From an uncultured Armatimonadota bacterium (GTDB lineage: Bacteria; Armatimonadota; Fimbriimonadia; Fimbriimonadales; Fimbriimonadaceae): a stretch of 64,000 nt of DNA. The translations under genes were made by a program, and so were the position numbers. Shown in pieces: positions 1 to 64,000 of this stretch. Location: contig CAILEM010000067.1 in NCBI GenBank assembly GCA_903833215.1, forward strand, positions 62,001-126,000. The letters are read 5' to 3'. The notes beneath the pieces were generated by a model. The model searched no databases and was not told the origin of the DNA. It worked only from the letters and a program-made list of their open reading frames with translations. Positions within the stretch are counted from its first letter, which is position 1. Each line of letters begins with the position of its first letter.

Positions 1-2
1 AT

Positions 3-476
3 ACCATTGGCAAGTCGATAGACATGGGCGGGATTGATGTCATCCCTGTCACCGAAATCACGGGAGGCTCGGAGCAGCGGACAACCTACTACCGAGTCGA
101 ATCCGATCAGGTCACGATCGTCGCGTACGACATCAACAAGCCATTGGCCGTCCCGATGCCGGTGCTGAAAGTGGGCACCGGCAAGGTCACATGGGACTAC
201 CAAGGAAACACAGGAACCGGAAATACGGGTGAACGCTACCTTGCCCATGGAGAAGCCAAAATGGCCGGGCAACGATCTATCCTGGGCAAGAAAGTGGATG
301 TCCTGATCGTCAAACTTGAGGCGGCGGTCGGCGGCGGTATGGCTGGGGTTACCTTTAGTCAAACCACCGTTTATGCGCGCAACATTGGCATGGTAGAGCA
401 GTCAACGATTCAAAGACTCGGGAAGAAGAAGATTGAAGCTTCGTATCACTTAGTGAGCATCGAAAAGGCTCCTTGA
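3..476 (+). CDS. hypothetical protein, C-terminal part (5' end outside window)
   Basis: The frame is open to the left edge of the window, so this is the 3' part of a longer gene; an internal ATG at 24 is unlikely to be the true start. The visible 157 residues are beta-rich, with alternating hydrophobic residues and motifs such as DMGGIDVIPV, TTYYRVESD and TTVYARNIGMVE. This pattern resembles secreted or periplasmic beta-sheet proteins of unknown function in which a repeated 'vYarGvGlVe' phrase closes the domain. No catalytic motif is visible. It ends 20 bases before rodA on the same strand and could be co-transcribed with it. I do not recognise a named family. Confidence 0.75.
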   Translation, partial: TIGKSIDMGGIDVIPVTEITGGSEQRTTYYRVESDQVTIVAYDINKPLAVPMPVLKVGTGKVTWDYQGNTGTGNTGERYLAHGEAKMAGQRSILGKKVDVLIVKLEAAVGGGMAGVTFSQTTVYARNIGMVEQSTIQRLGKKKIEASYHLVSIEKAP

Positions 477-496
477 TTCGGCCTGCGTGAAATTCT

Positions 497-1642
497 ATGG
501 CAAGCCTGACCCGAGAATCAGGATATGGTGTTGAGCAACGCCGAGGGCCCAGGATCGACTGGCTCTTGCTGTTGGCGACATGCATCCTGATTGTTGTCGG
601 CATGATGTCCCTCTACAGTGAAGGGGTTACTCATGATGGCGGAGCCAATTTTCGCACTCAACTCCGAAATACATTTATAGGCCTCGTGCCGTTCTCAATT
701 TTCGCCTTCACACCACCGCGTATTTGGATGCGGGCTGTGAATCTGATTTACTCCGTGAACGTGATCACGCTGATCACGGTACTTGTTCATGGCGCCCACA
801 AGAAAGGGGCCGAGCGATGGATTCAGCTTGGCCCAGTGCAATTTCAACCGAGTGAGATGGCGAAGATCCTCTTAGTTCTTACGCTAGCGGCGTTCTACGC
901 CAAGCGCCAAGACTCTATCCAAAAGCCGTCAACCTTTGGTCTTGGGATACTCCATACCCTCGTGCCGGTCGTCCTGTGCCTCCTACAGCCTCACCTTGGG
1001 GCAGCGATGGTGTTGACCGTGATCTGGTTTGGCGTCTCGCTGGTTGCTGGCGTGCCCACGAAGTTTCTCGCCACCGCCATCGCTGTTCTTGTAGCGTTGG
1101 GTGCATTCATGGTTGCAGCTATATCGATTCCCAATGCTCCCAAGTTCCTGCACGCCTACCAAATTCAGCGACTGCTGGGAATCACCAGCAACGATCCTAA
1201 GGGCAAAGGATGGCAAACGAACCGTGCCGAGATTGCGTTCGGTGTCGGCGGAATCGCAGGCACGGGATACCTTCAGGGCGAACAGAAAGCTGGTCATTTC
1301 ATCCCAGAGCAACACGATGATTTCATCTTTACCGTCGTCGGTGAAGAAGGTGGTCTTGTCGGTTGCACCCTCGTACTCATTGCATACGGCTTCTTCTTCT
1401 ATCGCCTATGGCTTGTGATGTTTTTTGCCTCCGATCCGTTCTATAAATCGATCGTCGCAGGTCTATTTTCGGCACTGGGCTTTCACATGTTTGTCAACAT
1501 CGCGATGGTACTCCACATCATGCCCGTCGTGGGCCTGTGGCTTCCCTTCTTGAGCTATGGAGGGACCGCGATGTGGATGTGTATGTCCTGTGTTGCTCTT
1601 GCCCTCTCAATCAAAGGTAGGGAAAAACCACTTCTCTTTTAG
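497..1642 (+). CDS. rodA: rod shape-determining protein RodA (SEDS peptidoglycan glycosyltransferase)
   Basis: This 381-residue polytopic membrane protein belongs to the SEDS family (RodA/FtsW/SpoVE), which polymerises lipid II into glycan strands together with a class B penicillin-binding protein during side-wall growth. The diagnostic motifs are WIQLGPVQFQPSEMAKI at about residues 112-128, the large loop motif IPEQHDDFIFTVVGEEGG at about 269-286, and the C-terminal PVVGLWLPFLSYGGTAM. About ten hydrophobic segments are visible. The HDDFIF wording and the PVVGLWLPF ending favour RodA over FtsW. The start ATG has no obvious ribosome-binding site. No mreBCD or pbp2 gene lies inside the window; they may lie to the left. 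Confidence 0.93.
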   Translation: MASLTRESGYGVEQRRGPRIDWLLLLATCILIVVGMMSLYSEGVTHDGGANFRTQLRNTFIGLVPFSIFAFTPPRIWMRAVNLIYSVNVITLITVLVHGAHKKGAERWIQLGPVQFQPSEMAKILLVLTLAAFYAKRQDSIQKPSTFGLGILHTLVPVVLCLLQPHLGAAMVLTVIWFGVSLVAGVPTKFLATAIAVLVALGAFMVAAISIPNAPKFLHAYQIQRLLGITSNDPKGKGWQTNRAEIAFGVGGIAGTGYLQGEQKAGHFIPEQHDDFIFTVVGEEGGLVGCTLVLIAYGFFFYRLWLVMFFASDPFYKSIVAGLFSALGFHMFVNIAMVLHIMPVVGLWLPFLSYGGTAMWMCMSCVALALSIKGREKPLLF

Positions 1643-1717
1643 CGACGTCATCGCCGTTCGTTCCGTCGAAACGAAGCGCAGCGGTGAGACTCGACTTCGG
1701 ATGAGTAACATAACCTT

Positions 1718-3154
1718 ATGCTTGCCCTAGCGATGACGTCGCTCTTCCTGGTTCAACATACGACGCTTGCGTCTGGACGTCTATTGGACCCCAAACACCG
1801 GTTGGGTCCAGGTTCCTATGTCGGCGCGGGTGTGGATGGCAAGCCGGTCATCATCGTTCGTGGTCAGGATTTTACGCTTGATCTGACCGCTCGCACCCTG
1901 ACCGCAGTCCATACAAATGGTCAACAGCAAGACTCCTATGAAGGAATTGGCATCCTGTTGGATTCGTGCAAGAACGTTACGCTCAAGAATGTAAAAGTCA
2001 CCGGTTTTCGAACGAATATCGTGCTCAAAAACTGCACAAACGTTCACATCCTTGGTTCTGAAGCGGACCAAAGCCGAGCCATTCGGATGAGCCGAGACGG
2101 AAAGCCAATCGACACATTTCTCAATCTCCGCAGCGTAGACGCTTGGCGTAAATACGGTGCCGGTATATGGCTAGAAAACTGTAGCCAATGCACGATAGAG
2201 CATTCCAAAGCCTCACGAGCCCAAAACGGAATTGTGCTCGTGAATACCAACTACACGACCCTCTTCGACAACGAGTGTTCGTGGAACGGTGGATGGGGAA
2301 TCGCCCTTTGGCATGCCGAGAGAAATACGATTGCGTGGAATCACGCCGACTTCTGCAATCGACCATGGGCAGGTGGCTGGGGTGGTGACGCAGCAGGTGT
2401 TGTCTTGGCCAACCTTTCGTACTCCAACCAGATTATTTGGAATTCATTTACTCACGGAGGGGATGGATTCTTCATGACAGATGGCCTTGACGGAGGATTC
2501 AACAAGGTCAAAAAGACTTACGACTTCAGCACGGGTTCGAATAATAATTTCGTCGCCCACAACGATGGCTCCTGGTCATCGAATAACGCTTTTGAAGGAA
2601 CATATTCGACGAGCACCCTCTATTACGGAAATATCGCCGAAGAGTCCAACTACGGGTTCTGGCTGGGTTTCTCAGACAATTCCTTCTTGTTTGACAACGA
2701 AATACGCCGAAATCGAACGGATGGTGTGGCAATTGGACAGGGTCGAAGCGCGATGATCTTTCGGAATCGGATCAACGGAAATCAGAGTGCTGGAGTGCAT
2801 CTGTGGTCAGAAGGTGGCCCCGCAGAACTTGCTAAGCCATCCGCATACAACCGCGTCTATGAAAACCAGATTTCTGAAAGTAAATTTGCAGTTCAGGCGG
2901 AACGATCCCAGTATCTCTTTGTGGCTGGCAATACGGTCCGAGACGCCCAACTGGCACCCAAAATGAACAGCACTATGCCTCCGCGATCGGAAGTTCTTCG
3001 TCTTTCAAACTGGCGACATTCAGGCACCGCACGACGAATCGACTCATGGCAGGCAAAGCGCCCCAAAACATGGGAGTTCTACCGCGATACTTCGGGTCTC
3101 AAGGGACAAGATGCTTTGACACTGGGCGAATTCACGCCCGCACCCAAAAAATAG
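1718..3154 (+). CDS. secreted right-handed parallel beta-helix protein (NosD/pectate-lyase-like fold)
   Basis: The 478-residue product begins with a short hydrophobic signal segment (LALAMTSLFLVQ) and then shows repeated beta-helix rungs: runs such as NVTLKNVKVTG, NVHILGSEADQS, CTIEHSKASRAQNGIVLVN, TTLFDNECSWNGGWGIAL and FLFDNEIRRNRTDGVAI. This periodic N-x-(I/L)-x-x-N phrase is typical of NosD/PbH1 repeats found in carbohydrate-active and surface proteins. I cannot assign a substrate: no clear pectate lyase Ca-binding or catalytic Arg pattern stands out. Secretion to the cell surface or exterior is inferred. It lies between rodA and ftsK on the same strand and appears to be an independent gene. 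Confidence 0.82.
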   Translation: MLALAMTSLFLVQHTTLASGRLLDPKHRLGPGSYVGAGVDGKPVIIVRGQDFTLDLTARTLTAVHTNGQQQDSYEGIGILLDSCKNVTLKNVKVTGFRTNIVLKNCTNVHILGSEADQSRAIRMSRDGKPIDTFLNLRSVDAWRKYGAGIWLENCSQCTIEHSKASRAQNGIVLVNTNYTTLFDNECSWNGGWGIALWHAERNTIAWNHADFCNRPWAGGWGGDAAGVVLANLSYSNQIIWNSFTHGGDGFFMTDGLDGGFNKVKKTYDFSTGSNNNFVAHNDGSWSSNNAFEGTYSTSTLYYGNIAEESNYGFWLGFSDNSFLFDNEIRRNRTDGVAIGQGRSAMIFRNRINGNQSAGVHLWSEGGPAELAKPSAYNRVYENQISESKFAVQAERSQYLFVAGNTVRDAQLAPKMNSTMPPRSEVLRLSNWRHSGTARRIDSWQAKRPKTWEFYRDTSGLKGQDALTLGEFTPAPKK

Positions 3155-3175
3155 CACGTCTGAGAAATACCACGC

Positions 3176-3181
3176 TATAAT
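3176..3181 (+). promoter_or_regulatory. candidate -10 element upstream of ftsK
   Basis: A perfect TATAAT lies 40 bases before the preferred ftsK start at 3222. It overlaps the alternative upstream ATG at 3180, which argues against that ATG if the element is real. No good -35 hexamer is found at 16-18 bases, so the call is tentative. Confidence 0.4.
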
Positions 3182-3221
3182 GCTGGTAGCGCCACGGATT
3201 GGCGTCAAAAGCAGGTCAAGG

Positions 3222-5495
3222 ATGAAGGTTAGCACCAGGCAGCAGCCCATTGCGGCAAAAGTGCGAGGTGAGGTCGTGCGCTCACATCGTCGTTTCGATA
3301 TCGCCGGGATACTCCTGTTTGCGATTGCGATAGTCATCGTTGTCGCCCTCTTGTCCCGTGATTCCGGCTTAATCGGCTCAACACTTGGGGATTTCTGCCG
3401 CATGATGTTTGGCAAGGGAGCATGGACCGCTCCTCTGCTTTTCGCCACCGGAGCCGTATGCCTCATCAAGGGCGAGTCGCCGAGCATCACACACCTCACT
3501 TGGGGTGCCACCTTGATTTTCCTCGCGCTCATCGGCGCACTTGCCTCAACGGTGACTGACAACTATTTTGATCCGCAGGCAATTAAGGCCAGTGGCGGAT
3601 ATTTGGGTGCAATTGTTGGGTGGGGATTCGCATCTCTCTTTGGTAGCGCAAAACCCGTGGCACTATCCGCACTCGGTCTTATTGGTGTTGTGCTGTGCGT
3701 TGATGTGCCGATCCGGGTCATGCTTGCCTCGACCAAAAAGACAGCTGTCACGATCAAGGAACGCACGCGGGAAATCACTATAGATCGACCAAAGCCCGTG
3801 CAGACGCCGGAAGAGAGAGTCAAAACCATCCGCAAGGGGTTAGAAGCAGCGTCTGTTGAAAAGCCTCGACGAGCCAAGTCGATCGTGATGGAGGATCCTG
3901 ATCCAGATCCCGTCCACGAACCAGTTGCGATTCAAGAGGCGAAGGCTGCCAAGAAGGCTGCGGTTGTGCGTGAAACCTTACAGGGCAGCTCGCCGACGCT
4001 TTCCAACGACATGCCAACTCCGAAAGAGGGCTACGACCTCCCTCCGATTAGCCTGCTTGCTGAAGCTGTCCTTAATCCGAAGCGCAGCCAAGTAGAGATG
4101 CAGAAAAACATCGAGACGCTTGAAGGCACCCTTGAGCAGTTCGGCATTGATGCAAGCGTCGTCGAAGTTGCCACGGGTCCAACCGTAACACGTTACGAGA
4201 TTCAACTCGGGCCGGGAATTCGAGTGGCTCGAATTACGGCATTGGCCGATAACATCGCGATGGATCTCGCGGCATCACAAGTCCGTGTCGAAGCTCCAAT
4301 CCCGGGTAAAGCTGCTATCGGTGTTGAAGTTCCTAACTCCTCGCCGTCGGTCGTCACTTTGCGAGAGCTTTGCGAGTCTCCCGACTTTAGGAACCATCCT
4401 TCACGACTCTGTGTCGCGCTCGGCAAAGACGTTAGTGGCGTCAATAAATACGCGGACCTCACCAAGATGCCTCACCTGTTGATCGGTGGTGCAACGAACT
4501 CTGGAAAGTCGATTGGCTTGGCAACGCTCATCACCAGCCTTTTGATGCGTAACACGCCAAAAGACGTGCGGCTCGTGATGATCGACCCCAAGCGTGTTGA
4601 ATTAACGCTTTTCGACCACGTGCCTCACCTGATGTGTCCCGTCATCAAAGATGTCAAAGAGGCAGCTGGTGTTTTGCGAGCCGTCTGGCGAGAAATGGAC
4701 CGTCGATACGACATGTTCAGTAACGAAGGCGTGCGAAACATTGACGGGTGGAACGCCAAAGCATCCTTCCAAGATCGCATGCCTTACATCGTTGTCATCA
4801 TCGATGAGCTCGCTGACCTCATGATTCAGTGCGGAGCTGAAGTTGAAACGACAATTGTTCGACTTGCTCAGTTGGCTCGCGCCGTAGGTATCCACTTGGT
4901 TATCGCCACGCAGCGCCCAAGTGTTGATGTTATTACCGGAATCATCAAGGCGAACATCCCTTCGCGAATAGCGTTTAGCGTTGCCTCCCAAATCGACTCA
5001 AGAACGATTCTAGATTCGAAGGGTGCCGAAAACCTCATCGGAAAAGGAGACATGCTGTTCCAGCCAATTGATGCGATCAAGCCAGTCCGCGTCCAGGGCT
5101 GCTATGTCTCTGAAAAGGAGATCGATGCCATCTGTAAGTTCTGGAGATCCCAGCAACAGCCGGAGTACGTTCTCAATGCCGTTGATGAGGCGGCCCATGA
5201 TGGAGCCAAAGAGGGCGGTGATTTTGGAGAAGAAGTCGACCCATTCTGGGAAGACGCTATACGCTGGGTTGTAGACCGTGGTCAGGCTTCAACCTCCATG
5301 CTTCAGAGGAAGTTCTCGATTGGATTTCAGCGCGCCTCACGCCTGCTCGATATGATGGAGGAGCGTGGAATCGTAGGTCCAAGGGATGGACCTCGCCCAC
5401 GCGAAGTTCTTGTGAACATCATGGACGTCGACGCGCTCTTCGGAGTGGTTCCTCGCTATGATGTTGGAAGGACGATTGACGATGATCCGGAATAG
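3222..5495 (+). CDS. ftsK: DNA translocase FtsK/SpoIIIE
   Basis: The 757-residue product is a septal ATP-driven DNA pump that clears chromosome termini during division. About four N-terminal membrane segments lie within residues 25-170, followed by a charged linker to about 270, then the alpha/beta motor. Walker A is GGATNSGKS near residue 421, Walker B is YIVVIIDELADL near 521, and the conserved MIDPKRVEL, IATQRPSVDVITG and RIAFSV(A)S..DSRTI blocks are all present. The last ~85 residues (FWEDAIRWVVDRGQAS... RASRLLDMMEERGIVGP) are the winged-helix gamma domain that reads orientation sequences. I prefer the ATG at 3222 over 3180 because the latter overlaps a TATAAT and adds an atypical N-terminus. 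Confidence 0.96.
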   Translation: MKVSTRQQPIAAKVRGEVVRSHRRFDIAGILLFAIAIVIVVALLSRDSGLIGSTLGDFCRMMFGKGAWTAPLLFATGAVCLIKGESPSITHLTWGATLIFLALIGALASTVTDNYFDPQAIKASGGYLGAIVGWGFASLFGSAKPVALSALGLIGVVLCVDVPIRVMLASTKKTAVTIKERTREITIDRPKPVQTPEERVKTIRKGLEAASVEKPRRAKSIVMEDPDPDPVHEPVAIQEAKAAKKAAVVRETLQGSSPTLSNDMPTPKEGYDLPPISLLAEAVLNPKRSQVEMQKNIETLEGTLEQFGIDASVVEVATGPTVTRYEIQLGPGIRVARITALADNIAMDLAASQVRVEAPIPGKAAIGVEVPNSSPSVVTLRELCESPDFRNHPSRLCVALGKDVSGVNKYADLTKMPHLLIGGATNSGKSIGLATLITSLLMRNTPKDVRLVMIDPKRVELTLFDHVPHLMCPVIKDVKEAAGVLRAVWREMDRRYDMFSNEGVRNIDGWNAKASFQDRMPYIVVIIDELADLMIQCGAEVETTIVRLAQLARAVGIHLVIATQRPSVDVITGIIKANIPSRIAFSVASQIDSRTILDSKGAENLIGKGDMLFQPIDAIKPVRVQGCYVSEKEIDAICKFWRSQQQPEYVLNAVDEAAHDGAKEGGDFGEEVDPFWEDAIRWVVDRGQASTSMLQRKFSIGFQRASRLLDMMEERGIVGPRDGPRPREVLVNIMDVDALFGVVPRYDVGRTIDDDPE

Positions 5496-5604
5496 CAAAT
5501 CACTTCAATAGTCGGCAGGTATTATTACTAGTTTTAATTCTTCATCCTTGCTTACATCCACAATACAGTAATTAAACAAGATCTAGGGCCCAAAATAGAC
5601 CTAT

Positions 5605-5616
5605 CCTTAATTAAGG
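5605..5616. promoter_or_regulatory. 12-bp perfect palindrome in the ftsK-diguanylate cyclase gap
   Basis: CCTTAATTAAGG sits in the AT-rich 174-base gap between ftsK and the diguanylate cyclase gene, 54 bases before the latter's start. It could be an operator for that gene, but a single palindrome in AT-rich DNA may be chance. Nothing else is evident in the gap. Confidence 0.2.
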
Positions 5617-5669
5617 GATCGGCCAACCGAGCCGAAGTCACTAATTGAGACTTTTCTCTTTTTGGCCCG

Positions 5670-7910
5670 ATGGACATAAACCGTCTGCTTTGCAATGCTG
5701 CGAGCCCTTACTTAGTTGGATTATTCCACTCAAGTATGCGTGTCGGTGCTGATGCGTGTCGAAGTAGCGCTATCCCTACCTATCTCAAAGACCTCGGTTG
5801 TATTGGCGCATGGTGCTATGAGATAAAGACACCACGGTGGACACTATCACCCTCGCTAAGTGCCCTAACGAATGTTCCTTCTTCAATCGTGGGTGAGGGG
5901 GATCAAACAGACGACTGCCCGGACTTTGTTCATCACGGCGACAGGGCTGCATTCTTGGATGCGATCCACACAAAAATTAACGGCTCCGGTCTTGGCGAGA
6001 TTGCCCATCGGCTTGTGTTATCAGACCACCGTGTCATCCACGCTAAGTCAATCCTCTACCGTGAGAGCCAGGATGATGCTGGGAAATGGCTTGTCTGCGC
6101 AATCTTCGATACGACGAACGAATGCAACGCGGATCGCCGAATTAGGGCACTCGCAGAGATGCCCGAAAATTCAGGTGTGGACAGTCATGATGTCCAGTTC
6201 GATTGGGATCTACAGACGAGCGGAATACAGGTAGGTGCGTCCGCAGCTCGATATCTCGGCTTGAACGCGACGCTATCGGACCATACCTTTGCCAGCCTCT
6301 TCTCCCTTGTGCACCCTTCAGATCGCGACAGAGTTTCAGCTTGCCTCACTGATCACCTAAGAGGCACCAAGACTGTCCTAAAAGTTGGAGCTCGGGTTCG
6401 ACTTGCCGAGGGTCACTATCAATGGGTGACGATCCACGGAAATACTGTTCGAAATGGAGCGGGGCAACCCGTTCGGTTTGTGGGACACGTCGCCGATGTC
6501 AACGAAAGTAAACAATCTGAACTCTCACTGAAGGAGACCGAGGAGTGGCTTCGGGGTGCCGTCGAGAGTAGCTTTGACGCCATTCAAATCCTACGAAGTA
6601 TTCGGAACGAGGCGGGGGCCATTGTTGACTTTGAGATCCTTGAGCTAAACAAAGGGGTTGAGCGCCTACTTGGCAAGAACAGGAGTGCGTTGATTGGTGC
6701 TCGCTTCTTTGAGATCAGCCCGAATATGAGAAGCGGAGACTTTGAGAAGTTTGTGCGGGTAGTCGAATCTCGCATTCCATTTGAAGAGGAACGCATTCAG
6801 TCGTTTGTTTCTCAGGGCGCTCGTTGGATCCACATTCAGGGGGTGCCTGTCGGAGACGGTATTTCTATCTCGATCGCCGATATCACAACTCGGAAAGAGG
6901 ACGAGCGAGTGCTTCTAGACAGCCAGAGGTTCATCGAAAAACTGGCGCTATCACTTCCGGAGTTTGTCTACTTGGTAGACGCTCAGGAAACCACAATTAC
7001 TTACCAAAATCGCGACTTCCTCGCTCACCTCGGTTATCCCTCGGGAATGTTCGCTAAGGGCCTACTATCACTCTGCGAACTCATTCATCCGGACGACCAG
7101 CCAGCAAGAGACGCCCATCGACAGGCAATTGCGTCTTCCAAAGGAGACGGTGTCGTCGAAACGACCTGTCGACTGCGCACCGCCGCTGATGAGTGGCGCT
7201 GGTATCAAATTAGGTCAGTTGTTTTCCGTCGGAATAATTTGGGAGAACCCATTGAGATCATCCGGACAATCCACGATGTCACCGCCCAGATGGAGAGCGA
7301 ACTAGAGCTCAAAGAGCGTGTTAAGCAACTAAGGAAGGTGCAATCAGACCTCCATGAGCGTCAAGCCCAACTAGAAGAGCTCAATTCTCGACTCGCGGCA
7401 CTCGCCACAACTGACGGGCTCACTGGATTGTATAACTACCGTGCTTTCCAGGAGAAACTTGACGAGGAGGTGCGTCGTTCTAAGCGTTATGCTTCTCCAC
7501 TCGCGGTTGTGTTTGCGGACGTTGACGACTTTAAGGCCTTCAATGACCGTTTCGGTCATCCCGCCGGAGACGAGCGCCTTCGAGATTTCGGAGCCCTTTT
7601 GAAGGACTGCTCTCGCGACTCTGACTTCGTTGCTCGATATGGCGGCGAAGAGTTCGCGATTATTCTCAGCAATACGAATTCCGAGGAGGCAGCAACCTTT
7701 ACCCGACGAGTCATAGATCGCCTCAATAAAGATACGACCGCCAAGCGAATCACCGCAAGTTTTGGATGTGTCCAACTCGAGCCGAGTGACTTTAGCAAGG
7801 AAGATCTCCTACACCGAGCGGACGACTGTCTCTACACCGCCAAGGGGCAAGGCAAGAACCGCATCGTCACCGCCGACGGAAAGGCTATTACAGCTGGAAA
7901 GAACAATTAG
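5670..7910 (+). CDS. PAS-domain sensor diguanylate cyclase (4 PAS + GGDEF)
   Basis: The 746-residue protein makes cyclic di-GMP from two GTP. Four PAS-like modules are visible at roughly residues 45-150, 175-280, 285-405 and 410-545; the second and fourth end in PAC-type phrases (QWVTIHGN..VRFVGHVADVNE; WRWYQIRS..EIIRTIHDVTAQ). A coiled coil (about 545-575) leads into a GGDEF domain starting TTDGLTGLYNYRAF. The active-site signature is GGEEF near residue 657, and an RDSD inhibitory I-site lies exactly five residues before it, so feedback inhibition by product is likely. No transmembrane segment or EAL domain is present, so it is probably a cytoplasmic sensor. The ligand is unknown. The ATG at 5670 lacks a clear Shine-Dalgarno sequence. 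Confidence 0.93.
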   Translation: MDINRLLCNAASPYLVGLFHSSMRVGADACRSSAIPTYLKDLGCIGAWCYEIKTPRWTLSPSLSALTNVPSSIVGEGDQTDDCPDFVHHGDRAAFLDAIHTKINGSGLGEIAHRLVLSDHRVIHAKSILYRESQDDAGKWLVCAIFDTTNECNADRRIRALAEMPENSGVDSHDVQFDWDLQTSGIQVGASAARYLGLNATLSDHTFASLFSLVHPSDRDRVSACLTDHLRGTKTVLKVGARVRLAEGHYQWVTIHGNTVRNGAGQPVRFVGHVADVNESKQSELSLKETEEWLRGAVESSFDAIQILRSIRNEAGAIVDFEILELNKGVERLLGKNRSALIGARFFEISPNMRSGDFEKFVRVVESRIPFEEERIQSFVSQGARWIHIQGVPVGDGISISIADITTRKEDERVLLDSQRFIEKLALSLPEFVYLVDAQETTITYQNRDFLAHLGYPSGMFAKGLLSLCELIHPDDQPARDAHRQAIASSKGDGVVETTCRLRTAADEWRWYQIRSVVFRRNNLGEPIEIIRTIHDVTAQMESELELKERVKQLRKVQSDLHERQAQLEELNSRLAALATTDGLTGLYNYRAFQEKLDEEVRRSKRYASPLAVVFADVDDFKAFNDRFGHPAGDERLRDFGALLKDCSRDSDFVARYGGEEFAIILSNTNSEEAATFTRRVIDRLNKDTTAKRITASFGCVQLEPSDFSKEDLLHRADDCLYTAKGQGKNRIVTADGKAITAGKNN

Positions 7911-7935
7911 CCTCTTTGCGGGGTAAAAGCCCTAC

Positions 7936-9087
7936 ATGGTGTTGCTTGCCTCCCTCGCCTTGCTTATTCAAAGTCCTCAAGACCTTGCCCATCTGGTGGA
8001 CACCAACCACCTTCGCCAGTTCATTGGGCATCTGTCGGCAATGCCCAATCGAAACACCAATAACGACTCGCTGAAGGAGGCTGCGGCATACATCGCCGAC
8101 GAGTATCGAAAGATTCCAGGGCTGCAGGTCGAGGTCATGAAGTACATGATTCCAAAGGGCCAACGTATACCAGTTCAAAAGGAGGTAGTCGAGGTAATAG
8201 CCACGCTCCCTGGGGAAACCGACCATCGGATCATTGTTGGCGGTCATTTTGACTCGATCAACATGCAACAGGTATCAGATCTAGGTGCCATCGCACCAGG
8301 GGCAAATGACGACCTGAGCGGAACCGCGCAGGCAGTCGAGTGTGCGCGATTGTTGGCGAAGGCCAGATGGAAAAACACACTTGTTTTCGTGGCGTTTAGC
8401 GGTGAAGAACAGGGACTATTTGGCTCACGTGCCCTTGCCAAGCGCGCAAAGTCAGAAGGCTGGAAAATCGATGCTGTCCTCAGTAACGACATCGTAGGGT
8501 CTAGCCAAAGCCTGAACGGCCAATCCGACAAACACCACGTACGTCTATTCAGTGAAGACAGCAGCACTCACAATAGCCGAGAGCTAGCACGGTTTGTTGA
8601 GTGGAACTCACGCGGCAAGATACGCGGATTTTCACCGATTTTGGTCTTCAGGAAAGACCGATTTCAACGGGGTGGGGATCATTCCTCTTTCAATGCCGAG
8701 GGTTACTCAGCCGTTCGTTTGACGGAGGATTTCGAGGAGTTCACTCGCCAACATACGAAGGACGATTTGCTCGAATACGTTGACTTCAACTACCTGGCCA
8801 ACGTCGCTCGGCTCAACCTGATTAGCGCAGCGAGCTTGGCGAACGCCGACGCGGCCCCTGAGGACGTACGGATGGCACCGAAGCAAGCACACGACACGAT
8901 TCTCAGGTGGACGCCAGCTACTGGCAAGAAATACACCATCTATTGGCGCGAGACCAGTTCCCCTATCTGGAAAGCCTCACGCGTCGTCGATGCTGGGAAA
9001 GGCGAAGCCACGATCGAAAAGGTCAATAAAGATGACTTCTTTTTTGCGGTAGGCGCAGTGGGTGGAATTCCCGTCGAAGCTAAATAA
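7936..9087 (+). CDS. M28 family zinc aminopeptidase, probably exported
   Basis: The 383-residue protein carries the full di-zinc ligand set of peptidase family M28: GGHFDS near residue 101 (His, first ligand), ANDDLSG (bridging Asp), SGEEQGLFGS (catalytic Glu and ligand Glu), SNDIVG (Asp) and GGDHSSF (His). It would release N-terminal amino acids from peptides. A short hydrophobic N-terminus (MVLLASLALLIQ) suggests export. The last ~80 residues (ILRWTPATGKKYTIYWRETSS) resemble a fibronectin-like beta domain found after many secreted M28 enzymes. It starts 25 bases after the cyclase gene and converges on the S41 peptidase gene 18 bases downstream. Confidence 0.92.
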   Translation: MVLLASLALLIQSPQDLAHLVDTNHLRQFIGHLSAMPNRNTNNDSLKEAAAYIADEYRKIPGLQVEVMKYMIPKGQRIPVQKEVVEVIATLPGETDHRIIVGGHFDSINMQQVSDLGAIAPGANDDLSGTAQAVECARLLAKARWKNTLVFVAFSGEEQGLFGSRALAKRAKSEGWKIDAVLSNDIVGSSQSLNGQSDKHHVRLFSEDSSTHNSRELARFVEWNSRGKIRGFSPILVFRKDRFQRGGDHSSFNAEGYSAVRLTEDFEEFTRQHTKDDLLEYVDFNYLANVARLNLISAASLANADAAPEDVRMAPKQAHDTILRWTPATGKKYTIYWRETSSPIWKASRVVDAGKGEATIEKVNKDDFFFAVGAVGGIPVEAK

Positions 9088-9105
9088 CAGTCCTTACCAG
9101 AGCTT

Positions 9106-10374
9106 CTAACCTATTTCGTGACCATCGCCTTGCTTCGCATTAGCGAACAATTCCACAGCCTTCTTGACGACATCGTCAGGAGCATTAGGTGTACGAAGCT
9201 TGGGGTCACTGGCGAGCACATCTGGTATCACCCCCGCACCTTCTAGGCGGACACCCTTGATCGTCACGTAATCTGAGAGGGGATATTGCAGCATAAAGCC
9301 GTTCGAAGCAGGCACATACTGAGACACAAGCACAGCCCCCGCCGATTTGGAACCCACGACGGTAGCTCCAATCGTGTCCCTTAGGCCAGCAGCCACGATT
9401 TCAGAGGCACTTCCAGACACGCCATTGATCAACACGATGACGTGGCCCTTGTAAACAGGAATGGCCTCGCTGGGTATGGCACGGAGCTTTCGCGGCGACC
9501 ATCGTGCGATGCCAGCCAAGTCGGTTCCATTAGCCTTTGTGGCGGCAACATAGTCGTCGACCATTCGACGGTCGATAAATGTACCCACGGGTTTGGCTGG
9601 TGAAACAAAAAGACCTAGCAACTTTCGGAAGTTGGCAATCGACCCACCTCCGTTGTCTCGCAAATCAAGAATCAGGTTACGACACGATCCCGCGTCCTTC
9701 ATGAACTGCTCAATCCGTTCGTGCTTGTACGTGAAGTCGAACGTGTAGATCGTGATCTTCGCGGTGTTCTTATCGACCCATTCAAACTCTTCCGGCCTCA
9801 GGGTCGAGAAGCGTCGACGAGTGAGGATGTAGTCTTCGGTGGATTTATCAGCGTGCCTTACGGTCAAGGTGACGTCCGTGCCTTCTTTGCCAGCGATGGG
9901 TACCGCACTTGTCGCGGGTTTTCCGTCGACAGCAGTAATCACATCTCCAACAACGATCCCTCCCCTTTCGGCAGGGGCATCTGGAACGGTTCTCGTGACG
10001 AGTAGGCCATCGTCGACCTTTTGGGAGCTGATACCGACTCCTGTCGTGGCACCGTTCTGCCGCATCTCAGCGACCCGTGGCGAGGAGAGCGCAATATGTG
10101 TTGCCCCAAATTTCTTCAGAGCTGCGTTGACGGCCTTCTGAAACTCGTCATCATTTTTGGCATCATCAATCGCCGCTTGCTCTTGCTTGAGGATATCTGG
10201 CCACTTCTTGAAATCCAAGCCCGGCACGAAAGCACTTTTTAGCATCACCTCGGTGACCTGATCAAGCACCTCTTGCTTTGCAAGCGGATTGAGTTCGACG
10301 GACTGAGCTGAGACGATGCTGGCGAACCCGGTAAAGAGGCTGAAGCCCAAAACGGCTCGTCTCAAAAACCTCAT
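9106..10374 (-). CDS. S41 family C-terminal processing-type peptidase with PDZ domain (copy 2)
   Basis: This exported serine protease of family S41 has a signal peptide (RRAVLGFSLFTGFASIVSAQ), an N-terminal helical region, a PDZ domain (about residues 105-190, GVGISSQKVDDGLLVTRTV... GDVITAVDG), and the tail-specific protease core. The nucleophile is Ser in SGSASEIVAAG and the general base is Lys in GSKSAGAV, so it should be active. It is a tandem paralogue of the gene immediately upstream, with matching domain order and near-identical blocks around both active-site residues. The ATG at 10374 is preferred because it has an upstream GAGG and begins the signal peptide; a GTG at 10395 abuts the previous stop. 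Confidence 0.9.
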   Translation of the reverse strand: MRFLRRAVLGFSLFTGFASIVSAQSVELNPLAKQEVLDQVTEVMLKSAFVPGLDFKKWPDILKQEQAAIDDAKNDDEFQKAVNAALKKFGATHIALSSPRVAEMRQNGATTGVGISSQKVDDGLLVTRTVPDAPAERGGIVVGDVITAVDGKPATSAVPIAGKEGTDVTLTVRHADKSTEDYILTRRRFSTLRPEEFEWVDKNTAKITIYTFDFTYKHERIEQFMKDAGSCRNLILDLRDNGGGSIANFRKLLGLFVSPAKPVGTFIDRRMVDDYVAATKANGTDLAGIARWSPRKLRAIPSEAIPVYKGHVIVLINGVSGSASEIVAAGLRDTIGATVVGSKSAGAVLVSQYVPASNGFMLQYPLSDYVTIKGVRLEGAGVIPDVLASDPKLRTPNAPDDVVKKAVELFANAKQGDGHEIG

Positions 10375-10395
10375 GTTCCTCACCACGCAAGCCAC

Positions 10396-11694
10396 CTAAC
10401 TAGCCTTCTTGAGCCAGATGCGCTGACTGGCAATCCTCGCCTTCACTTGCGTGAAATAAGTTGTTGCCTTCTCGACTCCGTCATCCTTTGCATTCGGAAT
10501 GCGCAGATTCAGATCCTGGGCATCAATATCAGGGGTGACACCGGTACCCTCGAGCCGAACTCCCTTGATCGTCACATAATCTTCGATCGGATATTGGAGC
10601 GAAAATCCGTTCGTCGCAGGGTCAACAACCGAGGCGAGTACGGCACCCGCCGATTTCGTGCCAATAACGACGGCCCCCGCAACATCGCGCAGGGCTGCCG
10701 CCGCAATTTCCGAGGCGCTCCCAGAGAACTTATTCACCAAAACCGCCAAGCGGCCCGTAAAACTTGGATTCACGTCCCGACGGACTGGCCTAAACTTTCT
10801 CTCGCTCCAATCGGCGATGGCCGCCAAATCGTTTGCATCTCCGCCCGTACTCTCCATGTAGTCGGACACAGTGGATCGACGAATAAACGTACCAACCGGC
10901 TTGTTATCCGAGATCAACATACCAAGCAGGTGCTGAAGATTGACGACAGCCCCCCCACCATTGAACCGAAGGTCAACAATCAGGTTTTTGGCCTTCTGTG
11001 CCTCGCGAATCAAGTCAACGATCTTTTGACGGTCGTATCCCTTTTCAAACGAGTAAATTTTGAGTTGAGCCGTATCTTTGTCGACCCATGCTAACTCGGG
11101 CAGCCTTATCGTCGAATACTTCTGTCGAATGAGTTTGTAATCTTCAGCCTTGCCGTCTGCGTGCTTGACCTTGATCGCCATCTCGGACCCTTCTTCGCCC
11201 ACAAGGTCGGTCATTCCAACAATCGGCTTTCCAGAGAATTCGACAATCGTGTCACCCACCGCCAACCCAGCCTTGTCAGCGGGTCCATCTTTGATGACTC
11301 GTATGATGGCCAGGCCCTCAGGAACGACTTGTGTGCTGATTCCAACGCCAACGTTCGCCCCCGTCTTCCGAATTTGCGACAGTCGCGGAGACATCAGCAC
11401 AACGTGACTGGCACCGAATTTTTGAAGCGCCGTATTCACAGCAGCCCGAAACTCTTCGTCATTCTTCGCCGCATCGATCGCGACCTTCTGAACTTGGAGG
11501 AATTGATCCCATTTTGAGAAATCGATTCCGGGCACGAACGCGCTTTGGTTGAGCAGAAGGGCGACCTTATCCAACACCTCTTGCTTCACCTTCGGATTGT
11601 CATCAACCGTCTGCGCCAGGGCAGAGCCAGAGAGCAACAGCAATCCGAGAGCCGCGCCGAGTTTCAGGCGACAAAAAGCACGACTAACGTTCAT
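10396..11694 (-). CDS. S41 family C-terminal processing-type peptidase with PDZ domain (copy 1)
   Basis: The 432-residue product has a signal peptide (LKLGAALGLLLLSGSALAQ), a helical region (VKQEVLDKVALLLNQSAFVPGIDF), a PDZ domain (VGVGISTQVVPEGLAIIRV... GDTIVEFSGKP) and an S41 core. The catalytic Ser is in SGSASEIAAAA and the Lys in GTKSAGAVL. Such enzymes degrade or trim periplasmic proteins from non-polar C-termini. It is the first of two tandem paralogues, clearly from a local duplication; both copies keep the PDZ and the Ser-Lys dyad. Sixty-one bases upstream end two ClpS-like genes on the same strand, so a four-gene transcript is possible but not shown. Confidence 0.9.
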   Translation of the reverse strand: MNVSRAFCRLKLGAALGLLLLSGSALAQTVDDNPKVKQEVLDKVALLLNQSAFVPGIDFSKWDQFLQVQKVAIDAAKNDEEFRAAVNTALQKFGASHVVLMSPRLSQIRKTGANVGVGISTQVVPEGLAIIRVIKDGPADKAGLAVGDTIVEFSGKPIVGMTDLVGEEGSEMAIKVKHADGKAEDYKLIRQKYSTIRLPELAWVDKDTAQLKIYSFEKGYDRQKIVDLIREAQKAKNLIVDLRFNGGGAVVNLQHLLGMLISDNKPVGTFIRRSTVSDYMESTGGDANDLAAIADWSERKFRPVRRDVNPSFTGRLAVLVNKFSGSASEIAAAALRDVAGAVVIGTKSAGAVLASVVDPATNGFSLQYPIEDYVTIKGVRLEGTGVTPDIDAQDLNLRIPNAKDDGVEKATTYFTQVKARIASQRIWLKKAS

Positions 11695-11755
11695 GTCAAA
11701 TTTACCTACGACCGCAAATCAATCGAATGCGCCTGCGTTAGAGATTTCGAAGACG

Positions 11756-12043
11756 CTATTCTTCCGACACTTCAACCCGGATTCCGATCTGTGCGATGAT
11801 CTCGGCGGCGGTTTCACAATCCTCTTGCCCCCCGTGATGAACGACCGATTTTCCGAGATGATCAACTTCCCAAGTCTCCATGTCCGCTTCATCTTCTGAA
11901 CAGCCAGTGGCAACCATCAAGATGTGTACGACCTCGTCCCAGGTGTTGTATTCGTTATTGTAAACGGTGACGATCCAATGCTCACCATTACCGGTGTGAG
12001 AATCGAGAATTTCCGGGTTTTCGATGATGCCGGGAGAAGACAT
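11756..12043 (-). CDS. ClpS-like protease adaptor, copy B
   Basis: This 95-residue protein has the ClpS core pattern: WIVTVYNNEYNTWDEVVHIL (first strand and helix), VATGCSEDEA, then a GK/V strand and a final helix-strand. ClpS docks on the ClpA or ClpC N-domain and delivers N-degron substrates. The family's Asn-Asp-Asp pocket is here N-N-E, and the pocket His (E. coli His66) aligns with Asp61 in WEVDHLGK, so binding of N-terminal hydrophobic residues may be altered. I chose the ATG at 12043 because it forms a TAATG stop-start overlap with copy A; an ATG at 12055 is possible. No clpA or clpC lies in the window. Assignment rests on motif pattern and size. Confidence 0.72.
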   Translation of the reverse strand: MSSPGIIENPEILDSHTGNGEHWIVTVYNNEYNTWDEVVHILMVATGCSEDEADMETWEVDHLGKSVVHHGGQEDCETAAEIIAQIGIRVEVSEE

Positions 12044-12330
12044 TAGTCGTTCCATTCCCTAGCGACCTCCGTCTTGACACCTATCGACGCGATGATAGAC
12101 GCAGCCTCATCGCATACGGACTTTGCACCGAAATGGACCGGTGCCTTACCAAATGTGTGAGCCTCCCACATTTCGATCGCTGCCTCTTCGGCGTTGCAGC
12201 CGGTTGCTACGATCAAGATCTCAATGACTTCATCCATGGAATTGGATTCATTATTGTAAATCACGACCATCCAACGGCCCGCGCCAACGTCGGCCCCAAG
12301 AAGATCAGGTTCTAGCACTGAATGGCTCAT
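12043..12330 (-). CDS. ClpS-like protease adaptor, copy A
   Basis: Also 95 residues and colinear with copy B. The core reads MVVIYNNESNSMDEVIEIL, VATGCNAEEA, WEAHTFGKAPVHFG and a C-terminal helix-strand. It keeps the pocket His (His58, in EAHTFGK) but has N-N-E where E. coli ClpS has N-D-D. It probably presents N-end-rule substrates to a Clp ATPase in the cytoplasm; substrate range is unknown. The ATG at 12330 is supported by AGGTGA six bases upstream; a GTG at 12339 is less likely. A CATAAT -10-like hexamer lies at 12344-12349. The stop overlaps the ATG of copy B, indicating translational coupling. Confidence 0.75.
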   Translation of the reverse strand: MSHSVLEPDLLGADVGAGRWMVVIYNNESNSMDEVIEILIVATGCNAEEAAIEMWEAHTFGKAPVHFGAKSVCDEAASIIASIGVKTEVAREWND

Positions 12331-12394
12331 CACGCTCACCTGGCATTATGCCTTAACTGTATTTTGAACTTCTCAAGAGTTCTCTGCCAAGTCA

Positions 12395-14878
12395 TTATTT
12401 AGGATTAGGTGCAATCCTGCTTATCTTTGCCATTTGAAAGGCAAGCAGCAGGACGATAACCCATGCTACAAAGGCCAAAATCAGGCCCGTCATGAAACCG
12501 GGAGGAACGTAGTTCAGGACAATCTGGTGCTGACCGGCGGTAAGTTCCGTCTCCATCCACGTACCTGTTCCCGTTGGCACATGGGTGCCGTCGACTTTCA
12601 TGATCCATCCAGGCATGTTTCGCTCACGGACAGTGAGTTTGCCTGGGCCGGTGGCTTGAAGTTTGAGCTGAGAAAACGTCTCGCTCTCAATTTGGGCTGA
12701 GCCGGCTGGTGTTGAAGCTCTTCCTGGGCCAGCGAGGTGATACTTGATGAAATTGGAGTCGCGAGTCCCCTCGCCAAGACCCTCCATCTCATCACGGGAC
12801 CAGATTTCAGTCACTCCTGCATCAGCTAGCTTCTTCAAGTCTGCCTTCGGGTTGATGAACATCATATTTCCGTTGGCTGCCGGTGCCGCATCCTGGCCGT
12901 CGATGTCCTTAAGCAGAGCGACCGTATCCCGGTGAAGAAGCGAATCGTATCCATCAAGGCTGTGAATCCGATTCAGTGCCGCAAGATTGGGGGGAAGGTT
13001 CGCCTTAGCCGCTTGAAATATGTCCCACGCTTTATTGATCGGGGCAATGCGATTCAGCCCGACAAGATTATCCACGTGTAGGTCTGGGGTCCCTGTCGGG
13101 ACAATTGTCATGCCAAAGAAGGCAATGCAACCTAGCACGGGGATTGCCATCAGCACAGCCTTACTTCGGAGGCTCTGCTCCTTAACCGCAAATGCGATCG
13201 CGAGCAATCCCAAAAGCGAGATCCCCACGGCGCCACTGAGGGCAGAGGAAACAGCCTGACTCTTAATAGCGTCAACAATCTCCGCATTCAATCCTGCCCG
13301 AAGTGAATAGGAATTCTGAGTGAGCGTGCAAATCGCGATGATGAACACGATGCCCCCAATAGCCCCCTCAACGAGCCTACGATTCGTTTTGAAGACCTCT
13401 CCAACCCTATCGAGGCGTGATGCAGCAACTCCGGCACCAACGCACGCCGCCAGAACAAACAGACAGATCGCGCGTCCGGGAGATCCGGTTGAGGACCAAC
13501 CGGGAATCCCAAAATAGAACAGCTTATTCACGGGAGTCCCGAGTGCTAACAGCAGACTCACACCTCCAACAACCATCAGTCCCCAAATAGGATCCTTCTT
13601 CTTCGTAACGAGTGGCAGCAAGCACAAGAGCATCAATCCGAAAACCCCGATTCCGATTGCTGACTCAGCGAAGTTCGCGCCCGGCTTTAGAATGGCGGGA
13701 TAGTAAGTTGAAACGGGCAATTTGTCGGAAGCGATTTCCCTTGGGTTACCTTGGATCGTGGGAACAACGAGCTTCGCAAGTTCGTAAGGTTGAATCGCAC
13801 TGGAGACGTAGGCAGAATATCCTTCTTCCGACGCTGTGTTCTTGCGGTGTGAGAATTGACTGTATTGGAGAACAGAAAGCAATTGAGGTGCTGCAATACA
13901 GAGTCCTAGAATGCCTGCCACTACGACACGAGTCGTCGAACCCAAAACGGGACTCATCGCCTTGGCCGCTACCGCCTTAGTAGCCCCTTCAAGCACTTTT
14001 GATGAGCCATCCGGGCTCTCTCGGATCACCGAGATGTCATTTGATACAAAGGGATTTCTTCGAGTGGCGATTAGCCAAACGACGAGAACGCCTAACGAGA
14101 TGAAACCATAGGCAACGAACTGCAAGTGGCCGGATAGGATCAACATTCCGATACACAGGATCAAACCGATCATCGCACCGTTGTATCGCCTCATCGCCGT
14201 GAGATGTTGCGCCATCACGGAATCAGCCGGATGATCGTCGGGAGCGACAGCGAGAGTTTTGAGCCTAAGAACAAGTGGATTGAGGTCAAACAACCACACC
14301 GTACACGCCAGCACCCACGGAATCCAGGAAACCGTTTCGATGACGCTAGGCAAACCAGTCCAGGCGAGCATGAATGTGCTCAGGCTAAAACTGGCGCCAG
14401 CGACAAACCCGCCAACCTTGTTTCCACCTAGAGCGCGACAGAGCGAAAAAGCCCCGAACCCGGCCCAGAACAGGTGGAACCATGCCAGGAGTGTCATTGC
14501 TGTGGCGGTCGGCACATGAAGCACCCCGATCAAGATATGGGGTGGATAGAGGCCAGCCGACTGCGAATTTGCCAATAAAGGTGTGCCAGCTAGCTGAAAC
14601 GAATTCCAAAACGGTAACTGTCCCTTGCCCCAGGCATCAAAAACAAGGTCTCGCCATACGTAGAACTGAAGCACGCCATCTGCTTGCAGCACATCCCATG
14701 CTTGCGCTGGCTTGGCACCATTCCAGGGCGACATCTGGCGAATCTGATCAAACGGCCCGATCGCTTCACCAAGAAACACCGCGCGAAACAACGGGATGAC
14801 CGGCAAAAGGAAGAGGAGAATGATCGGCCAATATCGGCGCCAAGCTGGCGAAGTCGGCAAATCGTTGGGCAAGCTCAT
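12395..14878 (-). CDS. YfhO-type polytopic membrane protein
   Basis: A large membrane protein (827 residues from the ATG at 14878) with about 12 hydrophobic segments and the YfhO family N-terminal pattern: DQIRQMSPWNGAKP, DGVLQFYVWRDLVFDAW, GQLPFWNSFQLAGTPLLANSQSAGLYP. Family members are thought to be GT-C-fold proteins; B. subtilis YfhO is linked to lipoteichoic acid glycosylation, but the reaction here is not known. The soluble C-terminal part (about 640-790) is beta-rich (GSAQIESETFSQLKLQATGPGKL) and precedes a last membrane span. An upstream TTG at 14911 with AGGA close by would add 11 residues, so the start is uncertain. It is divergent from the VOC gene. Confidence 0.85.
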   Translation of the reverse strand: MSLPNDLPTSPAWRRYWPIILLFLLPVIPLFRAVFLGEAIGPFDQIRQMSPWNGAKPAQAWDVLQADGVLQFYVWRDLVFDAWGKGQLPFWNSFQLAGTPLLANSQSAGLYPPHILIGVLHVPTATAMTLLAWFHLFWAGFGAFSLCRALGGNKVGGFVAGASFSLSTFMLAWTGLPSVIETVSWIPWVLACTVWLFDLNPLVLRLKTLAVAPDDHPADSVMAQHLTAMRRYNGAMIGLILCIGMLILSGHLQFVAYGFISLGVLVVWLIATRRNPFVSNDISVIRESPDGSSKVLEGATKAVAAKAMSPVLGSTTRVVVAGILGLCIAAPQLLSVLQYSQFSHRKNTASEEGYSAYVSSAIQPYELAKLVVPTIQGNPREIASDKLPVSTYYPAILKPGANFAESAIGIGVFGLMLLCLLPLVTKKKDPIWGLMVVGGVSLLLALGTPVNKLFYFGIPGWSSTGSPGRAICLFVLAACVGAGVAASRLDRVGEVFKTNRRLVEGAIGGIVFIIAICTLTQNSYSLRAGLNAEIVDAIKSQAVSSALSGAVGISLLGLLAIAFAVKEQSLRSKAVLMAIPVLGCIAFFGMTIVPTGTPDLHVDNLVGLNRIAPINKAWDIFQAAKANLPPNLAALNRIHSLDGYDSLLHRDTVALLKDIDGQDAAPAANGNMMFINPKADLKKLADAGVTEIWSRDEMEGLGEGTRDSNFIKYHLAGPGRASTPAGSAQIESETFSQLKLQATGPGKLTVRERNMPGWIMKVDGTHVPTGTGTWMETELTAGQHQIVLNYVPPGFMTGLILAFVAWVIVLLLAFQMAKISRIAPNPK

Positions 14879-15014
14879 GAGTAGTGCCGTCTTACCCGAT
14901 CTAACACCCAATCTTTCCTGCCCCGTTCCTTGTTCAGTGTTTCAGAGAAATTCTTTGGGCATGGCAGGACACCTCCTGTCATGCGGCGAATGCTCCCTGT
15001 GAGATTTATCCCGC

Positions 15015-15401
15015 ATGGGAAGTGTATTTGCCAACCTGATCTTAGATGTCGGAGATTTAGAACGCTCGCTTGCGTTCTATCACGACATGCTGCATTTGCC
15101 GATCGAGCGTCAAGAATCGCTCGAAGGTCACCACCTCGCCTACCTGCTCGCTGGTGACACCCAAATCCTCCTGCTACAGCAGCCCAAGGATGAGCAAAAC
15201 CCAGATCTCTCTCGCAGCGGTGGCCTAGTCATGAAGTTCTATGTCCATGAAATCGGCAAGGTTGCCTCGAACCTTCTGGCAAAGCGCGTGACTGTTCTTC
15301 AGGGATTGGAGATGCCCGCTCATGGTGAGAGAACTCTTCTGGTGGCCGATCCCGACGGCTACGCCGTCCTATTGGCTGAGCCGGTCGACCTCCTTAATTA
15401 G
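15015..15401 (+). CDS. VOC superfamily protein (glyoxalase/bleomycin-resistance fold)
   Basis: The 128-residue protein shows the two paired beta-alpha-beta-beta-beta modules of the vicinal oxygen chelate fold: ANLILDVGDLERSLAFYHDMLHLPI at residues 5-29, then HHLAYLLAGDTQILLL, MKFYVHEIGKVASNLLAKRV and LLVADPDGYAVLLAEP. The DPDG phrase near the C-terminus is typical of glyoxalase I-like and dioxygenase-like members. Metal-binding residues cannot be fixed from sequence alone, so the substrate is unassigned. It is a single gene, with its start 136 bases from the divergent YfhO-like gene. Confidence 0.85.
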   Translation: MGSVFANLILDVGDLERSLAFYHDMLHLPIERQESLEGHHLAYLLAGDTQILLLQQPKDEQNPDLSRSGGLVMKFYVHEIGKVASNLLAKRVTVLQGLEMPAHGERTLLVADPDGYAVLLAEPVDLLN

Positions 15402-15453
15402 GTTGGTTGCGCGGATCCCTGAAGAGGATGAAAAGAGGAGCCTCTCGCAAGAG

Positions 15454-15951
15454 TTACTTCGGATTATCCTTTTCAAAATCCTTGGCGCGTTGGACAGAGC
15501 CTGGGAAATACCGATCGTGGAGTAGCTTCATTTCCGGGCCGAATTGCTGGGCAACAAACATCACATCGATATCAACACCCCAAATGGGTTCGTTGGGATG
15601 CTTTCTCGTATAGATCCATATCCTGTCAGGAGCGTTGGAAAACTGCAACTTGGGATTCGTCCACGAGTGCTCCGTCCGCTGCATTGTTCCCAGAATATAA
15701 GCGACTTCGGCCGGGTCTTTCACGATATGTGGCCAATCCGCTTTGGAAGTACCCTTCGTTGGCTCCAAGTCTTCGACGTTGAACGTCGCAAGTTCAATCC
15801 GATCAATGTCTTCGACACGAAGTTGCTGCCACGGTGTGTCAGCACGTAAAAAATAACGGTAGGCAACCGTAGTAGACAACACTAACGCGACCACGACAGT
15901 CAGAATGAGCCCCAGCTTCTTCGAAGTGATCCACGTGCGCACCTTCTCCAC
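15454..15951 (-). CDS. hypothetical single-pass membrane-anchored protein
   Basis: The 165-residue product has one N-terminal membrane segment (KLGLILTVVVALVLSTTVAYRYFL, about residues 12-35) and a soluble domain predicted to lie outside the cytoplasm. The soluble part contains VEDIDRIELATFNVEDLEP and RIWIYTRKHPNEPIWGVDIDVMFVAQQFGPEMKLLHDRYFPG. The alternation of charged turns and short strands suggests a small alpha/beta domain, but I recognise no family or active site. It is flanked by unrelated genes on either side. Confidence 0.6.
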   Translation of the reverse strand: MEKVRTWITSKKLGLILTVVVALVLSTTVAYRYFLRADTPWQQLRVEDIDRIELATFNVEDLEPTKGTSKADWPHIVKDPAEVAYILGTMQRTEHSWTNPKLQFSNAPDRIWIYTRKHPNEPIWGVDIDVMFVAQQFGPEMKLLHDRYFPGSVQRAKDFEKDNPK

Positions 15952-16035
15952 GAGACCAGTCTATTTCTTTCATCACCCATACAGTCGCTGGAATCTGTCA
16001 ACATTTCCGCCTCATCCAAAGTGATGACTGAGCCG

Positions 16036-16656
16036 TTAGGGCTTTGGCAAAATATCAGGCATCAGGCCCGCCATTTTCTTTTGCTCAGGATCTTCGGAAG
16101 TCGAGAAACGCCGACGGATTGCTTGGCGATCAACCTCGGATTTGTTCTGGTTGAGTTTTGCCTTAGCATCGACGCGCTGGACCTCCATCCGAAAGGCGAC
16201 GATTCCTGGGAGTAACTTCTGGAAGTACTCACGACTCATGCTTTCCGGTTGAAGCTCAGAGAGATTTGGATCAAACGTCTTCACCAACTCAGCCAAATGA
16301 GCAATCGACGCCTCGGCGTCCTCAACGATCTGAATACGTCCGTAGACATGGATGCTGACGTAATTCCACGTCGGAACATTGGGACGGGTCTCATACCAAT
16401 CGGGCGAGATGTAGCCATGAGGACCCGCGAAAATCAGCAGGGATTCAGATTCAGGCGTCCAAGCCTTCCATTGCTGGTTTTGGCGTGCGATGTGACCAAA
16501 TATCACCATCGGTTCGCCACCCTGAATCAGGACGGGCAAATGGGTCGCAACCGGAACTCCGTCAACCGTCGTAACCAACGTTGCGAAAGGATTTTGGCGC
16601 ATCAATTCCAAAATCAGGTCCTGATCGTCAATTCGATGGGCGGAGGGGATATACAT
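16036..16656 (-). CDS. PaiB-like FMN-binding negative regulator family protein
   Basis: The 206-residue product starts MYIPSAHRIDD, the standard PaiB beginning, and continues with NPFATLVTTVDGVPVATHLPV, GHIARQNQQWK, ESLLIFAGPHGYISPDWYE and VPTWNYVSIHVYGRIQIVED, which form the FMN-binding split-barrel. B. subtilis PaiB influences sporulation and degradative enzyme genes; many homologues are simply small flavoproteins, so a regulatory role here is not established. The ATG at 16656 matches family starts and follows a purine-rich GAGAGA. A small Cys-containing gene ends 14 bases upstream on the same strand, suggesting a two-gene unit. Confidence 0.87.
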   Translation of the reverse strand: MYIPSAHRIDDQDLILELMRQNPFATLVTTVDGVPVATHLPVLIQGGEPMVIFGHIARQNQQWKAWTPESESLLIFAGPHGYISPDWYETRPNVPTWNYVSIHVYGRIQIVEDAEASIAHLAELVKTFDPNLSELQPESMSREYFQKLLPGIVAFRMEVQRVDAKAKLNQNKSEVDRQAIRRRFSTSEDPEQKKMAGLMPDILPKP

Positions 16657-16670
16657 GGTTATCTCTCTGA

Positions 16671-16901
16671 TCAAAAGCCTTCAGGAAGGTCTGAGTTTGC
16701 TGTCTGCGATGTTGTCGGATCAGGTGCTGTGGTCTTCCTTGCCCGAATCAATCGCTCACGATAATCGTTAAATACACAAATAGAACGCAAACCGAGGACC
16801 TGCGAGACGGTTACAGCCGTCTCCCAATTTTGAGGGTTCACTTTTGAATCATTACATCGCTTCAACTCTGGATCATAGCGGGCGCAATCTCGGCAGTACA
16901 A
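16671..16901 (-). CDS. small Cys-containing protein, candidate zinc-binding
   Basis: A 76-residue protein starting at TTG, supported by a strong GGGGAGGT nine bases upstream. Cysteines fall as CRDC (residues 3-6), C16 and C42, in the pattern C-x2-C-x9-C followed by VNPQNWETAV and SICVFNDYRERL. Four cysteines with this spacing suggest a small zinc ribbon; no nuclease or DNA-binding helix is obvious. The C-terminal 20 residues are Thr/Pro/Ser-rich and probably disordered. It precedes the PaiB-like gene and is divergent from the gene at 16930, with only 28 bases between start codons. I do not recognise a named family. Confidence 0.65.
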   Translation of the reverse strand: MYCRDCARYDPELKRCNDSKVNPQNWETAVTVSQVLGLRSICVFNDYRERLIRARKTTAPDPTTSQTANSDLPEGF

Positions 16902-16929
16902 TTTCAGCTACCTCCCCAAGGATCGATCG

Positions 16930-17931
16930 ATGATAATCCCGGCTTTTCTGCTCAGTCTCCACCAACACCAGCCAGGGGTGCAAGGGCCAACCCTTCAATA
17001 CTACCAAGGGGCATTTGAGATCCGTGAGGGATCCGGCACAAAGAAGGTCGTCCAACCCGAAACTGCAAGCACCAAGGACCCTGTCTTTGTGGCATTTCGC
17101 CGAAACGACGCGTTCGCTGTTTGGGACAAGCGCGGACTAACACTTCGACATGGCAAAGTGGTTAGCAGCAGCCGGTTGAACGACGTAGCGACATCACCCA
17201 AAGTCTTTTCCAGAGATGAAATCCTCAAGACTGCGACTCGAATTCGCAAGGAAGAGGTAACGCGAGATGCCGCTGCTCTCTCCGGCGCTCGCCGGCTCGG
17301 TAAAAACGTCTACTTCCTGGTCCGTTGGGAAGATAGCGACAGCAAACCATGGGCAGAGGTTCTGATCGAGGTGGATCTCAACGCTGCAAAACTCAAGCCA
17401 CAATTGCTTGGCCGATTTGAGGGACTATCTACCGCGACGAAAGCTGTGGATGATAAGTTATTGATCATCCAGGGCAAGCTCGCAATTGTTTCTCGCAAGG
17501 CGAATTCGTGGGCCGTTTCTAGCTACGATCCCGCATCGAAAGCCTTCGAAACAGTCCCAGTGGGAGGAAAGCTCAAGTCCTTTCAACCGATGAATCTCAC
17601 ACAGGCACTGTTCATCGAGACATCTTCGTACGGCACTTCGATCGCAGGGAGAGTTGACCTTGAAAAGGGTACGCGCAAGATCTTGTATGAAGGCAGGGAG
17701 CAGATCGACTTGCTCGATGCCTCTCCGCCCGAAATCATTCTTGCCAGTGAAGGTAACAGGACAAAGCTTGTGAACAGTGTTTCGGGAGCTGTCCGCACGA
17801 TCCCATTCCCACTTGCCGGCCGGCGAGTTGGAGGCGAGGTTCTTCTCTGGACGCCACCAACTTCTCCTACCGCTGCTTGGTTAATGAACCCGATTTCCTG
17901 GCAAACTTTGGCCACATGGCGTGGCCACTAG
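16930..17931 (+). CDS. hypothetical secreted protein, possible beta-propeller
   Basis: The 333-residue product has a short hydrophobic N-terminus (MIIPAFLLSLHQ) and then a beta-rich body with repeated strand phrases such as VFVAFRRNDAFAVWDKRGLTLRHG, KNVYFLVRWED, KLAIVSRKANSWAVSSYDPASKAF and SYGTSIAGRVDLEKGTRKILYEG. The spacing of these blades resembles a WD/TolB-like propeller but no diagnostic repeat is clear. Start: AAGGA seven bases before the ATG. It converges on the nitroreductase-like gene, 16 bases away. Function unknown. Confidence 0.65.
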   Translation: MIIPAFLLSLHQHQPGVQGPTLQYYQGAFEIREGSGTKKVVQPETASTKDPVFVAFRRNDAFAVWDKRGLTLRHGKVVSSSRLNDVATSPKVFSRDEILKTATRIRKEEVTRDAAALSGARRLGKNVYFLVRWEDSDSKPWAEVLIEVDLNAAKLKPQLLGRFEGLSTATKAVDDKLLIIQGKLAIVSRKANSWAVSSYDPASKAFETVPVGGKLKSFQPMNLTQALFIETSSYGTSIAGRVDLEKGTRKILYEGREQIDLLDASPPEIILASEGNRTKLVNSVSGAVRTIPFPLAGRRVGGEVLLWTPPTSPTAAWLMNPISWQTLATWRGH

Positions 17932-17947
17932 GAACCGGTTCTTCTGA

Positions 17948-18565
17948 TCAAATAATGGCGCAGGCTTCTTCGAAGTCCAGTCTGGGAGCTCGAGGGAACA
18001 GACTTGCTGGGTCGCCATAACCAAGGTTGCATATGAAGTTGACCTTCCACTTGCCATCTGGGAAGAACTCTGCGTTTAGCTTTTCGGCATCAAAACCCGA
18101 CATCGGTCCACAGTCCAGTCCGAGAGAACGAGCAGCCAACATGAGATATGCCCCTTGGAGGGCACTGTTGCGAACCGCGGTCTCCTGAACGAGCGCGGGG
18201 TTATTCGCAAACCATGAGCGCGCATCAGCGTGGGGGAACAGCTTGGGAAGCTTCTCGTAAAACTCCAAATCGTAGGCAATAATCGCGACCGCACCGGCAG
18301 TCCGGCTCTTCTCAACATTCAGGGGAGGCAATGCTGGCAACAGACGAGCTTTGGCCTCATCCGAGGTGAGAAATAGGATGCGTGCGGGGCTACCATTCGC
18401 ACTTGTAGGGCCGTATTTGAACAACTCGTAAAGCTCGTGAATCAGCTCATCTGTAACTGGCTTTGGTTGCCAAGCATAGTAAGTTCGGGCTTCCCGAAAC
18501 AACAAATCCAAACCACTGTCATCCAACTTCTTAATATCTTCTTGCACACTACTCATCGCTGCCAT
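17948..18565 (-). CDS. nitroreductase family protein, RutE/malonic semialdehyde reductase-like
   Basis: About 205 residues with the RutE-type FMN reductase pattern: LDLLFREARTYYAWQPKPVTDELIHELYELFKYGPTSANGSP near the N-terminus, AVAIIAYDLEFYEKLPKLFPHADARSWF in the middle, and YLMLAARSLGLDCGPMSGFD then FICNLGYGDP toward the end. RutE reduces malonic semialdehyde to 3-hydroxypropanoate in pyrimidine degradation, but no other rut gene is nearby, so a general housekeeping flavin reductase role is as likely. The start is ATG 18565 or ATG 18556; neither has a strong ribosome-binding site. A longer frame to 18622 exists but its extra residues look non-family. Confidence 0.85.
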   Translation of the reverse strand: MAAMSSVQEDIKKLDDSGLDLLFREARTYYAWQPKPVTDELIHELYELFKYGPTSANGSPARILFLTSDEAKARLLPALPPLNVEKSRTAGAVAIIAYDLEFYEKLPKLFPHADARSWFANNPALVQETAVRNSALQGAYLMLAARSLGLDCGPMSGFDAEKLNAEFFPDGKWKVNFICNLGYGDPASLFPRAPRLDFEEACAII

Positions 18566-18670
18566 TCCACTGGGGTTTTTCACCCTCACGCTACTACGAG
18601 ATGAAGGGCATTTCCATCGCACGATCTTCCCTGCTTCTGCACGAATCAGCCGGGACGTTGTGCTGCCCAG

Positions 18671-18676
18671 TAAACT
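18671..18676 (+). promoter_or_regulatory. candidate -10 element giving leaderless trpD mRNA
   Basis: TAAACT within CAGTAAACT ends six bases before the trpD ATG. A TANNNT hexamer at this distance would place the transcription start at the initiator A, and no Shine-Dalgarno sequence is present. The same CAGTAAACT occurs in the same position before pdxT. No -35 is clear. Confidence 0.4.
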
Positions 18677-18682
18677 AGCGCG

Positions 18683-19699
18683 ATGAAGTTTGCAGAGCTA
18701 GTTCAGCCATTGATCGAGCGCAAGGACCTTAACACCGATCAGGCGACGGCATTAATGAACTATCTCATGGGCGGCGAAGCAACCGATGCTCAGATCGGTG
18801 CCGTACTGTTTGGACTTAGGATGAAGGGGTGCACCACTCAGGAGTTGGCCTCGTTCGCTCGCGTGCTGAGAAGCAAAGCTGCCGTCCTCGATCACACTCA
18901 CAGTGACCTAGTTGACACCTGCGGGACAGGGGGCGGGTCAGAATCATTCAATATCTCCACCGCGGCCGCCATCATTGCCTGCGCGGCAGGGGCAAGAATC
19001 GCAAAGCACGGGAATCGTGCCGTAACGAGCTCCTGTGGTAGTGCAGACGTGTTGGAACGACTGGGTGTAAAGATTGGCGGAGACCCCGAGCAGTTGAGTC
19101 ACACCCTCGAAACCGCTCATATCGTTTTCCTCTTCGCACAAGCCCACCATCCAGCGATGCGTCACGTTGGCAAGGCACGTAAGGATCTCGGCGTGCGAAC
19201 CGTCTTCAACCAACTTGGACCCCTGCTAAATCCAGCGGGAGCAAACCGTCAACTCATTGGCGTTTATGATCCTGGTCTTATGCGAAGCATGGGGGAAGCG
19301 CTTAAGTTGCTAGGGTGTGAACGCGCGCTCATCGTCCATGGAAAGGACGGCCTCGATGAGATTTCACCGGTGACCGACACAGAGTTTGTGAAAGTGTGGG
19401 ACGGAAAAGTCTCAGCGGGCATCCTGACCCTCGAAGATTTCGGCCTTGCGCCGATCGCACCCTCAGCGCTCAAGCCGGGCACAAATCTCGATGAAAGCGC
19501 GGCAATACTTCGCGAGGCGATCACCGATGTGAATTCACCCAGGGCACAAGCGGTTCTTCCAAGTGCCGCTGCTGCTATTTGGATTGCTGGCCTTGAATCG
19601 AGTTTGCGTGACGCCGTGACGCGCGCTAAAACCGCGATCGAAACTGGGGCAGCAGTGGCGAAACTAGATGAGTTGATCGTTGCAGGAGATCGAGCATGA
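18683..19699 (+). CDS. trpD: anthranilate phosphoribosyltransferase
   Basis: The 338-residue enzyme joins anthranilate and PRPP to give phosphoribosylanthranilate, step two of tryptophan synthesis. Motifs match the family: DTCGTGGGSESFNISTA (PRPP/pyrophosphate loop, near residue 79), KHGNRAVTSSCGSADVLERLG, HHPAMRHVGKARKDLGVRTVFNQLGPLLNP and VHGKDGLDEIS. Length is normal. The frame overlaps trpC by four bases (ATGA), indicating coupled translation. The window holds trpD, trpC and trpF only; trpE/G and trpB/A must be elsewhere, as trpB/A do not follow. Confidence 0.97.
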   Translation: MKFAELVQPLIERKDLNTDQATALMNYLMGGEATDAQIGAVLFGLRMKGCTTQELASFARVLRSKAAVLDHTHSDLVDTCGTGGGSESFNISTAAAIIACAAGARIAKHGNRAVTSSCGSADVLERLGVKIGGDPEQLSHTLETAHIVFLFAQAHHPAMRHVGKARKDLGVRTVFNQLGPLLNPAGANRQLIGVYDPGLMRSMGEALKLLGCERALIVHGKDGLDEISPVTDTEFVKVWDGKVSAGILTLEDFGLAPIAPSALKPGTNLDESAAILREAITDVNSPRAQAVLPSAAAAIWIAGLESSLRDAVTRAKTAIETGAAVAKLDELIVAGDRA

Positions 19700-20478
19700 G
19701 CGTCCTCCTCAAGATTTTTGAGCAGAAGCACAAAGAGGTTGAATCCGCCAAAGAAATCCTTAGCCTTGAGGATTTGAAGGCAATCGCAATGGATGCAGAG
19801 CCTCCAAGAGGCTTCCGCCGCGCACTGCTTGAGACCCCTGGCCTTGCACTTATCGCCGAAGTGAAGAAAGCGAGCCCATCGAAAGGCCTTATCCGTGATG
19901 ATTTTGACCCGGTTGATGTCGCCACAACGTACGAGCGAGCCGGTGCCAACGCCCTCAGTGTGCTCACCGACGAGAAGTACTTTCAGGGGAGCCCAGAAAA
20001 CTTGAGGCTTGCGAAGAAGCACACGGGACTACCCTGCCTACGCAAGGACTTCATCGATGACCCTTACCAGGTCTACCAGGCAAGGGCTTGGGGAGCAGAC
20101 GCTGTACTGTTAATTGCTGCCGCACTTTCGAAGTCTGAAATAAGCGATTTGAGAGGATTGATAGAACTGTTGGGAATGGACGCTCTCGTCGAAGTCCACA
20201 ACGAACTGGAATGCGAGATCGCGGTCGACCTAAAGTGCCCGTTGATCGGAGTGAACAACCGAGACCTAGCTGACTTTGCTACGTCCCTTTCCGTAAGCGA
20301 GAGCCTTCTTCCTGCTGTCACCGCTTCTGGAGCCTTGGGAGTCAGCGAAAGTGCGATTGAGACATTTGCGGACTGCACTCGGGTCGAGCGAGCAGGTGCG
20401 AAAGCTGTGTTGATTGGAACGACCTTTTGTGCGGCACCCGATATTGCCGTGAAGGTGCGTGAGGTGATGAACTGGTAA
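19696..20478 (+). CDS. trpC: indole-3-glycerol phosphate synthase
   Basis: The 260-residue TIM-barrel enzyme converts carboxyphenylamino-deoxyribulose phosphate to indole-3-glycerol phosphate. Seen: LIAEVKKASPSKGLIRDDFDP (catalytic Lys region, about residues 52-72), ALSVLTDEKYFQGSPENL, PCLRKDFIDDPYQVYQARAWGADAVLLI, LVEVHNELE, GVNNRDLADF and AKAVLIGTTFC. The order of motifs and length are standard. It starts in a four-base ATGA overlap with trpD, and its last codons contain the GAGGTGA used as ribosome-binding site by trpF. Confidence 0.97.
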   Translation: MSVLLKIFEQKHKEVESAKEILSLEDLKAIAMDAEPPRGFRRALLETPGLALIAEVKKASPSKGLIRDDFDPVDVATTYERAGANALSVLTDEKYFQGSPENLRLAKKHTGLPCLRKDFIDDPYQVYQARAWGADAVLLIAAALSKSEISDLRGLIELLGMDALVEVHNELECEIAVDLKCPLIGVNNRDLADFATSLSVSESLLPAVTASGALGVSESAIETFADCTRVERAGAKAVLIGTTFCAAPDIAVKVREVMNW

Positions 20479-21071
20479 CTCGCATTAAGATCTGTGGCCT
20501 TACGCGACCACAAGACGCCGAATTGGCAATTGAGCTCGGCGCTGACGCGTTAGGGTTTGTCCACGAGCGCTCTAGTAAGCGCTTTATCGGCGATGGCGAA
20601 CTGAAGTGGATCGCCGTCCTACCTCCTATACCCTTGAAGATCGCCGTATTTGGGATTGTCGATCGTCCAGTCCTGCGCGGACTGTTTGACGTTATTCAGG
20701 GTGTGGAATGGAGGGATTACCAAGAGGCGTCCTCGAAGCGGATTCATGTAATTCGTCCGCGAGAGGGTCAACGCCCCGAAGATGTGATGAACGGTATTGT
20801 TCCCGCTTCGGCCGTCCTCATCGATGCCTACTCAAGCGACGCCTTCGGGGGGACCGGAAAACGAGTTGACCTGAGCTTCGCGGCAGAAGTCGTGCAAAAG
20901 TCGAACGTGCCAATTATCCTTGCCGGCGGTTTGAATCCCGACAATGTAGCCGATGTCATTCGAATCGCAAAACCGTTTGCGGTCGATGTGAGTAGTGGTA
21001 TCGAGTCAAAACCTGGCATCAAAGACCCGATCATGTTGCGAGATTTCATCCAAGCAGCCCGAGGCGCTTAG
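20472..21071 (+). CDS. trpF: phosphoribosylanthranilate isomerase, apparent CTG start
   Basis: The TIM-barrel enzyme performs the Amadori rearrangement between TrpD and TrpC. The conserved start TRIKICGLTRPQDAE, including the catalytic Cys of KICG, lies upstream of the first ordinary start codon in this frame (TTG at 20523), which would delete it. The only plausible initiator after the in-frame TGA at 20460 is CTG at 20472, five bases after GAGGTG, giving 199 residues, the usual length. Other motifs: LGFVHERSSKRF, LIDAYS (catalytic Asp), FGGTGKRVDLSF, ILAGGLNPDNV and VDVSSGIES. It overlaps the trpC stop by seven bases. ATT at 20484 is a less likely start. Confidence 0.92.
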   Translation: MVTRIKICGLTRPQDAELAIELGADALGFVHERSSKRFIGDGELKWIAVLPPIPLKIAVFGIVDRPVLRGLFDVIQGVEWRDYQEASSKRIHVIRPREGQRPEDVMNGIVPASAVLIDAYSSDAFGGTGKRVDLSFAAEVVQKSNVPIILAGGLNPDNVADVIRIAKPFAVDVSSGIESKPGIKDPIMLRDFIQAARGA

Positions 21072-21126
21072 TTCAAAACAGAGTTTTTGCAACCCTTGAC
21101 CTCATCCGGTGGTAGGATCGTGCCGT

Positions 21127-22629
21127 ATGAACGCACCACAAGAGATCGAGGTTCTGATTCGAGCGAAGTACCCGATCCTGTACATTGTCTCGTGGGAAGA
21201 GCGGCGTGTTGAAGACGCCGTCCAGAAAGTTTGCACAGGGCTCAACCGAACTCTGCACACTTGGTCGATTACTCAAGGCATGAAGCCGACAGTAAGTGGA
21301 CCAGGTGGCCCAATGAAGTCAACCTCGTTGCCTGGGGAACTTGAGGCATTGGCGACCGTTCATGGTGCGCCTGAATACACGGTGTTTCTTCTCAAAGATT
21401 TCCATCCTTATATGAAGGATTACCGTGTCGTGCGGTTACTGCGAGATCTTGCAACCCGGTTGCGTGGCCGCGCTGAGACACTGATTTTGATGGGTCCCTC
21501 ACTCAACCTACCAACGGACCTTGAGAAGGACATCACGGTGGTAGAGTTCGGACTTCCAGAAGTTTCCGATATCGAATTAACTCTTGACCGCATCACGGAT
21601 GCAGTCAAAGACAATGCGAACATAGACACCAAGCTTGAGCCCAAGCAACGCGAGGCCCTCGTCAAGAGTGCCCAAGGCCTTACTCAAGACGAGATCGAAT
21701 CTGTATTTGCACGATCACTCGTGGAACGGCGCAAATTTGATCTGGACATTGTTCTCGAAGAAAAGAAGCAAATCATCCGGAAATCTGGCCTCTTGGAATA
21801 CTACGCGCCTGATGCCCAAATCAAGGATGTTGGCGGCCTTGAGGTGTTGAAGGAGTGGCTCGACAAGCGTGCGGAGAGCTTCACCGATAAAGCCAAAGAA
21901 TTTGGCATTCCGTCACCCAAGGGAATTCTGCTGTTAGGTGTTCAGGGCTGCGGTAAATCGCTTGTCGCCAAGGCCGTTGCCTCCCAGTGGAATCTCCCCT
22001 TGCTTAAGCTCGACGTCGGACGGATTTTTGGCTCGTTGGTGGGTCAGAGCGAAGAAAATATCCGAAGCGCCATTAAGGTCAGCGAATCCGTTGCTCCATG
22101 CATTCTTTGGGCAGATGAGCTTGAAAAGGGGTTTGCTGGTGTTAGCGGCGGAGGTGTCAGTGATAGTGGGACCACCGCTCGTGTGTTCTCTACATTCCTA
22201 ACATGGATGCAAGAGAAGACTGCCCCGGTCTTTCTGATGGCCACGGCGAATGACGTGTCTTCGCTGCCACCAGAAATGCTTCGAAAGGGTCGCTTTGACG
22301 AGATCTTCTTTGTCGACCTGCCAGATGCTGAGGAGCGCGAGCAGATCTTCTCAATCCATATCCTGAAAAGAAAACGTGACGTTGAGAAGTTCAATCTCAA
22401 AGCCCTCGCCAAGGCCTCTGATGGATTCAGCGGCGCAGAAATAGAGCAGGCAATTGTCAGCGCACTCTACGTCGCCTTCGACGCGAAACGGGAACTGCTC
22501 CAGAAGGATGTGATTGGAGAACTTAAGGCGACGGTGCCCCTGAGCGTGATGATGAGAGAGGATATTCAACAACTTCGAGACTGGGCGATCCTACGGACTC
22601 GTCCAGCCTCTAAGAAGAATCCTGCTTAG
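21127..22629 (+). CDS. Ycf46-like AAA+ ATPase
   Basis: About 500 residues. The N-terminal half (EIEVLIRAKYPILYIVSWEERRVEDAV...) is the non-catalytic region typical of the cyanobacterial/plastid Ycf46 group; the C-terminal half is a classical AAA module: LLGVQGCGKS (Walker A, about residue 272), CILWADELEK (Walker B), MATANDVSSLPPEMLRKGRFDE (sensor 1 and arginine-finger region) and GFSGAEIEQAI (sensor 2). Walker B has WADE in place of the usual hhhhDE but keeps the Asp-Glu pair. The cellular role of Ycf46 proteins is poorly defined; a chaperone-like or regulatory function is possible. ATG 21127 is preferred to GTG 21109. It follows trpF by 55 bases on the same strand. Confidence 0.88.
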   Translation: MNAPQEIEVLIRAKYPILYIVSWEERRVEDAVQKVCTGLNRTLHTWSITQGMKPTVSGPGGPMKSTSLPGELEALATVHGAPEYTVFLLKDFHPYMKDYRVVRLLRDLATRLRGRAETLILMGPSLNLPTDLEKDITVVEFGLPEVSDIELTLDRITDAVKDNANIDTKLEPKQREALVKSAQGLTQDEIESVFARSLVERRKFDLDIVLEEKKQIIRKSGLLEYYAPDAQIKDVGGLEVLKEWLDKRAESFTDKAKEFGIPSPKGILLLGVQGCGKSLVAKAVASQWNLPLLKLDVGRIFGSLVGQSEENIRSAIKVSESVAPCILWADELEKGFAGVSGGGVSDSGTTARVFSTFLTWMQEKTAPVFLMATANDVSSLPPEMLRKGRFDEIFFVDLPDAEEREQIFSIHILKRKRDVEKFNLKALAKASDGFSGAEIEQAIVSALYVAFDAKRELLQKDVIGELKATVPLSVMMREDIQQLRDWAILRTRPASKKNPA

Positions 22630-22805
22630 GCGATCGGTGCGCTTAGCACTCGCTTGGCGGCATAAACACCGGCGATGGCGATGATCATTGCCACCGGAAT
22701 CATGTTTGCCATGAGCGAAATGAAAGTGCCAACGACAACCGTGCCCGTAATGAGGGCGAACGTGTCTTGACGCTCGTCCATTACTTTTCTTTGTCTTGCG
22801 GCCAT
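22626..22805 (-). CDS. 59-residue small membrane protein
   Basis: A short open frame on the minus strand encodes MAARQRKVMDERQDTFALI followed by two hydrophobic stretches (TVVVGTFISLMANMIPVAMIIAIAGVYAA in all) and the tail KRVLSAPIA. The basic N-terminus, hydrophobic hairpin and basic C-terminal KR fit a two-pass inner-membrane protein with both ends in the cytoplasm. Its stop codon overlaps the last four bases of the convergent AAA+ gene. The upstream sequence has GGAAGATGG but no strong Shine-Dalgarno. I recognise no family; the call rests on amino-acid pattern and lack of any other gene here. Confidence 0.55.
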   Translation of the reverse strand: MAARQRKVMDERQDTFALITGTVVVGTFISLMANMIPVAMIIAIAGVYAAKRVLSAPIA

Positions 22806-22908
22806 ATATCCATCTTCCCGTGTGCGGAGTTACCCAACAAGTCGCGCCTTTGCGCTACAGGTTCTCGGTGATTGGAGAAGTGGTACAAAGCGCACCCCAA
22901 AAGCGAGG

Positions 22909-22943
22909 AGCCCGCCCTAACTGGGGTGTGTTAGGAACGGGCT
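22909..22943 (-). terminator. imperfect hairpin downstream of the secreted protein gene
   Basis: AGCCCG-CC-CTAAC and GTTAG-GAA-CGGGCT pair around an eight-base loop, with an internal mismatch bulge. It lies about 105 bases beyond the stop of the minus-strand gene ending at 23048 and is followed on that strand by CCTCGCTTTTGGG, a short T run. A role as its terminator is plausible. Apart from this hairpin I see nothing in the 242-base gap 22806-23047. Confidence 0.4.
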
Positions 22944-23047
22944 GGAGGGTTTTGAGGATTGGACTTGCGTCAACTAGTTCAACGTCCAAATCGCCAAAAA
23001 GGTTCCATTATTTGTGAGCACTATTTGGGCGATTCGGTATGAATTTT

Positions 23048-23740
23048 CTATTGAACGAGAGTGACAGTCACATCCCCAGAGATTGGGCCGACGCCAGCAA
23101 TCGGAACATTTGTCCATTTGGCAGTGAGCTTCACCATGGCATTGTCCGACTTGCGAAGCCAGATGAACCCTTCGCTGGAAGCACCACCAGTTGCAGTCTC
23201 TTTGTTGACGTACTTGATCTTGTAAGCCTCAATCGCGCCGACCTTGTCTTCGCCAACAAACGTGTAGTCAGCTTTAGCGGCGACCGCACCTGTAGTTTTG
23301 TTCTCTTTAACGTCGTAGGACCATGAATCACCAGCGTTCAGGGCTTTGTCTGTGAAGACAAAAAGACTCAGGTTGGCGTTACGATAAGCACTCTCGTCAA
23401 CCCGCTCTCCCTCGATCTTGATTAACTCGCCTTTTGCCGATAGGGTCGTGGTGGATCCAGCCGGACCGGCACCATCTGGGGCGTCGTTACCGTTGAGCTT
23501 CATCTCGGAAAGGTCTTCCTTCGTCGAATAGTCTCCGTTGGCTTCGACCTTGACAACTTTATGGGTTGTGGTCGCAGAGAACTCGATCTCCATGCCGTTG
23601 AAGTCCAACTTTGCGGTTTGGTGATATTTGAGAACGTCACCAACCTTTGGCGACAATTTGAGAGTTACTCCGTCGACACCTGCAAATGCGACCGAAGCTA
23701 GAACTGCTGCAGCAAGACCGATAGCTAATCTGAATTTCAT
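23048..23740 (-). CDS. hypothetical secreted protein (DUF6263-like beta-rich)
   Basis: About 230 residues with a clean signal peptide (MKFRLAIGLAAAVLASVAFA) and a soluble beta-rich body: LKLSPKVGDVLKYHQTAKLDFNG, EIEFSATTTHKVVKVEANGDYS, STTTLSAKGELIKIEGERV and SWSYDVKENKT. The pattern of paired strands with a 'kvGdvlkY..t' opening resembles periplasmic proteins that measure or carry hydrophobic ligands, but this is only resemblance. The ATG at 23740 begins the signal peptide; an upstream in-frame extension to 23791 looks untranslated. Transcribed alone, with a possible terminator at 22909-22943. Confidence 0.65.
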   Translation of the reverse strand: MKFRLAIGLAAAVLASVAFAGVDGVTLKLSPKVGDVLKYHQTAKLDFNGMEIEFSATTTHKVVKVEANGDYSTKEDLSEMKLNGNDAPDGAGPAGSTTTLSAKGELIKIEGERVDESAYRNANLSLFVFTDKALNAGDSWSYDVKENKTTGAVAAKADYTFVGEDKVGAIEAYKIKYVNKETATGGASSEGFIWLRKSDNAMVKLTAKWTNVPIAGVGPISGDVTVTLVQ

Positions 23741-23791
23741 TTTGTTTCTCTCACGAGGTGCTTTGAATTTGGTCGAACATCCTCTGGGCAA

Positions 23792-24163
23792 CCCGTTGCC
23801 TTGAATAGATTACGGTATTAGTCGGCCTTTCGTTGACCGAATCCGCAAAAGTTAATACGCCGCCAATTTTGGAAGACATTTGGAACGTTGAAGAGACCGG
23901 AAGATTTGCCCGGTCCTTTCTAGCGAGCTCGAATAGCAGTATCCCCTTGAACCTATTTTAGCGAGAGCATCGACTGGACAACCAAGAAGTCCTCGAAGTT
24001 GGCCCTGTTCCTCAAGAACCATTCGGCAAATCACGGTTGCACACAGATCCATACAATGTCTAGTTGAATCTAGTGTCGCGTTGTAAGTGTAGTGTCTGAT
24101 AAATCGATCAGCATCGACGAACCTGTTCAAAACGTTAAATCTTCCCTGATCGTTGCCGCCGTC
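23792..24163. other. gene-poor stretch
   Basis: No convincing gene. A minus-strand open frame (23852-24130) has a Cys/Arg-rich composition without family pattern. A 6-bp stem, GACCGG (23895-23900) with CCGGTC (23910-23915), is followed on the plus strand by CTTTCT but no plus-strand gene precedes it. The rest is probably the 3' flank of the CHAP gene and the promoter region of the secreted protein gene. Confidence 0.4.
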
Positions 24164-24691
24164 TCAATTTGATGAGCGGCTGAGGAAGCCAGATATCTTT
24201 AGTGAATAGCCTTTGTTCTCGAAGGAGATAGACGAGCCCGAGCGTGTGACGCTAGCTGTACGAATGGTAAAGCCGTCCAGTACTCCAAAGGCGTCTCCGA
24301 CCGACATGTTGGCGTGGGAAACCGTCCAGTGGTCGCTGTCGATTACCTCTTCGACGTATGCGACGTGACCGTAAGGATTGCCAGGCCAGGCATCAACAAC
24401 CATGATCTCCCCCGGAGCCGGACTTGCAACGAGACTGGCATTGACGACGCGGAGGGGCCGGTCCTTGGCATTGCGGCCATAGGATTGGTCAAAGCGGAGT
24501 CGCCAGCCCGATTGTTTCGCTCGATCAAAGGCATACCAAGTACATTGGCCCTTGTTGAAGCTGTTCTTCGCGTGATGACCCACGAACATATTCCGATAGT
24601 GGGATTTCCGCAGCCACTTTTTGTAGGTGATCCCGGCAAACAGCAAGGAGCAACACACGAAACCAGCTACGACCGCATTCCTCAAACGCAT
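24164..24691 (-). CDS. CHAP-domain peptidoglycan amidase/endopeptidase, membrane-anchored
   Basis: The 175-residue protein has an N-terminal signal anchor (AVVAGFVCCSLLFAGITY, residues 6-23) and a CHAP domain (about 45-160). The nucleophile Cys lies in GQCTWYAFDRA near residue 50 and the catalytic His in YGHVAYVEEV near 107, with PAPGEIMVVDAWP between them, the standard order. CHAP enzymes cut peptide or amide bonds in peptidoglycan, so a role in wall remodelling outside the inner membrane is likely. It stands alone, next to a 400-base gene-poor region upstream. Confidence 0.88.
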   Translation of the reverse strand: MRLRNAVVAGFVCCSLLFAGITYKKWLRKSHYRNMFVGHHAKNSFNKGQCTWYAFDRAKQSGWRLRFDQSYGRNAKDRPLRVVNASLVASPAPGEIMVVDAWPGNPYGHVAYVEEVIDSDHWTVSHANMSVGDAFGVLDGFTIRTASVTRSGSSISFENKGYSLKISGFLSRSSN

Positions 24692-25109
24692 GATGTTGAC
24701 TTGGCGAGATCTAGGAAATGAATGCGAGATTCTTTGCTCGCGTTAGGAGCCATCGGGGGAACGACTATCAGTTTGCAGATGCGTGGACGCAGGGCTGAGG
24801 ACACACTTGTGTTGGTTTTCTTGGGTATGTCTCATTGGAGCACATCAAACAACGTCACGTCTAATCTTTACGCGTAAACAGCCCATAATTGCTGCCGTCG
24901 CCTACTGCGAGACATCTGGTCGTTACGAGACATCCGCCCAAAGGTGTTCATTCGGGCTTGAGAAATTATGGGATTGCTGCTTTTCCTCGCTCAGTGTAGG
25001 TTGGTTCTCTTCCCAGCAGACATAAGCTGAAGCTGGCGCCGCACCGTCAACTCACTACGTCAAAGTGGGACCTCAAGGGTGATCGCACAATAATGTAAAT
25101 CCCGTGGGC
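24692..25109. other. gene-poor stretch with small dyads
   Basis: No supportable gene. It contains the perfect palindrome TTTACGCGTAAA at 24867-24878, an inverted pair CCCATAATT (24882-24890) / AATTATGGG (24964-24972), and a direct pair CGAGACATC at 24908-24916 and 24926-24934. These lie upstream of the minus-strand CHAP gene and could be regulatory, or be relics of a degraded gene. A plus-strand frame at 24783-25025 has no family pattern. Confidence 0.35.
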
Positions 25110-25706
25110 TCAACCTTGCCGTGGAACAATTCGGGTCACCGCCCTAACATCTTCGAGACGTATGTCCCACATGACACCTTGAATCATTTGTGTTTGATCT
25201 GAACAAAAGAAATGATTCTGGGCGGATTTCAGGTCAAAAATCTGAGCCCAGCTCTCCAGAATAAGTGAGTGCAACGCGCACCCAGGCACAGGCCGCTCCT
25301 CTGGGTTCATGCCGACCGCCGCGCATCGGGCCTCGAACTCCTCCGCGTCGTCACCGGATCGAGGAAGCTACCAATAGTTGATGACGCAATTCCACAGTTC
25401 GAAGTCGGAAAGGAGGACTCTGGACTCACTGACTTCGAGCTGAATCCGAACGCTATGCCTCAACCGGCGATAGCACCGCGCGCGCAGGTCGGGCATTCGC
25501 TTATGTTCACCAAACCACTGAAACCAGGCCCAAACAGGAATTTGGTCTTCTAGCTCGCGGGGTCCCGCTCGCTCACGGAGTTTGTCAGCCATCCAGGCAT
25601 TGGCTACGGGCCACGGATCATCGATGAACGGCTGTCGAGCACGCCAGACCCCTTCGGACTGTAACGTCTCCCAGACATTGATTGGCTGAATCGTCCATAG
25701 AGTCAC
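25110..25706 (-). pseudogene. DUF3841 protein interrupted by one in-frame TAG
   Basis: One reading frame spans the whole DUF3841 family length (198 codons from GTG 25706) but contains a single TAG at 25368-25370. Before it: TLWTIQPINVWETLQ, IPVWAWFQWFGEHKRMPDLR and RVLLSDFELWNCVINYW. After it: LPRSGDDAEEFEA and LESWAQIFDLKSA, then IQGVMWDIRLEDVRAV. Family members usually read NYWYLP here, so the stop replaces a Tyr codon by one base change. No frameshift or other stop is present. DUF3841 is a small soluble family of unknown function. It may be a recent pseudogene, a readthrough gene or a sequencing error. A TTG at 25745 is another possible start. Confidence 0.8.
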
Positions 25707-25879
25707 AACGATGTAAAGTCTATCAACCTCTCGTTTGCCTGCCAAGCTGGGATGCGGATGACAACATTTGCATTGCCATCCAACGGCGCACCACCTTACA
25801 AATACAAATTCCTCAAAATTTCCAGGAGAGAATAGTCGCTTGACGTTCTAAGCACACCGTTGACCTGGAAATAACACAC

Positions 25880-25895
25880 GCTCAGCGAACTGAGC
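25880..25895. other. small CGAA tetraloop hairpin
   Basis: GCTCAG-CGAA-CTGAGC forms a perfect 6-bp stem with a stable tetraloop, 19 bases from the larger dyad at 25914-25964 in the gap downstream of thrS. It may be part of the same structured 3' region. No T tract follows on either strand. Confidence 0.3.
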
Positions 25896-25913
25896 AGACC
25901 AGGTTGATCCGAT

Positions 25914-25964
25914 CCGACCAACGGGCCGTGACTTCCGTCGTGGAAGCCATAGCCTGTTGGTCGG
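25914..25964 (-). terminator. long two-tier hairpin downstream of thrS
   Basis: CCGACCAAC and GTTGGTCGG make a perfect 9-bp outer stem, with an inner CTTCC/GGAAG pair. It begins nine bases after the thrS stop. There is no run of T after it on the minus strand, so it may be a Rho-dependent or RNA-stabilising element instead of a classical intrinsic terminator. Confidence 0.45.
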
Positions 25965-25972
25965 CTGAGAAC

Positions 25973-27772
25973 CTACCGGCTAGGGGTGATTTTCTCGATG
26001 AAGGCTTCGAGAGTCATCGCACCTAAGTCGCCATCTTCCCGACTTCTTACGCCGACGGTGCCCATCTCAATATCCCGGTCACCCAAGACCAGCATGTACG
26101 GCACTTTCTGGAGTTGTGCTTCGCGGATCTTTTTACCAAGAGTCTCCCTTCGCTCGTCGACTTGCACTCTGAGTTTGTGCGTGTCTCTGAGTTTCAAATA
26201 GAGTTCCTTGGCGGCGTCGACGTGTCGATCTGAAATCGGCAGAATCGCGATCTGAACTGGAGCGAGCCAGAACGGGAAGGCTCCCGCATACTGCTCCGTA
26301 AGCAATCCAATCATTCGCTCAAGCGATCCGAACGGAGCGCGGTGGATCATGATCGGTCGGTGAGGCTTGCTATCCTCGCCGATGTACTCCAACTCAAACC
26401 GCTCAGGCAGGTTGTAGTCCACCTGAACCGTTCCCATCTGCCAATCGCGACCAAGTGCGTCCTTGATGATGAGGTCCAGTTTGGGACCATAGAATGCAGC
26501 GTCTCCAACCGAAACGAAGTAATCCACACCCATCTTTTGGCACGCCTGTTCGATGGCAGACGTTGCCGCGGTCCAGTTGTCATCGTGGCCGATGTACTTA
26601 TCGCTTGCAGGATCCTTTGTTCCCAAACGAGCTTTGAAGTCCTTCAGGCCAAGTCGATTGAGAACCGTCTTCATCAGGTCAACAACGCCAATGAACTCCT
26701 CGAGCAACTGATCGGGCCGGACGAAGAGGTGGGCGTCGTCTTGCGTGAATCCGCGAGCTCGTAGGATGCCAGTGACTTCGCCGCTCTGCTCGTATCGGTG
26801 CACCGTACCGAACTCAGCGTAGCGCACGGGCAAGTCACGGTAGGACCGCATCTGAGACTGATAGATCTCGATGTGGAATGGGCAGTTCATGGGTTTGAGA
26901 ATGTAAGTTTCTTTCTCCTCATCCTCCATGAACGGGAACATCTTGTCCTTGTAGGTGATCACATGTCCAGACTTCTCGTAAAGGCGAATGCTGGCGATTT
27001 GTGGAGTTACCACTGGCTCGTAGCCGCGCTTCAGCTGTTCGTCCTTTAGGAACCCGACCATCGTATCGCGCAAGGTTGCTCCCTTAGGCAGCCACAACGG
27101 CAATCCAGGTCCAACTCTTGGCGAGAACATGAACAGTCCAAGCTCGCGACCGAGAATTCGGTGATCGCGCTTCCGCGCCTCTTCCAGGTTATGGAGGTGC
27201 GTTTCTAGTTCTTCTTGAGTTTCGAATGCCGTTCCATAAATTCTCGTAAGTTGCTTGTTCTTAACGTCGCCGCGCCAATACGCTCCAGCGATCGACATCA
27301 GCTTGAAGTGCTTTACTTCCTTCGTCGTATCAACGTGAGGTCCACGACAAAGATCGATGAAACGGTGCAAGACACCCGCTCGGTCGGTGCGCTGCTGATC
27401 GTAGAAGCTGATTTCTTGGCCGTCGGGCACTGCTTCCAACAATTGAAGCTTGTACTCGGCGACTTCGGGTCCTTGACCAAGGGTCGTTTCTTCCAGGATT
27501 TTCGTGCGTGCGGCGTCACGGTCTTCGGCCACGATGCGAACAATCCGCTGATCGAGCTTTGCCAGCTCTTTCATCTTCACCTCAATTTTGGTGAGATCTT
27601 CTTCGCGAATCGGGACGGACGAATCGACGTCGTAATAGAATCCATTTTCAATCGGAGGGCCGATTGCGAGTTTGATTCCAGGATAAAGCTCCGTAAGAGC
27701 TTGGGCCATCAAGTGAGCGGCTGAATGGCGTAATCGATAAAGATAACTTTCTTCGTAAACAGGTGCTTCCAT
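25973..27772 (-). CDS. thrS: threonyl-tRNA synthetase without N-terminal TGS domain
   Basis: The 599-residue enzyme charges tRNA-Thr. It begins almost directly with the editing domain (HSAAHLMAQAL at about residue 17, the HxxxH site; CRGPHVD at about 145), continues with the class II core (motif 2 region AEFGTVHRYEQSGEVTG; LKPMNCPFHIEIY with the zinc Cys; RGFTQDDAHLF; MIHRAPFGSLERMIG motif 3) and ends with the anticodon-binding domain (VPYMLVLGDRD). The usual ~60-residue TGS domain is missing, and upstream sequence contains no in-frame coding extension. The ATG at 27772 is supported by GGGAGGT seven bases upstream; a start at 27793 is less likely. Confidence 0.95.
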   Translation of the reverse strand: MEAPVYEESYLYRLRHSAAHLMAQALTELYPGIKLAIGPPIENGFYYDVDSSVPIREEDLTKIEVKMKELAKLDQRIVRIVAEDRDAARTKILEETTLGQGPEVAEYKLQLLEAVPDGQEISFYDQQRTDRAGVLHRFIDLCRGPHVDTTKEVKHFKLMSIAGAYWRGDVKNKQLTRIYGTAFETQEELETHLHNLEEARKRDHRILGRELGLFMFSPRVGPGLPLWLPKGATLRDTMVGFLKDEQLKRGYEPVVTPQIASIRLYEKSGHVITYKDKMFPFMEDEEKETYILKPMNCPFHIEIYQSQMRSYRDLPVRYAEFGTVHRYEQSGEVTGILRARGFTQDDAHLFVRPDQLLEEFIGVVDLMKTVLNRLGLKDFKARLGTKDPASDKYIGHDDNWTAATSAIEQACQKMGVDYFVSVGDAAFYGPKLDLIIKDALGRDWQMGTVQVDYNLPERFELEYIGEDSKPHRPIMIHRAPFGSLERMIGLLTEQYAGAFPFWLAPVQIAILPISDRHVDAAKELYLKLRDTHKLRVQVDERRETLGKKIREAQLQKVPYMLVLGDRDIEMGTVGVRSREDGDLGAMTLEAFIEKITPSR

Positions 27773-27814
27773 AAGTCTAACCTCCCATACCAAGGGATCG
27801 AGTTGTCAGAGGGA

Positions 27815-27820
27815 ATTATA
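27815..27820 (-). promoter_or_regulatory. candidate -10 element for thrS
   Basis: A perfect TATAAT on the minus strand lies 42 bases before the thrS ATG. The -35 region is weak. No T-box-like stem or anti-terminator is visible in the short leader, so thrS is probably not controlled by tRNA-sensing attenuation here. Confidence 0.45.
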
Positions 27821-27914
27821 CTGTCTTGAACAATTCGGGCGAAATATCAGTCCATATCTCACGGGGTGAGATCAACTGGCCCCGAATTCAATATCCAAAC
27901 GGAACCCAAGCCTA

Positions 27915-28766
27915 GTGAAACAAATCGCCCTCATCTTTGGCCTCCTTGCCACTCAAGCTTCGCTGGCCCAGTCGGCAGATCCCAACGAAGTTGTCCTTCA
28001 AGATGCGCTACGGCAACTGTCGTTTCAACAGACCCTATTTCTGCAACTCAACGGGTCGGTAACTTTTCACGGCAAGGTCACGCCTGTGGTATCGAACCTG
28101 TCCTGGTCAGCGAATACCGCGGGGACGACGCCGACGATGCAAGTGGATCTAAAGTCCTACGTGAATGGCGCACTCGTCAAGCGGATTGTTGGCGACGGCA
28201 GCACCCTTTGGTCATACGATCTCAAACAGCACCAATATTCAGCAACGTCTTATGGCGGCACGCCCGGCCTTGCTCGCCCAGAAGGTTACGTCTCGCATCT
28301 GCTCAGCGACCTCAATTGGGCAGCGACTGGTTCCGATGGGTACCTCGCCAAACTGTTGCGTCAGATTTATAATCCAGCAAACCTGAATTACGAAAGCTGG
28401 ATGCCAGGGATTCCTACCATTCAGTTGAGGCAGGGTATTCCCCAGAAGGATCCCGTCAATCCTGATGTCATCTACTACCCCTCAGCTGGAAACGACTTCT
28501 ACTTCTATAACGCTAGCCCCAGAAGAACGATCGTCATGCAGATTGCTTCGGGATTGACATCTCCAACGGGTGGTGCTCCGGTCTCGGGCCTCGAAAACGT
28601 GTATTTCAATCAGCTTGATATGGTTGGCAAAGACAGCAAGCTGACGCAGTGGATTATCACTCCCTACTCCGGAATCGTATTTGACCAAGACCTGTTCACC
28701 CCTTATGGCGGCAAGTATCTGTATGGCTGGAAGATGATTGTCGCACCGCGACCAGTAACGCGTTAG
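27915..28766 (+). CDS. hypothetical exported protein
   Basis: The 283-residue product starts at GTG with a good signal peptide (MKQIALIFGLLATQASLAQS). The body is beta-rich: QQTLFLQLNGSVTFHGKVTPVVSNLSWSAN, TMQVDLKSYVNGALVKRIVGDGSTLWSYDLKQHQYSATSYGG, and YGGKYLYGWKM near the end. The opening resembles LolA-like or outer-membrane lipoprotein-sorting beta sheets ('gdg.tlw.yd...qy') but the rest does not let me assign a family. It is divergent from thrS and overlaps the convergent gene at 28763 by four bases. Confidence 0.65.
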   Translation: MKQIALIFGLLATQASLAQSADPNEVVLQDALRQLSFQQTLFLQLNGSVTFHGKVTPVVSNLSWSANTAGTTPTMQVDLKSYVNGALVKRIVGDGSTLWSYDLKQHQYSATSYGGTPGLARPEGYVSHLLSDLNWAATGSDGYLAKLLRQIYNPANLNYESWMPGIPTIQLRQGIPQKDPVNPDVIYYPSAGNDFYFYNASPRRTIVMQIASGLTSPTGGAPVSGLENVYFNQLDMVGKDSKLTQWIITPYSGIVFDQDLFTPYGGKYLYGWKMIVAPRPVTR

Positions 28767-29227
28767 TCGGTCGCTTTCGCCGAACCCATCAAGCGATTTC
28801 GAAATCTCTCCCAGCTTTCCTCGGTTGGAACTCCAACCATCAATGGGTCCAGAACTCCGTCACGAAGAATTGCGCCAAAGCTTCGACTTGGCCGGTCGGG
28901 CTGGATAAGCTGACGCCACTCCTCTGCGTGCTCGGCAATGCCAACGAGGTGCCGTAGGCTAACTGGCGTTACAGCAAGCGCGTTACTGTGCACTTTGAGG
29001 GTGGGAGAATCCAGGAAATAAAGCGTCAGGCAGAGCTCCGATGGTGCTGCTTCTTCGACGAGTTTCCGCCAAATGGCGAGTTCGGAAAAAGCACTCAGGT
29101 CAAAGCCACCTAACAAAACGTACGAACTCGCACCGTCGATCTTCGGGCCCTGCAGTAGGTTTCCAACGACAGGGGGAGCTACAGCTGGCTCCATCTCACG
29201 TGTGCTGTAGCCTTGCCTCCAAAGCAT
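28763..29227 (-). CDS. hypothetical protein downstream of tlpA
   Basis: The 154-residue product has no signal or membrane segment. It contains SSYVLLGGFDLSAFSELAIWRKLVEEAAPSELCLTLYF in the centre and a C-terminal helical part (ESWERFRNRLMGS). The gene begins at the base after the TlpA stop, so it is almost certainly co-translated with it. A link to thiol chemistry is only contextual. It overlaps the convergent gene 27915-28766 by four bases. Confidence 0.6.
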   Translation of the reverse strand: MLWRQGYSTREMEPAVAPPVVGNLLQGPKIDGASSYVLLGGFDLSAFSELAIWRKLVEEAAPSELCLTLYFLDSPTLKVHSNALAVTPVSLRHLVGIAEHAEEWRQLIQPDRPSRSFGAILRDGVLDPLMVGVPTEESWERFRNRLMGSAKATD

Positions 29228-29743
29228 CTATTTCAGTGCGTCAGCAACGGCCTTGTTGATGGCCGCTTCTTCTTCGGCATTAATGCCAACGCCAGAGTAG
29301 ACGACCTTGCCATCTTTTCCGACGACAAGGGTCGTGGGAAGCTGGATGACATGGTTGGCGTTTGTGGCGGACTTTGCTTCGTCGGTGTAGAACGGATAGT
29401 CGATATTATTCTTCGCTTGAAATTCGTTTACCAATTGAGGAGATTCCGTCGAAATCGCGAGAATCTCGAAGTTTTTCGTCTGATTGTCGTGCCACAACCT
29501 CTGTAGATTAGGAATCGCCATCCTACAAGGGCCACACCACGTTGCCCAAAAGTCGATGAGCACGACCTTCCCTTTGAAGTCCTTGAGGCTCACCGATTTC
29601 GTCGGCTCATTTGCGGGATTCACGGTGAAGTCCGGTGCCATCTGCCCTACGGCAGGAATATCCTCTGGCGCACCGCACCCAATGAGGGCAGAACCCAACG
29701 CGATCAAGATGAGAAATCGTGAGATGGACACTTGGACAATCAT
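29228..29743 (-). CDS. TlpA-family thiol:disulfide oxidoreductase lipoprotein
   Basis: The 171-residue protein has a lipoprotein signal peptide with lipobox LIGC (Cys23), then a thioredoxin fold starting IPAVGQMAPDFTV. The active site is WCGPC at about residues 69-73 in LIDFWATWCGPCRMAIPNL, and the cis-Pro loop is QLPTTLVVGKDGKVV. Such proteins reduce periplasmic disulfides, for example in cytochrome c maturation. It lies nine bases after the peptidase E gene and abuts the following hypothetical gene, forming a three-gene unit. No ccm or cytochrome gene is nearby. Confidence 0.9.
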   Translation of the reverse strand: MIVQVSISRFLILIALGSALIGCGAPEDIPAVGQMAPDFTVNPANEPTKSVSLKDFKGKVVLIDFWATWCGPCRMAIPNLQRLWHDNQTKNFEILAISTESPQLVNEFQAKNNIDYPFYTDEAKSATNANHVIQLPTTLVVGKDGKVVYSGVGINAEEEAAINKAVADALK

Positions 29744-29752
29744 ACGCCAAGA

Positions 29753-30505
29753 TTAACCATCCGCGCGAGATTGAAGTTCTCGAATGGACCGGTAGTCGTC
29801 ATGTGGCTCCAAGATTTCGTGAACAATTTCGCCGTTCAGACTAAAAATCAGGTGGGCTTTCGAGTCCGGTGCTGAAGACAATATTCGGTACTCGTCATCC
29901 CTCACCTGAATCGCACAACAATCATCGAGGCCAATACCCACCCCTGTCTCAGCTAGCATCATTTGGCTAAATTCCTGCAGCCGGAACGACTCACCTTTCG
30001 TATGAGGACATGCAACGAGGTCAATGATTCCTAGACAATCGAGCCGTGCCGTCAGGACGCCGGGAATATTCTCATATTGAGGCCAATCGCTGTTTCCAAC
30101 CCGGAACCAACATATCGCTCCGGCACTGAGTCCTGCGACAGGCTTTCCGCTTGCTACAAATTTTCGGATTTCACGATCCAACCCTACGGACTGCCACTTT
30201 TCGAGCATTGCCTTCGTGTTGCCACCACCCACGTAAATCAGGTCAGCCCACTCAAGCTTGGAAACGATCGTCGGCAACCAACTGTCGGCAGAATAGAGCC
30301 TCAAGACATCCACGTCGCATGCAAGACGATCTCGATACGTTGCTTCGATTGCCGCAACGTAATCCTCGCTGTCCATTGCAGCGGTTGGAATAAAGAGAAG
30401 TTTCGGCCGATCCAAGTCTGCTTGGCACACAAATCGACGGTCTATTGAGAGAGTGCCTCCACCTCCAACGTCTCCACCGCCGATAGCAATGATGTTCCGT
30501 GTCAC
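29753..30505 (-). CDS. peptidase E family serine peptidase (S51)
   Basis: The 250-residue protein shows the S51 pattern: IIAIGGGDVGGGG at the start, PKLLFIPTAAMDSEDYVAAIEATY, a GGGNTKAML loop (residues ~92-100) and the nucleophile elbow PVAGLSAGAICWF with Ser in LSAGA. Peptidase E cleaves Asp-X dipeptides; related members process cyanophycin. The histidine is probably in VACPHTKGESFR, fitting the family Ser-His-Glu arrangement. Start is GTG. It leads the short operon with tlpA and the gene at 28763. Confidence 0.87.
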   Translation of the reverse strand: MTRNIIAIGGGDVGGGGTLSIDRRFVCQADLDRPKLLFIPTAAMDSEDYVAAIEATYRDRLACDVDVLRLYSADSWLPTIVSKLEWADLIYVGGGNTKAMLEKWQSVGLDREIRKFVASGKPVAGLSAGAICWFRVGNSDWPQYENIPGVLTARLDCLGIIDLVACPHTKGESFRLQEFSQMMLAETGVGIGLDDCCAIQVRDDEYRILSSAPDSKAHLIFSLNGEIVHEILEPHDDYRSIRELQSRADG

Positions 30506-30595
30506 GCACTATTTTGACTCCAGTTACCACGGTTACTGCAACTGGAGCCAAAATACTCACATATGGTCCCGTTGATGGGACTAGATCCAAGGGAA

Positions 30596-31477
30596 TTAGG
30601 GTGTCGTCGGGTTCCTTCTCCAGTCATTGTCGTTGTACGAACGCCAAGTCTGGTTGATGTTCTTCCACTTTGCATGGAAATCTGAATACGCGATGTTCAC
30701 TCCGCCTTGGATATCAAGATATCCGCCGCCAGCGCCACTTGGGCTTGTTCCCGCCTTGTAGGTCACCTTGCGGTCACCGTGTCTTGGCCAAAGCCTTGAC
30801 TGCAGGGCAGCGGCACTTACAATGGCGCCGCCGGTCGTCACATTGCCAGCAGTGTCGTCAAAAGCCCAAGGCTGGGGATAGAGGCCACCGCGAGAAGGTG
30901 ATCCATCCGCGCGTGCTGCATCTGCGAGAACGATAAAGTTTGCGGGGGAGGCCAGGCTCGTCGCCGTTACGGTTTCATTGAAGCCGAAATCAGGGTTCGC
31001 TTGATACCAAGCCTGCTTGCTGGCACCGGGGAGGTTTGCCTCGTTGCTGTTGCTGCCGTAGTCCACCGTCCACCACTGCTTCGTTCCTGCTACAGGCCAC
31101 GCGGGTGAAGTGGGATCTTTCCAAACGCCACCTTCATTCGAAGTAGGGGTTGGAAGGTTGTTGCCAGATTTGGTGTACGGCCCGAGTTTGTATCGAATTG
31201 GGTAGGGCTCAACCTGATCGGCACTGGTGGCAGTCGTGTAGTTGGGTGACGTTCGCTCCGTGACACTGTTTGGAAAAGTGTCATCTGCATCAGCAATATA
31301 GAGCGCATAGGCGAGTCCGAGTTGCTTCACATTCGATACACCGACCGACTTCTTTGCGGCATCTTTGGCTTGCGCAAATACAGGGAACAAAATGGCGGCC
31401 AGGATCGCGATGATGGCGATGACGACGAGTAGTTCGATAAGGGTAAAGCCCCTGCGGCTTGTTTGCGGGTTAATCAT
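30596..31477 (-). CDS. type II/IV pseudopilin, H-X9-DG-like family
   Basis: The 293-residue protein has the canonical prepilin signal [10 protein letters not shown] (cleavage after Gly10, Glu at mature position 5) followed by a long hydrophobic helix [26 protein letters not shown] and [20 protein letters not shown]. The C-terminal part has [11 protein letters not shown] and [14 protein letters not shown], a degenerate version of the H-x9-DG ending of this family. It is transported and assembled by a pilus or type II secretion-like system, with processing by a prepilin peptidase not in the window. Many paralogues per genome are typical in Armatimonadota and Planctomycetota. It may be a substrate of the system at 47697-53998. 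Confidence 0.9.
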
Positions 31478-31689
31478 TTGGTTTGACTCGAGTGAAGTTG
31501 AAATTAATGATGACAGCGGAACGGTATATAATCGATTTAGACTACCAATTAACTAGACTTATACGAACGTCGAATGTTCCCGGGCAGAATCAACGGAAGA
31601 TTGTTAGTCGCAACCTACGTTTGGCTGTGGCGCTCCTGTTTGTTAATTTGGGAGGTTCACCTTAATCGTTAGGTATCCTTCCCCTCCGA

Positions 31690-33150
31690 GTGTCGACCAC
31701 AGTTGAAAGGCTTGATGATCCAAAACTCACTGGTTCCGAAAACCCGAATGTAGTGGTGTGGAAGCTGGCATGGCCCGCTGTAGCCTTAAATTCGCTCCAG
31801 GTCATCAACCAACTGCTTGATCGAGGTTTCATCGGGCATCTTCCCCCGTCTGCCTTAACCGCTCATGGCGGAGCGATCAACGTCATGTTCTTGATGTTCT
31901 CGCTTGCGGTGGCGGTCGCAACGGGTGCAACAGCGCTCGTTAGCCGAGCATTCGGAGCAGGAGATCCTGCCGAGTATCGCTTGGCGAGTCGACAAGCCAT
32001 TCGAATTGCGATCATGTGCGGCTTCGTTATGGCCGTAGTCACCGCATTGACCGGCCCGATTGTTGCTCGAACCGTTCTGCCTGCTACCGATCACGAATCC
32101 ATCCACGTGATGATGCAGTTTCTGCTGGTGTATGCCTCTAGTCTGCCTGCGATTTACATCATCCAAACCCTAGCCGGTTCGTTGCGAGGCATTGGTGATA
32201 CCAAGAGCCCAATGTACATTTCGGGCCTGCAAATATTGAGCCACATGGCCCTTAACTGCTTCCTCATCTTTCCCACCCACGTGGTAAGCCCATGGGGAGG
32301 TCTTTTTTCGTTCGTGCTGCCCGGCGCGAACATGGGGTTAGTCGGCGCAGGCACGTCTTTGTCGATTAGTTCTTGCGGTTCTGCCATCGCCTACTTGGTC
32401 TTTGTTAAGCGCACACCCCTGGGGAGCCTTTGGGGGTTGCAGCTTCCGGAAGTCAGTTGGGTCATCCGTATCCTGAAAATCGCCCTGCCCGCAGCCCTGA
32501 TGGCGACGTTACGTGTTCTATCGCTTACCGTCTTTACGATCATCTTGGCGATGGTGCCAAATGCATCCACCGCAATTGGCGCGATGAGCACTGCATTTGC
32601 CATCGAATCCGTGATGTTCATGCCATCGTTTGGGCTTTCGGTAGCAGCAGGTGCACTCGTCGGACAAAGCCTCGGCATGAAGCGTCCCGATCGAGCAGAG
32701 CGCCTTGGCTGGACCGCGGCAAATCATGGCGCCATCGTCACGTTCTTGCTCGCCGTTCCAATCTTCTTCCTTGCCCCCGCAATTGGCTCGGCCCTCCTCG
32801 GAGACAAGCCGCTGATGGTTTCAGAAGCCGTCACCCTCATCAGGTACCTATGCCTCACGGAGACGCTTTTTGCCTACGCGATGGTCGTGATCGGCGCTAT
32901 GCAGGGCGCAGGCGACACAGTAAGACCGATGTGGATTTCATTGTTTGCGTTGTGGGGCGTACGGGTCCCACTCGCGTTCTTCCTCGCTCTCCCAGCCGGA
33001 TTCCTCGTATTCCCGTGGCTACGGATGCCGTTTGGGCTTGGTATGGGTGCCAATGGCGCTTGGATATCGATGGCATTAACTCAAGGCCTTCAAGGCATCC
33101 TTGCCCCCGCGTTCTTCAAGCAGGGTGCTTGGAAAACGAAGAAGGTTTGA
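31690..33150 (+). CDS. MATE family efflux transporter
   Basis: The 486-residue integral membrane protein has about 12 hydrophobic segments in two similar halves, as in MATE Na+/H+-coupled multidrug exporters. Diagnostic phrases are LAWPAVALNSLQVINQLLDRGFIGHL at the N-terminus, ATGATALVSRAFGAGD in the first half, GSLRGIGDTKSPMY, and their counterparts GALVGQSLGMKRPDRAERLG and GAMQGAGDTVRPMW in the second half. Start is GTG, with no clear Shine-Dalgarno. The 3' end overlaps the end of folP (convergent) by 35 bases. A plus-strand TATAAT at 31527 is too distant and lacks a -35. Confidence 0.92.
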   Translation: MSTTVERLDDPKLTGSENPNVVVWKLAWPAVALNSLQVINQLLDRGFIGHLPPSALTAHGGAINVMFLMFSLAVAVATGATALVSRAFGAGDPAEYRLASRQAIRIAIMCGFVMAVVTALTGPIVARTVLPATDHESIHVMMQFLLVYASSLPAIYIIQTLAGSLRGIGDTKSPMYISGLQILSHMALNCFLIFPTHVVSPWGGLFSFVLPGANMGLVGAGTSLSISSCGSAIAYLVFVKRTPLGSLWGLQLPEVSWVIRILKIALPAALMATLRVLSLTVFTIILAMVPNASTAIGAMSTAFAIESVMFMPSFGLSVAAGALVGQSLGMKRPDRAERLGWTAANHGAIVTFLLAVPIFFLAPAIGSALLGDKPLMVSEAVTLIRYLCLTETLFAYAMVVIGAMQGAGDTVRPMWISLFALWGVRVPLAFFLALPAGFLVFPWLRMPFGLGMGANGAWISMALTQGLQGILAPAFFKQGAWKTKKV

Positions 33151-33949
33151 GAATGGCAGCAGTAACATCGATTGCCTGCCTCGCTTCTTTCACGTCATGA
33201 GCGCGAATAATGCGGGCACCCGCCGCTTGAGCCAGTGTCTGAGCCGCTAAAGTGCCAGGCAGTCTCTGATCGGCAGGAGCGCCACCCGCAATAACTCCGA
33301 TCGTACTCTTTCGACTCACGCCAATAAGCACCGGGAAACCCTCGGCAACGAGAGTGGGAAGTTGGTTCAGCAACTGCAAGTTGTGCAGGGGCGTTTTGCC
33401 AAAACCTATTCCTGGATCGAGCCAAATGTGGTTCGCCGCGATTCCGGCGCTCACAGCTTGATTGGCACGATCTACTAAGAACGCCACCACTTCGGAAACC
33501 ACATCTTCGTATTCCGGCTTCGCTTGCATGGTTTGAGGTGCGCCTTTCATGTGCATGATGCACACCGTACATCCCATTTGGCTGCAGATTGCCATCATTG
33601 CCGGATCTTGCATGCCTGTCACGTCATTGACGATTGCCACACCTGACTCAAGAGCCCGACGTGCGACATCGGGTTTGCGGGTGTCGATCGACACCGGTAT
33701 TCCCATTGAAGTGAGAGCTTCGATGACAGGAAGAACCCTTCGAAGTTCCTCATCGACCGTGACAGTTTCTGCCCCAGGGCGCGTAGATTCGCCTCCAACG
33801 TCAATGAGGTCAGCGCCCTCCGCCATCATTCGAATGGCAGAATCGATAGCGTCTCTATAGTGGTAATTGACTCCCTGTTCACTGAAGGAGTCCGGCGTAA
33901 CATTGAGGATTCCCATCAACGCCGGACGCCCTTCGGGGAGCCGAAACAA
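33116..33949 (-). CDS. folP: dihydropteroate synthase
   Basis: The 277-residue TIM-barrel enzyme condenses p-aminobenzoate with hydroxymethyl-dihydropterin diphosphate in folate synthesis. Motifs in order: MGILNVTPDSFSE (residues ~12-24), DLIDVGGESTRPGAE, IPVSIDTRKPDVA, AIVNDVTGMQDP, WLDPGIGFGKTPLHN and VLIGVSRKSTIG. Start is TTG at 33949, two bases after the lysC stop, with GAGGT ten bases upstream. It is the last gene of the AKR-ACT-lysC-folP run. Confidence 0.96.
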   Translation of the reverse strand: MFRLPEGRPALMGILNVTPDSFSEQGVNYHYRDAIDSAIRMMAEGADLIDVGGESTRPGAETVTVDEELRRVLPVIEALTSMGIPVSIDTRKPDVARRALESGVAIVNDVTGMQDPAMMAICSQMGCTVCIMHMKGAPQTMQAKPEYEDVVSEVVAFLVDRANQAVSAGIAANHIWLDPGIGFGKTPLHNLQLLNQLPTLVAEGFPVLIGVSRKSTIGVIAGGAPADQRLPGTLAAQTLAQAAGARIIRAHDVKEARQAIDVTAAILKPSSFSKHPA

Positions 33950-33951
33950 TG

Positions 33952-35304
33952 CTAGCGAACCTCAGCCAACTGGAACCGGTCGTGGAGGAGCTTCACAGCA
34001 CGATTCATTTCCGCTTCTGGAACCAACACGCTCAAGGAGTAGTCGCTATCGCTGGTCTGCAAGACCGTCACTTGTCCGTCCGTCAAGGTGGTCAAAACAT
34101 CAAGGAACAAGCCTGCCTGCTGCATGTATTCATGGCCTACCAACGAGACCATTGTGCAGCCCTCGGTCAGTAACGCCGTAATGCGATGGACGGTCCCTAA
34201 AATTCCGAGAAGTGCCGCCTGAGTCTCCACTTCTCGCGAGGCCGTTTGCCCAATCTGGAATAAATAGACCCGTCGGTCTTCACCCACAACCGGAATGACC
34301 AATCCATCTAGTACGTTCTCTACGATTGGATACTGCGACCGCGGCACCGCGAAGCCCGTACTGCTTGGGCTCAGATTGACCATGAACAAGCTAATTCCGT
34401 AGCGCGACATGGTCTCGTAGATTCGGCTCTCAAGCATTGCTCTATCGGCATCCGTCGCCTGAGCCATGTCAAATTGAAGGTACACCAGCTTGCCGGTATG
34501 AGTCACACCCGTCACTCGCCGGCCTGGGAATCGTTCTCTCGGCACAATCTCGGTCCCTTCATCATCTGAGAAGGTGTTCTTGACCCACAGGGGAATGCCG
34601 TAATTCATCGCAACTTCGGCAGCACGAGGGTGGACGACCTTTGCACCAAGGTGAGCGATCTCGGCGACCTCGTCATAAGTGACCTTGCGCAAAGTTGGAG
34701 CTTCTTTGACGGCATCTGGATCCGCTGTTTTAATCCCATCGACGTCGGTATAGATCTCCACGGACTCTGCTTGCAGCGCCGCACCAATGGCTGCACCCGT
34801 GGTGTCAGAGCCGCCTCGACCCAACGTCGTCAATTCCCCACCAGGCGCTCCTTCATCGGCCACGAAGACACCCTGGAAACCACAGACGACCGGGATGTTC
34901 CCACGCTCTAGGCTTTTGAAGATGCTTACGGGATGAATGGCAACAATACGAGCATTGCCGTACACACCGTCGGTCCGGATTCCAGCCTGTCCACCCCGAA
35001 ACACTTGAGCACTGTGACCCAACGTTTTCAAGGTATGAGCAAAAATAACTGCAGATAGGATTTCGCCACACGCGAGAAGGAGATCCAACTCGCGGGCGTC
35101 AGGTTCTACATCCGGATCGATCTCACGCAACACGTTGATGAGCGTGTCGGTCGCGTATGGAGCCCCTTTGCGGCCTATTGCGCTCACGACGACGACAGGT
35201 GAAAAACCCTGCTCTTTTGCAGAAATGACGCGGAGCGCCGAGGTCATTCTTGCCTCAGGCTTTCCGACGCTCGTTCCGCCGAATTTCATAACCTTAATTC
35301 GCAT
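33952..35304 (-). CDS. lysC: aspartate kinase
   Basis: The 450-residue enzyme phosphorylates aspartate, the entry to lysine, threonine and methionine synthesis. Seen: KVMKFGGTSVG at residues 4-14, VVVVSAIGRKG, TLGRGGSDTTGAAIGAALQAESVEIYTDVDGI, ADPDAV, and LRKVTYDEVAEIAHLGAKVVHPRA. The C-terminal third (from about 295) contains two ACT domains (LVYLQFDMAQATDADRAMLESRIYE; LGILGTVHRITALLTEGCTMVSLVGHE), so it should be allosterically controlled. Its start overlaps the end of a separate ACT protein gene by 11 bases. Confidence 0.95.
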   Translation of the reverse strand: MRIKVMKFGGTSVGKPEARMTSALRVISAKEQGFSPVVVVSAIGRKGAPYATDTLINVLREIDPDVEPDARELDLLLACGEILSAVIFAHTLKTLGHSAQVFRGGQAGIRTDGVYGNARIVAIHPVSIFKSLERGNIPVVCGFQGVFVADEGAPGGELTTLGRGGSDTTGAAIGAALQAESVEIYTDVDGIKTADPDAVKEAPTLRKVTYDEVAEIAHLGAKVVHPRAAEVAMNYGIPLWVKNTFSDDEGTEIVPRERFPGRRVTGVTHTGKLVYLQFDMAQATDADRAMLESRIYETMSRYGISLFMVNLSPSSTGFAVPRSQYPIVENVLDGLVIPVVGEDRRVYLFQIGQTASREVETQAALLGILGTVHRITALLTEGCTMVSLVGHEYMQQAGLFLDVLTTLTDGQVTVLQTSDSDYSLSVLVPEAEMNRAVKLLHDRFQLAEVR

Positions 35305-35821
35305 TTTTCACCAGTGGTTGCCCTTGGGCTTCAGTCAAGCTAGTGGCGCGTTGAATATCCGCAGCTAATCGGTCGGCATCTTCTTTGTGAACGACCATGA
35401 GCATTCGATCATGCATATCTCCCACATGGTCGATGCGAATCCCCATCTCGATGGCCGCGTGGACGATGCTGGCGATGAGACCTTCCTCGTCACGAATACT
35501 GACGGCATAGACCAAAACGATACTGCGGTCATGGCGCACGGAGAAATGAACACCCAACGGTGAGAGTGCGGATTCGACGGCGTTAGCATCCTGCTCCGGC
35601 ACCAAAAACGACATGCCAGACGGTGTAAGTTTCAGGAAGTCAATGCTTATCCCAACGGACGCCACGGCAGCAAGGACCCTCAGCCGTTGGGGCATCAGTT
35701 CTTCCATCACACGCGAGACATGAACTTGAGCAAATCCATTTCTCACTTCAACACGACTTACGCCACGTCGCTTTTCAAATTCGGTCTCTGCGGCGCCTGG
35801 CCGTTTCACATCATTCGCCAT
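35294..35821 (-). CDS. stand-alone ACT-domain protein, putative aspartate kinase regulator
   Basis: The 175-residue protein resembles the regulatory half of an aspartate kinase without the catalytic part. A first ACT-like unit (RVEVRNGFAQVHVSRVMEELMPQRLRVLAAVASVGISIDFLKLTPSGMSFLVPEQ) is followed by a second (HDRSIVLVYAVSIRDEEGLIASIVHAAIEMGIRIDHVGDMHDRMLMVVHKEDADRLAADIQ). The gene overlaps lysC by 11 bases and is directly preceded by the AKR stop. I infer it binds or regulates aspartate kinase in trans, since lysC already has its own ACT pair. The start is ATG 35821, with GAGGG upstream; TTG 35824 is adjacent. Confidence 0.82.
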   Translation of the reverse strand: MANDVKRPGAAETEFEKRRGVSRVEVRNGFAQVHVSRVMEELMPQRLRVLAAVASVGISIDFLKLTPSGMSFLVPEQDANAVESALSPLGVHFSVRHDRSIVLVYAVSIRDEEGLIASIVHAAIEMGIRIDHVGDMHDRMLMVVHKEDADRLAADIQRATSLTEAQGQPLVKNAN

Positions 35822-35824
35822 CAA

Positions 35825-36778
35825 CTACTGTCCCTCAAGGATTCGCTCAGCGCGCTCCCAAACAAGTGAATCAAGTCGAATGCCACTCGCCTTCACGTTC
35901 GCTTCAACTTGTTCGGCGCTCGTCGCACCGATAATAACGCTGCTCACCTGCTTCTGGCGAAGGCACCATCCCAGAGCAAACTCTGCCAATCCAAATCCTT
36001 GGGAAGCCGCAAAATCCTTGAGATTTTGCACACGAGTGAGGGTTTCGTCATCCATGAACCTCTTCATGAACATGTTCGACGACGTGTCGGCCCCTCGGGA
36101 GCCCGTTGGCGCTAACTGACCAGGCAAGTACTTCCCGGTGAGTACACCCTGCGCCAGCGGAGAGAACACGACGTTGCCAATCCCGAATTTTTCGCTGGCG
36201 GCGAGGACACCTTCCTCGATACCTCTCGTGAGCATGTTGTAGATCGGCTGGTTGCTTGCAGGCGGATTTGCATTCAGTTCGCGAGCAGTGTGCACGAGGT
36301 CTGTGATCTGCTGTGCATTCCACTCACTAACGCCCCAGTACAAAACCTTGCCTGCTCGTACGAGATCATCGATGGCTCGGACCGTCTCATCGAGGCTCGT
36401 TTCAGCATCGAAGCGATGGAACTGCATAATATCGATATATTCGATATCCAGCCGTTTCAACGAGTTGTGAACCGACTCAAAAATATGTTTTCGCCCAAGG
36501 CCACGATCGTTCGGCCGGTCGCTCATGGGGAAATAGCATTTGGTCGCAATGACTAAGTCCTCTCGCTTGAGCCCCTTAATCGCCTTGCCAAGGGATTTCT
36601 CGGCCTCTCCATTGTTGTAGACATCGGCGGTATCGAAGAAATTCACACCGAGGTCAAACGATTTGCGAATGATCTCTGTGGTCGATGCATCGTCGATCGA
36701 TCTGCCATGAGTAAGCCAGCCGCCTACGGCAACTTCGCTGACCTTTACGTTGAATCGTCCTAGAGTGCGGTAGTTCAC
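35825..36778 (-). CDS. aldo/keto reductase, Kv-beta-like subgroup
   Basis: The 317-residue TIM-barrel NADPH oxidoreductase has the catalytic Asp and Tyr in NFFDTADVYNNGEAEKSLG, Lys in LVIATKCYFP and His in DIMQFHRFD. The order of motifs LGRFNVKVSEVAVGGWLTHG, IFESVHNSLKRLDIEYIDIMQ and VFSPLAQGVLTGKYL fits the potassium-channel beta-subunit-like bacterial AKRs (YghZ/GSP69-like), which act on carbonyl compounds. It starts the AKR-ACT-lysC-folP set, and its stop directly abuts the next gene. Confidence 0.93.
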   Translation of the reverse strand: MNYRTLGRFNVKVSEVAVGGWLTHGRSIDDASTTEIIRKSFDLGVNFFDTADVYNNGEAEKSLGKAIKGLKREDLVIATKCYFPMSDRPNDRGLGRKHIFESVHNSLKRLDIEYIDIMQFHRFDAETSLDETVRAIDDLVRAGKVLYWGVSEWNAQQITDLVHTARELNANPPASNQPIYNMLTRGIEEGVLAASEKFGIGNVVFSPLAQGVLTGKYLPGQLAPTGSRGADTSSNMFMKRFMDDETLTRVQNLKDFAASQGFGLAEFALGWCLRQKQVSSVIIGATSAEQVEANVKASGIRLDSLVWERAERILEGQ

Positions 36779-36829
36779 CCCAAAAGGTTACCCCCCGGGT
36801 GAACGAATGACTCACCGTGGCTCGACGGG

Positions 36830-38764
36830 CTACGGAATGCTGAACAGAATTCCGCGCTTGAAGCCCTTCACTGGCACAATTCGCTTTGCAGCCACCGCGT
36901 CGGCAAACAAAACCATCCACTTGTTTTCCCAGTTACCCAAAAGGTCGGCCCTCATGGTGCCGGTCCATGGTTCGGGTGCCTTCACCAACCCCATCGCCGC
37001 CACCCATTGGGTCACGAAAGCAGGATCCTTCACCAACGGGCTCGTACTGATGTAGATGTGGCTAAACCCGAGCTTCTTCATGGAATCCGCATAGGCCTCT
37101 CCTGTGTTAAGGGTGTCGTACGGAATCATCAGGCTATGGGGAGGATTCGCCCACACGTAGGGAACGTCCAATAGGTAGCCAAACACTTCGTCATAAAGCG
37201 CGACTTTTCCGGTGCCAGCTTCTTTGTTAATGCCTTGGCTTGCCTCGTAGAATCCGACAAATTGAGTCTGGTAGTCCTCGGGAGAAACCTTTCCAAACGC
37301 CACTTGGCTCTGTAGTACAAACCTCTGGCTGTAAACGAGATAAAGGGAATAAGCTGCCTGGGCAATAACCGCGCCCATGAGTAACTTGCCGATTTTGATC
37401 CGTTCAATGTAACCACCTGCGAGGACCGCGAGGGGGACACAGAGTGGAACGACATAACGACTCTGTTCGCTCAAGAAGAACCACATGAGCATGCTTATCC
37501 CGACCACACTCAGCACTGACGATTCGAAGGGCTTGGCACGACCACAGACTGCCCATAGCAGCGCTGCAGCAATCACGACAATTCCAATCGCTCCAAGCGG
37601 TGTGCCATTCCCATGCTTTTCGTCTGGATTCACATACCGGCCAGGCTGATATGCCAAACCAAGAACCGCATTACCGATTTGCGTTGGCTTATGACGTGTC
37701 TCGATGGTTCCCGCCCCGAAATTCTGCTGCTCGTTGCGATAGACATCGGCCCGTCGTTGGTCCCAACCTTTCCCGCCCAAGTGCTCATAAAAGAACGGAA
37801 ACACAGGATTGCCTGTCAAGACAACCGTCTTGACATACCAAGGACCAGCGATTGCCATCGCAACCAATCCCACGAGGGCTGCCGATTTCAACCCACCTGC
37901 CTTTTTCTGTAGGGCAAAGGAGAGGGCCAATACAAAACAAACGACACCGATCGTCTGCAGCCCGGTGTACTTTGTTCCCGCCGCAAACCCCAAGAACACC
38001 GCAGAGAGGAACAAGTTGGCACGCGCTTCAGAATTCAGGATGAATCTGGCAGCAAACAAAATCCCCAGGCCGCCATAGAGTCCGTGCGGAACGTCAATGT
38101 AGCCTGTTCCACTCTCCCAAGCGACGACGGGCACGGTAACAAATGTGAGCGCCGCCCACCAGCCGGCAATTCCTCCGTAACGACTGCGCGCCAATCCAAA
38201 TATTGCGATCAAGCCAGAGAGTAAAAACGTGAGCGTAAATGCCTTCGCTCCACTTTGACCACCCCAAGTTAGGCCCCAGATAAACAGCCCTTCTACCGTC
38301 GATGGAAAATTGCTATGGTGGATGAACGGGATGTACTGAATTTGGCCAGCTTGCATCCAAAGCTTGGGCACGGCTAAGTGATAGGCCAGAGTATCCCAAT
38401 CAAGAGTGTCGCTTGGGGCAAGCGCCCCGACGAGCGCAAATACAAATGCGATGCCAATCGCAAACAGGAATAACAGGGTGGCGCCTTGTGGCTTTTCAAT
38501 TTTGAAACGGCCCTCACCAAAGCTCTTGATCACAGGGATGAACCCCGCTAGCGCTGCCAAGCCAACGACCCCGAGACCCCACTTCAATCCGCCCGGTAGC
38601 AGACCAACACCAAGCGTAAGGAGTCCTAATCCACCAAGCCCGACGAGCCCGTGAACGCCTATCGCTTCGGCGGGGTCCTGTTCACGGGTCCACCTTCCAA
38701 CTAAGAACTGACCCACCCCCATCGCCCCAATTGCGAACACAAAGGTGATCAAAACTCCGACCAT
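36830..38764 (-). CDS. GT-C-fold polytopic membrane protein, possible glycosyltransferase
   Basis: The 644-residue protein has at least 12 hydrophobic segments. After the first four comes the pattern DTLDWDTLAYHLAVPKLWMQAGQIQYIP, with an acidic pair and YH in the first large extracytoplasmic loop, as in ArnT/PMT-like GT-C enzymes that use polyprenyl-linked sugars. The C-terminal ~140 residues form a soluble domain (GKVALYDEVFGYLLDVPYVWANPPHSLMIPYD). Enzymatic activity is inferred. It diverges from rpsR; the two starts are 107 bases apart. Confidence 0.72.
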   Translation of the reverse strand: MVGVLITFVFAIGAMGVGQFLVGRWTREQDPAEAIGVHGLVGLGGLGLLTLGVGLLPGGLKWGLGVVGLAALAGFIPVIKSFGEGRFKIEKPQGATLLFLFAIGIAFVFALVGALAPSDTLDWDTLAYHLAVPKLWMQAGQIQYIPFIHHSNFPSTVEGLFIWGLTWGGQSGAKAFTLTFLLSGLIAIFGLARSRYGGIAGWWAALTFVTVPVVAWESGTGYIDVPHGLYGGLGILFAARFILNSEARANLFLSAVFLGFAAGTKYTGLQTIGVVCFVLALSFALQKKAGGLKSAALVGLVAMAIAGPWYVKTVVLTGNPVFPFFYEHLGGKGWDQRRADVYRNEQQNFGAGTIETRHKPTQIGNAVLGLAYQPGRYVNPDEKHGNGTPLGAIGIVVIAAALLWAVCGRAKPFESSVLSVVGISMLMWFFLSEQSRYVVPLCVPLAVLAGGYIERIKIGKLLMGAVIAQAAYSLYLVYSQRFVLQSQVAFGKVSPEDYQTQFVGFYEASQGINKEAGTGKVALYDEVFGYLLDVPYVWANPPHSLMIPYDTLNTGEAYADSMKKLGFSHIYISTSPLVKDPAFVTQWVAAMGLVKAPEPWTGTMRADLLGNWENKWMVLFADAVAAKRIVPVKGFKRGILFSIP

Positions 38765-38818
38765 GGTGCATTATGATCGAGGAGAGCTATGTGCGCGCCT
38801 TAGGGGCTGTACGTATGC

Positions 38819-38824
38819 TATACT
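38819..38824 (+). promoter_or_regulatory. candidate -10 element for rpsR
   Basis: TATACT lies 46 bases upstream of the rpsR ATG in the divergent intergenic region. A good -35 hexamer is not seen. A short hairpin-forming CGGG/CCCG around TTTTTA lies in the putative leader (38837-38852) and may influence translation. Confidence 0.4.
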
Positions 38825-38870
38825 TCCTATTCAGCGCGGGTTTTTACCCGGGGAACGACCTAGAACAGAG

Positions 38871-39296
38871 ATGAGCGAAGAGACACAGAGACCACAACGT
38901 GGGGATAACGGCGGCGACCGGCTTGCTATCCCGCGCGCAGACAAAGATGCGATGGAGGGTGGCCCCCGCTTTAAGGGCAAGCGCCGCCGCAAAGTCAGCT
39001 ACTTGACTGCCAACAAGATTTATTACGTCGACTACAAGGAAGTTAATATCCTCCGCCGCTTCCTAAACGATCGCGCGAAGATCCTTCCAAGCAGACAGAG
39101 CGGTAACACCGCCGGTCAGCAAAGAATGATTGCCGAAGCAATTCGCAGAGCACGAGAAATGGCTCTCCTGCCATACGCAATCCAGGAAATGGGATCTGAC
39201 CGACGTGAGTACGGTCGAGGTCGAGAGCGATATGCTCCACGACAGTCCGAGCAGCAGCAGCAACAGCAGCAGGCTCCTCAGGCTGACAAAGAGTAA
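38871..39296 (+). CDS. rpsR: 30S ribosomal protein bS18 with extended N- and C-terminal tails
   Basis: The central part is typical bS18: YLTANKIYYVDYKEVNILRRFLNDRAKILPSRQSGNTAGQQRMIAEAIRRAREMALLPY. At 141 residues it is much longer than the common 75-90. About 40 extra N-terminal residues are charged (EETQRPQRGDNGGDRLAIPRAD) and about 35 C-terminal residues include GRGRERYAPRQSE and seven consecutive Gln, then APQADKE. The Gln run is encoded by alternating CAG/CAA. ATG 38871 is chosen because the longer frame to 38745 extends into the promoter region. It is not beside rpsF or ssb. A strong terminator follows. Confidence 0.95.
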   Translation: MSEETQRPQRGDNGGDRLAIPRADKDAMEGGPRFKGKRRRKVSYLTANKIYYVDYKEVNILRRFLNDRAKILPSRQSGNTAGQQRMIAEAIRRAREMALLPYAIQEMGSDRREYGRGRERYAPRQSEQQQQQQQAPQADKE

Positions 39297-39311
39297 ATCA
39301 AGACAGCTTGA

Positions 39312-39347
39312 AGCGGCTCTAGATTCATTATCTAGAGCCGCTTTTTT
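39312..39347 (+). terminator. intrinsic terminator after rpsR
   Basis: A perfect 13-bp stem AGCGGCTCTAGAT/ATCTAGAGCCGCT with a five-base loop is followed by TTTTT, 15 bases after the rpsR stop. It is a textbook Rho-independent terminator for plus-strand transcription. Confidence 0.93.
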
Positions 39348-39367
39348 ATGCCTAATCTTGGGACTGA

Positions 39368-40297
39368 CTAGAGAATCGTCTTCCCAAAGAGCGATGCAAT
39401 CCACTCGACGGCCATTTTCGCTGTTTGGTTCTGGGTATCGAAGAGCGGATTGGTCTCCACCAAATCAACTCCAACCAGTCGGTAGGGGCACCCTCTGGCG
39501 TCGAGAGCCTCGTGAATAAGCTCTGCCATTAGGTGAGCCTCACGATAAGTCAGCCCTCCCCGAACTCCGGTCCCGGTTCCGGGTGCAAGCATCGGATCAA
39601 GAACATCCACGTCGAAGGATATCCAGAGTTGTCGCACCCCAGATTGTCGAAGGCATTCGTCAATCTGGGAGACTGTTGTCTCGATCCCGCGACGGTCGAT
39701 GTCATGCATGGTAATAGCGCAGCCAGTTAGCCGAGCTCGTTCAGCAGGGTCAACGTCACGAAGGCCATACCAAACAGTGGCCCCGAGGTCTAAGGGCCTT
39801 GCTTGGCCAAGAGTCGTGAGGAGTTCATTCCATTCCTCATCGACCTGACCGGATTCTCCACTAGGCATTCCCGCCAACGCAGCCAAAGGCATCCCGTGGA
39901 GGTTTCCCGAGGATGTTGTGCCTGGTGAATTGATATCGGCGTGGGCATCGATCCAGAGGAGTCCCAGGTCGCCCTCAAAGCACTCGAGTGCGGCACTAAC
40001 TCCGCCAACAGCCAAGGTGTGTTCGCCACCCAGGACCACAGGTATTCGACCGTTCTTGAGCGTTTCTAGAGCACTCAACCTGAGTTCTGTCACACAAGAT
40101 AGGAGGGGACGAAAGCTGCGCAATCCAGCTGACTCAGGATCTTCGGTAGAAACGCGAATATCCCCCTTGTCGGCAACACTAAAATTCAACGACTCGAGTT
40201 CTTCGACAAGACCCGCCAAACGAATCGCAGCCGGCCCCAACCGACTCCCCAATCGCTTACCGCAAAGGTCAAAAGGCGCCCCAATGACATCAATCAC
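39368..40297 (-). CDS. rocF: arginase (ureohydrolase family)
   Basis: The 309-residue enzyme would hydrolyse arginine to ornithine and urea with a binuclear Mn centre. Metal motifs: VVLGGEHTLAVG (His, near residue 93), LLWIDAHADINSP (Asp-His-Asp, ~116-122), SGNLHGMPLA (substrate His) and WISFDVDVLDP (two Asp). The N-terminal MIDVIGAPFDLCGKRLGSRLGPAAIR matches bacterial arginases more than agmatinases. Start ATG at 40297 is 144 bases from the divergent pdxT start. No urease or ornithine aminotransferase gene is nearby. Confidence 0.9.
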   Translation of the reverse strand: MIDVIGAPFDLCGKRLGSRLGPAAIRLAGLVEELESLNFSVADKGDIRVSTEDPESAGLRSFRPLLSCVTELRLSALETLKNGRIPVVLGGEHTLAVGGVSAALECFEGDLGLLWIDAHADINSPGTTSSGNLHGMPLAALAGMPSGESGQVDEEWNELLTTLGQARPLDLGATVWYGLRDVDPAERARLTGCAITMHDIDRRGIETTVSQIDECLRQSGVRQLWISFDVDVLDPMLAPGTGTGVRGGLTYREAHLMAELIHEALDARGCPYRLVGVDLVETNPLFDTQNQTAKMAVEWIASLFGKTIL

Positions 40298-40428
40298 GGC
40301 CCAGTGTAGCGCATGACAAAGAACGGATCAACCCATCTGTTGTTCAATCAAATCCGCTTGACGCGAAACGTTGTTCATATCCACATGATCAGCCCACCTT
40401 GCTCCTCATAACTTGTCAGGCTGGGCAG

Positions 40429-40434
40429 TAAACT
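40429..40434 (+). promoter_or_regulatory. candidate -10 element giving leaderless pdxT mRNA
   Basis: TAAACT in GCAGTAAACT ends seven bases before the pdxT ATG, with no Shine-Dalgarno sequence. The CAGTAAACT nonamer is identical to the one before trpD at 18668-18676. Confidence 0.4.
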
Positions 40435-40441
40435 GTGCCCC

Positions 40442-41008
40442 ATGCGTGTTGGAGTCATCGCGATTCAGGGCGATTTTGAAAAGCATGTGAACGCCCTTCG
40501 GAATTGTGGTGTCAGCGGTCTAGAGGTCATTGAGGCGAGAACGCCCGAAGATCTTGCATCGGTGGATCGGGCCATTATTCCAGGTGGGGAGAGCACTACT
40601 GTCGGCCTTTTGATGCAGCGCTACGGCATGGGGGATGCCCTTAAATCTGCCGCCCAGGATGGAATGCCGATCTGGGGTACCTGCATGGGCATGATCCTCA
40701 TGGCGCAAACAATTGTTGGCAGAGAACAGTTTAGTTTGGGGCTCCTAAACATCGAAGTACGTCGAAACGCCTTTGGTGCCCAGATCAACAGCTTTGAAGA
40801 TGAAGTCAAAGTGGTTGGCCTTGATGAGCCTGTCCTCGGCGTGTTTATTCGCGCACCGGTGGTTTCAAAAATCAATGAGCCAGCGGAGGTGTTGGCAAAG
40901 TATCGTGGCCATGTTGTTGGGGTTCGGCAAGGAAATCTACTTGGGACTTCATTCCACCCAGAACTTACCGACGACACCCGGCTTCACCGTTATTTTCTTG
41001 AAATTTAA
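40442..41008 (+). CDS. pdxT: pyridoxal 5'-phosphate synthase glutaminase subunit
   Basis: The 188-residue class I amidotransferase hydrolyses glutamine and passes ammonia to PdxS. It begins RVGVIAIQGDFEKHVNAL, has the oxyanion strand IIPGGESTTVGLLM, nucleophile Cys in PIWGTCMGMIL (about residue 79), NAFGAQINSFE, FIRAP and the His-Glu pair in TSFHPELTDD. Length is standard. PdxS, its usual neighbour, is not in the window. The 3' end overlaps the convergent gene at 41005 by four bases. Confidence 0.95.
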   Translation: MRVGVIAIQGDFEKHVNALRNCGVSGLEVIEARTPEDLASVDRAIIPGGESTTVGLLMQRYGMGDALKSAAQDGMPIWGTCMGMILMAQTIVGREQFSLGLLNIEVRRNAFGAQINSFEDEVKVVGLDEPVLGVFIRAPVVSKINEPAEVLAKYRGHVVGVRQGNLLGTSFHPELTDDTRLHRYFLEI

Positions 41009-42051
41009 CCAGCCTCTGCCTTTTTACCGTTCACGAAGATTCCGTCTTTGACCAACGGGAGCAAGGCCTCAAGTGGAACGTACAAAGCGCCACTTAACTC
41101 AAGCACGGTCCTTGGAAGATCAAACCGCTTTCCATCGAGCCGGGCACTCCGAGAGTTAAGCGTCAAGGTTAGGCTCTGTCCCGAACCATCGATACGAATC
41201 GTCCTATCTGGGCCACGTTCCATTTCTAGTTGGAGTTTTGCTACCGATGGCTCTAAGGCAACCATTACCGTTGTGCCGATATAGAACGGGAGCATCCGAG
41301 ATGGGTAATCGATTATTTGGCCCCGAAAGGAAATCTGGATATCAATCTGCGATGAGTGGTCATTGACCCTCATCGAGCCGCCTCGAACTGGATCCGCCAT
41401 TCGTCGGTCAAGCCGCCGATTGATTTCAAATCTTTGGGGCGGAGCTGAATAGTCGATCAGCACGTCGCGATTGATCAAGGCACCAAACTTATCACCCGCA
41501 CCGATGATGACGTTACTGTCTCTAGACCACTGCTCTTCTGCAACTGAATTTCCCGTAATCGTGCCAACCATCGCCCCAGTGACTCTTCGATGGAAGAGTG
41601 AACCAATGATGAATCCCCCAATCGCACCTCCAAAGATATCACTCTGCTGCCTGCGGATATCCGATTTGGCGACGAGGTGACCGTCTGACAGGCGATTCAT
41701 ATAGCGGTCATCCAGTGCCAAAGGAGAGGCATCCAAGGGGACGCGTGATCGATCGGGAAGCAGAATATCTGTAAAGTGGAGATCCAAGCTAGCCGGGTGA
41801 TTGCCTTTAGCCGGACGCACCCGATCAATTCGACCGCGCAGTGCAGTACCCATTGGCAATTGATCCGAATCCGCAACACGTACTGTGAAAAAATCGCCTG
41901 GTCTGGTTTGATTCAGAGTCAGGCTGGCTTCAAAGACAACAGGAAGCACGTTATCCCGACGAAGCTGATAAGTATTGCCACGGGCCCCAATTGGCAGTGT
42001 CACTAGCGCAGCAATCCCTAAAGCACTCGCTGTTAAGCGAAGGTCAGTCAT
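41005..42051 (-). CDS. exported protein with copper amine oxidase-like N-domain at C-terminus
   Basis: The 348-residue product has a hydrophobic signal region (LTASALGIAALVTLPIGARG). A middle Gly-rich helical segment (IFGGAIGGFIIGSLFHRRVTGAMVGTITGN) resembles a membrane-inserting glycine-zipper. The last ~90 residues (TLTLNSRSARLDGKRFDLPRTVLELSGALYVPLEALLPLVKDGIFVNGKK) match the stalk domain known as Cu-amine-oxidase N-domain, used by many secreted proteins as a wall- or surface-associated module. The actual substrate or role is unknown. It may close the ribD transcript (42 bases after it). Confidence 0.75.
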   Translation of the reverse strand: MTDLRLTASALGIAALVTLPIGARGNTYQLRRDNVLPVVFEASLTLNQTRPGDFFTVRVADSDQLPMGTALRGRIDRVRPAKGNHPASLDLHFTDILLPDRSRVPLDASPLALDDRYMNRLSDGHLVAKSDIRRQQSDIFGGAIGGFIIGSLFHRRVTGAMVGTITGNSVAEEQWSRDSNVIIGAGDKFGALINRDVLIDYSAPPQRFEINRRLDRRMADPVRGGSMRVNDHSSQIDIQISFRGQIIDYPSRMLPFYIGTTVMVALEPSVAKLQLEMERGPDRTIRIDGSGQSLTLTLNSRSARLDGKRFDLPRTVLELSGALYVPLEALLPLVKDGIFVNGKKAEAG

Positions 42052-42093
42052 GTTCGATCTCCTCTCCTAGAGGCTTATATCGAAATGGACGAC

Positions 42094-43143
42094 CTAGAAG
42101 TTTCCACGTTCCGGACGAAGTGAAATTTGTACATCAACTTTCAACTTTTTTATCGACGCGACTTGGAACGAAGGGGCTTCATCGACTCGGAGGAACTCTG
42201 GCAATTCGATCCAGGTGGCACCAGAACCAAGAACTTTCGGCGCGACGAATAACTCTATGCGATCAACCAGGTCCGCCTGGAGGAATCGCGAATGAGTTAC
42301 CGCTCCACCTTCGATGAGAACTCCCATGATTCCAGCTTTAAAAAGCATCGCGCAAAGATCCTTGGGGTCGAACCCTTGCCCTCCTGCCTTGAGTCCAAGT
42401 TTTCCCTCAATGAGATGAAGTGTCGGGGCAGCCGCATCGAATACTTGTCGGTCTGATGTCAGTTTCCCCTGCGGGTCTAGCACAACCCGCATCGGCTGAT
42501 TCACAACTCCGGGAATTCTCGCCGTAAGGGCCGGATTATCTTTCTCAACGGTATTTCTTCCAACAAGCACTGCCCCACAAAGTGCTCTCAACCGATGAGC
42601 TTGTTTTCGCGCATCGGGTGCCGTTATCCATTGGCTTTCTCCGTTGGGCAGTGCAATACGTCCATCCAACGAAATAGCAGCCTTCAAGGTGACAAAGCAT
42701 CGCTTGAGGCGCATAGCAGTAAGGAATTGCTCGTTCTTTTCGGCGGCCTGAGATTCAAGGCAACCTGATATGACCTCAACTCCATGTTCCTCCAGCCGAG
42801 ACATGCCGCCTTGGGCACGAGGATTGGGGTCAAGGCATGCGATGACAACGCGCTTAATCTTTGCCGCCAGAAGAGCTTCGGAACAGGGAGGAGTACGACC
42901 GTGATGGTTGCAAGGCTCTAGGGTGACGTAGGCAGTTGCACCCGCTGCTTTGGCACCAGCCTGTTGAAGCGCAACAGCTTCGGCATGGGGCCCTCCTGCG
43001 TAGGAGTGGTAGCCTTCTCCCACGATTTCTTGGCCTTGGGCAATAACGCACCCAACGTGGGGGTTTGGCGCAGGATATCCCCCCATCGATAGCCGAATTG
43101 CCCGCCGCATGTGCCGGACATCTAGATCAGTCCAACGATTCAT
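42094..43143 (-). CDS. ribD: bifunctional riboflavin deaminase-reductase
   Basis: The ~350-residue enzyme carries the zinc deaminase (PHVGCVIAQ, AGGPHAEAVAL with the His-Glu site, TLEPCNHHGRTPPCSEALL with two Cys) in the first 150 residues and the NADPH reductase (FVTLKAAISLDGRIALPNGESQWIT, DLCAMLFKAGIMGVLIEGGAVTHSRFL) after it. It performs steps two and three of riboflavin synthesis. ATG 43143 or 43152 are plausible; both lie inside the preceding gene. Other rib genes are absent here and no FMN riboswitch precedes it, since it is within an operon. Confidence 0.94.
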   Translation of the reverse strand: MNRWTDLDVRHMRRAIRLSMGGYPAPNPHVGCVIAQGQEIVGEGYHSYAGGPHAEAVALQQAGAKAAGATAYVTLEPCNHHGRTPPCSEALLAAKIKRVVIACLDPNPRAQGGMSRLEEHGVEVISGCLESQAAEKNEQFLTAMRLKRCFVTLKAAISLDGRIALPNGESQWITAPDARKQAHRLRALCGAVLVGRNTVEKDNPALTARIPGVVNQPMRVVLDPQGKLTSDRQVFDAAAPTLHLIEGKLGLKAGGQGFDPKDLCAMLFKAGIMGVLIEGGAVTHSRFLQADLVDRIELFVAPKVLGSGATWIELPEFLRVDEAPSFQVASIKKLKVDVQISLRPERGNF

Positions 43144-43444
43144 TGCCAACATTTGCCTTCGCTTCTCGGTCCGCAATCGCACCTTGAATGAGGGCTTGCA
43201 TGTTCTCCTGAGCCTGCCTGCGGTATTCCTCTTTGGCGAGGCGGGTCAATTTTATCGCCCCGAGTCCTGCTCCCGTTACGGTCAAAATGAGCAGGGCCGT
43301 AAAGCCCAAGGCTCGCTCACTATAAGCAAGGGCTTGCGCCCGCTTTGCCGGGTGATGGGGTGTAGGCCCGACAATCAGCGGACGAGCGATCATCAGTGAA
43401 ATGGTCGCAAGTAGCATGAGCGTCGTAAACGCCCTCAGCCACAC
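43127..43444 (-). CDS. hypothetical two-pass membrane protein between rpe and ribD
   Basis: The 105-residue product starts at GTG, overlapping the last ten bases of rpe, and its end overlaps ribD. Two hydrophobic segments (AFTTLMLLATISLMIA and GFTALLILTVTGAGLGAI) are separated by a charged loop with a HHPAKRAQALAYSERA phrase; a basic/acidic helical tail (KEEYRRQAQENMQALIQGAIADREA) follows. I recognise no family. The embedding between two metabolic genes by overlap supports that it is translated. An internal ATG at 43420 is an alternative start. Confidence 0.68.
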   Translation of the reverse strand: MWLRAFTTLMLLATISLMIARPLIVGPTPHHPAKRAQALAYSERALGFTALLILTVTGAGLGAIKLTRLAKEEYRRQAQENMQALIQGAIADREAKANVGNESLD

Positions 43445-44079
43445 TGCGACACCATCTCTTTGACCGAATCGGCAAGACAGCTTGCGCGCGCAAAATGACT
43501 CCCTACCACGAAAACGTTTGCTCCCGCAGCTTTTGCAACCGGTAGTGTCCGAGGATCGATTCCACCATCGACTTCTATAAGAAGGTCTGGGCGCAGGTGC
43601 CGCAATCGAGCTACCTTGGCAAGGGTCGACTCAATAAAAGACTGCCCGCCCCAGCCTGGATTTACTGTCATGACCAACGCGATGTCGATGATATCCAGAA
43701 CGGGCTCAATGACTTCTACCGGCGTTCCTGGGTTGATGGCAATTCCTGCTTCCACCCCCATCGCCTTCAGGCTTTGAATCAGGCGATGACTGTGATGAGT
43801 TGCCTCGGCGTGGAAAATAATCCGACCACACCCGGCTTTGGCAAACGCCTCAAACTGCTTTTCTGGAGTTTCTACCATCAGGTGCGCTTCAAAAAGTGCG
43901 TCCACAGTGGGTCTCAAAGCACGCGCATATGCGTCACCAAACGTGATAGGAGGGACGAATTGTCCGTCCATGACGTCCAGGTGAACGATGGTCGCACCGC
44001 TCGCGATCATGGTCGTAACTGACTCACGAAGATCTGTGAGGTCAAAAGATAATATTGAGGGCGCGAGCTCGCATTTCAT
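43435..44079 (-). CDS. rpe: ribulose-phosphate 3-epimerase
   Basis: The 214-residue TIM barrel interconverts ribulose-5-phosphate and xylulose-5-phosphate. Motifs: APSILSFDLTDL, VHLDVMDGQFVPPITFG (metal and catalytic Asp), EAHLMVETP (metal His), NPGTPVE, VMTVNPGWGGQSFI and EVDGGIDPRTL (second catalytic Asp). Its ATG overlaps the stop of the PASTA gene by four bases. The pairing of rpe with a PASTA kinase gene recalls the Gram-positive prkC-rsgA-rpe order. Confidence 0.97.
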   Translation of the reverse strand: MKCELAPSILSFDLTDLRESVTTMIASGATIVHLDVMDGQFVPPITFGDAYARALRPTVDALFEAHLMVETPEKQFEAFAKAGCGRIIFHAEATHHSHRLIQSLKAMGVEAGIAINPGTPVEVIEPVLDIIDIALVMTVNPGWGGQSFIESTLAKVARLRHLRPDLLIEVDGGIDPRTLPVAKAAGANVFVVGSHFARASCLADSVKEMVSQCG

Positions 44080-45893
44080 GGGTTAGGGTTTCCGGTATCG
44101 TTCGCGTCCGGCTGAATCGGCTCATTGGAAGCAGGATCCTCATGAGAGTCCTTCTCCACCGACTTCACTAGCACGCCATCGTAATAGATGTTGAACATAG
44201 ATTTTGGCTGCTTTCCCTTGGCCGTAATATCGAATGTATCTCCGCTGTCGTGCATCTTCTCGTAGATATTTCTCGACCCGTCATCATCCAGCATCAGAAT
44301 CCGAACTTTTGTGCGCTTGGATAGATCTTTGAGGCTGAGATGAAGCGTGTAAAGGAAGCCATCAGAATCGTTCGCTGCCGTGCTTGCCGAATCGCCTCCA
44401 GGTCCGCTACTAATGAAGATATGGATGAGGCTTTGCCTTTGGACGACTGCACGCGCGGAAGGCTCGGACCTAACGACCGCCCCGACGGGTAATTTGGGGT
44501 CTGGCACCTTTGTAATCGTCTCAGACAGCGTGAGATTGAGCGTCCCCAGAAGCTCCTTCGCCTTGTCGACAGTGAGTCCATGCAACTCAGGTACTTTTAC
44601 GTTCTTCGTGCCTGAGCTTACGACCACTGAAACCTGTCCACCCTCTCGAACTTTCTGGCCCGGTTCTGGATCCACTTCAAGGATACTGTCTTGCTCAATC
44701 TTGTCGTTTGACTCACGTCGAGAGATTCGGAGGCTGAGCTTACTGTCTTTCAAAACCAGTTTGGCCTCAGCAATCGTACGATTCTTGATGTTCGGAACCG
44801 TGACCCATACCGTTCTGCGAAGATTCTGATAGAACCACATTCCGAGCACGGACACGAACAGGGTCAGACCCATCGTAAAGAGGAGCATCAGCCAAATGGG
44901 AACATCCCGTTCTTTCTTTTGCTTACCTTTGGCCTTAGGTTCTGCTGTTCCACGGATTGCAGACATTCGTGGTGCCACGGGCTGAGGACGCCCTCCAGGG
45001 CCCCTGCCTGAACTTGCCTGCGCAGGAGGCAGCGCTTCTGGGCGAAGCGGCCAACTTAGTTGTCTGCCAAACCGAAGCGCATCCTGCAACAACCGGAGGT
45101 CAGCGATCATGTCGGAGGCCGAGACATATCGCTGAGCAGGATCCTTGGACATCGCCTTCTTCACGATTTCATCTAAGACCACAGGAACGGCCAAACTCAT
45201 TGTGCGAAGGCTTGGTGTAGCAGCCGTCGAATGCTGCATAGCCATCGCCAAAGATGTTTCTGCGATGTAGGGAGACCTGCCTGAAATCAATTCGTACAGG
45301 AGTATTCCCACTGCGTAGACGTCGGAACTAGTGCTTGGCATCGCGCCTGCGCTCACTTCGGGAGCAAGGTAAGGGGCCATACCCGGCAGCACGATCACGC
45401 CGGCCGTCGGACTCGCAGAGTACGCCTCCCAGATCCCAGTTAATTCCAGCCTCACATCCCCATCTGCCATGACAGCCATGTTCTGAGGATTGAGGTCACC
45501 GTGGACTAAGCCAGAGCGATGTACGGCATCCAGTGCATGCAGAATGCTTATGGCCGTACCGACGGAAACAGGAATGGAGAACGGAGCTAGCTTTCGGATA
45601 CGATCTGCAAGGCTGGGCCCCCTGGTTAGGTCACCCAAAACGAACGACGTACCGTCTTCTGACTCGACACTGGTCAGCCGTTCAATGTTCGCGCTTTGAA
45701 CCACACTGTATTTTTGAACCGTGTTCGCAAGACGGTCGATGAAGCTGGGTTCATGTGAAAAGGGCGGTTTGATGATGCGGATGGACAGGTCTCGACCTTG
45801 AATTCGGTCTCGCGCCGCAAAAGTTGAGAAAATTGGCCCTTCGTGAAGTAGCCCAACCAACTCGTATCGAGCCTTGAGAATTTTGCCAATCAA
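44076..45893 (-). CDS. PASTA-domain receptor with degenerate (pseudo)kinase domain
   Basis: The 605-residue protein has a eukaryotic-type kinase-like domain (1-275), a Gly/Pro/Lys-rich linker, one membrane span (about 333-355) and two PASTA repeats (about 362-500), then an extracytoplasmic tail. The fold elements HGDLNPQN (131-138), APE (177-179) and SDVYAVGILLYEL are kept. However, the Gly-rich loop is LLHEGPIFSTF, the VAIK lysine is Arg39 (SIRII), the alpha-C Glu is not seen and DFG is L-T-G (151-153). ATP-Mg catalysis is therefore unlikely. PASTA domains bind muropeptides or lipid II, so a wall-sensing scaffold is a reasonable inference. Four-base overlaps join it to both neighbours. Confidence 0.9.
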   Translation of the reverse strand: MIGKILKARYELVGLLHEGPIFSTFAARDRIQGRDLSIRIIKPPFSHEPSFIDRLANTVQKYSVVQSANIERLTSVESEDGTSFVLGDLTRGPSLADRIRKLAPFSIPVSVGTAISILHALDAVHRSGLVHGDLNPQNMAVMADGDVRLELTGIWEAYSASPTAGVIVLPGMAPYLAPEVSAGAMPSTSSDVYAVGILLYELISGRSPYIAETSLAMAMQHSTAATPSLRTMSLAVPVVLDEIVKKAMSKDPAQRYVSASDMIADLRLLQDALRFGRQLSWPLRPEALPPAQASSGRGPGGRPQPVAPRMSAIRGTAEPKAKGKQKKERDVPIWLMLLFTMGLTLFVSVLGMWFYQNLRRTVWVTVPNIKNRTIAEAKLVLKDSKLSLRISRRESNDKIEQDSILEVDPEPGQKVREGGQVSVVVSSGTKNVKVPELHGLTVDKAKELLGTLNLTLSETITKVPDPKLPVGAVVRSEPSARAVVQRQSLIHIFISSGPGGDSASTAANDSDGFLYTLHLSLKDLSKRTKVRILMLDDDGSRNIYEKMHDSGDTFDITAKGKQPKSMFNIYYDGVLVKSVEKDSHEDPASNEPIQPDANDTGNPNP

Positions 45894-46099
45894 CTTTCAT
45901 CCGCCTCTCTGTCCCTCAAGAAGGCAAAGACAATACATAAGCCGAGCAACACGAGCGCGAAATACTGAATTGTTGGCGTATCTACCTGGGTCGCATATTG
46001 AGACGCATTACCGCTTAGAGCCGCGTTCTGACTGGCTGCGTATCCCAAACCTAGGAATGCGACAACGACAGCAGACAATAGAGTTCGCAGCTTATTCAT
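45890..46099 (-). CDS. 69-residue small membrane protein in the aro-PASTA operon
   Basis: The product has an N-terminal hydrophobic segment (LLSAVVVAFLGLGYAAS), a polar Ser/Asn/Gln-rich loop, and a second span (IQYFALVLLGLCIVFAFL) ending in RDREADES. It overlaps the aroB stop and the pseudokinase start by four bases each (ATGA), which is strong evidence of translation. A function with the PASTA receptor in the membrane is a reasonable guess, nothing more. No family recognised. Confidence 0.72.
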   Translation of the reverse strand: MNKLRTLLSAVVVAFLGLGYAASQNAALSGNASQYATQVDTPTIQYFALVLLGLCIVFAFLRDREADES

Positions 46100-47130
46100 G
46101 ATTCACGCATCGCAGCCAAGACCGTTGCTTCGGGCACCGACTCCACAAGTTTACATCGCCCAATATCGGATAGTAAGCTGAAGGCCAAGTTGCCTCCCGC
46201 TGCCTTCTTATCACCGTACATCGCGCTCAAAAGAGCACGCTCGCTCTTGAGTATCGAGTGTGTAGTTGGCAACCCCTGATTGGCTAGATACTGACTGACT
46301 TCTTGCGTGACACCCTTGCGGGTCATACCAAGCATCTCGCCGAGTTTGGCTTCAACGACCATCCCAATGCTGATAGCTTCGCCATGGAGAATGTTCCCAT
46401 AGCCAACGGCATATTCAACCGCATGCCCAACGGTGTGTCCAAAATTCAGGATCGCTCTTAGGCCAAGAGTTTCGAATTCATCCCCTTGAACAACTTCAGC
46501 TTTAAGTGCAATACACCGCCGCACAACTTCGCCTAGTGCGGGGTGCTCGACGCCCCAGCCTTCCGCCGCCAAGGGCTCCGTAAGGCCTGCATCCATGATA
46601 AAGGCATATTTCCAGACCTCGGCCATACCGTTCACAAATTGATTTACGGGAAGTGTCCTTAGGACCGCAACATCGATGGAGACTCCTGACGGTGGATAGA
46701 AAGCTCCCGCTAAATTCTTCCCTTCGACGAGATCCACTCCAACCTTTCCACCAACAGAGGAGTCAACCTGGGCCAAGAGGCTTGTAGGAATTTGGTAAAA
46801 CGGGACGCCTCGCATGTAGGTTGCGGCAACAAAGCCTGCCAAATCTCCAACCACACCGCCACCCAGTGCACAAATCATTGTCTTGCGTGATGCCTTGGTC
46901 TTTGCAAGCCAAGAGAGCAAGCTACCGTAGCTTTTCAGCGACTTGCTCTGCTCTCCCGGGTCAATCATGACAACTGGAGCCTTGGCTTCAAGTAGAGGGC
47001 CAAAGTGCTGGACCACGTTGGTATCCGTAATAATCCGCAGATCGGATGGCAACCGCTCGATCGCAGAATCGATTGACTCAAAGCGGACTTCGTAGCTACC
47101 GTATCTGTGACTGATCTGTATCGATTTCAT
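46096..47130 (-). CDS. aroB: 3-dehydroquinate synthase
   Basis: The ~344-residue NAD- and Zn-dependent enzyme makes 3-dehydroquinate, step two of the shikimate pathway. Key blocks: VMIDPGEQSKSLKSYGSLL, ICALGGGVVGDLAGFVAATYMRGVPFYQIPTSLLAQVDSSVGGKVGVDL, KNLAGAFYPP and AILNFGHTVGHAVE (zinc His). It overlaps aroK by 35 bases with ATG 47130, or 50 with ATG 47145; neither start has a strong Shine-Dalgarno sequence. Confidence 0.96.
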   Translation of the reverse strand: MKSIQISHRYGSYEVRFESIDSAIERLPSDLRIITDTNVVQHFGPLLEAKAPVVMIDPGEQSKSLKSYGSLLSWLAKTKASRKTMICALGGGVVGDLAGFVAATYMRGVPFYQIPTSLLAQVDSSVGGKVGVDLVEGKNLAGAFYPPSGVSIDVAVLRTLPVNQFVNGMAEVWKYAFIMDAGLTEPLAAEGWGVEHPALGEVVRRCIALKAEVVQGDEFETLGLRAILNFGHTVGHAVEYAVGYGNILHGEAISIGMVVEAKLGEMLGMTRKGVTQEVSQYLANQGLPTTHSILKSERALLSAMYGDKKAAGGNLAFSLLSDIGRCKLVESVPEATVLAAMRES

Positions 47131-47635
47131 ACTGTCTGATGGCATCTAGCACTCGGGTCATTCCACAACTTAGGTCGACATCGTCCACCGGTACAACGAC
47201 ATCAGCCCTGCGATAAAGTTCAAGTCGACTCTCAAGAATTGCTGCGGTTCTTTCCTCCCAATCGTCAACCTGAAGGAGTGGTCGCTTCTTCTTACTTACG
47301 GCTAGACGCTGAATGAGAGTTTCAATCTCTGCGTCAAGGAAGATCGTGCAACCTAAGCGTTTGAATTCCACCCAGTTCTCTTCACGCAAAACAATTCCGC
47401 CGCCGGTGGAAACGACACTAGCAGACGGCTCAATGCTCCGGATGACACTTGTCTCATGGTCTCGGAATGCCGCTTCCCCGTAGATTTGAAAAATCTGACT
47501 GATTGGACGACCCAGGCGCTGCTGTAGGAGGAGGTCCGTGTCAATAAACGTCCTCTGTGTATGTTCGGCAAGAGCCCTGCCGATGGAGGACTTACCTGCC
47601 CCCATCATTCCAATCAAAATCCAGCAACGATCCAT
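47096..47635 (-). CDS. aroK: shikimate kinase
   Basis: The 179-residue P-loop kinase phosphorylates shikimate. It starts CWILIGMMGAGKSSIGRALAEHTQRTFIDTDLLLQQRLG, containing the Walker A GMMGAGKSS, and has FRDHETSVIR, VVSTGGGIVL and a lid region (KKKRPLL). The ATG lies only six bases after a perfect 13-bp hairpin that follows pilQ, and there is no Shine-Dalgarno between them. aroKB following pilMNOPQ is the same order as in many proteobacteria. Confidence 0.96.
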   Translation of the reverse strand: MDRCWILIGMMGAGKSSIGRALAEHTQRTFIDTDLLLQQRLGRPISQIFQIYGEAAFRDHETSVIRSIEPSASVVSTGGGIVLREENWVEFKRLGCTIFLDAEIETLIQRLAVSKKKRPLLQVDDWEERTAAILESRLELYRRADVVVPVDDVDLSCGMTRVLDAIRQYEIDTDQSQIR

Positions 47636-47641
47636 AAAGAA

Positions 47642-47673
47642 GGGGTGGCAGGATCATTTTATCCTGCCACCCC
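47642..47673 (-). terminator. perfect hairpin between pilQ and aroK
   Basis: A 13-bp perfect stem GGGGTGGCAGGAT/ATCCTGCCACCCC with loop AAAATG (minus strand) is followed by TTCTTT and then directly the aroK ATG. It should terminate or attenuate the pil transcript. The incomplete T tract and its contact with the aroK start suggest partial readthrough or translational control. Confidence 0.8.
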
Positions 47674-47696
47674 ACCATTGTGATTCAATCTAGAGG

Positions 47697-49340
47697 CTAC
47701 GGTCCGCCTTGAGATCCTGCCGTATCTTCATCAACGATACTTGGAGTCACAAAGATCAAGAGTTCGCTGTTACCAACGGTCTTGGTTGCCTGTCGGAAGA
47801 ACTGACCGATAATCGGAAGTTCTGCGAGGACAGGAACCTTGTTCTGAGTATCGCTCTCGCTCTTGTTGGTCATACCACCAAGAACGATCGTCTCGTTGTT
47901 CTTGACACGAGCAACGACTGAGATCGACTGCTGCGACAAGTTTGGATACTGCTCGCCGTTAGGTCCTTGAGAGAAACCAACGAAGTTCGAGATCGTCGGC
48001 GTGAGATACACCGTGATTGTGTTGTCGTCGTTAATTCGAGGAGCAACAGCCAAGAACGTATATGCCGTGAGCGGATATGGTTGCGGAGTCGTGATGACCA
48101 CGCCGTTCGAGACTGTCGTCAAGTTGTAGAAAATCCACGAAGTGATGAGGCTTCCAACCGATGCTGGCTGGTTGTTGAGAGTCCTTACGATAGGAGCTGC
48201 AACGACCTTACCGCCACCTTCACTGAGTGAGACACGAAGTCTTGAAGTGATATTGCCTGTGGCATAGTTCAAGAAGACCGGGTCACCCGTGTTAACAAAG
48301 GTTCCTGGAGTTGTACCAGCGAACAAGGCACCTCTCTGGTAAAGAAATTCTGTACCGAAGTTCTTCGAAAGAGTGTCCGTTGTGGTGATGAACTCAACCT
48401 TGATCTCAACCTGGCGAGGAGCCACGTCGAAGAGGTTGATGTAGGTCTGAAGCTGATTGATATCGTCTTCATTTCCTCGCACGACCAAGCTGTTGTCAGT
48501 TGGATCGTATGAGATGAAGTCGATGCTGTCGCCGACTAGGCCCTGGCCACCAACGAGGGAAGTATTACCCTGACCACCGGCGCCACCCTGACCGCCGCCT
48601 CGACCACCCTGACCGCCGCCTTGGTTTCCACCAAGACCGCCACCTTGACCGCCACCAAAACCACCACCGAGCTGTGCTGCGCGCTCGCTACCGGGAAGTT
48701 TGATATCGCCACCAGACTCAGCGCCAGTCAAAGGAGTTTGTACCTGAGGAGACGCTGTGATAGGAGTGTAAGTCGTATTTGTATTTTGGATGGCGAGAGG
48801 GTTCACGTTCTTGCCGATCATTCGTGATGCATCTTCCGGACCAACGAGTTGAGCAAATCGCTTCAACTCACCGAGTCCACGTGTGACATCGAATGGGATG
48901 CTGAACATGATCGTGTCATACACATCTCGAGCTCCAGCCTTCAAGACTTTGAGCCTTCGAAGGAGCTTTGGAACCTTTGTTGGAATGACTGAAGGCGGTG
49001 CCTCAACCACGGGCTTGTTGTGGCTGATGATATACACCCCGTTCTCATCGCGCTTGAAATAAGCCCCTGCCGCCTGGCAGATGTATCGAACCGCATCCTC
49101 TGGACTCACTGCGTCCAGTTTCAAAGTGACCCGCTGATAAGGCTCGGAACTCGGCTGAACGACGAACTGGATCCCTGTTCTTTGGAACAGGGCGTTCGTC
49201 GCCGCCATCATATCCGCATCCTTAAGGTTCAGGTCGACCCTGACGTCAGACGCTTGCTGCGCCATGGCAACCGAAAGCGGCGCCACAACAGCACCCGCAA
49301 GCACCGCCACAAGTCCCAATTTTGCCCAGCTCAATCGCAT
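47697..49340 (-). CDS. pilQ: type IV pilus secretin PilQ with glycine-rich insert
   Basis: About 547 residues with a signal peptide (LGLVAVLAGAVVAPLSVAMAQQ). An N0/STN-like domain (VRVDLNLKDADMMAATNALFQRTGIQFVVQ) and an N1-like unit lead to a Gly/Gln-rich linker (about 220-265: GGGFGGGQGGGLGGNQGG...), then the last N domain (DFISYDPTDNSLVVRGNEDDINQLQTYINLFD) and the secretin barrel (KVEFITTTDTLSKNFGTEF; SRLRVSLSEGGGKVVAAPIVRTLNNQPA; KVPVLAELPIIGQFFR). It forms the outer-membrane gate for pili or related export. ATG 49340 has GAGG six bases upstream and a clean signal peptide; 49352 and 49364 are alternatives. Confidence 0.93.
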   Translation of the reverse strand: MRLSWAKLGLVAVLAGAVVAPLSVAMAQQASDVRVDLNLKDADMMAATNALFQRTGIQFVVQPSSEPYQRVTLKLDAVSPEDAVRYICQAAGAYFKRDENGVYIISHNKPVVEAPPSVIPTKVPKLLRRLKVLKAGARDVYDTIMFSIPFDVTRGLGELKRFAQLVGPEDASRMIGKNVNPLAIQNTNTTYTPITASPQVQTPLTGAESGGDIKLPGSERAAQLGGGFGGGQGGGLGGNQGGGQGGRGGGQGGAGGQGNTSLVGGQGLVGDSIDFISYDPTDNSLVVRGNEDDINQLQTYINLFDVAPRQVEIKVEFITTTDTLSKNFGTEFLYQRGALFAGTTPGTFVNTGDPVFLNYATGNITSRLRVSLSEGGGKVVAAPIVRTLNNQPASVGSLITSWIFYNLTTVSNGVVITTPQPYPLTAYTFLAVAPRINDDNTITVYLTPTISNFVGFSQGPNGEQYPNLSQQSISVVARVKNNETIVLGGMTNKSESDTQNKVPVLAELPIIGQFFRQATKTVGNSELLIFVTPSIVDEDTAGSQGGP

Positions 49341-49378
49341 TTCTATCCTCATAAACCCTCTCATTTCCTTAGCGATTA

Positions 49379-50086
49379 TTAGCCGCCGAAGCCGCCACGT
49401 CCGCCACCGCCGAAACCACCGCCGCCCATGCCGCCGCCGCCGAAGCCGCCGCCACCCATGCCGCCGCCACCCATGCCGCCGCCCATGCCGCCGCCCATGC
49501 CGCCGCCCATACCGCCGCCCATGCCGCCGCCCATACCACCGCCCATGCCGCCGCCCATACCACCTTGTCCGCCGCCAGACATACCTTGCTTAGACAAGGT
49601 GCTGAGTTCGGGTGGGATTTGGTAAGACTGATTTCCAGCCTTTGCGCCAAGCATTGCTGCGATGAACTGTGGATCCGCCGATCGGATCTTTATTCTTCGA
49701 ATGATTGTCGTTTTAACACTTGATGGAGCCTCGGAACTGCCCGCAGTTGGGGCTGTTGTCTCCGCTCTCTTCACGATCTCATAAACACCAGCCTCAACGC
49801 GATATGTTGCATCGACTTGACGCAGCACATTTTGGAGAGCCGTTTCGAACGTGACGTTCTTCAGGCTAACGGTTACCGTTCCCTGAACTTCGGGTGCGAT
49901 TGAGTAAGAAACGTTTACGTTCTTAAACAACGCGCGCAAGGCTTCACGAACATCCGCTTGTTCCAACTCCAGCGAAGGGATCGTCTTCTGAGAGATATCC
50001 TCCTGGGCTGAGGCAAGCGAAGGCATTGCACCGACTAGAAATAAGCCAAATGCAACACTCATGGCGAGCTTCATTGTTGTTTTCAT
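49379..50086 (-). CDS. exported secretin N0-domain protein with Gly-Met repeat tail
   Basis: The 235-residue protein has a signal peptide (LAMSVAFGLFLVGAMPSLASAQ), one secretin/STN N-domain (IPSLELEQADVREALRALFKNVNVSYSIAPEVQGTVTVSLKNVTFETALQNVLRQVDATYRVE, about 38-105), a short strand region (KTTIIRRIKIRSADPQFIAAMLGA), and a C-terminal tail of about 60 residues made of Gly-Met-Gly-Gly and Gly-Phe-Gly units. It has no beta-barrel domain, so it is not itself a secretin. It may dock on the PilQ ring. Strong GGAGG seven bases before ATG. It lies 38 bases before pilQ. Confidence 0.85.
   Translation of the reverse strand: MKTTMKLAMSVAFGLFLVGAMPSLASAQEDISQKTIPSLELEQADVREALRALFKNVNVSYSIAPEVQGTVTVSLKNVTFETALQNVLRQVDATYRVEAGVYEIVKRAETTAPTAGSSEAPSSVKTTIIRRIKIRSADPQFIAAMLGAKAGNQSYQIPPELSTLSKQGMSGGGQGGMGGGMGGGMGGGMGGGMGGGMGGGMGGGMGGGGMGGGGFGGGGMGGGGFGGGGRGGFGG
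49466..49561 (-). repeat. 12-bp coding tandem repeat (Gly-Met-Gly-Gly x8)
   Basis: Eight consecutive 12-base units (plus-strand form close to CCGCCGCCCATG, with CAT/ACC variation) have exact period 12, the CCCAT core recurring at 49470, 49482 and so on to 49554. Each encodes G-M-G-G. As the unit is a multiple of three, slippage would change tail length without frameshift. Confidence 0.9.
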
Positions 50087-50136
50087 TTGATAACCTCCAA
50101 ACCTTCAGAAGTTCGAAGTCCTCCAGTGTTTTGTCG

Positions 50137-50142
50137 ATTGTA
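50137..50142 (-). promoter_or_regulatory. possible internal -10 element before the secretin N0-domain gene
   Basis: TACAAT on the minus strand lies in the 115-base gap between the PilP-like gene and the secretin N0-domain gene, 51 bases upstream of its ATG. The -35 is weak. It could give extra transcription of the two outer-membrane components. Confidence 0.25.
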
Positions 50143-50201
50143 CATCTTTACGAATTAATGCGCTTATGCTCTAACGTCTTCCGCAAATTTCCTGGGTAAT
50201 C

Positions 50202-50900
50202 CTACATACCAAAGCCAGGAGTCATTTGCTTCTTACGATTTCCACCAGCACCTTGTGGAGGCATTCCTCCGGTAGGTGCCCCGCCTGTATTTCCAGAGAA
50301 ACCAGGAGGAGGGCTTTCAAGTCTTACTGTGATATTGTGCGGACCAACTGGACCATCTCGGTGAAGAACAGCCTTATCTTCATCAATCGATGCAACCGTC
50401 CATTCCGTCTTGGGAACTTTCATTCCTGGTCGAATAATGGTCGCTGCCTGGCCCGTACCCATATCGATGATTGCCAGTACGGAGTCGCCAACAATGATTC
50501 CGGCTAAGCGTCGGTAAGGTTGTGGTTCGTCTACAGGAATTTGTTTGGTCTCATCTGGAGGCAACTCGTACTGAGTCGTAAACCCACCCATAGTTCCCAT
50601 AACGCGCTCTACGTTTTGCTGGCGATCGTATGCAGCTTCTTCTCGAGTTAGCTCGAAAGGATCACCGCGATGGCCAAACCTTGAAGAGGATGCAACAAGC
50701 GTCTTATACGTCTTGTCATCCTTGGATTGCTCAACCGGCAAGCCTGCCGGCACGTTTGGTGGCGTGTAGCTAACGGGTGCCGTCGATGTTGACGTCATTT
50801 CCGGTGATGGAGCAGCAGGCGTGCTACTGCTTCCACCACCACACCCAATCGCAGCTGCGATAACTGCGCTTAGGGCCAGAACTCGAATAGGCACATTCAT
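50202..50900 (-). CDS. PilP-like pilus assembly lipoprotein
   Basis: The 232-residue product begins MNVPIRVLALSAVIAAAIGC with a lipobox (AIGC, Cys20), then a Ser/Thr/Pro-rich region. The C-terminal half has the PilP-like beta-sandwich pattern: PYRRLAGIIVGDSVLAIIDMGTGQAATIIRPGMKVPKTEWTVASIDEDKAVL. In other bacteria PilP links the PilN-PilO complex to the secretin. Its last 25 residues are Gly/Pro/Met-rich, ending RKKQMTPGFGM. Position in the operon supports PilP. A frame extension to 50966 (GTG) overlaps the pilO stop but lacks lipoprotein logic. Confidence 0.75.
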   Translation of the reverse strand: MNVPIRVLALSAVIAAAIGCGGGSSSTPAAPSPEMTSTSTAPVSYTPPNVPAGLPVEQSKDDKTYKTLVASSSRFGHRGDPFELTREEAAYDRQQNVERVMGTMGGFTTQYELPPDETKQIPVDEPQPYRRLAGIIVGDSVLAIIDMGTGQAATIIRPGMKVPKTEWTVASIDEDKAVLHRDGPVGPHNITVRLESPPPGFSGNTGGAPTGGMPPQGAGGNRKKQMTPGFGM

Positions 50901-50965
50901 TCTTAAATCACAATCCTTCTTTCTATTAGCAACTTCGATTTGGTCAGGCAACTTATTCCAGATCA

Positions 50966-51781
50966 CTACATTCCCTGCATGCTTGGCATCATGTTCTTCT
51001 TGCCGCCGCCTGGAGGTCCAGTAATTCCACCCGGGCCACCAAAGCTTGGCATACCACCAGGTCCACCAGGTCCACCGGCTGCAGATCCACCACCAGCGCC
51101 TTCATTCACATTCGGAGCAATCTTCTTCGTGCGAATAAAGCCTACGATAGACAGATTGTAGGTTCCTGTCAAATTAGGAGACGTTCCATCAATTCTTAGC
51201 CCATCGGTTACAGCGAGATACCGTGGCATCGATTTGTATGCGCGAACGTTGTCCAGAATCTGCTTGTAAGTTCCCTGAACGGTGATCGTTCCGAAGTCAA
51301 GCATAACGACTGGAAACTTCAAAGGTCCGTAGTTGTAGAACGATGCAAGAATCTGATTCACTGGAAGGTTCGCGTCAATACCTTGAACCATAGGCGCATT
51401 CAAGACTTTGACTCCACCCTTCTTCACCTGAGCGTTGACCGCGCGCTGAATGCTGTTGCGGAATTTTGGAGTATCGACGCTCAAATGCCAAGGGTCAACG
51501 GATAGATCAATACCTCCATCCTTCAAATCCATCGGCGGAGTCCGCGTTTCAATAATGGCTCTCCAGATATCGGCTTTCTTATTAACCATATCCTTAGCCT
51601 TGGCAACGCGCTTCTTAGCCTTATCCATCTTCTGGGCTTCGGCATCGTTGTCTTCCTTGCTCTTATTGAGCAAAGCGACTTCTTTCGTGTTCGGAAGGTA
51701 GTGGATAAACAAGCCCCAGCTAACTGCGACCACGCAGACCATTATTCCGATCATTAAAATTGCAAATTTTCCAAGTTTCAT
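50966..51781 (-). CDS. pilO: type IV pilus inner-membrane alignment protein PilO-like
   Basis: The 271-residue bitopic protein has one N-terminal membrane span (AILMIGIMVCVVAVSWGLFI), a coiled coil (about 36-75, KEDNDAEAQKMDKAKKRVAKAKDMVNKKAD), and a ferredoxin-like domain (LDFGTITVQGTYKQILDNVRAYKSMPRYLAVTDGLRIDG). The last ~40 residues are Gly/Pro-rich and end KKNMMPSMQGM. PilO pairs with PilN and helps join PilM to the secretin. It lies 12 bases after pilN. Confidence 0.85.
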   Translation of the reverse strand: MKLGKFAILMIGIMVCVVAVSWGLFIHYLPNTKEVALLNKSKEDNDAEAQKMDKAKKRVAKAKDMVNKKADIWRAIIETRTPPMDLKDGGIDLSVDPWHLSVDTPKFRNSIQRAVNAQVKKGGVKVLNAPMVQGIDANLPVNQILASFYNYGPLKFPVVMLDFGTITVQGTYKQILDNVRAYKSMPRYLAVTDGLRIDGTSPNLTGTYNLSIVGFIRTKKIAPNVNEGAGGGSAAGGPGGPGGMPSFGGPGGITGPPGGGKKNMMPSMQGM

Positions 51782-51793
51782 GTTCAGAATCTC

Positions 51794-52720
51794 CTAGTCA
51801 GACGAATCGTCGGCACCCTTCTTGCCTTTCTTTGTAGCTGCTGGAGGAGTGTCTCCACCACCCATTGCACTTGCTCCCGGAGGAGGTCCGCCTACGCTAC
51901 CTGGTCCACCTGGACCACCCATTGGAGCGGCAGGCGCAGCGGCCGCACCACTTGCTCCACTGGTAATAGTTTGACGAGGATCTGGGGTCTGCAAGTTCTT
52001 GGTCACCGACATCGTAACAGTTACGAGCGACGAAGTCGGCATTGCCTCACGTGTACTGTCTGTCCCAGTTCCAAAGTTGCCTTCACTGTTATAGCCCTGT
52101 TGTTGGACGGAAGCCTGGAAATAGGCAAGTCGTTCCAATTTATCGTCAGGAATCGGCCCCTGATCTGGACGCCGGGGTTTCCCTTCCGTATCCGTGGCAT
52201 TGATATTCGGGACGATTTCGTCGCGACTCACAAAACCGGATCGTGAAATGGAAACAAGGCCTGGATACCGAGAGAAGGCCAGCATCAGGTTGGCGTACTG
52301 CTCGTAGGTATCAATCGTTCCGATCAAAGTAATTGTCGCAGAAGTTGCCCCACCCGCTGAAGCGGAGAGGCTATTAATCCTGAAGAACGATGGGATGTAC
52401 GGCTTGATGCCCTCATAGAGGTCTGGATAGACGTCGTTGTGCTTGATCATATCCTGCGCCAAGGTGGCGTCTCGGATCAGCGCAACTGACTTCACATCAT
52501 TCATGATCGTGTCAGCTTCAGTTGACTTGGTGTATGCCTCCAGTGCAGGTCCAGTGGAAGCCTGCTGATCGGACCGAGCTTGGTCCAATGCCTTCGTGGA
52601 AGATACATTCAAATATCCACCCAATACCAAGCCAGCCACGGCGATAAGGGCAGAAAAGAGACCGGCAGACTTAGCCTGCGCCCCTTTCGAAACTGTTGTA
52701 GGCAGTAGGTTTAGCTTCAT
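51794..52720 (-). CDS. pilN: type IV pilus inner-membrane alignment protein PilN-like
   Basis: The 308-residue protein begins MKLNLLP, the short cytoplasmic motif by which PilN binds PilM, followed by one membrane span (LFSALIAVAGLVLGGYL), a helical periplasmic stretch and a ferredoxin-like fold (FFRINSLSASAGGATSATITLIGTIDTYEQYANLMLAFSRYPGLV). The C-terminal ~60 residues are Ala/Gly/Pro-rich (MGGPGGPGSVGGPPPGASAMGGG) and end in Lys/Asp/Ser. It directly follows pilM. Confidence 0.87.
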   Translation of the reverse strand: MKLNLLPTTVSKGAQAKSAGLFSALIAVAGLVLGGYLNVSSTKALDQARSDQQASTGPALEAYTKSTEADTIMNDVKSVALIRDATLAQDMIKHNDVYPDLYEGIKPYIPSFFRINSLSASAGGATSATITLIGTIDTYEQYANLMLAFSRYPGLVSISRSGFVSRDEIVPNINATDTEGKPRRPDQGPIPDDKLERLAYFQASVQQQGYNSEGNFGTGTDSTREAMPTSSLVTVTMSVTKNLQTPDPRQTITSGASGAAAAPAAPMGGPGGPGSVGGPPPGASAMGGGDTPPAATKKGKKGADDSSD

Positions 52721-52726
52721 GCGTTT

Positions 52727-53998
52727 TCAGTCGAAGAAGATATGGAGGCCGTTTCCAACGGCTACCGCGAATGCTTGCTTATGCTCCTCAACAAATGCTG
52801 CAGGAACTTTCTTAGCGTTAACATTGAGACGGCGAAGCGGGTCGTAAGCGTCACACTCAATGCCTAACGATTTAGACAAAAATGGAGCCAAGCCACCTAG
52901 CTTAGCGCCCCCACCGCACAGTTCAACCGCGTCGATTTCTCCACCTCGACTTCGGTAGTAGTCGATCGAACGTCGCACTTCGGATACGAACTCATCAAGA
53001 ATTGGAGCGATCGCGTTGTAGTACTTGTCTGTCGGCTGTTCTGCGACAGGCTCTGGCGCATGTACGATCTCAGATTGAGGGGCTGGGTCATCAAATGGCG
53101 AGGCCATCGGATCCATGCCAAAGTCTGTAGTTCCCGCATCAGAGGCTGGTGCCACATAAGGAAGAGGATCATCGGCAAATGGATTGTATGCCGCGAATCC
53201 AGCAGTCACGCCTGAATCGCCGAAAGGATCGGCAGGAGCGGCTGTTCCTGCCCACTCTGGAATACTCACGTGCTCTTGCTTGAGAGACTCAGCATCGTCA
53301 ACACTCATGGCGAACGCATCTGCGATTGCCTTGGTGAAGAGCTCGCCTCCAACAGGTACTTGTCGGGGCATCAGCAATCGATCGCCGTGGTAGATATTGA
53401 TGCAGGTTGTCTTGTGCCCGATATCTACGACGCATACCGTCTTATCGCCAAGTAAATCGTTATAGCTACGATGGATTGACCGAGCAAGGCTCAAAGGCTC
53501 AACATCGATCGCACTCGTACTTCGACCCGCTTTCTTGACGCACGCCATGATGGTGTCAATCGCGCTTTGAGGCGAAATGGCCATTACTACGTCCATATTG
53601 GGCGAGTTGGGATCATCTCCACCAAGTGGGCGGAAATCGCTGACGATCGTGCTCTCAGCAAAAGGGATGTTCCGGTTGATTTCCCACTGCATATGCTCCT
53701 TGAGCTCAGCAGGATTCATCTTAGGCACTTCCAGCGTTCGCACGAGGACGCTTGCCTGGCCAGCGATTGAAACAACAACCTGACCGACGGAGGCGCCACT
53801 CTGTGAAAGCACTTGCTTCAGCGCAGAACCCACGGCGTCACTGTTATAGACGCCAGTGTGGTCAACCGCTCCTTCAGGCGTATCAATGATGCCGAGTGCA
53901 GTCACTACCGGCTCTTTGCCTTGGGAACGGATTTCACAAATTTTAATCGATTGACTACCGATATCTACGCCGAGCACACTACTTAGCTTTTTGGCCAT
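52727..53998 (-). CDS. pilM: type IV pilus cytoplasmic ATPase-fold protein PilM with disordered insert
   Basis: The 423-residue actin-like protein has VLGVDIGSQSIKICEI (phosphate 1 loop) near the N-terminus, VVVSIAGQASVLVRTLEVP, ELKEHMQWEINRNIPF (typical PilM), TVCVVDIGHKTTCINIY (phosphate 2) and VELCGGGAKLGGLAPFLS (adenosine motif). An insert of about 80 residues (near 225-305) is acidic and Pro-rich and includes DPFGDSG, NPFADDP and SPFDDPA. PilM binds the PilN N-terminus. It is first in the pil operon; an extension upstream to 54037 lacks support. Confidence 0.93.
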   Translation of the reverse strand: MAKKLSSVLGVDIGSQSIKICEIRSQGKEPVVTALGIIDTPEGAVDHTGVYNSDAVGSALKQVLSQSGASVGQVVVSIAGQASVLVRTLEVPKMNPAELKEHMQWEINRNIPFAESTIVSDFRPLGGDDPNSPNMDVVMAISPQSAIDTIMACVKKAGRSTSAIDVEPLSLARSIHRSYNDLLGDKTVCVVDIGHKTTCINIYHGDRLLMPRQVPVGGELFTKAIADAFAMSVDDAESLKQEHVSIPEWAGTAAPADPFGDSGVTAGFAAYNPFADDPLPYVAPASDAGTTDFGMDPMASPFDDPAPQSEIVHAPEPVAEQPTDKYYNAIAPILDEFVSEVRRSIDYYRSRGGEIDAVELCGGGAKLGGLAPFLSKSLGIECDAYDPLRRLNVNAKKVPAAFVEEHKQAFAVAVGNGLHIFFD

Positions 53999-54035
53999 TA
54001 GGTAACTATCCCTTCCCTTCCCTTCCTGGGACCCC

Positions 54036-54065
54036 ATCTTATCATTGGGCCATGGGTGCTGTCAA
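54036..54065 (-). promoter_or_regulatory. sigma-70-like promoter of the pil operon
   Basis: On the minus strand TTGACA (54060-54065) is followed after 18 bases by TAAGAT (54036-54041), 37 bases upstream of the pilM ATG. The leader contains three tandem GGGAA units, giving a GGGA ribosome-binding site. This is the best promoter match seen in the window. Confidence 0.65.
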
Positions 54066-54318
54066 CAAGCACGACCCCTCGACAGTCACCCTCAAAGGAC
54101 GTACGACGAGACTTAATCAGTTCGGGCAATCACTCCAACGAATGAGAACCTTCGGATTACCTCTTATCGAACACCCAGCGTTCTTCAAATCAATCTTGTC
54201 GCCGCAAATGATTTGCAGAACCTTTTGAGGTCCAACGCAACGAAATACTCACCTATTCTACAGTACAGGAAGGATAAGAAACACGGCACAAGCACTAGGG
54301 AAAGGGGCCTTTGCCACG
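54066..54318. other. intergenic stretch upstream of the pil promoter
   Basis: No gene, strong dyad or known RNA motif is seen between the pil promoter and the terminator of the giant gene. It may hold regulator sites for pil expression. Confidence 0.35.
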
Positions 54319-54322
54319 CAAA

Positions 54323-54352
54323 AAAGGGGGAAGTCTCACGACTTCCCCCTTT
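54323..54352 (-). terminator. bidirectional-looking intrinsic terminator after the giant gene
   Basis: A perfect 13-bp stem AAAGGGGGAAGTC/GACTTCCCCCTTT with a four-base loop is followed by a T run (TTTTTT overall) on the minus strand. It lies 21 bases after the stop at 54374 and ends that transcript before the pil promoter. Confidence 0.93.
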
Positions 54353-54373
54353 CTTAACGTTTGTGAGCGCGCT

Positions 54374-57300
54374 TTACTGCGAGACCGCAAACGATGGCCA
54401 TTGTGGAGATATCGTCTCGAAGAAGATATCAGGGACACCTGCCCGCGTACTCGTCCAGAAGAGCCATGTCAAAGGCGGTCTCCTTAACGAATTCGCCGCA
54501 AGGGAGAATGGGTCTAGGAACGCCGTTAGATCGGATTCATTGACCGCGTTATCAATGAGGATCTGCTGTTCACTTGTTTCACGAATCAGCGAGACTGTGG
54601 GCTGATAGGGCAGCACATAGTTGAAGGTTGTTCCATCCTCTCGTAGAGCCGTGTAAGACACCGATACAGCGTTGTCTTCATCTGCCCTCGTGAAGTAAAT
54701 GCGACCGTTGGCAGGATCTACTTGATAGGCAGAAGTATTTCGCTTCTGGCCGATCACGTTGATTGAAGGCACACCGTTGTTATTCACCGCCATTCGGTAG
54801 GGCAACTGAACGCCATAGCGAAGGGACGTGTAGTATGGCCTAGGAGCCAGTCCGGCGCCGCCTGCCGCCCGATTGTAAGTGAACAGATACCTGTCACTTT
54901 GGATCTGGCTTGCATTGCCTGCCTGAGTGCCGTTAGCTGTGAACCACGAGAAGGGGTTGCTAATCAATCGCTGGTCATAAAGGCCCGTTGCCTTTGCATA
55001 TCCAGATCCACCCGAAGCAGAAACTCTCAGGAATCTTGGACTATAAGTCGCCAAGATCTGAGCACTGGCATTGGGTACGCCCGCGGTAAAGCGAACGGTG
55101 CCTAGTGCAGTGTCGATATAGACCTTGCCACCCAACTTCGAGTCGTAGCTGATAAGTCCTGTCTCGCGATCATAGACGGCCGTTCCCGCAACCAGAAGCG
55201 AAGTGGTAACACCGTTAAGGTTCTGAGCTACTTGAATCGTCGCAGTTGGATCCCACTGAATGCCCAACGAACGATACAAGCCTGGTTGGCTGCCCGCGAC
55301 GAGCGCTTCTCCAACCTGCTGCGAGAGATTGATGAACACGTTTCCATCGCTGGCGGCGTTATCAATCGAAACTCCCTTATCATCGACCACGCCGAAGTTG
55401 CTTGAATCAACCTTCATCCGACCGAGGAACACTTCGGGATTCGACCGTCCCTGCTGCTGCGCCGTAAAGGTCATTTCGGCTACGTAATCGCCATTGACCA
55501 AGAAGTAGTTCACCCCATCTGGCTTAAGGGCACCCAGACCAGCATATTGCCGACCTGCGACCGACACGCCAGTAACCGACGAGAATCCTGGGCCAAACGG
55601 TAAGGCTACCGATGGGCCAAAGTTGCTGCCATTAAAGTAGGAGTAGTAAACCGTCGACTGTCCACTTGCAGTGCCCGGATAGAACACCATCGCTCCGACC
55701 GGGGTCTGCACAACGCTTGGCTTACCCTTGGTCACGAGTGGATCATTGAACATTGTCACCGGTTGTGGTGGCGTTGTCAGGCCGGTCGAGGACGGGGAGA
55801 CCTGAGCCATCATGATGAACGACTCGCCCAATCTTCCTGATGATGTCGATTTCTGTGCATCACCGACGAACGCCATGTAAGTCGCGACGAACTTCTGCGA
55901 GGGATTGAATGGGTTGACCTGTCCCATCTGAGGGAAGGTCGGATTGGTGTACTGAACCGTTCCTGGAACAACCGCTTCTCCGGACTGGCTTCCGAACAAC
56001 GCGTCTGGCGACTGTGACGGATAGGCCGCAGCAGCTTGCTTGAACCACTGAGAGCTAGAGGCTGGCGTGAAGTTGTTAAGATCGGCCAACGGAGACAACG
56101 GATCTGGAGTTCCGGTAATTCCGAAACTGTTGAACGTTGAAGCGTTATTGACCGACGCCATGTAGATCATGAAGTTGCCGAGTTGGCTCGACGATGTCGG
56201 CTGAGCTGGATTCCAACTTGGCCTATCCGAAGCCCAAGCGACATCGAGTCCGCCGAAGGCATCTCGAATCATTGCAGGTTGCTTGTTGCTATAGGCATAT
56301 GGATTGGCCGAACTTGCGGAAGCCGCGTTATCGACCATCGGTGCCGTGAACGGCGTGAAGGACGTTGTGAGCCGAGATTCGCGAACATTGAAGTTCAATG
56401 TGAACGTCGGATCGCTGAAGGTCTCAGGCGCGTTGTTGTACGTCTGCCACCAATCGTTGTTCTGAGAGAACCAAGGGACACCCAATCCAAGGGTCGTACC
56501 CTTTTCGATGACGCGCATCGTCTGGCTGTACGCACCTGCTGGCATTCCGAGTGGAACTGATACAGCCACACGAGGATTAACCGGCGGATACTTCAACGAT
56601 TGAGATCCGATCGAACCTACCAGCGTTTGGTTTGCCACGTCTGGAAGCGGAATTGACTGTCCGAACGGAGTGAAATACCCCGTCGTTCCCAGATATGGAT
56701 TGGCTCGTCGAATCGCATTGGCTGTCGCTTGCGTTGGCGCGGTATCGGAAACACGAGGCTTCTGAACAATAACCTCGTTGTAACCCGTACCAGCCTTGGC
56801 CTCAGGGGCGAAGATTGTATCGATGTCACTCCACACGTCGAGCGAGCCGTCTAACCAGCCCAACGGATCATTCGTTGTCGAGAAGATCGACCATGGTTGA
56901 GTGCCTCCAATTGCGTAGACCTTTGCGAGGCGAACGTTCAATAGGTTGACGTTGCCTTCGTTGAGAACCGTAAACGGCTGGAACAACGACTTGTAGTAGC
57001 CATCCCACGGTTGGAAGATCGAAAACGCGTTGTTCGAATTGGAGTTGAGCGAATAGCCTTGAGTACCGGAAGCCGACCCAGGTACAAGTGGGTTGTAACC
57101 CGTTCCTTGTCCTTGCGCCCCAAGGTTGACACTTGGCGTACTTACGGTGATCTTCTCATCGACATCGACCGAAGTCATCAAGTTGAATCCTCGATAGGCT
57201 TCAGCGGGCGATGTGTCGAGCAGCCCGTTAATATTCGAGTCAACAAATGCTCGAGCGCGACCTAGATACCCTTGGCTGAGCGGAATCGCTGCCGGACTTG

Positions 57301-60300
57301 GATCGGAGTCACCTACGAACGCACCCGCGGCATTGACCTGTGGGTTTGTGTTGGGTGGCTGGAACCGAGGCACATTGATGGTAATGCTGACCGGCGTCTT
57401 CTGGAAGACGCGTGATTCAGGCTCATCTCCGCGCTGCAATGGACGCAGTTTGCCTGTACCCGAGTCAAGAACCATGGGTGGATTGAGAGTAACGCCTTGC
57501 CCTGCTTTATAAAGCGGATTCTGTGCGGCTGCATTCGGATTGATAACAATCTGAACTTGCTCATTGCTAATGTCGGGGTAGTCGATACTATCGTTCGGGA
57601 AGTTTGTCGGGTAGTCCTCAAAATTAGCGTAATAAGTGGAATTGAGCGGCTTCCAAACGGCAGCACTCCCACCTTGCCAAGTCAGATTCTTGACTTCCAT
57701 TTTGACTTTGGCTAAGCCAACGGCATTTACGAGCGCCATCATACTGCGGTCGACAAGATACGCCTGAGTGGACGTGGATTGACCGTGATGCGCGACACCA
57801 CCACTCGTTCCCAGCAAATTGATATTCTTGGCTGGGTGATTTGGATTGACCGGCACCGAAGGACTTCCGTTCGTCAGGCTTTCCGCATCGGATGGCGAGG
57901 TTGATAGTCCTACCGAGAACAAATCTCCCCCTGGCTGGGTCGGATTGCTTGGATCGGGCATTACCACTGCCAACGGATTCGCCATGTAGAACGGAATGTG
58001 CGAATAGGCCGGATTGAGCGCAATGGTTTGCATCGCGCCGAAGGTGTTCAACGCACTGGACGAAATCGAAATCGAGATCGTTCCTGGCCCTGGAGGCAAG
58101 GCGGTAGCTCCGGTTCCAAGAGGAACCTGAATCACTGCAAAGCCGTTATCCCGTATATCGCCGCTTGGATACGCAGGATCCGCAGGATCGTCAGGCGCAT
58201 TAGGCGGCTCGGGGAACTTCCTAGCCGATCCGGTTCGCGTAACGTTCTTGCCTTGCGAGCTGAAAGTCACGTTGATGATCGGAGGCGAAACCGGTGACGT
58301 CCCATTTGTAACCAAGTAAGGGAAGTCGTATACCAAGATGAAAGCCGATTCACCCCACTCAAAAGCGAGTGGCGAGCGCGTGAAGGTGTAAGGATTACTC
58401 GCACCCTGCGTTGCTTGATTGTAGTCTAGCTGGCTAGGATTTGCACTCAGAAGGTTATGGCCCTTCTCCGTTACCAATCGGATTTTTGCGTGTCGGAAGA
58501 TGTTGCCAGCTGGGTTATTCTCAACGATGGTCTCACTACCCGGAGGATTTCCAGGGGATAGCGAGCCGGCGTCGTTATTGAATGCGTACAGGAATCCACT
58601 TTCGTCGGTTCCGTACATCCAGTTATTCGATGTGGCGAGGCTACTGGCGATCATCGACGATGCCGTATTGAACTCGTACGCTCGGCGAGTTCCATACAGG
58701 TTAGCGACAGCTGGATCGGCGAACAGTGCGTCAAAGCGGCCGTCCAAGGTTGGGACCAAGATGACCGGCACCGATGGTGCAAGTATCCCCGCGTTGTTGT
58801 ACACCGTCATCTTCGAGAACGTCAGAGCGCCTAGTGCTCCGACCCCTAGCTCCTTCGTGCTCATAATCGGCTGCGCAGGCGAACCGGATGGCATCAGCGG
58901 AGGTGTGCTCACAATGCCGGTGAGGGCATCGAACACATACAGATAGTTATTCTGGTTTTGAACGTAGACGAAGGAATCCGTTGCCGGATAGGAAGCATTG
59001 ACCGTCTTTTGAGAAACAATCGCAGGGCTAGATAGGAAGTCGCCGGTGTTGACGGTTACGGTTCCTGTTTCACCCACAACCGTCGTTGTGATCGGGCCGC
59101 CGTCATACATCCATACAGGATTCTTCGCGGTTGCTCCATTGGTCACGTTTAAGCAGTAGAACTGCCCTGGCGCATCATCCGTCACCCGAACATTTGTGCC
59201 GAAATAGAGGTAGGGAATTCCATTGATGACGGAATAGGCCGGTGTGGACCAGATCTCACCGAGCGTTGGCTGAGTCTTTAGCGGATACTGCCAAAGCTCA
59301 TTGGTGATGCCCGTTCCAGCGCCGCCCGTCGCTGGAATTCCAACCGCATTCACAGCATAGATTCTGCCCTGGGTGGTTGGAACGTAAATCGTCGGGACGC
59401 CAAGGGTGGCTGCACCTGTAACGGGATCCAGATTAGTGGTGACCGAACCTCGGAAAGAACCAAGTTTGCTAATCGGAACTCCGGGTGAAGATGGGAAAGT
59501 CCAAATTCGCTGAGTGGAGCCAACGGTAAGTTTTGGGGGTTTATCCGGAAGGGTATCCAACGAACCGTCGTACTCGTTCTTTCCATCACCACGACCTGCC
59601 ATGTCGATGCAGTAAACGCGACCGTTTCGGGTTCCTACATACAGGTAGTACTTCAGGCCAGAGGCCGTCTGAACCGGTGTAATGAGGGCCGAACTTAGGC
59701 TGAACCCGCTCGGCATCTCAACATCCTTGTCCAAGTCCTTATTAGGGTCATCAACGCCATCCGGAAGCGTACTTGGATAGCTCCAATACTCGGTGGTCGT
59801 GCCATCGGCATTGCCCTTGGAGTCAAGACAATGGAGGTAACCATTTTCATCGGCAACCAGCACAACCTGTGTTGGGACAGCGGTGACAACCTTGTTGATT
59901 ATCTTATTGATGTTAACGTTCGCGATCACCGGCGTCGAAGAGATCGACTGATTCTGCTCTCCAACGAACCGAATGGCGCTCGCGTAAATGATCTTGCCAG
60001 TGTCTTGGGTGTTGCCTGCGTTCGCAGGATCATAAGACACGTTAGTGACCAGCACCTTTAGAAGAGCCTGGCTCGTGGAAGGAGTTGCTTGTTGATTTAC
60101 AAAGCGCCGACCACCGAGTTGAACCCAGCCACCCGGGAAACTCTGATCGATAAAGACCGGCGTGCTCGTGTTGCCTTCTTTAATGATGTACTGAACGCCC
60201 TTGGCAAATGAATGCGTCGAGTCGTTGCCTGGTATGTAGGCATAAACCTGATAGGTCCCTGTGTTCAGGCTAGGCGAATACGACATCGTTGCCGTGTAAC

Positions 60301-61519
60301 CGGGTATCAGGCCATTTGCCAGAACCTGTGTCGCATCCCAAGACACCGTCGGAGTCGTCTCAGCCAGATTGGCTCCTCCTTTATTGAGGCTTGGGTCAGG
60401 AGTGAAGGACAGGGCTGGCGATGCATTGGCCGGCGATACGTCGGTGAGTACGGGGATCGAACCACCTTGGACTGGCGAGAAACTCCATGCTGGAGCCCCC
60501 GTGTCGTACTGATAAGAGGTAACCGTCCCAGTTGCGACCGTTGTAAATGCGTTATTCAGGCCACCCGAAGAGAACTGATTGACCGCTGCGACGGTTCTCG
60601 TAGTCGCCGGATTGCCAGCGATCAGCTGAGCTGAAACAGGGCTGGCGTCGTAATAGCCAAAAGTCGGAACAGCTTTCGCCGCGTCGGCATACACGACCGA
60701 AGAGCCAGGTGTCGCGGTTAGCAACCCCTTGGAATCACGCGGAATCGTATTGAACAGCGTGATCGTGACGGGGTTGATTCCGTCGTAAGGGAACACCATG
60801 CTGGTCGGCAAGCCACCATTGCCGAGTCGAACCCAACCGCCACCCGAAACCCAAGTATCGACAACGTCGATAATCGTTCTTCCCTGAGTTTGGATTTGAT
60901 AAACGTAGAATTCTTGAGGAAAAGTCTGTCCGTGAACTCCGGTACCTGTGCTTAGATCCTGGGGCCCGGTTGGAACCCAGACGTACAAGGCGTACAGGTT
61001 TGGAACTCCGGCCGTGGGTGTGAAATTCCATGTTGCTGTCGCTGTTGCCCCAACAGTTGGGCTTTGATTGAGCTGCGAAGCGACACAGGTGGAGTAGATA
61101 TACGCAGGAACACGTTGGTCCTGTTGATTATTGGGATCAAGCTCCAACCAAGGTGCGCCAGCATCAAAGTTCGCGACGGCAAAGCTCAGCGGGTCGGCAT
61201 ACCAAGCTGCCGCTCCACTCGCAGTTGTCGAGAATAAGCCCGCAGGATTCACTCCCCCGGCAAAGCTTGAGTTGTACGCGCTGCCGGTAAAGTCGGTGTT
61301 GTCGACCACTAACGACGTCGTGTACTGGTTATTGGCACCATTAGGCGTCCACCAGCGGAGGTTCGCTACTCCGGGGCCAGCATCGCCGTTAGAACCAGTC
61401 CGAGCATTGTTGCCCTTGATGGTTGGCCAGTCGACCTGTTGTGCGGAGGCGACGCTGCTCAATAACAACGATGAAACGATCGCCAGTAGTCCGAGCCAAG
61501 TGCTCTTTCTGGTTTCCAT
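54374..61519 (-). CDS. giant secreted protein with golvesin-like and PQQ-type beta-propeller regions
   Basis: The 2381-residue product has a clean signal peptide (STWLGLLAIVSSLLLSSVASAQQ). Two golvesin/carbohydrate-binding-like modules are visible near residues 150-290 and 390-540 (NLYALYVWVP..GGWVRLGN; YQVYAYIPGN..GGWVQLGGRRF). From about 550 to 1050 are PQQ-like propeller blades (VVLVADENGYLHCLDSKGN; YVGTRNGRVYCIDMAG; YVPTTQGRIYAVNAVG; LYFGTNVRV..QFYCLNVTNG; YVQNQNNYLYVFDALTG; MYGTDESGFLYAFNN). The remainder is beta-rich without clear domains and lacks a visible C-terminal anchor. A surface or extracellular role is inferred. ATG 61519 has GGTGA upstream; ATG 61546 overlaps the preceding stop by four bases. 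A strong terminator follows. Confidence 0.85.
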   Translation of the reverse strand: METRKSTWLGLLAIVSSLLLSSVASAQQVDWPTIKGNNARTGSNGDAGPGVANLRWWTPNGANNQYTTSLVVDNTDFTGSAYNSSFAGGVNPAGLFSTTASGAAAWYADPLSFAVANFDAGAPWLELDPNNQQDQRVPAYIYSTCVASQLNQSPTVGATATATWNFTPTAGVPNLYALYVWVPTGPQDLSTGTGVHGQTFPQEFYVYQIQTQGRTIIDVVDTWVSGGGWVRLGNGGLPTSMVFPYDGINPVTITLFNTIPRDSKGLLTATPGSSVVYADAAKAVPTFGYYDASPVSAQLIAGNPATTRTVAAVNQFSSGGLNNAFTTVATGTVTSYQYDTGAPAWSFSPVQGGSIPVLTDVSPANASPALSFTPDPSLNKGGANLAETTPTVSWDATQVLANGLIPGYTATMSYSPSLNTGTYQVYAYIPGNDSTHSFAKGVQYIIKEGNTSTPVFIDQSFPGGWVQLGGRRFVNQQATPSTSQALLKVLVTNVSYDPANAGNTQDTGKIIYASAIRFVGEQNQSISSTPVIANVNINKIINKVVTAVPTQVVLVADENGYLHCLDSKGNADGTTTEYWSYPSTLPDGVDDPNKDLDKDVEMPSGFSLSSALITPVQTASGLKYYLYVGTRNGRVYCIDMAGRGDGKNEYDGSLDTLPDKPPKLTVGSTQRIWTFPSSPGVPISKLGSFRGSVTTNLDPVTGAATLGVPTIYVPTTQGRIYAVNAVGIPATGGAGTGITNELWQYPLKTQPTLGEIWSTPAYSVINGIPYLYFGTNVRVTDDAPGQFYCLNVTNGATAKNPVWMYDGGPITTTVVGETGTVTVNTGDFLSSPAIVSQKTVNASYPATDSFVYVQNQNNYLYVFDALTGIVSTPPLMPSGSPAQPIMSTKELGVGALGALTFSKMTVYNNAGILAPSVPVILVPTLDGRFDALFADPAVANLYGTRRAYEFNTASSMIASSLATSNNWMYGTDESGFLYAFNNDAGSLSPGNPPGSETIVENNPAGNIFRHAKIRLVTEKGHNLLSANPSQLDYNQATQGASNPYTFTRSPLAFEWGESAFILVYDFPYLVTNGTSPVSPPIINVTFSSQGKNVTRTGSARKFPEPPNAPDDPADPAYPSGDIRDNGFAVIQVPLGTGATALPPGPGTISISISSSALNTFGAMQTIALNPAYSHIPFYMANPLAVVMPDPSNPTQPGGDLFSVGLSTSPSDAESLTNGSPSVPVNPNHPAKNINLLGTSGGVAHHGQSTSTQAYLVDRSMMALVNAVGLAKVKMEVKNLTWQGGSAAVWKPLNSTYYANFEDYPTNFPNDSIDYPDISNEQVQIVINPNAAAQNPLYKAGQGVTLNPPMVLDSGTGKLRPLQRGDEPESRVFQKTPVSITINVPRFQPPNTNPQVNAAGAFVGDSDPSPAAIPLSQGYLGRARAFVDSNINGLLDTSPAEAYRGFNLMTSVDVDEKITVSTPSVNLGAQGQGTGYNPLVPGSASGTQGYSLNSNSNNAFSIFQPWDGYYKSLFQPFTVLNEGNVNLLNVRLAKVYAIGGTQPWSIFSTTNDPLGWLDGSLDVWSDIDTIFAPEAKAGTGYNEVIVQKPRVSDTAPTQATANAIRRANPYLGTTGYFTPFGQSIPLPDVANQTLVGSIGSQSLKYPPVNPRVAVSVPLGMPAGAYSQTMRVIEKGTTLGLGVPWFSQNNDWWQTYNNAPETFSDPTFTLNFNVRESRLTTSFTPFTAPMVDNAASASSANPYAYSNKQPAMIRDAFGGLDVAWASDRPSWNPAQPTSSSQLGNFMIYMASVNNASTFNSFGITGTPDPLSPLADLNNFTPASSSQWFKQAAAAYPSQSPDALFGSQSGEAVVPGTVQYTNPTFPQMGQVNPFNPSQKFVATYMAFVGDAQKSTSSGRLGESFIMMAQVSPSSTGLTTPPQPVTMFNDPLVTKGKPSVVQTPVGAMVFYPGTASGQSTVYYSYFNGSNFGPSVALPFGPGFSSVTGVSVAGRQYAGLGALKPDGVNYFLVNGDYVAEMTFTAQQQGRSNPEVFLGRMKVDSSNFGVVDDKGVSIDNAASDGNVFINLSQQVGEALVAGSQPGLYRSLGIQWDPTATIQVAQNLNGVTTSLLVAGTAVYDRETGLISYDSKLGGKVYIDTALGTVRFTAGVPNASAQILATYSPRFLRVSASGGSGYAKATGLYDQRLISNPFSWFTANGTQAGNASQIQSDRYLFTYNRAAGGAGLAPRPYYTSLRYGVQLPYRMAVNNNGVPSINVIGQKRNTSAYQVDPANGRIYFTRADEDNAVSVSYTALREDGTTFNYVLPYQPTVSLIRETSEQQILIDNAVNESDLTAFLDPFSLAANSLRRPPLTWLFWTSTRAGVPDIFFETISPQWPSFAVSQ

Positions 61520-61542
61520 AACTTTCACCAAATGGTTTTCCT

Positions 61543-64000
61543 TCATCGCCGATCCGCGAACACCGGTAGCACAAGACCTCGTAGTCCCGTGGCTCCAGCT
61601 GTTCTTAAGTCGAGCGTAATACTTGCCGAATTAAATCCAAGGTTCGCTGCCGTGGGGTTATACGATCCGAGACCGTTGTTGAACCCACCGTTCACCTGCA
61701 TGACTTCGCCGTTAAACGGCACGCCACTGATAAAGTTGCTGCCCGCGTAGTAGCCGCAATATCCATAGTAGCCATTGACGATCAACACTTCGCCAGAATC
61801 CAATCTGCGAGCGTACATTGCCCTCAGTTCTTGTGCGTTTGCCACAGTCGGCACACCAGGACTACCTGACTGCTGGATGACTCGATACACTTCGTTCGGC
61901 ATCATCCAATCCACCGTGAGCGACGTTGCTGAGGCAAGCGCAGCACTGTAGGTGACTTCGTAGACGCCTGAAGCATCGGCAACCATGATCGCCACCGTCG
62001 CTGGTTGACTCAGTCCGTTTCCAACGACCTTTGCCGTCACCGAGGACAGATTGCTGAGGCGATGAATTCCACCCTTTCTTCGCGCATAGGCTTGTTGCCC
62101 TTGCGTTGTCGATTGGTCGATCGTGTTATCAAACGCGAGCGATGCTGGATTCCAAAATGCCGTGTTTGAGACATCGGGCAGTGAGATTTGGCTAATCGTA
62201 ACCACTCCTGCCGGATTAGCTGGATCGTAGATAACAATTCCGCCGGTACCGTCGTTTGCATCAACTGCCGAACTTGGCGCGGCAGCGTCAAGACCGGTTC
62301 CTACCCTCGTTGGGAAGGTTCCGCCGATGCCGGTCACGTATACAAAGTGCCCGCCATTCGCATCCGGTAGCTTCACACGGCTGAGACTGCTATAGCTGTA
62401 CTGCTTACCAGACGCAGCTAATGGGCTGTGCCAAATCAGGACCCCAACTTGAGGAACTCCACCTACCGTAACTGGTTGGCCGGTCATGCCCGTTACTGGA
62501 TCGTAGTAGAAACGATCGACTACTTCGACAAGTCGCTTGTTGCCCGTATCTGCAATCAGATAATGCTGCCAATACTCGTCGTTTGATGCATTCTCGCCAT
62601 CACCCATCGTCACGAGTGAGGAGGCTTGTCCCATATTCGTGAACGTCGAGTAATAGAGTGCGTCTCTAGGTCCGCTCAAATTGAGAGTTTCGCCAGGCGT
62701 GTATCCATTGGCAGGAATGCCCGGATCGAGTTGGAAGCTTGAAATGGATCGTTGCTCGATGCCGTTCTTTGTAACGGTAGCAACGCGGTTTGCACCAGGA
62801 TCCGCAACCAAGATCGTCGTGTCATTGAGCAAATAGGCTCTTGACGGACGAATAAGCGGCTTCATGTTGGCGGAAGCATTAATTGCGCTTGGCCCCGTGC
62901 TTGCCGACGAATCGGTCGACCAGATTGGGTTACCACTACCGTCCATTTCGATGATGCGACCTTCGTCGCACACCAGGACGTTCGATTTCGCAAAGGTGAA
63001 CAGCCCGTTGTCGCCCCACGCGGCCAGAGCATTATCTCCACCGGCGAGACCGTAGGCCAGGTGAGATCCAGTCAGAAGGGTCTGGTTCAGCTTGATGCCG
63101 TAATCACTGGGACTGGTTACCGAGGCCATATGCGGCCAAAGGATGTTCGGGTCACCGGTGATGCCACCGCTAATCGGATCAACCGACCAAAGTTGATTCA
63201 ACCATGGCTTTGTGGCCGAAGCGTGAAGCTGAGATGCACCAATCTGCGCACTCACTCCGTACAGCATTCCGGTTGTCGGTGGGATGATTCCACTGAAGCC
63301 GTTCAGAACTGCAGGAAGGAAGCTATCGCAAGCGAGGAAAACTGAGTTACCGGTTACCAACGGCGCTCCACCACTTGGATAAGCGCCATCCATGACCGTG
63401 TACCACTGAAGAGGATTCCAAACCGCTCCACCGATGGAGTCGGGATAAACCACATAGTCCGATGCGCCGGGTTTGCGGACGATGATCGGTTGGCTCAAAC
63501 TCATGCAGTTGAGAATTTGCCCAGTCGGGTTACTCATCAAGCTCGGGAACGAGATAACCCCCGTTGAGGCATCGTACGTGTAGCCGTTGCTGCTGTTTAC
63601 AACAACCGACATGGCACTTTGATTCTCAGGTGACTGGGAGTTCGTGCTACGAGCGAAATCAGACTGCAAGATTTGCGTTCCATCGGGGAGGTCGCCAATC
63701 ACAAAGCTTGCAGGCTGCGGTTCCGCGTTAAACGCCATCAAGATTGTCACAGGGACCGGAAATGGACCGCCAAGGCTTGACTTCGTCGCAGAAGCCGTCA
63801 CAAAAACTTGACCATTTCGAATTGCGGGTCCGCCGCGAATCTCGTAATGGGTCATGGTTTGAGAAAGTGCAGTTGCGATGGTGGACGTCGCCGGGAACAG
63901 AGACAGATAGGTAATCAGATAGTCGCTATCGGTCAAAACTCCTGAGTCGGTTACGTTTGATGCTTGGTTAAGCGTAATCGTGTTTGGACCGTACAGTTCG
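61543..64000 (-). CDS. large beta-propeller-like protein (5' end outside window)
   Basis: The frame is open to the right edge, so at least 819 residues are the C-terminal part of a longer protein. It contains repeated phrases resembling NHL/PQQ blades: VLVCDEGRIIEMDGSGNPIWST, TTILVADPGANRVATVTKNG, HYLIADTGNKRLVEVVD, and HFVYVTGIGGT. The C-terminal section (AQELRAMYARRLDSGEVLIVNGYYGYCGYYAG; GEVMQVNGGFNNGLGSYNP) is also propeller-like. It overlaps the giant gene's first possible ATG by four bases (ATGA), suggesting one operon and a joint role at the cell surface. No anchor seen. Confidence 0.8.
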   Translation of the reverse strand, partial: ELYGPNTITLNQASNVTDSGVLTDSDYLITYLSLFPATSTIATALSQTMTHYEIRGGPAIRNGQVFVTASATKSSLGGPFPVPVTILMAFNAEPQPASFVIGDLPDGTQILQSDFARSTNSQSPENQSAMSVVVNSSNGYTYDASTGVISFPSLMSNPTGQILNCMSLSQPIIVRKPGASDYVVYPDSIGGAVWNPLQWYTVMDGAYPSGGAPLVTGNSVFLACDSFLPAVLNGFSGIIPPTTGMLYGVSAQIGASQLHASATKPWLNQLWSVDPISGGITGDPNILWPHMASVTSPSDYGIKLNQTLLTGSHLAYGLAGGDNALAAWGDNGLFTFAKSNVLVCDEGRIIEMDGSGNPIWSTDSSASTGPSAINASANMKPLIRPSRAYLLNDTTILVADPGANRVATVTKNGIEQRSISSFQLDPGIPANGYTPGETLNLSGPRDALYYSTFTNMGQASSLVTMGDGENASNDEYWQHYLIADTGNKRLVEVVDRFYYDPVTGMTGQPVTVGGVPQVGVLIWHSPLAASGKQYSYSSLSRVKLPDANGGHFVYVTGIGGTFPTRVGTGLDAAAPSSAVDANDGTGGIVIYDPANPAGVVTISQISLPDVSNTAFWNPASLAFDNTIDQSTTQGQQAYARRKGGIHRLSNLSSVTAKVVGNGLSQPATVAIMVADASGVYEVTYSAALASATSLTVDWMMPNEVYRVIQQSGSPGVPTVANAQELRAMYARRLDSGEVLIVNGYYGYCGYYAGSNFISGVPFNGEVMQVNGGFNNGLGSYNPTAANLGFNSASITLDLRTAGATGLRGLVLPVFADRR

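Follow-up and report, generated by a model that had tools for sequence, protein, structure and literature searches.

A solitary DUF3841 gene split by one in-frame amber codon in an Armatimonadota genome, probably a recent nonsense pseudogene

The closest described counterparts of the locus reported here are the nonsense pseudogenes of accessory or transferred bacterial genes. Two published observations bear on such cases: in Salmonella young pseudogenes are quickly removed (PMC2916853, in the portion of that study drawn on here), and artefacts account for many of the pseudogenes with internal stops in public assemblies, according to the part of a survey of such assemblies that we cite (PMC11017572). 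The family concerned, DUF3841 (Pfam PF12952), was named in no paper of the literature that we searched. In the window (the whole stretch of 64,000 nucleotides that was analysed), one frame matches DUF3841 over its full length, but is split by one TAG. We consider it very likely that this solitary, patchily inherited gene is an ordinary nonsense pseudogene, and probably a recent one.

The interrupted frame and its relatives

The broken gene lies on the minus strand at 25110-25706, the PF12952 match extending over the read-through frame, with a likely GTG start at 25706-25704 and a terminal TGA at 25110-25112. The in-frame TAG (25368-25370, minus strand) is codon 113 counted from that GTG. It separates a pre-stop part of 112 codons (25371-25706, minus strand), the sole part expected to be translated, from a post-stop part of 85 codons (25113-25367, minus strand) in which DUF3841 is still recognisable. 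On the minus strand we see, as the initial annotation had claimed, a single frame spanning both sides of the TAG and running open to the TGA; the TAG itself is known from one assembly. The annotation had begun the gene at 25745, but the TTG there overlaps a weak promoter-like site (TTGGCA-17-TAGACT, 25717-25745, minus strand) that ends about 10 bases 5' of the GTG, and we place the start at GTG 25706-25704 because relatives in our A3 alignment begin M-x-[LIV]-W-T. Promoter-like sites as such carry no sign of function here, the consensus scan having found two where 1.4 would be expected by chance.

When the last 85 codons are shuffled, as many as 504 of 20000 versions also stay open, so our case rests on homology and not on openness. 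Taken alone, the pre-stop piece reaches 53.9 bits (E 2.4e-14, profile positions 1-106), over the curated PF12952 cut-off of 27 bits, and the post-stop piece reaches 23.7 bits (E 4.3e-5, positions 110-177), just below it. Read through, the frame 25110-25745 scores 97.2 bits and covers positions 1-177 of the 178 in the profile, on a par with the intact relative L083 (97.5 bits). Both the stop and the homology on its two sides are thus direct observations.

The amber codon falls in a column that is aromatic in all 17 aligned relatives (six non-window rows of alignment A3 and eleven rows of alignment A4), 15 of which have Tyr there; the two exceptions, one Trp and one Phe, are both in A3, where Tyr occupies four of the six rows, as against 11 of 11 in A4. 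The sequences left outside these alignments are L053/L090 (at a contig end), L055, L056, L101, L104, L085, L112 and the second tandem copies L107 and L109. Within this sample of the family, the proposal that Tyr belongs at the stop position is therefore borne out. The motifs cited in its support fared unevenly: SWxxIF, together with LLSxxxxW, is a real family motif, but 'LPRSGDD' is not conserved among the relatives.

Full-length intact relatives include L083, L084, L087, L088 and L089, and the nearest found, L083/L050, is 36% identical to the window protein. Searches further afield gave little. The read-through protein and L050 had no match in PHROGs or PADLOC, a PDB sequence search returned nothing credible for DUF3841, and A4 and A5 gave only weak matches to other Pfam families (E at least 0.06). 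A DUF3841 relative was found neither in viral contigs searched with A3, nor in phage records searched with L097, nor in a single-protein scan of genome contigs.

Could the 112-residue product be a functional short DUF3841? One genome, G123 (L052/L086), does carry a short open frame, with neither the SW..F motif nor the C-terminus, although this frame extends past the amber column. Almost every other relative that we saw has the full length, however, and a short form would forgo the C-terminal part, with its conserved SWxxIF and the three final strands of the predicted fold; we hold a functional short form to be very unlikely.

Readings of the amber codon and origin of the gene

The initial annotation had left three options for the stop: recent inactivation, a suppressed amber codon or a base-call error. 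Of these we find recent inactivation the best supported, base-call error possible but disfavoured, and suppression contradicted by the tRNA set. Read-through by a suppressor tRNA, pyrrolysine or a recoding signal would yield a full-length protein, and would suit both a post-stop part that is still recognisable as DUF3841 and an amber codon standing in a Tyr/aromatic column. Nevertheless, none of the 47 tRNA genes found has a CUA anticodon (the genome gave at least 47 tRNA matches, from 150 of 259 candidates scored, and all 47 anticodons were read with ARAGORN); the best match to the PylS profile, at 20.8 bits against a cut-off of 178.15, yields no credible PylS; no Rfam element lies within 22500-28000; and TAG is the commonest stop, ending 22 of 42 window genes (long, mostly non-overlapping frames hand-picked from 100 ORFs), the adjoining thrS included. 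Read-through is thus, in our estimation, very unlikely. Stop usage, tRNA set and PylS score likewise reject TAG as a general sense codon, and the lack of any Rfam match in 22500-28000 rejects a recoding RNA at the stop.

The main rival to the pseudogene reading is a sequencing or assembly error, with the DUF3841 gene intact in the cell. Such an error would fit a frame that is otherwise open and that scores like an intact relative; the assembly has 6,222,879 bases in 168 contigs, and the artefacts reported from public assemblies in the cited part of the survey (PMC11017572) are of just this internal-stop kind. Against this, control domains of the same genome contain no internal stops (0/75 ABC_tran and 0/18 GerE matches, 0/93 together), a count that bounds the error rate only loosely: false stops do not abound in the assembly, though a single base may still be wrong. 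On balance we regard an error as unlikely.

We therefore favour a nonsense pseudogene, which probably arose as follows. The lineage would have gained a solitary DUF3841 gene that sampled relatives do not show, and one nonsense substitution would have inactivated it, such that translation from the GTG near 25706 would stop at the amber codon after 112 residues, giving a product from which the helices of the C-terminus and the three final strands of the predicted fold would be missing. In an AlphaFold2 model of the intact L083 (pLDDT 85.7), the residues missing here correspond to helices after residue 120 and to strands 178-183, 185-187 and 191-199. Judged from this model of a 36%-identical relative, the truncated product would lack part of the core, and we infer that it is probably unstable or inactive, with loss of function.

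The TAG is the sole lesion in the frame. Otherwise the frame shows little decay, its read-through score being near-equal to that of L083, and this counts against the pseudogene reading. A single lesion suggests either a recent loss or a remnant that decay has had little time to reach, and the quick removal of young pseudogenes in Salmonella, as given in the cited portion of that study (PMC2916853), fits such a recent loss. The 197 sense codons allow 1773 single changes, 80 of which create a stop; with substitutions alone, neutral divergence would have to reach about 0.11 for the chance of a second stop to be 95%, and less than that if indels are counted too. Other measures of decay, which exclude the short row L086, add little: identity falls after the stop position between intact relatives too, so that the drop is family-wide and the window protein shows no excess loss. 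It retains 16 of the 23 columns common to the other five rows, those rows themselves ranging from 16/16 to 16/21; this slightly lower retention may be, at most, a hint of relaxed constraint.

The setting of the gene bears on its origin. A profile search of its own genome gave one DUF3841 match, which rules out a second intact copy that would make the broken one redundant. Counting this genome, DUF3841 occurs in one of 85 genomes of the family and in seven of 291 of the phylum. Upstream lies an intact thrS (25973-27793, minus strand), itself ending in TAG, and downstream, 418 bases off, a CHAP-domain gene (24164-24691, minus strand; PF05257, 49.6 bits). The thrS-side stretches of five genomes of the genus matched neither the DUF3841 gene nor the CHAP gene. 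In the nearest relative by thrS (G016, 88%), thrS is separated from the homologue of 23048-23791 by an ABC transporter-like gene, so named from its translation; in G014, too, the interval from thrS to the next gene in common is occupied by different genes. DUF3841 is thus absent beside thrS in both relatives with a comparable locus. Its codon-usage scores are low and atypical, at 0.024 before the stop and 0.092 after it, the reference being 196 chunks of window genes with a 5% quantile of 0.076 and a median of 0.218. We infer that this solitary gene was gained by transfer in this lineage.

Two further features of the window were noted. An inverted repeat with 23-nt arms, 83% complementary, lies just after thrS at 25914-25964. 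A supposedly broken trpF start near 20523 was rejected, its frame being intact when read from further upstream.

The predicted fold of DUF3841

AlphaFold2 models of two members, L083 and L089, reached pLDDT 85.7 and 82.8; they are not independent, since their alignments share six sequences, and for the second one run of five was confident (82.8), the others reaching at most 56.1. On a second look both models match mostly ART-fold entries, among them CC0527, Tpt1 and DarT. The best Z scores, 6.2 and 6.5, are both to CC0527, and a Z below 8 may reflect a common arrangement. In the PDB fold lists from Foldseek no row reached E 0.001 for either model, while the best BFVD match to the first model, at E 1.3e-6, is to an unnamed entry. 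Because of the low Z values, and with no Foldseek E below 0.001 in the PDB, we keep the weak resemblance of modelled DUF3841 to ART-fold proteins as a lead and not as an assignment.

CC0527 we take to be a member of DUF952, and the DUF952 signal in Caulobacter agrees with such membership, the DUF952 search having given one weak match in 113 genomes. In the part of the literature cited here, DUF952 is listed in the ART clan, and the ART clades H-H-h, H-Y-[EDQ] and R-[ST]-E take a His or Arg from strand 1 (PMC7955679). Strand 1 of DUF3841 (residues 2-8), its register being judged from sequence and not from superposition, has no invariant His or Arg in A3 or A4, the invariant residues in A3 being W and T, and for this reason we do not file DUF3841 in the ART superfamily. 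Even so, the likeness is a first clue to the fold of DUF3841, and may prove more useful than the pseudogene itself.

Other DUF3841 loci and other broken genes

Some DUF3841 genes lie beside Rhs elements, where the position directly after an Rhs core/tip frame is the usual place of an immunity gene. In one genome (G135), two weak DUF3841-like genes (L055 and L056; 24.4 and 23.1 bits, below the cut-off) stand directly after frames with Rhs core domains of 72.9 and 40.6 bits, and the DUF3841 gene L087 overlaps the end of a frame whose Rhs match is below threshold (17.9 against 32.5 bits). Elsewhere the genes come in pairs: adjacent tandem copies occur in five genomes of a Clostridium's order (L095, L097-L100, L105-L109), and on Enterococcus gilvus plasmid pCR1A (L114) a tandem pair lies behind a GntR regulator gene.

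By our own count DUF3841 was seen at 27 distinct places, at three of which it is clearly broken: the window gene, the copy of Clostridium sp. D33t1_170424_F3 (L085), and one in genome G683 with a change of frame. Besides these, the G123 copy ends early and that of G142 runs off its contig. The lesions differ among the broken genes, from which we argue that the losses were independent, with assembly errors possible at those other sites.

A broader and rather doubtful idea would draw these threads together: DUF3841 might be a family of ART fold that lacks the catalytic residue usually found on strand 1 and has some members at the immunity-gene sites of Rhs elements, and solitary copies such as the window gene would be orphans whose gain and later breakage took place independently in several phyla.

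The window gene itself illustrates cleanly a young nonsense pseudogene, and it warns that a lone in-frame amber codon should not be taken for recoding. Within its family it can be set beside the Clostridium gene, which also carries an in-frame stop, but there it is a TGA, and the lesions are more numerous, a change of frame among them. Nothing about the window gene is distinctive when it is set against accessory or transferred bacterial genes that have become nonsense pseudogenes: it too is solitary and patchy in its distribution, and one disabling change has broken it.

Follow-up and report, generated by a model that had tools for sequence, protein, structure and literature searches.

A PASTA-linked receptor at the aroB-rpe locus of Armatimonadota, probably a non-catalytic pseudokinase

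Results

The receptor gene and its domains

The window analyzed here is a 64,000-nt stretch of DNA from an uncultured member of the Armatimonadota. All coordinates are positions in this window, and residue numbers refer to the 605-aa receptor. The receptor and its neighbors are laid out as follows.

43127..43444, minus strand: 105-aa protein with no Pfam match, conserved after rpe in most loci of the family
43435..44079, minus strand: rpe, the conserved downstream neighbor, with a 4-nt overlap with the receptor gene (synteny)
44076..45893, minus strand: gene of a PASTA receptor and putative pseudokinase, 605 aa (ORF, Pfam, and StkP alignment)
44148..44357, minus strand: C-terminal beta domain, approximately residues 513-582 (ectodomain model; fold matches weak)
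44409..44600, minus strand: PASTA repeat 2 (Pfam and genome PASTA search)
44613..44804, minus strand: PASTA repeat 1 (Pfam and genome PASTA search)
44829..44900, minus strand: single membrane span, approximately residues 332-355 (read by eye)
45069..45893, minus strand: cytoplasmic (pseudo)kinase domain, residues 1-275 (Pfam, AF2 model, and PknA/Stk1/PknB fold)
45890..46099, minus strand: 69-aa two-span membrane protein, with a 4-nt overlap with the receptor gene; likely partner (ORF list, synteny, and family count)
46096..47145, minus strand: aroB, the conserved upstream neighbor (synteny)

The receptor ORF begins at a TTG start codon at 45893 and ends at a stop codon at 44078-44076. It had been predicted to encode a PASTA receptor, and Pfam bears this out with a Pkinase domain at residues 24-256 (69 bits, cut-off 31.7) and two PASTA domains. 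The full architecture comprises a kinase fold, a juxtamembrane segment, one membrane span, two PASTA repeats, and a C-terminal beta domain. The single span, read from the sequence only, and the two PASTA domains stand as predicted, while the C-terminal beta domain had been missed.

The kinase domain is modeled by AF2 as a complete two-lobed kinase fold with a mean pLDDT of 94.7. Its best structural matches are PknA (Z 34.6, rmsd 1.7 across 267 residues), Stk1, and PknB. The nearest solved structures by sequence are StkP, Stk1, PknA, and PknB. The ectodomain model (pLDDT 83, pTM 0.46) consists of two PASTA units and the C-terminal beta domain, and among PDB entries it is most similar to the extracellular part of Staphylococcus aureus PrkC; the beta domain finds only weak matches among known folds. 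The receptor thus has the kinase fold, membrane span, and extracytoplasmic PASTA repeats of a PASTA Ser/Thr kinase, yet it scores 297 bits against the NCBIfam PASTA kinase equivalog NF033483, for which the cut-off is 450.

The small membrane protein encoded just upstream had been proposed as a partner of the receptor, and this idea gains weight. A small membrane ORF lies directly upstream of the receptor gene in 70 of the 73 loci of the window's family, and 65 of these share the same 4-nt overlap; the conserved positions of the small protein include Gly19-Tyr20, Ser23, Gly30, and Asp40. The overlap fits translational coupling and a joint function of the two proteins, and the 69-aa protein is a likely partner on these grounds. 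Its match to DctQ (E 0.023) is below the cut-off and was set aside as chance.

Degradation of the catalytic site

The motifs discussed below were located by alignment to Streptococcus pneumoniae StkP and by conservation across the family.

45777..45779, minus strand: Arg39, in place of the VAIK Lys (StkP alignment and motif table; Arg in 69/73 of the family)
45720..45722, minus strand: Thr58, in place of the alpha-C Glu (StkP alignment and motif table; Glu in 0/73)
45480..45503, minus strand: catalytic loop H131-G132-D133-L-N135-P-Q-N138, HRDxKxxN degraded to HGDxNxxN (StkP alignment and motif table)
45435..45443, minus strand: L151-T152-G153, in place of DFG (StkP alignment and motif table; Asp in 0/73)
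45429..45431, minus strand: Trp155 (DFG+2), 99% conserved in the clade and Ala in the HRD paralogues
45066..45083, minus strand: DALRFG juxtamembrane motif, residues 271-276 (column conservation and motif count)
44952..44978, minus strand: VAPRMSAIR juxtamembrane motif, residues 306-314 (count of VAPxM-like motifs)

StkP VAVK aligns with LSIR39 of the receptor, which places Arg39 at the position of the VAIK Lys. StkP HRDLKPQN aligns with HGDLNPQN (residues 131-138), so that the HRD Arg is replaced by Gly and the catalytic-loop Lys by Asn135. The HxD Asp and the DFG position lie 18 residues apart in both proteins, a stretch that aligns without gaps, and the Gly-rich loop reads LHEGPIFSTF in the receptor versus IGRGGMADVY in StkP. 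The original prediction had described the Arg39 and LTG substitutions, the degraded Gly-rich loop, and the retention of Asp133, Asn138, APE, and the alpha-F Asp, all of which the alignment confirms; Arg255 is kept as well. Its list of losses was incomplete, as it lacked the alpha-C Glu and both substitutions in the catalytic loop. What is left of the catalytic set of PASTA Ser/Thr kinases (VAIK Lys, alpha-C Glu, HRD-K-N, and DFG Asp) is the HxD Asp and the Asn.

The prediction would have failed had Lys42 and another Asp occupied the catalytic positions, and the alignment places neither there. Lys42 is not the catalytic Lys, because it aligns with an Arg of StkP (VAVKVL-R), and no other conserved acid was found near the DFG position among columns conserved at 85%. 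Neither sequencing error nor chance explains the losses, since 69 of 73 family members have Arg at residue 39 and none has Asp at residue 151. The protein therefore combines a kinase fold with the loss of ATP- and metal-binding catalytic residues, as general bacterial pseudokinases do.

Phylogenetic distribution and stepwise loss

A search of 151 genomes recovered a match to the receptor at an E value of 1e-20 or better in 145 of them and in 115 of 116 good-quality genomes, with an HRD paralogue as the best match in a few distant genomes. We scored the motif states of 125 sequences. Within the window's family (n = 73), the same losses are fixed across the orthologues, whose alignment had been proposed as a check on the prediction: Arg39 is present in 69, and the DFG Asp and alpha-C Glu in none. 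Other positions persist, including the His-Gly pair (73), the HxD Asp (66), Asn138 (51), the APE Glu (71), the alpha-F Asp (72), and Arg255 (73). The sister family (n = 5) has Arg at the VAIK Lys position and keeps DFG, while another family of the order (n = 9) keeps the VAIK Lys and has Gly at the position of the DFG Asp. Among 26 loci from other families, the Lys (23) and the DFG Asp (22) are mostly kept and the alpha-C Glu is found in 7. The HRD group, nine paralogues and StkP, is canonical at all motifs.

The minimum number of changes on the tree is five for the VAIK Lys, four for the DFG Asp, six for the alpha-C Glu, and one for the HRD Arg. These counts indicate that the kinase lost its catalytic residues in steps, some of them in parallel, along an orthologous line, and by the same motif states the catalytic loss is old. 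The tree is a quick one, built with the motif columns removed, and many of its inner forks are weak; the split between the HGD and HRD groups has an SH-aLRT value of 99. Searching with a nine-row alignment also retrieved named records of the same family from Fimbriimonas and other Armatimonadota.

Features outside the catalytic set are conserved as well. Phe275-Gly276 of the DALRFG motif is 100% conserved in the clade, and [RK]FG[RK] occurs in 71 of the 73 family members versus none of the nine HRD paralogues. A VAPxM-like motif precedes the membrane span in 51 of the 73, compared with 15% in shuffles.

Synteny of the locus

Most HGD genes across the phylum lie in the order pilQ-aroK-aroB-X-rpe-ribD, where X is the receptor locus, wherever contigs allow the order to be read. 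Neighbors of the aroB-X-rpe type are absent from all nine HRD paralogue loci. Synteny and the tree thus define one orthologous line that is separate from the canonical HRD PASTA paralogues.

In the window, pilMNOPQ-aroK-aroB-X-rpe (42094-54037) parallels the Escherichia coli K-12 block hofMNOPQ-aroK-aroB-damX-dam-rpe, and because the gene block is the same, the pseudokinase occupies the position of DamX. DamX is a single-pass, peptidoglycan-binding (SPOR) division protein; it has no kinase fold and no PASTA repeats, and we claim no homology. In Bacillus subtilis, rpe adjoins the prpC-prkC-cpgA operon (PMC6449344), a further likeness of the receptor to PrkC. By analogy, these two parallels suggest an envelope role for the receptor.

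Two further observations concern this region. The secretin gene region (47697-50086) comprises two ORFs, one for a 235-aa protein whose long tail is rich in Gly and Met and one for a 555-aa secretin, and a 2390-aa ORF at 54374-61546 probably encodes a secreted repeat protein.

Selection on the kinase domain

We estimated dN/dS for the kinase domain in 12 close pairs with finite dS, leaving out more distant pairs, which were saturated. The ratios range from 0.008 to 0.151, with 11 below 0.1; one pair has a dS above 2, which makes its ratio rough. These values indicate that the kinase domain is under purifying selection, again as in bacterial pseudokinases, and with most ratios below 0.1 we rejected a pseudogene. 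In the clade to which the window belongs, conservation is higher in the kinase domain than in the ectodomain: the window and clade member L012 share 83% identity in the former and 56% in the latter.

Other kinases, phosphatases, and PASTA proteins

The whole genome contains two PASTA repeats, both in the receptor, and exactly two are found in nearly all genomes of the order. The receptor is the sole PASTA protein here and in nearly all of its relatives in the order. The original prediction had called for a search for a second, active PASTA kinase and for a PP2C phosphatase. No second PASTA kinase was found in the whole genome, which does encode further, canonical-looking Hanks kinases (four strong matches), two PP2C matches away from the receptor locus, and ten FHA matches. 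On one contig of this genome (G000, contig C29, locus L134), a kinase, a PP2C, and two FHA genes adjoin as a canonical phospho-signaling cluster.

In several relatives, a single strong kinase is found besides the receptor. Locus L136 (3247-5070) encodes a canonical HRD/DFG kinase without PASTA repeats, and most relatives searched have a strong kinase match with a similar profile span; the L136 type may be the single Hanks kinase that the class shares.

The draft genomes G047 and G065, two related assemblies from a single genus (1.5 Mb, 97% complete), differ in that the receptor is their only Pkinase match, and no PP2C profile match was found in either, while each has three transpeptidase (PBP) matches. 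If profile detection is complete, the role of the receptor in these two genomes is therefore independent of Hanks phosphorylation. Their receptors (L114 and L118) have decayed further, from HGD to HGH or HGC, and keep an open frame, the PASTA repeats, the Trp, and the FGK juxtamembrane motif. Both also carry long low-complexity C-terminal tails. This state may be a special case of genome reduction.

Discussion

We propose that the protein is a non-catalytic PASTA-type pseudokinase receptor and scaffold, and we place the probability of this reading at roughly two in three. The comparison strongly supports the original prediction of a non-catalytic PASTA receptor: catalytic residues are lost family-wide, and the gene is orthologous throughout, is under purifying selection, encodes an intact AF2 fold and the sole PASTA protein, and persists in the two genomes without another Pkinase or PP2C match. 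The ancestor would have been a PrkC/StkP-like kinase whose fold, probably catalytically inactive by its residues, no longer transfers phosphate and has become a protein-interaction module. By analogy with known PASTA receptors, the PASTA repeats and the C-terminal beta domain would make contact, beyond the inner membrane, with peptidoglycan or its precursors, and this contact would place or cluster the receptor; the muropeptide of the original prediction is a putative ligand. On the cytoplasmic side, envelope or division factors would then be bound by the kinase fold and the DALRFG and VAPxMSAIR motifs, and the two-span protein of the overlapping gene would serve as a membrane partner. StkP inactivated by K42M regains function when its juxtamembrane domain carries phosphomimetic changes (PMC12077195), and a PASTA receptor can therefore act without catalysis of its own.

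Retention of Asp133 in 66/73 and Asn138 in 51/73 family members counts against this reading, in that it could reflect residual nucleotide binding or chemistry. The fold might thus act as a nucleotide switch or a non-kinase enzyme, binding ATP or carrying out another transfer, as SelO and SidJ do, by means of Asp133. The invariant His-Gly pair is in keeping with such a role. Some pseudokinases do bind ATP or perform other chemistry, and DYD pseudokinases, which also have Lys replaced by Arg and lack the alpha-C Glu, have been modeled with ATP (PMC12599244). We nonetheless consider this improbable, as the DFG position has no conserved acid, the Gly-rich loop is degraded, the alpha-C Glu is absent, and the protein persists in seven of 73 members without Asp133. 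An atypical but active protein kinase would also explain Asp133 and the complete fold, and basal orthologues in other families (L106, L115, and L098) keep the Lys, alpha-C Glu, and DFG; it is very improbable here, where the Lys, alpha-C Glu, catalytic-loop Lys, and DFG Asp have disappeared together and the score is below the equivalog cut-off (297 versus 450 bits).

An inactive receptor could instead be phosphorylated by a canonical Hanks kinase and read by FHA proteins, in the manner of MviN or the StkP juxtamembrane domain. Canonical HRD/DFG kinases occur in the genome, one of them in the C29 cluster with a PP2C and two FHA genes, and the single further strong kinase of several relatives would suit this arrangement. 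We regard it as unlikely, because G047 and G065 keep the receptor without any other Pkinase or PP2C match and the juxtamembrane motifs contain no strictly conserved Ser or Thr (VAPRMSA is VAPTMGA elsewhere). The gradual loss of catalytic motifs along the tree might also be read as a gene decaying toward loss. This is barely credible: nearly all genomes keep the frame open and the synteny intact, most dN/dS ratios lie below 0.1 where relaxed selection would bring them near 1, and in the clade of the window the kinase domain diverges less than the ectodomain does.

The proposed pseudokinase receptor resembles PrkC, StkP, Stk1, and PknB (NF033483), its best sequence and fold matches, in its kinase-juxtamembrane-TM-PASTA order. 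It differs from them in lacking the VAIK Lys, alpha-C Glu, catalytic-loop Lys, and DFG Asp, in falling below the equivalog cut-off, and in having two PASTA repeats with a beta domain and no adjoining PP2C. The MviN (MurJ) pseudokinase, ActPs3, is likewise a membrane-linked bacterial pseudokinase in peptidoglycan control (PMC12599244), but it is part of the actinobacterial MurJ-type MviN protein, with VALT, no HxD, and no PASTA, whereas the receptor has HGD and a PASTA architecture. The DYD and GLW families are also membrane associated and are not described as PASTA linked (PMC12599244). DYD, described from actinobacteria and firmicutes, has that motif where the receptor has LTG, and GLW replaces HRD where the receptor has HGD. 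EssB/YukC is similarly a single-pass bacterial pseudokinase and scaffold, but it is part of type VII secretion, with another ectodomain and context. Among the bacterial Ser/Thr kinases covered by a 2025 review, five families consist wholly of pseudokinases and two are mixed, and none is described with PASTA or from this phylum (PMC12599244). The receptor gene is not discussed in the passages retrieved from the genome paper on Fimbriimonas ginsengisoli, the sequenced isolate of the class (PMC4072686). No PASTA-linked pseudokinase family is described in the literature we found, though an earlier mention is possible, for example in the Kwon 2019 pseudokinase survey; as far as the literature searched shows, this PASTA-linked, class-wide, syntenic family is new.

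We extend this reading only tentatively to the class as a whole, with its chances a little short of even: that the only PASTA receptor of the class signals without phosphorylation, that a kinase was turned stepwise into a scaffold at a fixed locus, and that a cell without any Ser/Thr kinase can still sense its wall through PASTA. In annotation and in general treatment, PASTA receptors count as kinases. One orthologue fixed between aroB and rpe provides a natural series, from near-complete catalytic sites in other families of the phylum to sites where nearly all is lost, which separates PASTA sensing and scaffolding from phosphorylation and makes the separation testable where nature has already removed the chemistry. 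The class retains a receptor with a probably dead kinase, lacking the parts needed for activity, as its only such sensor, which suggests that PASTA sensors can work without the reaction taken to define them.
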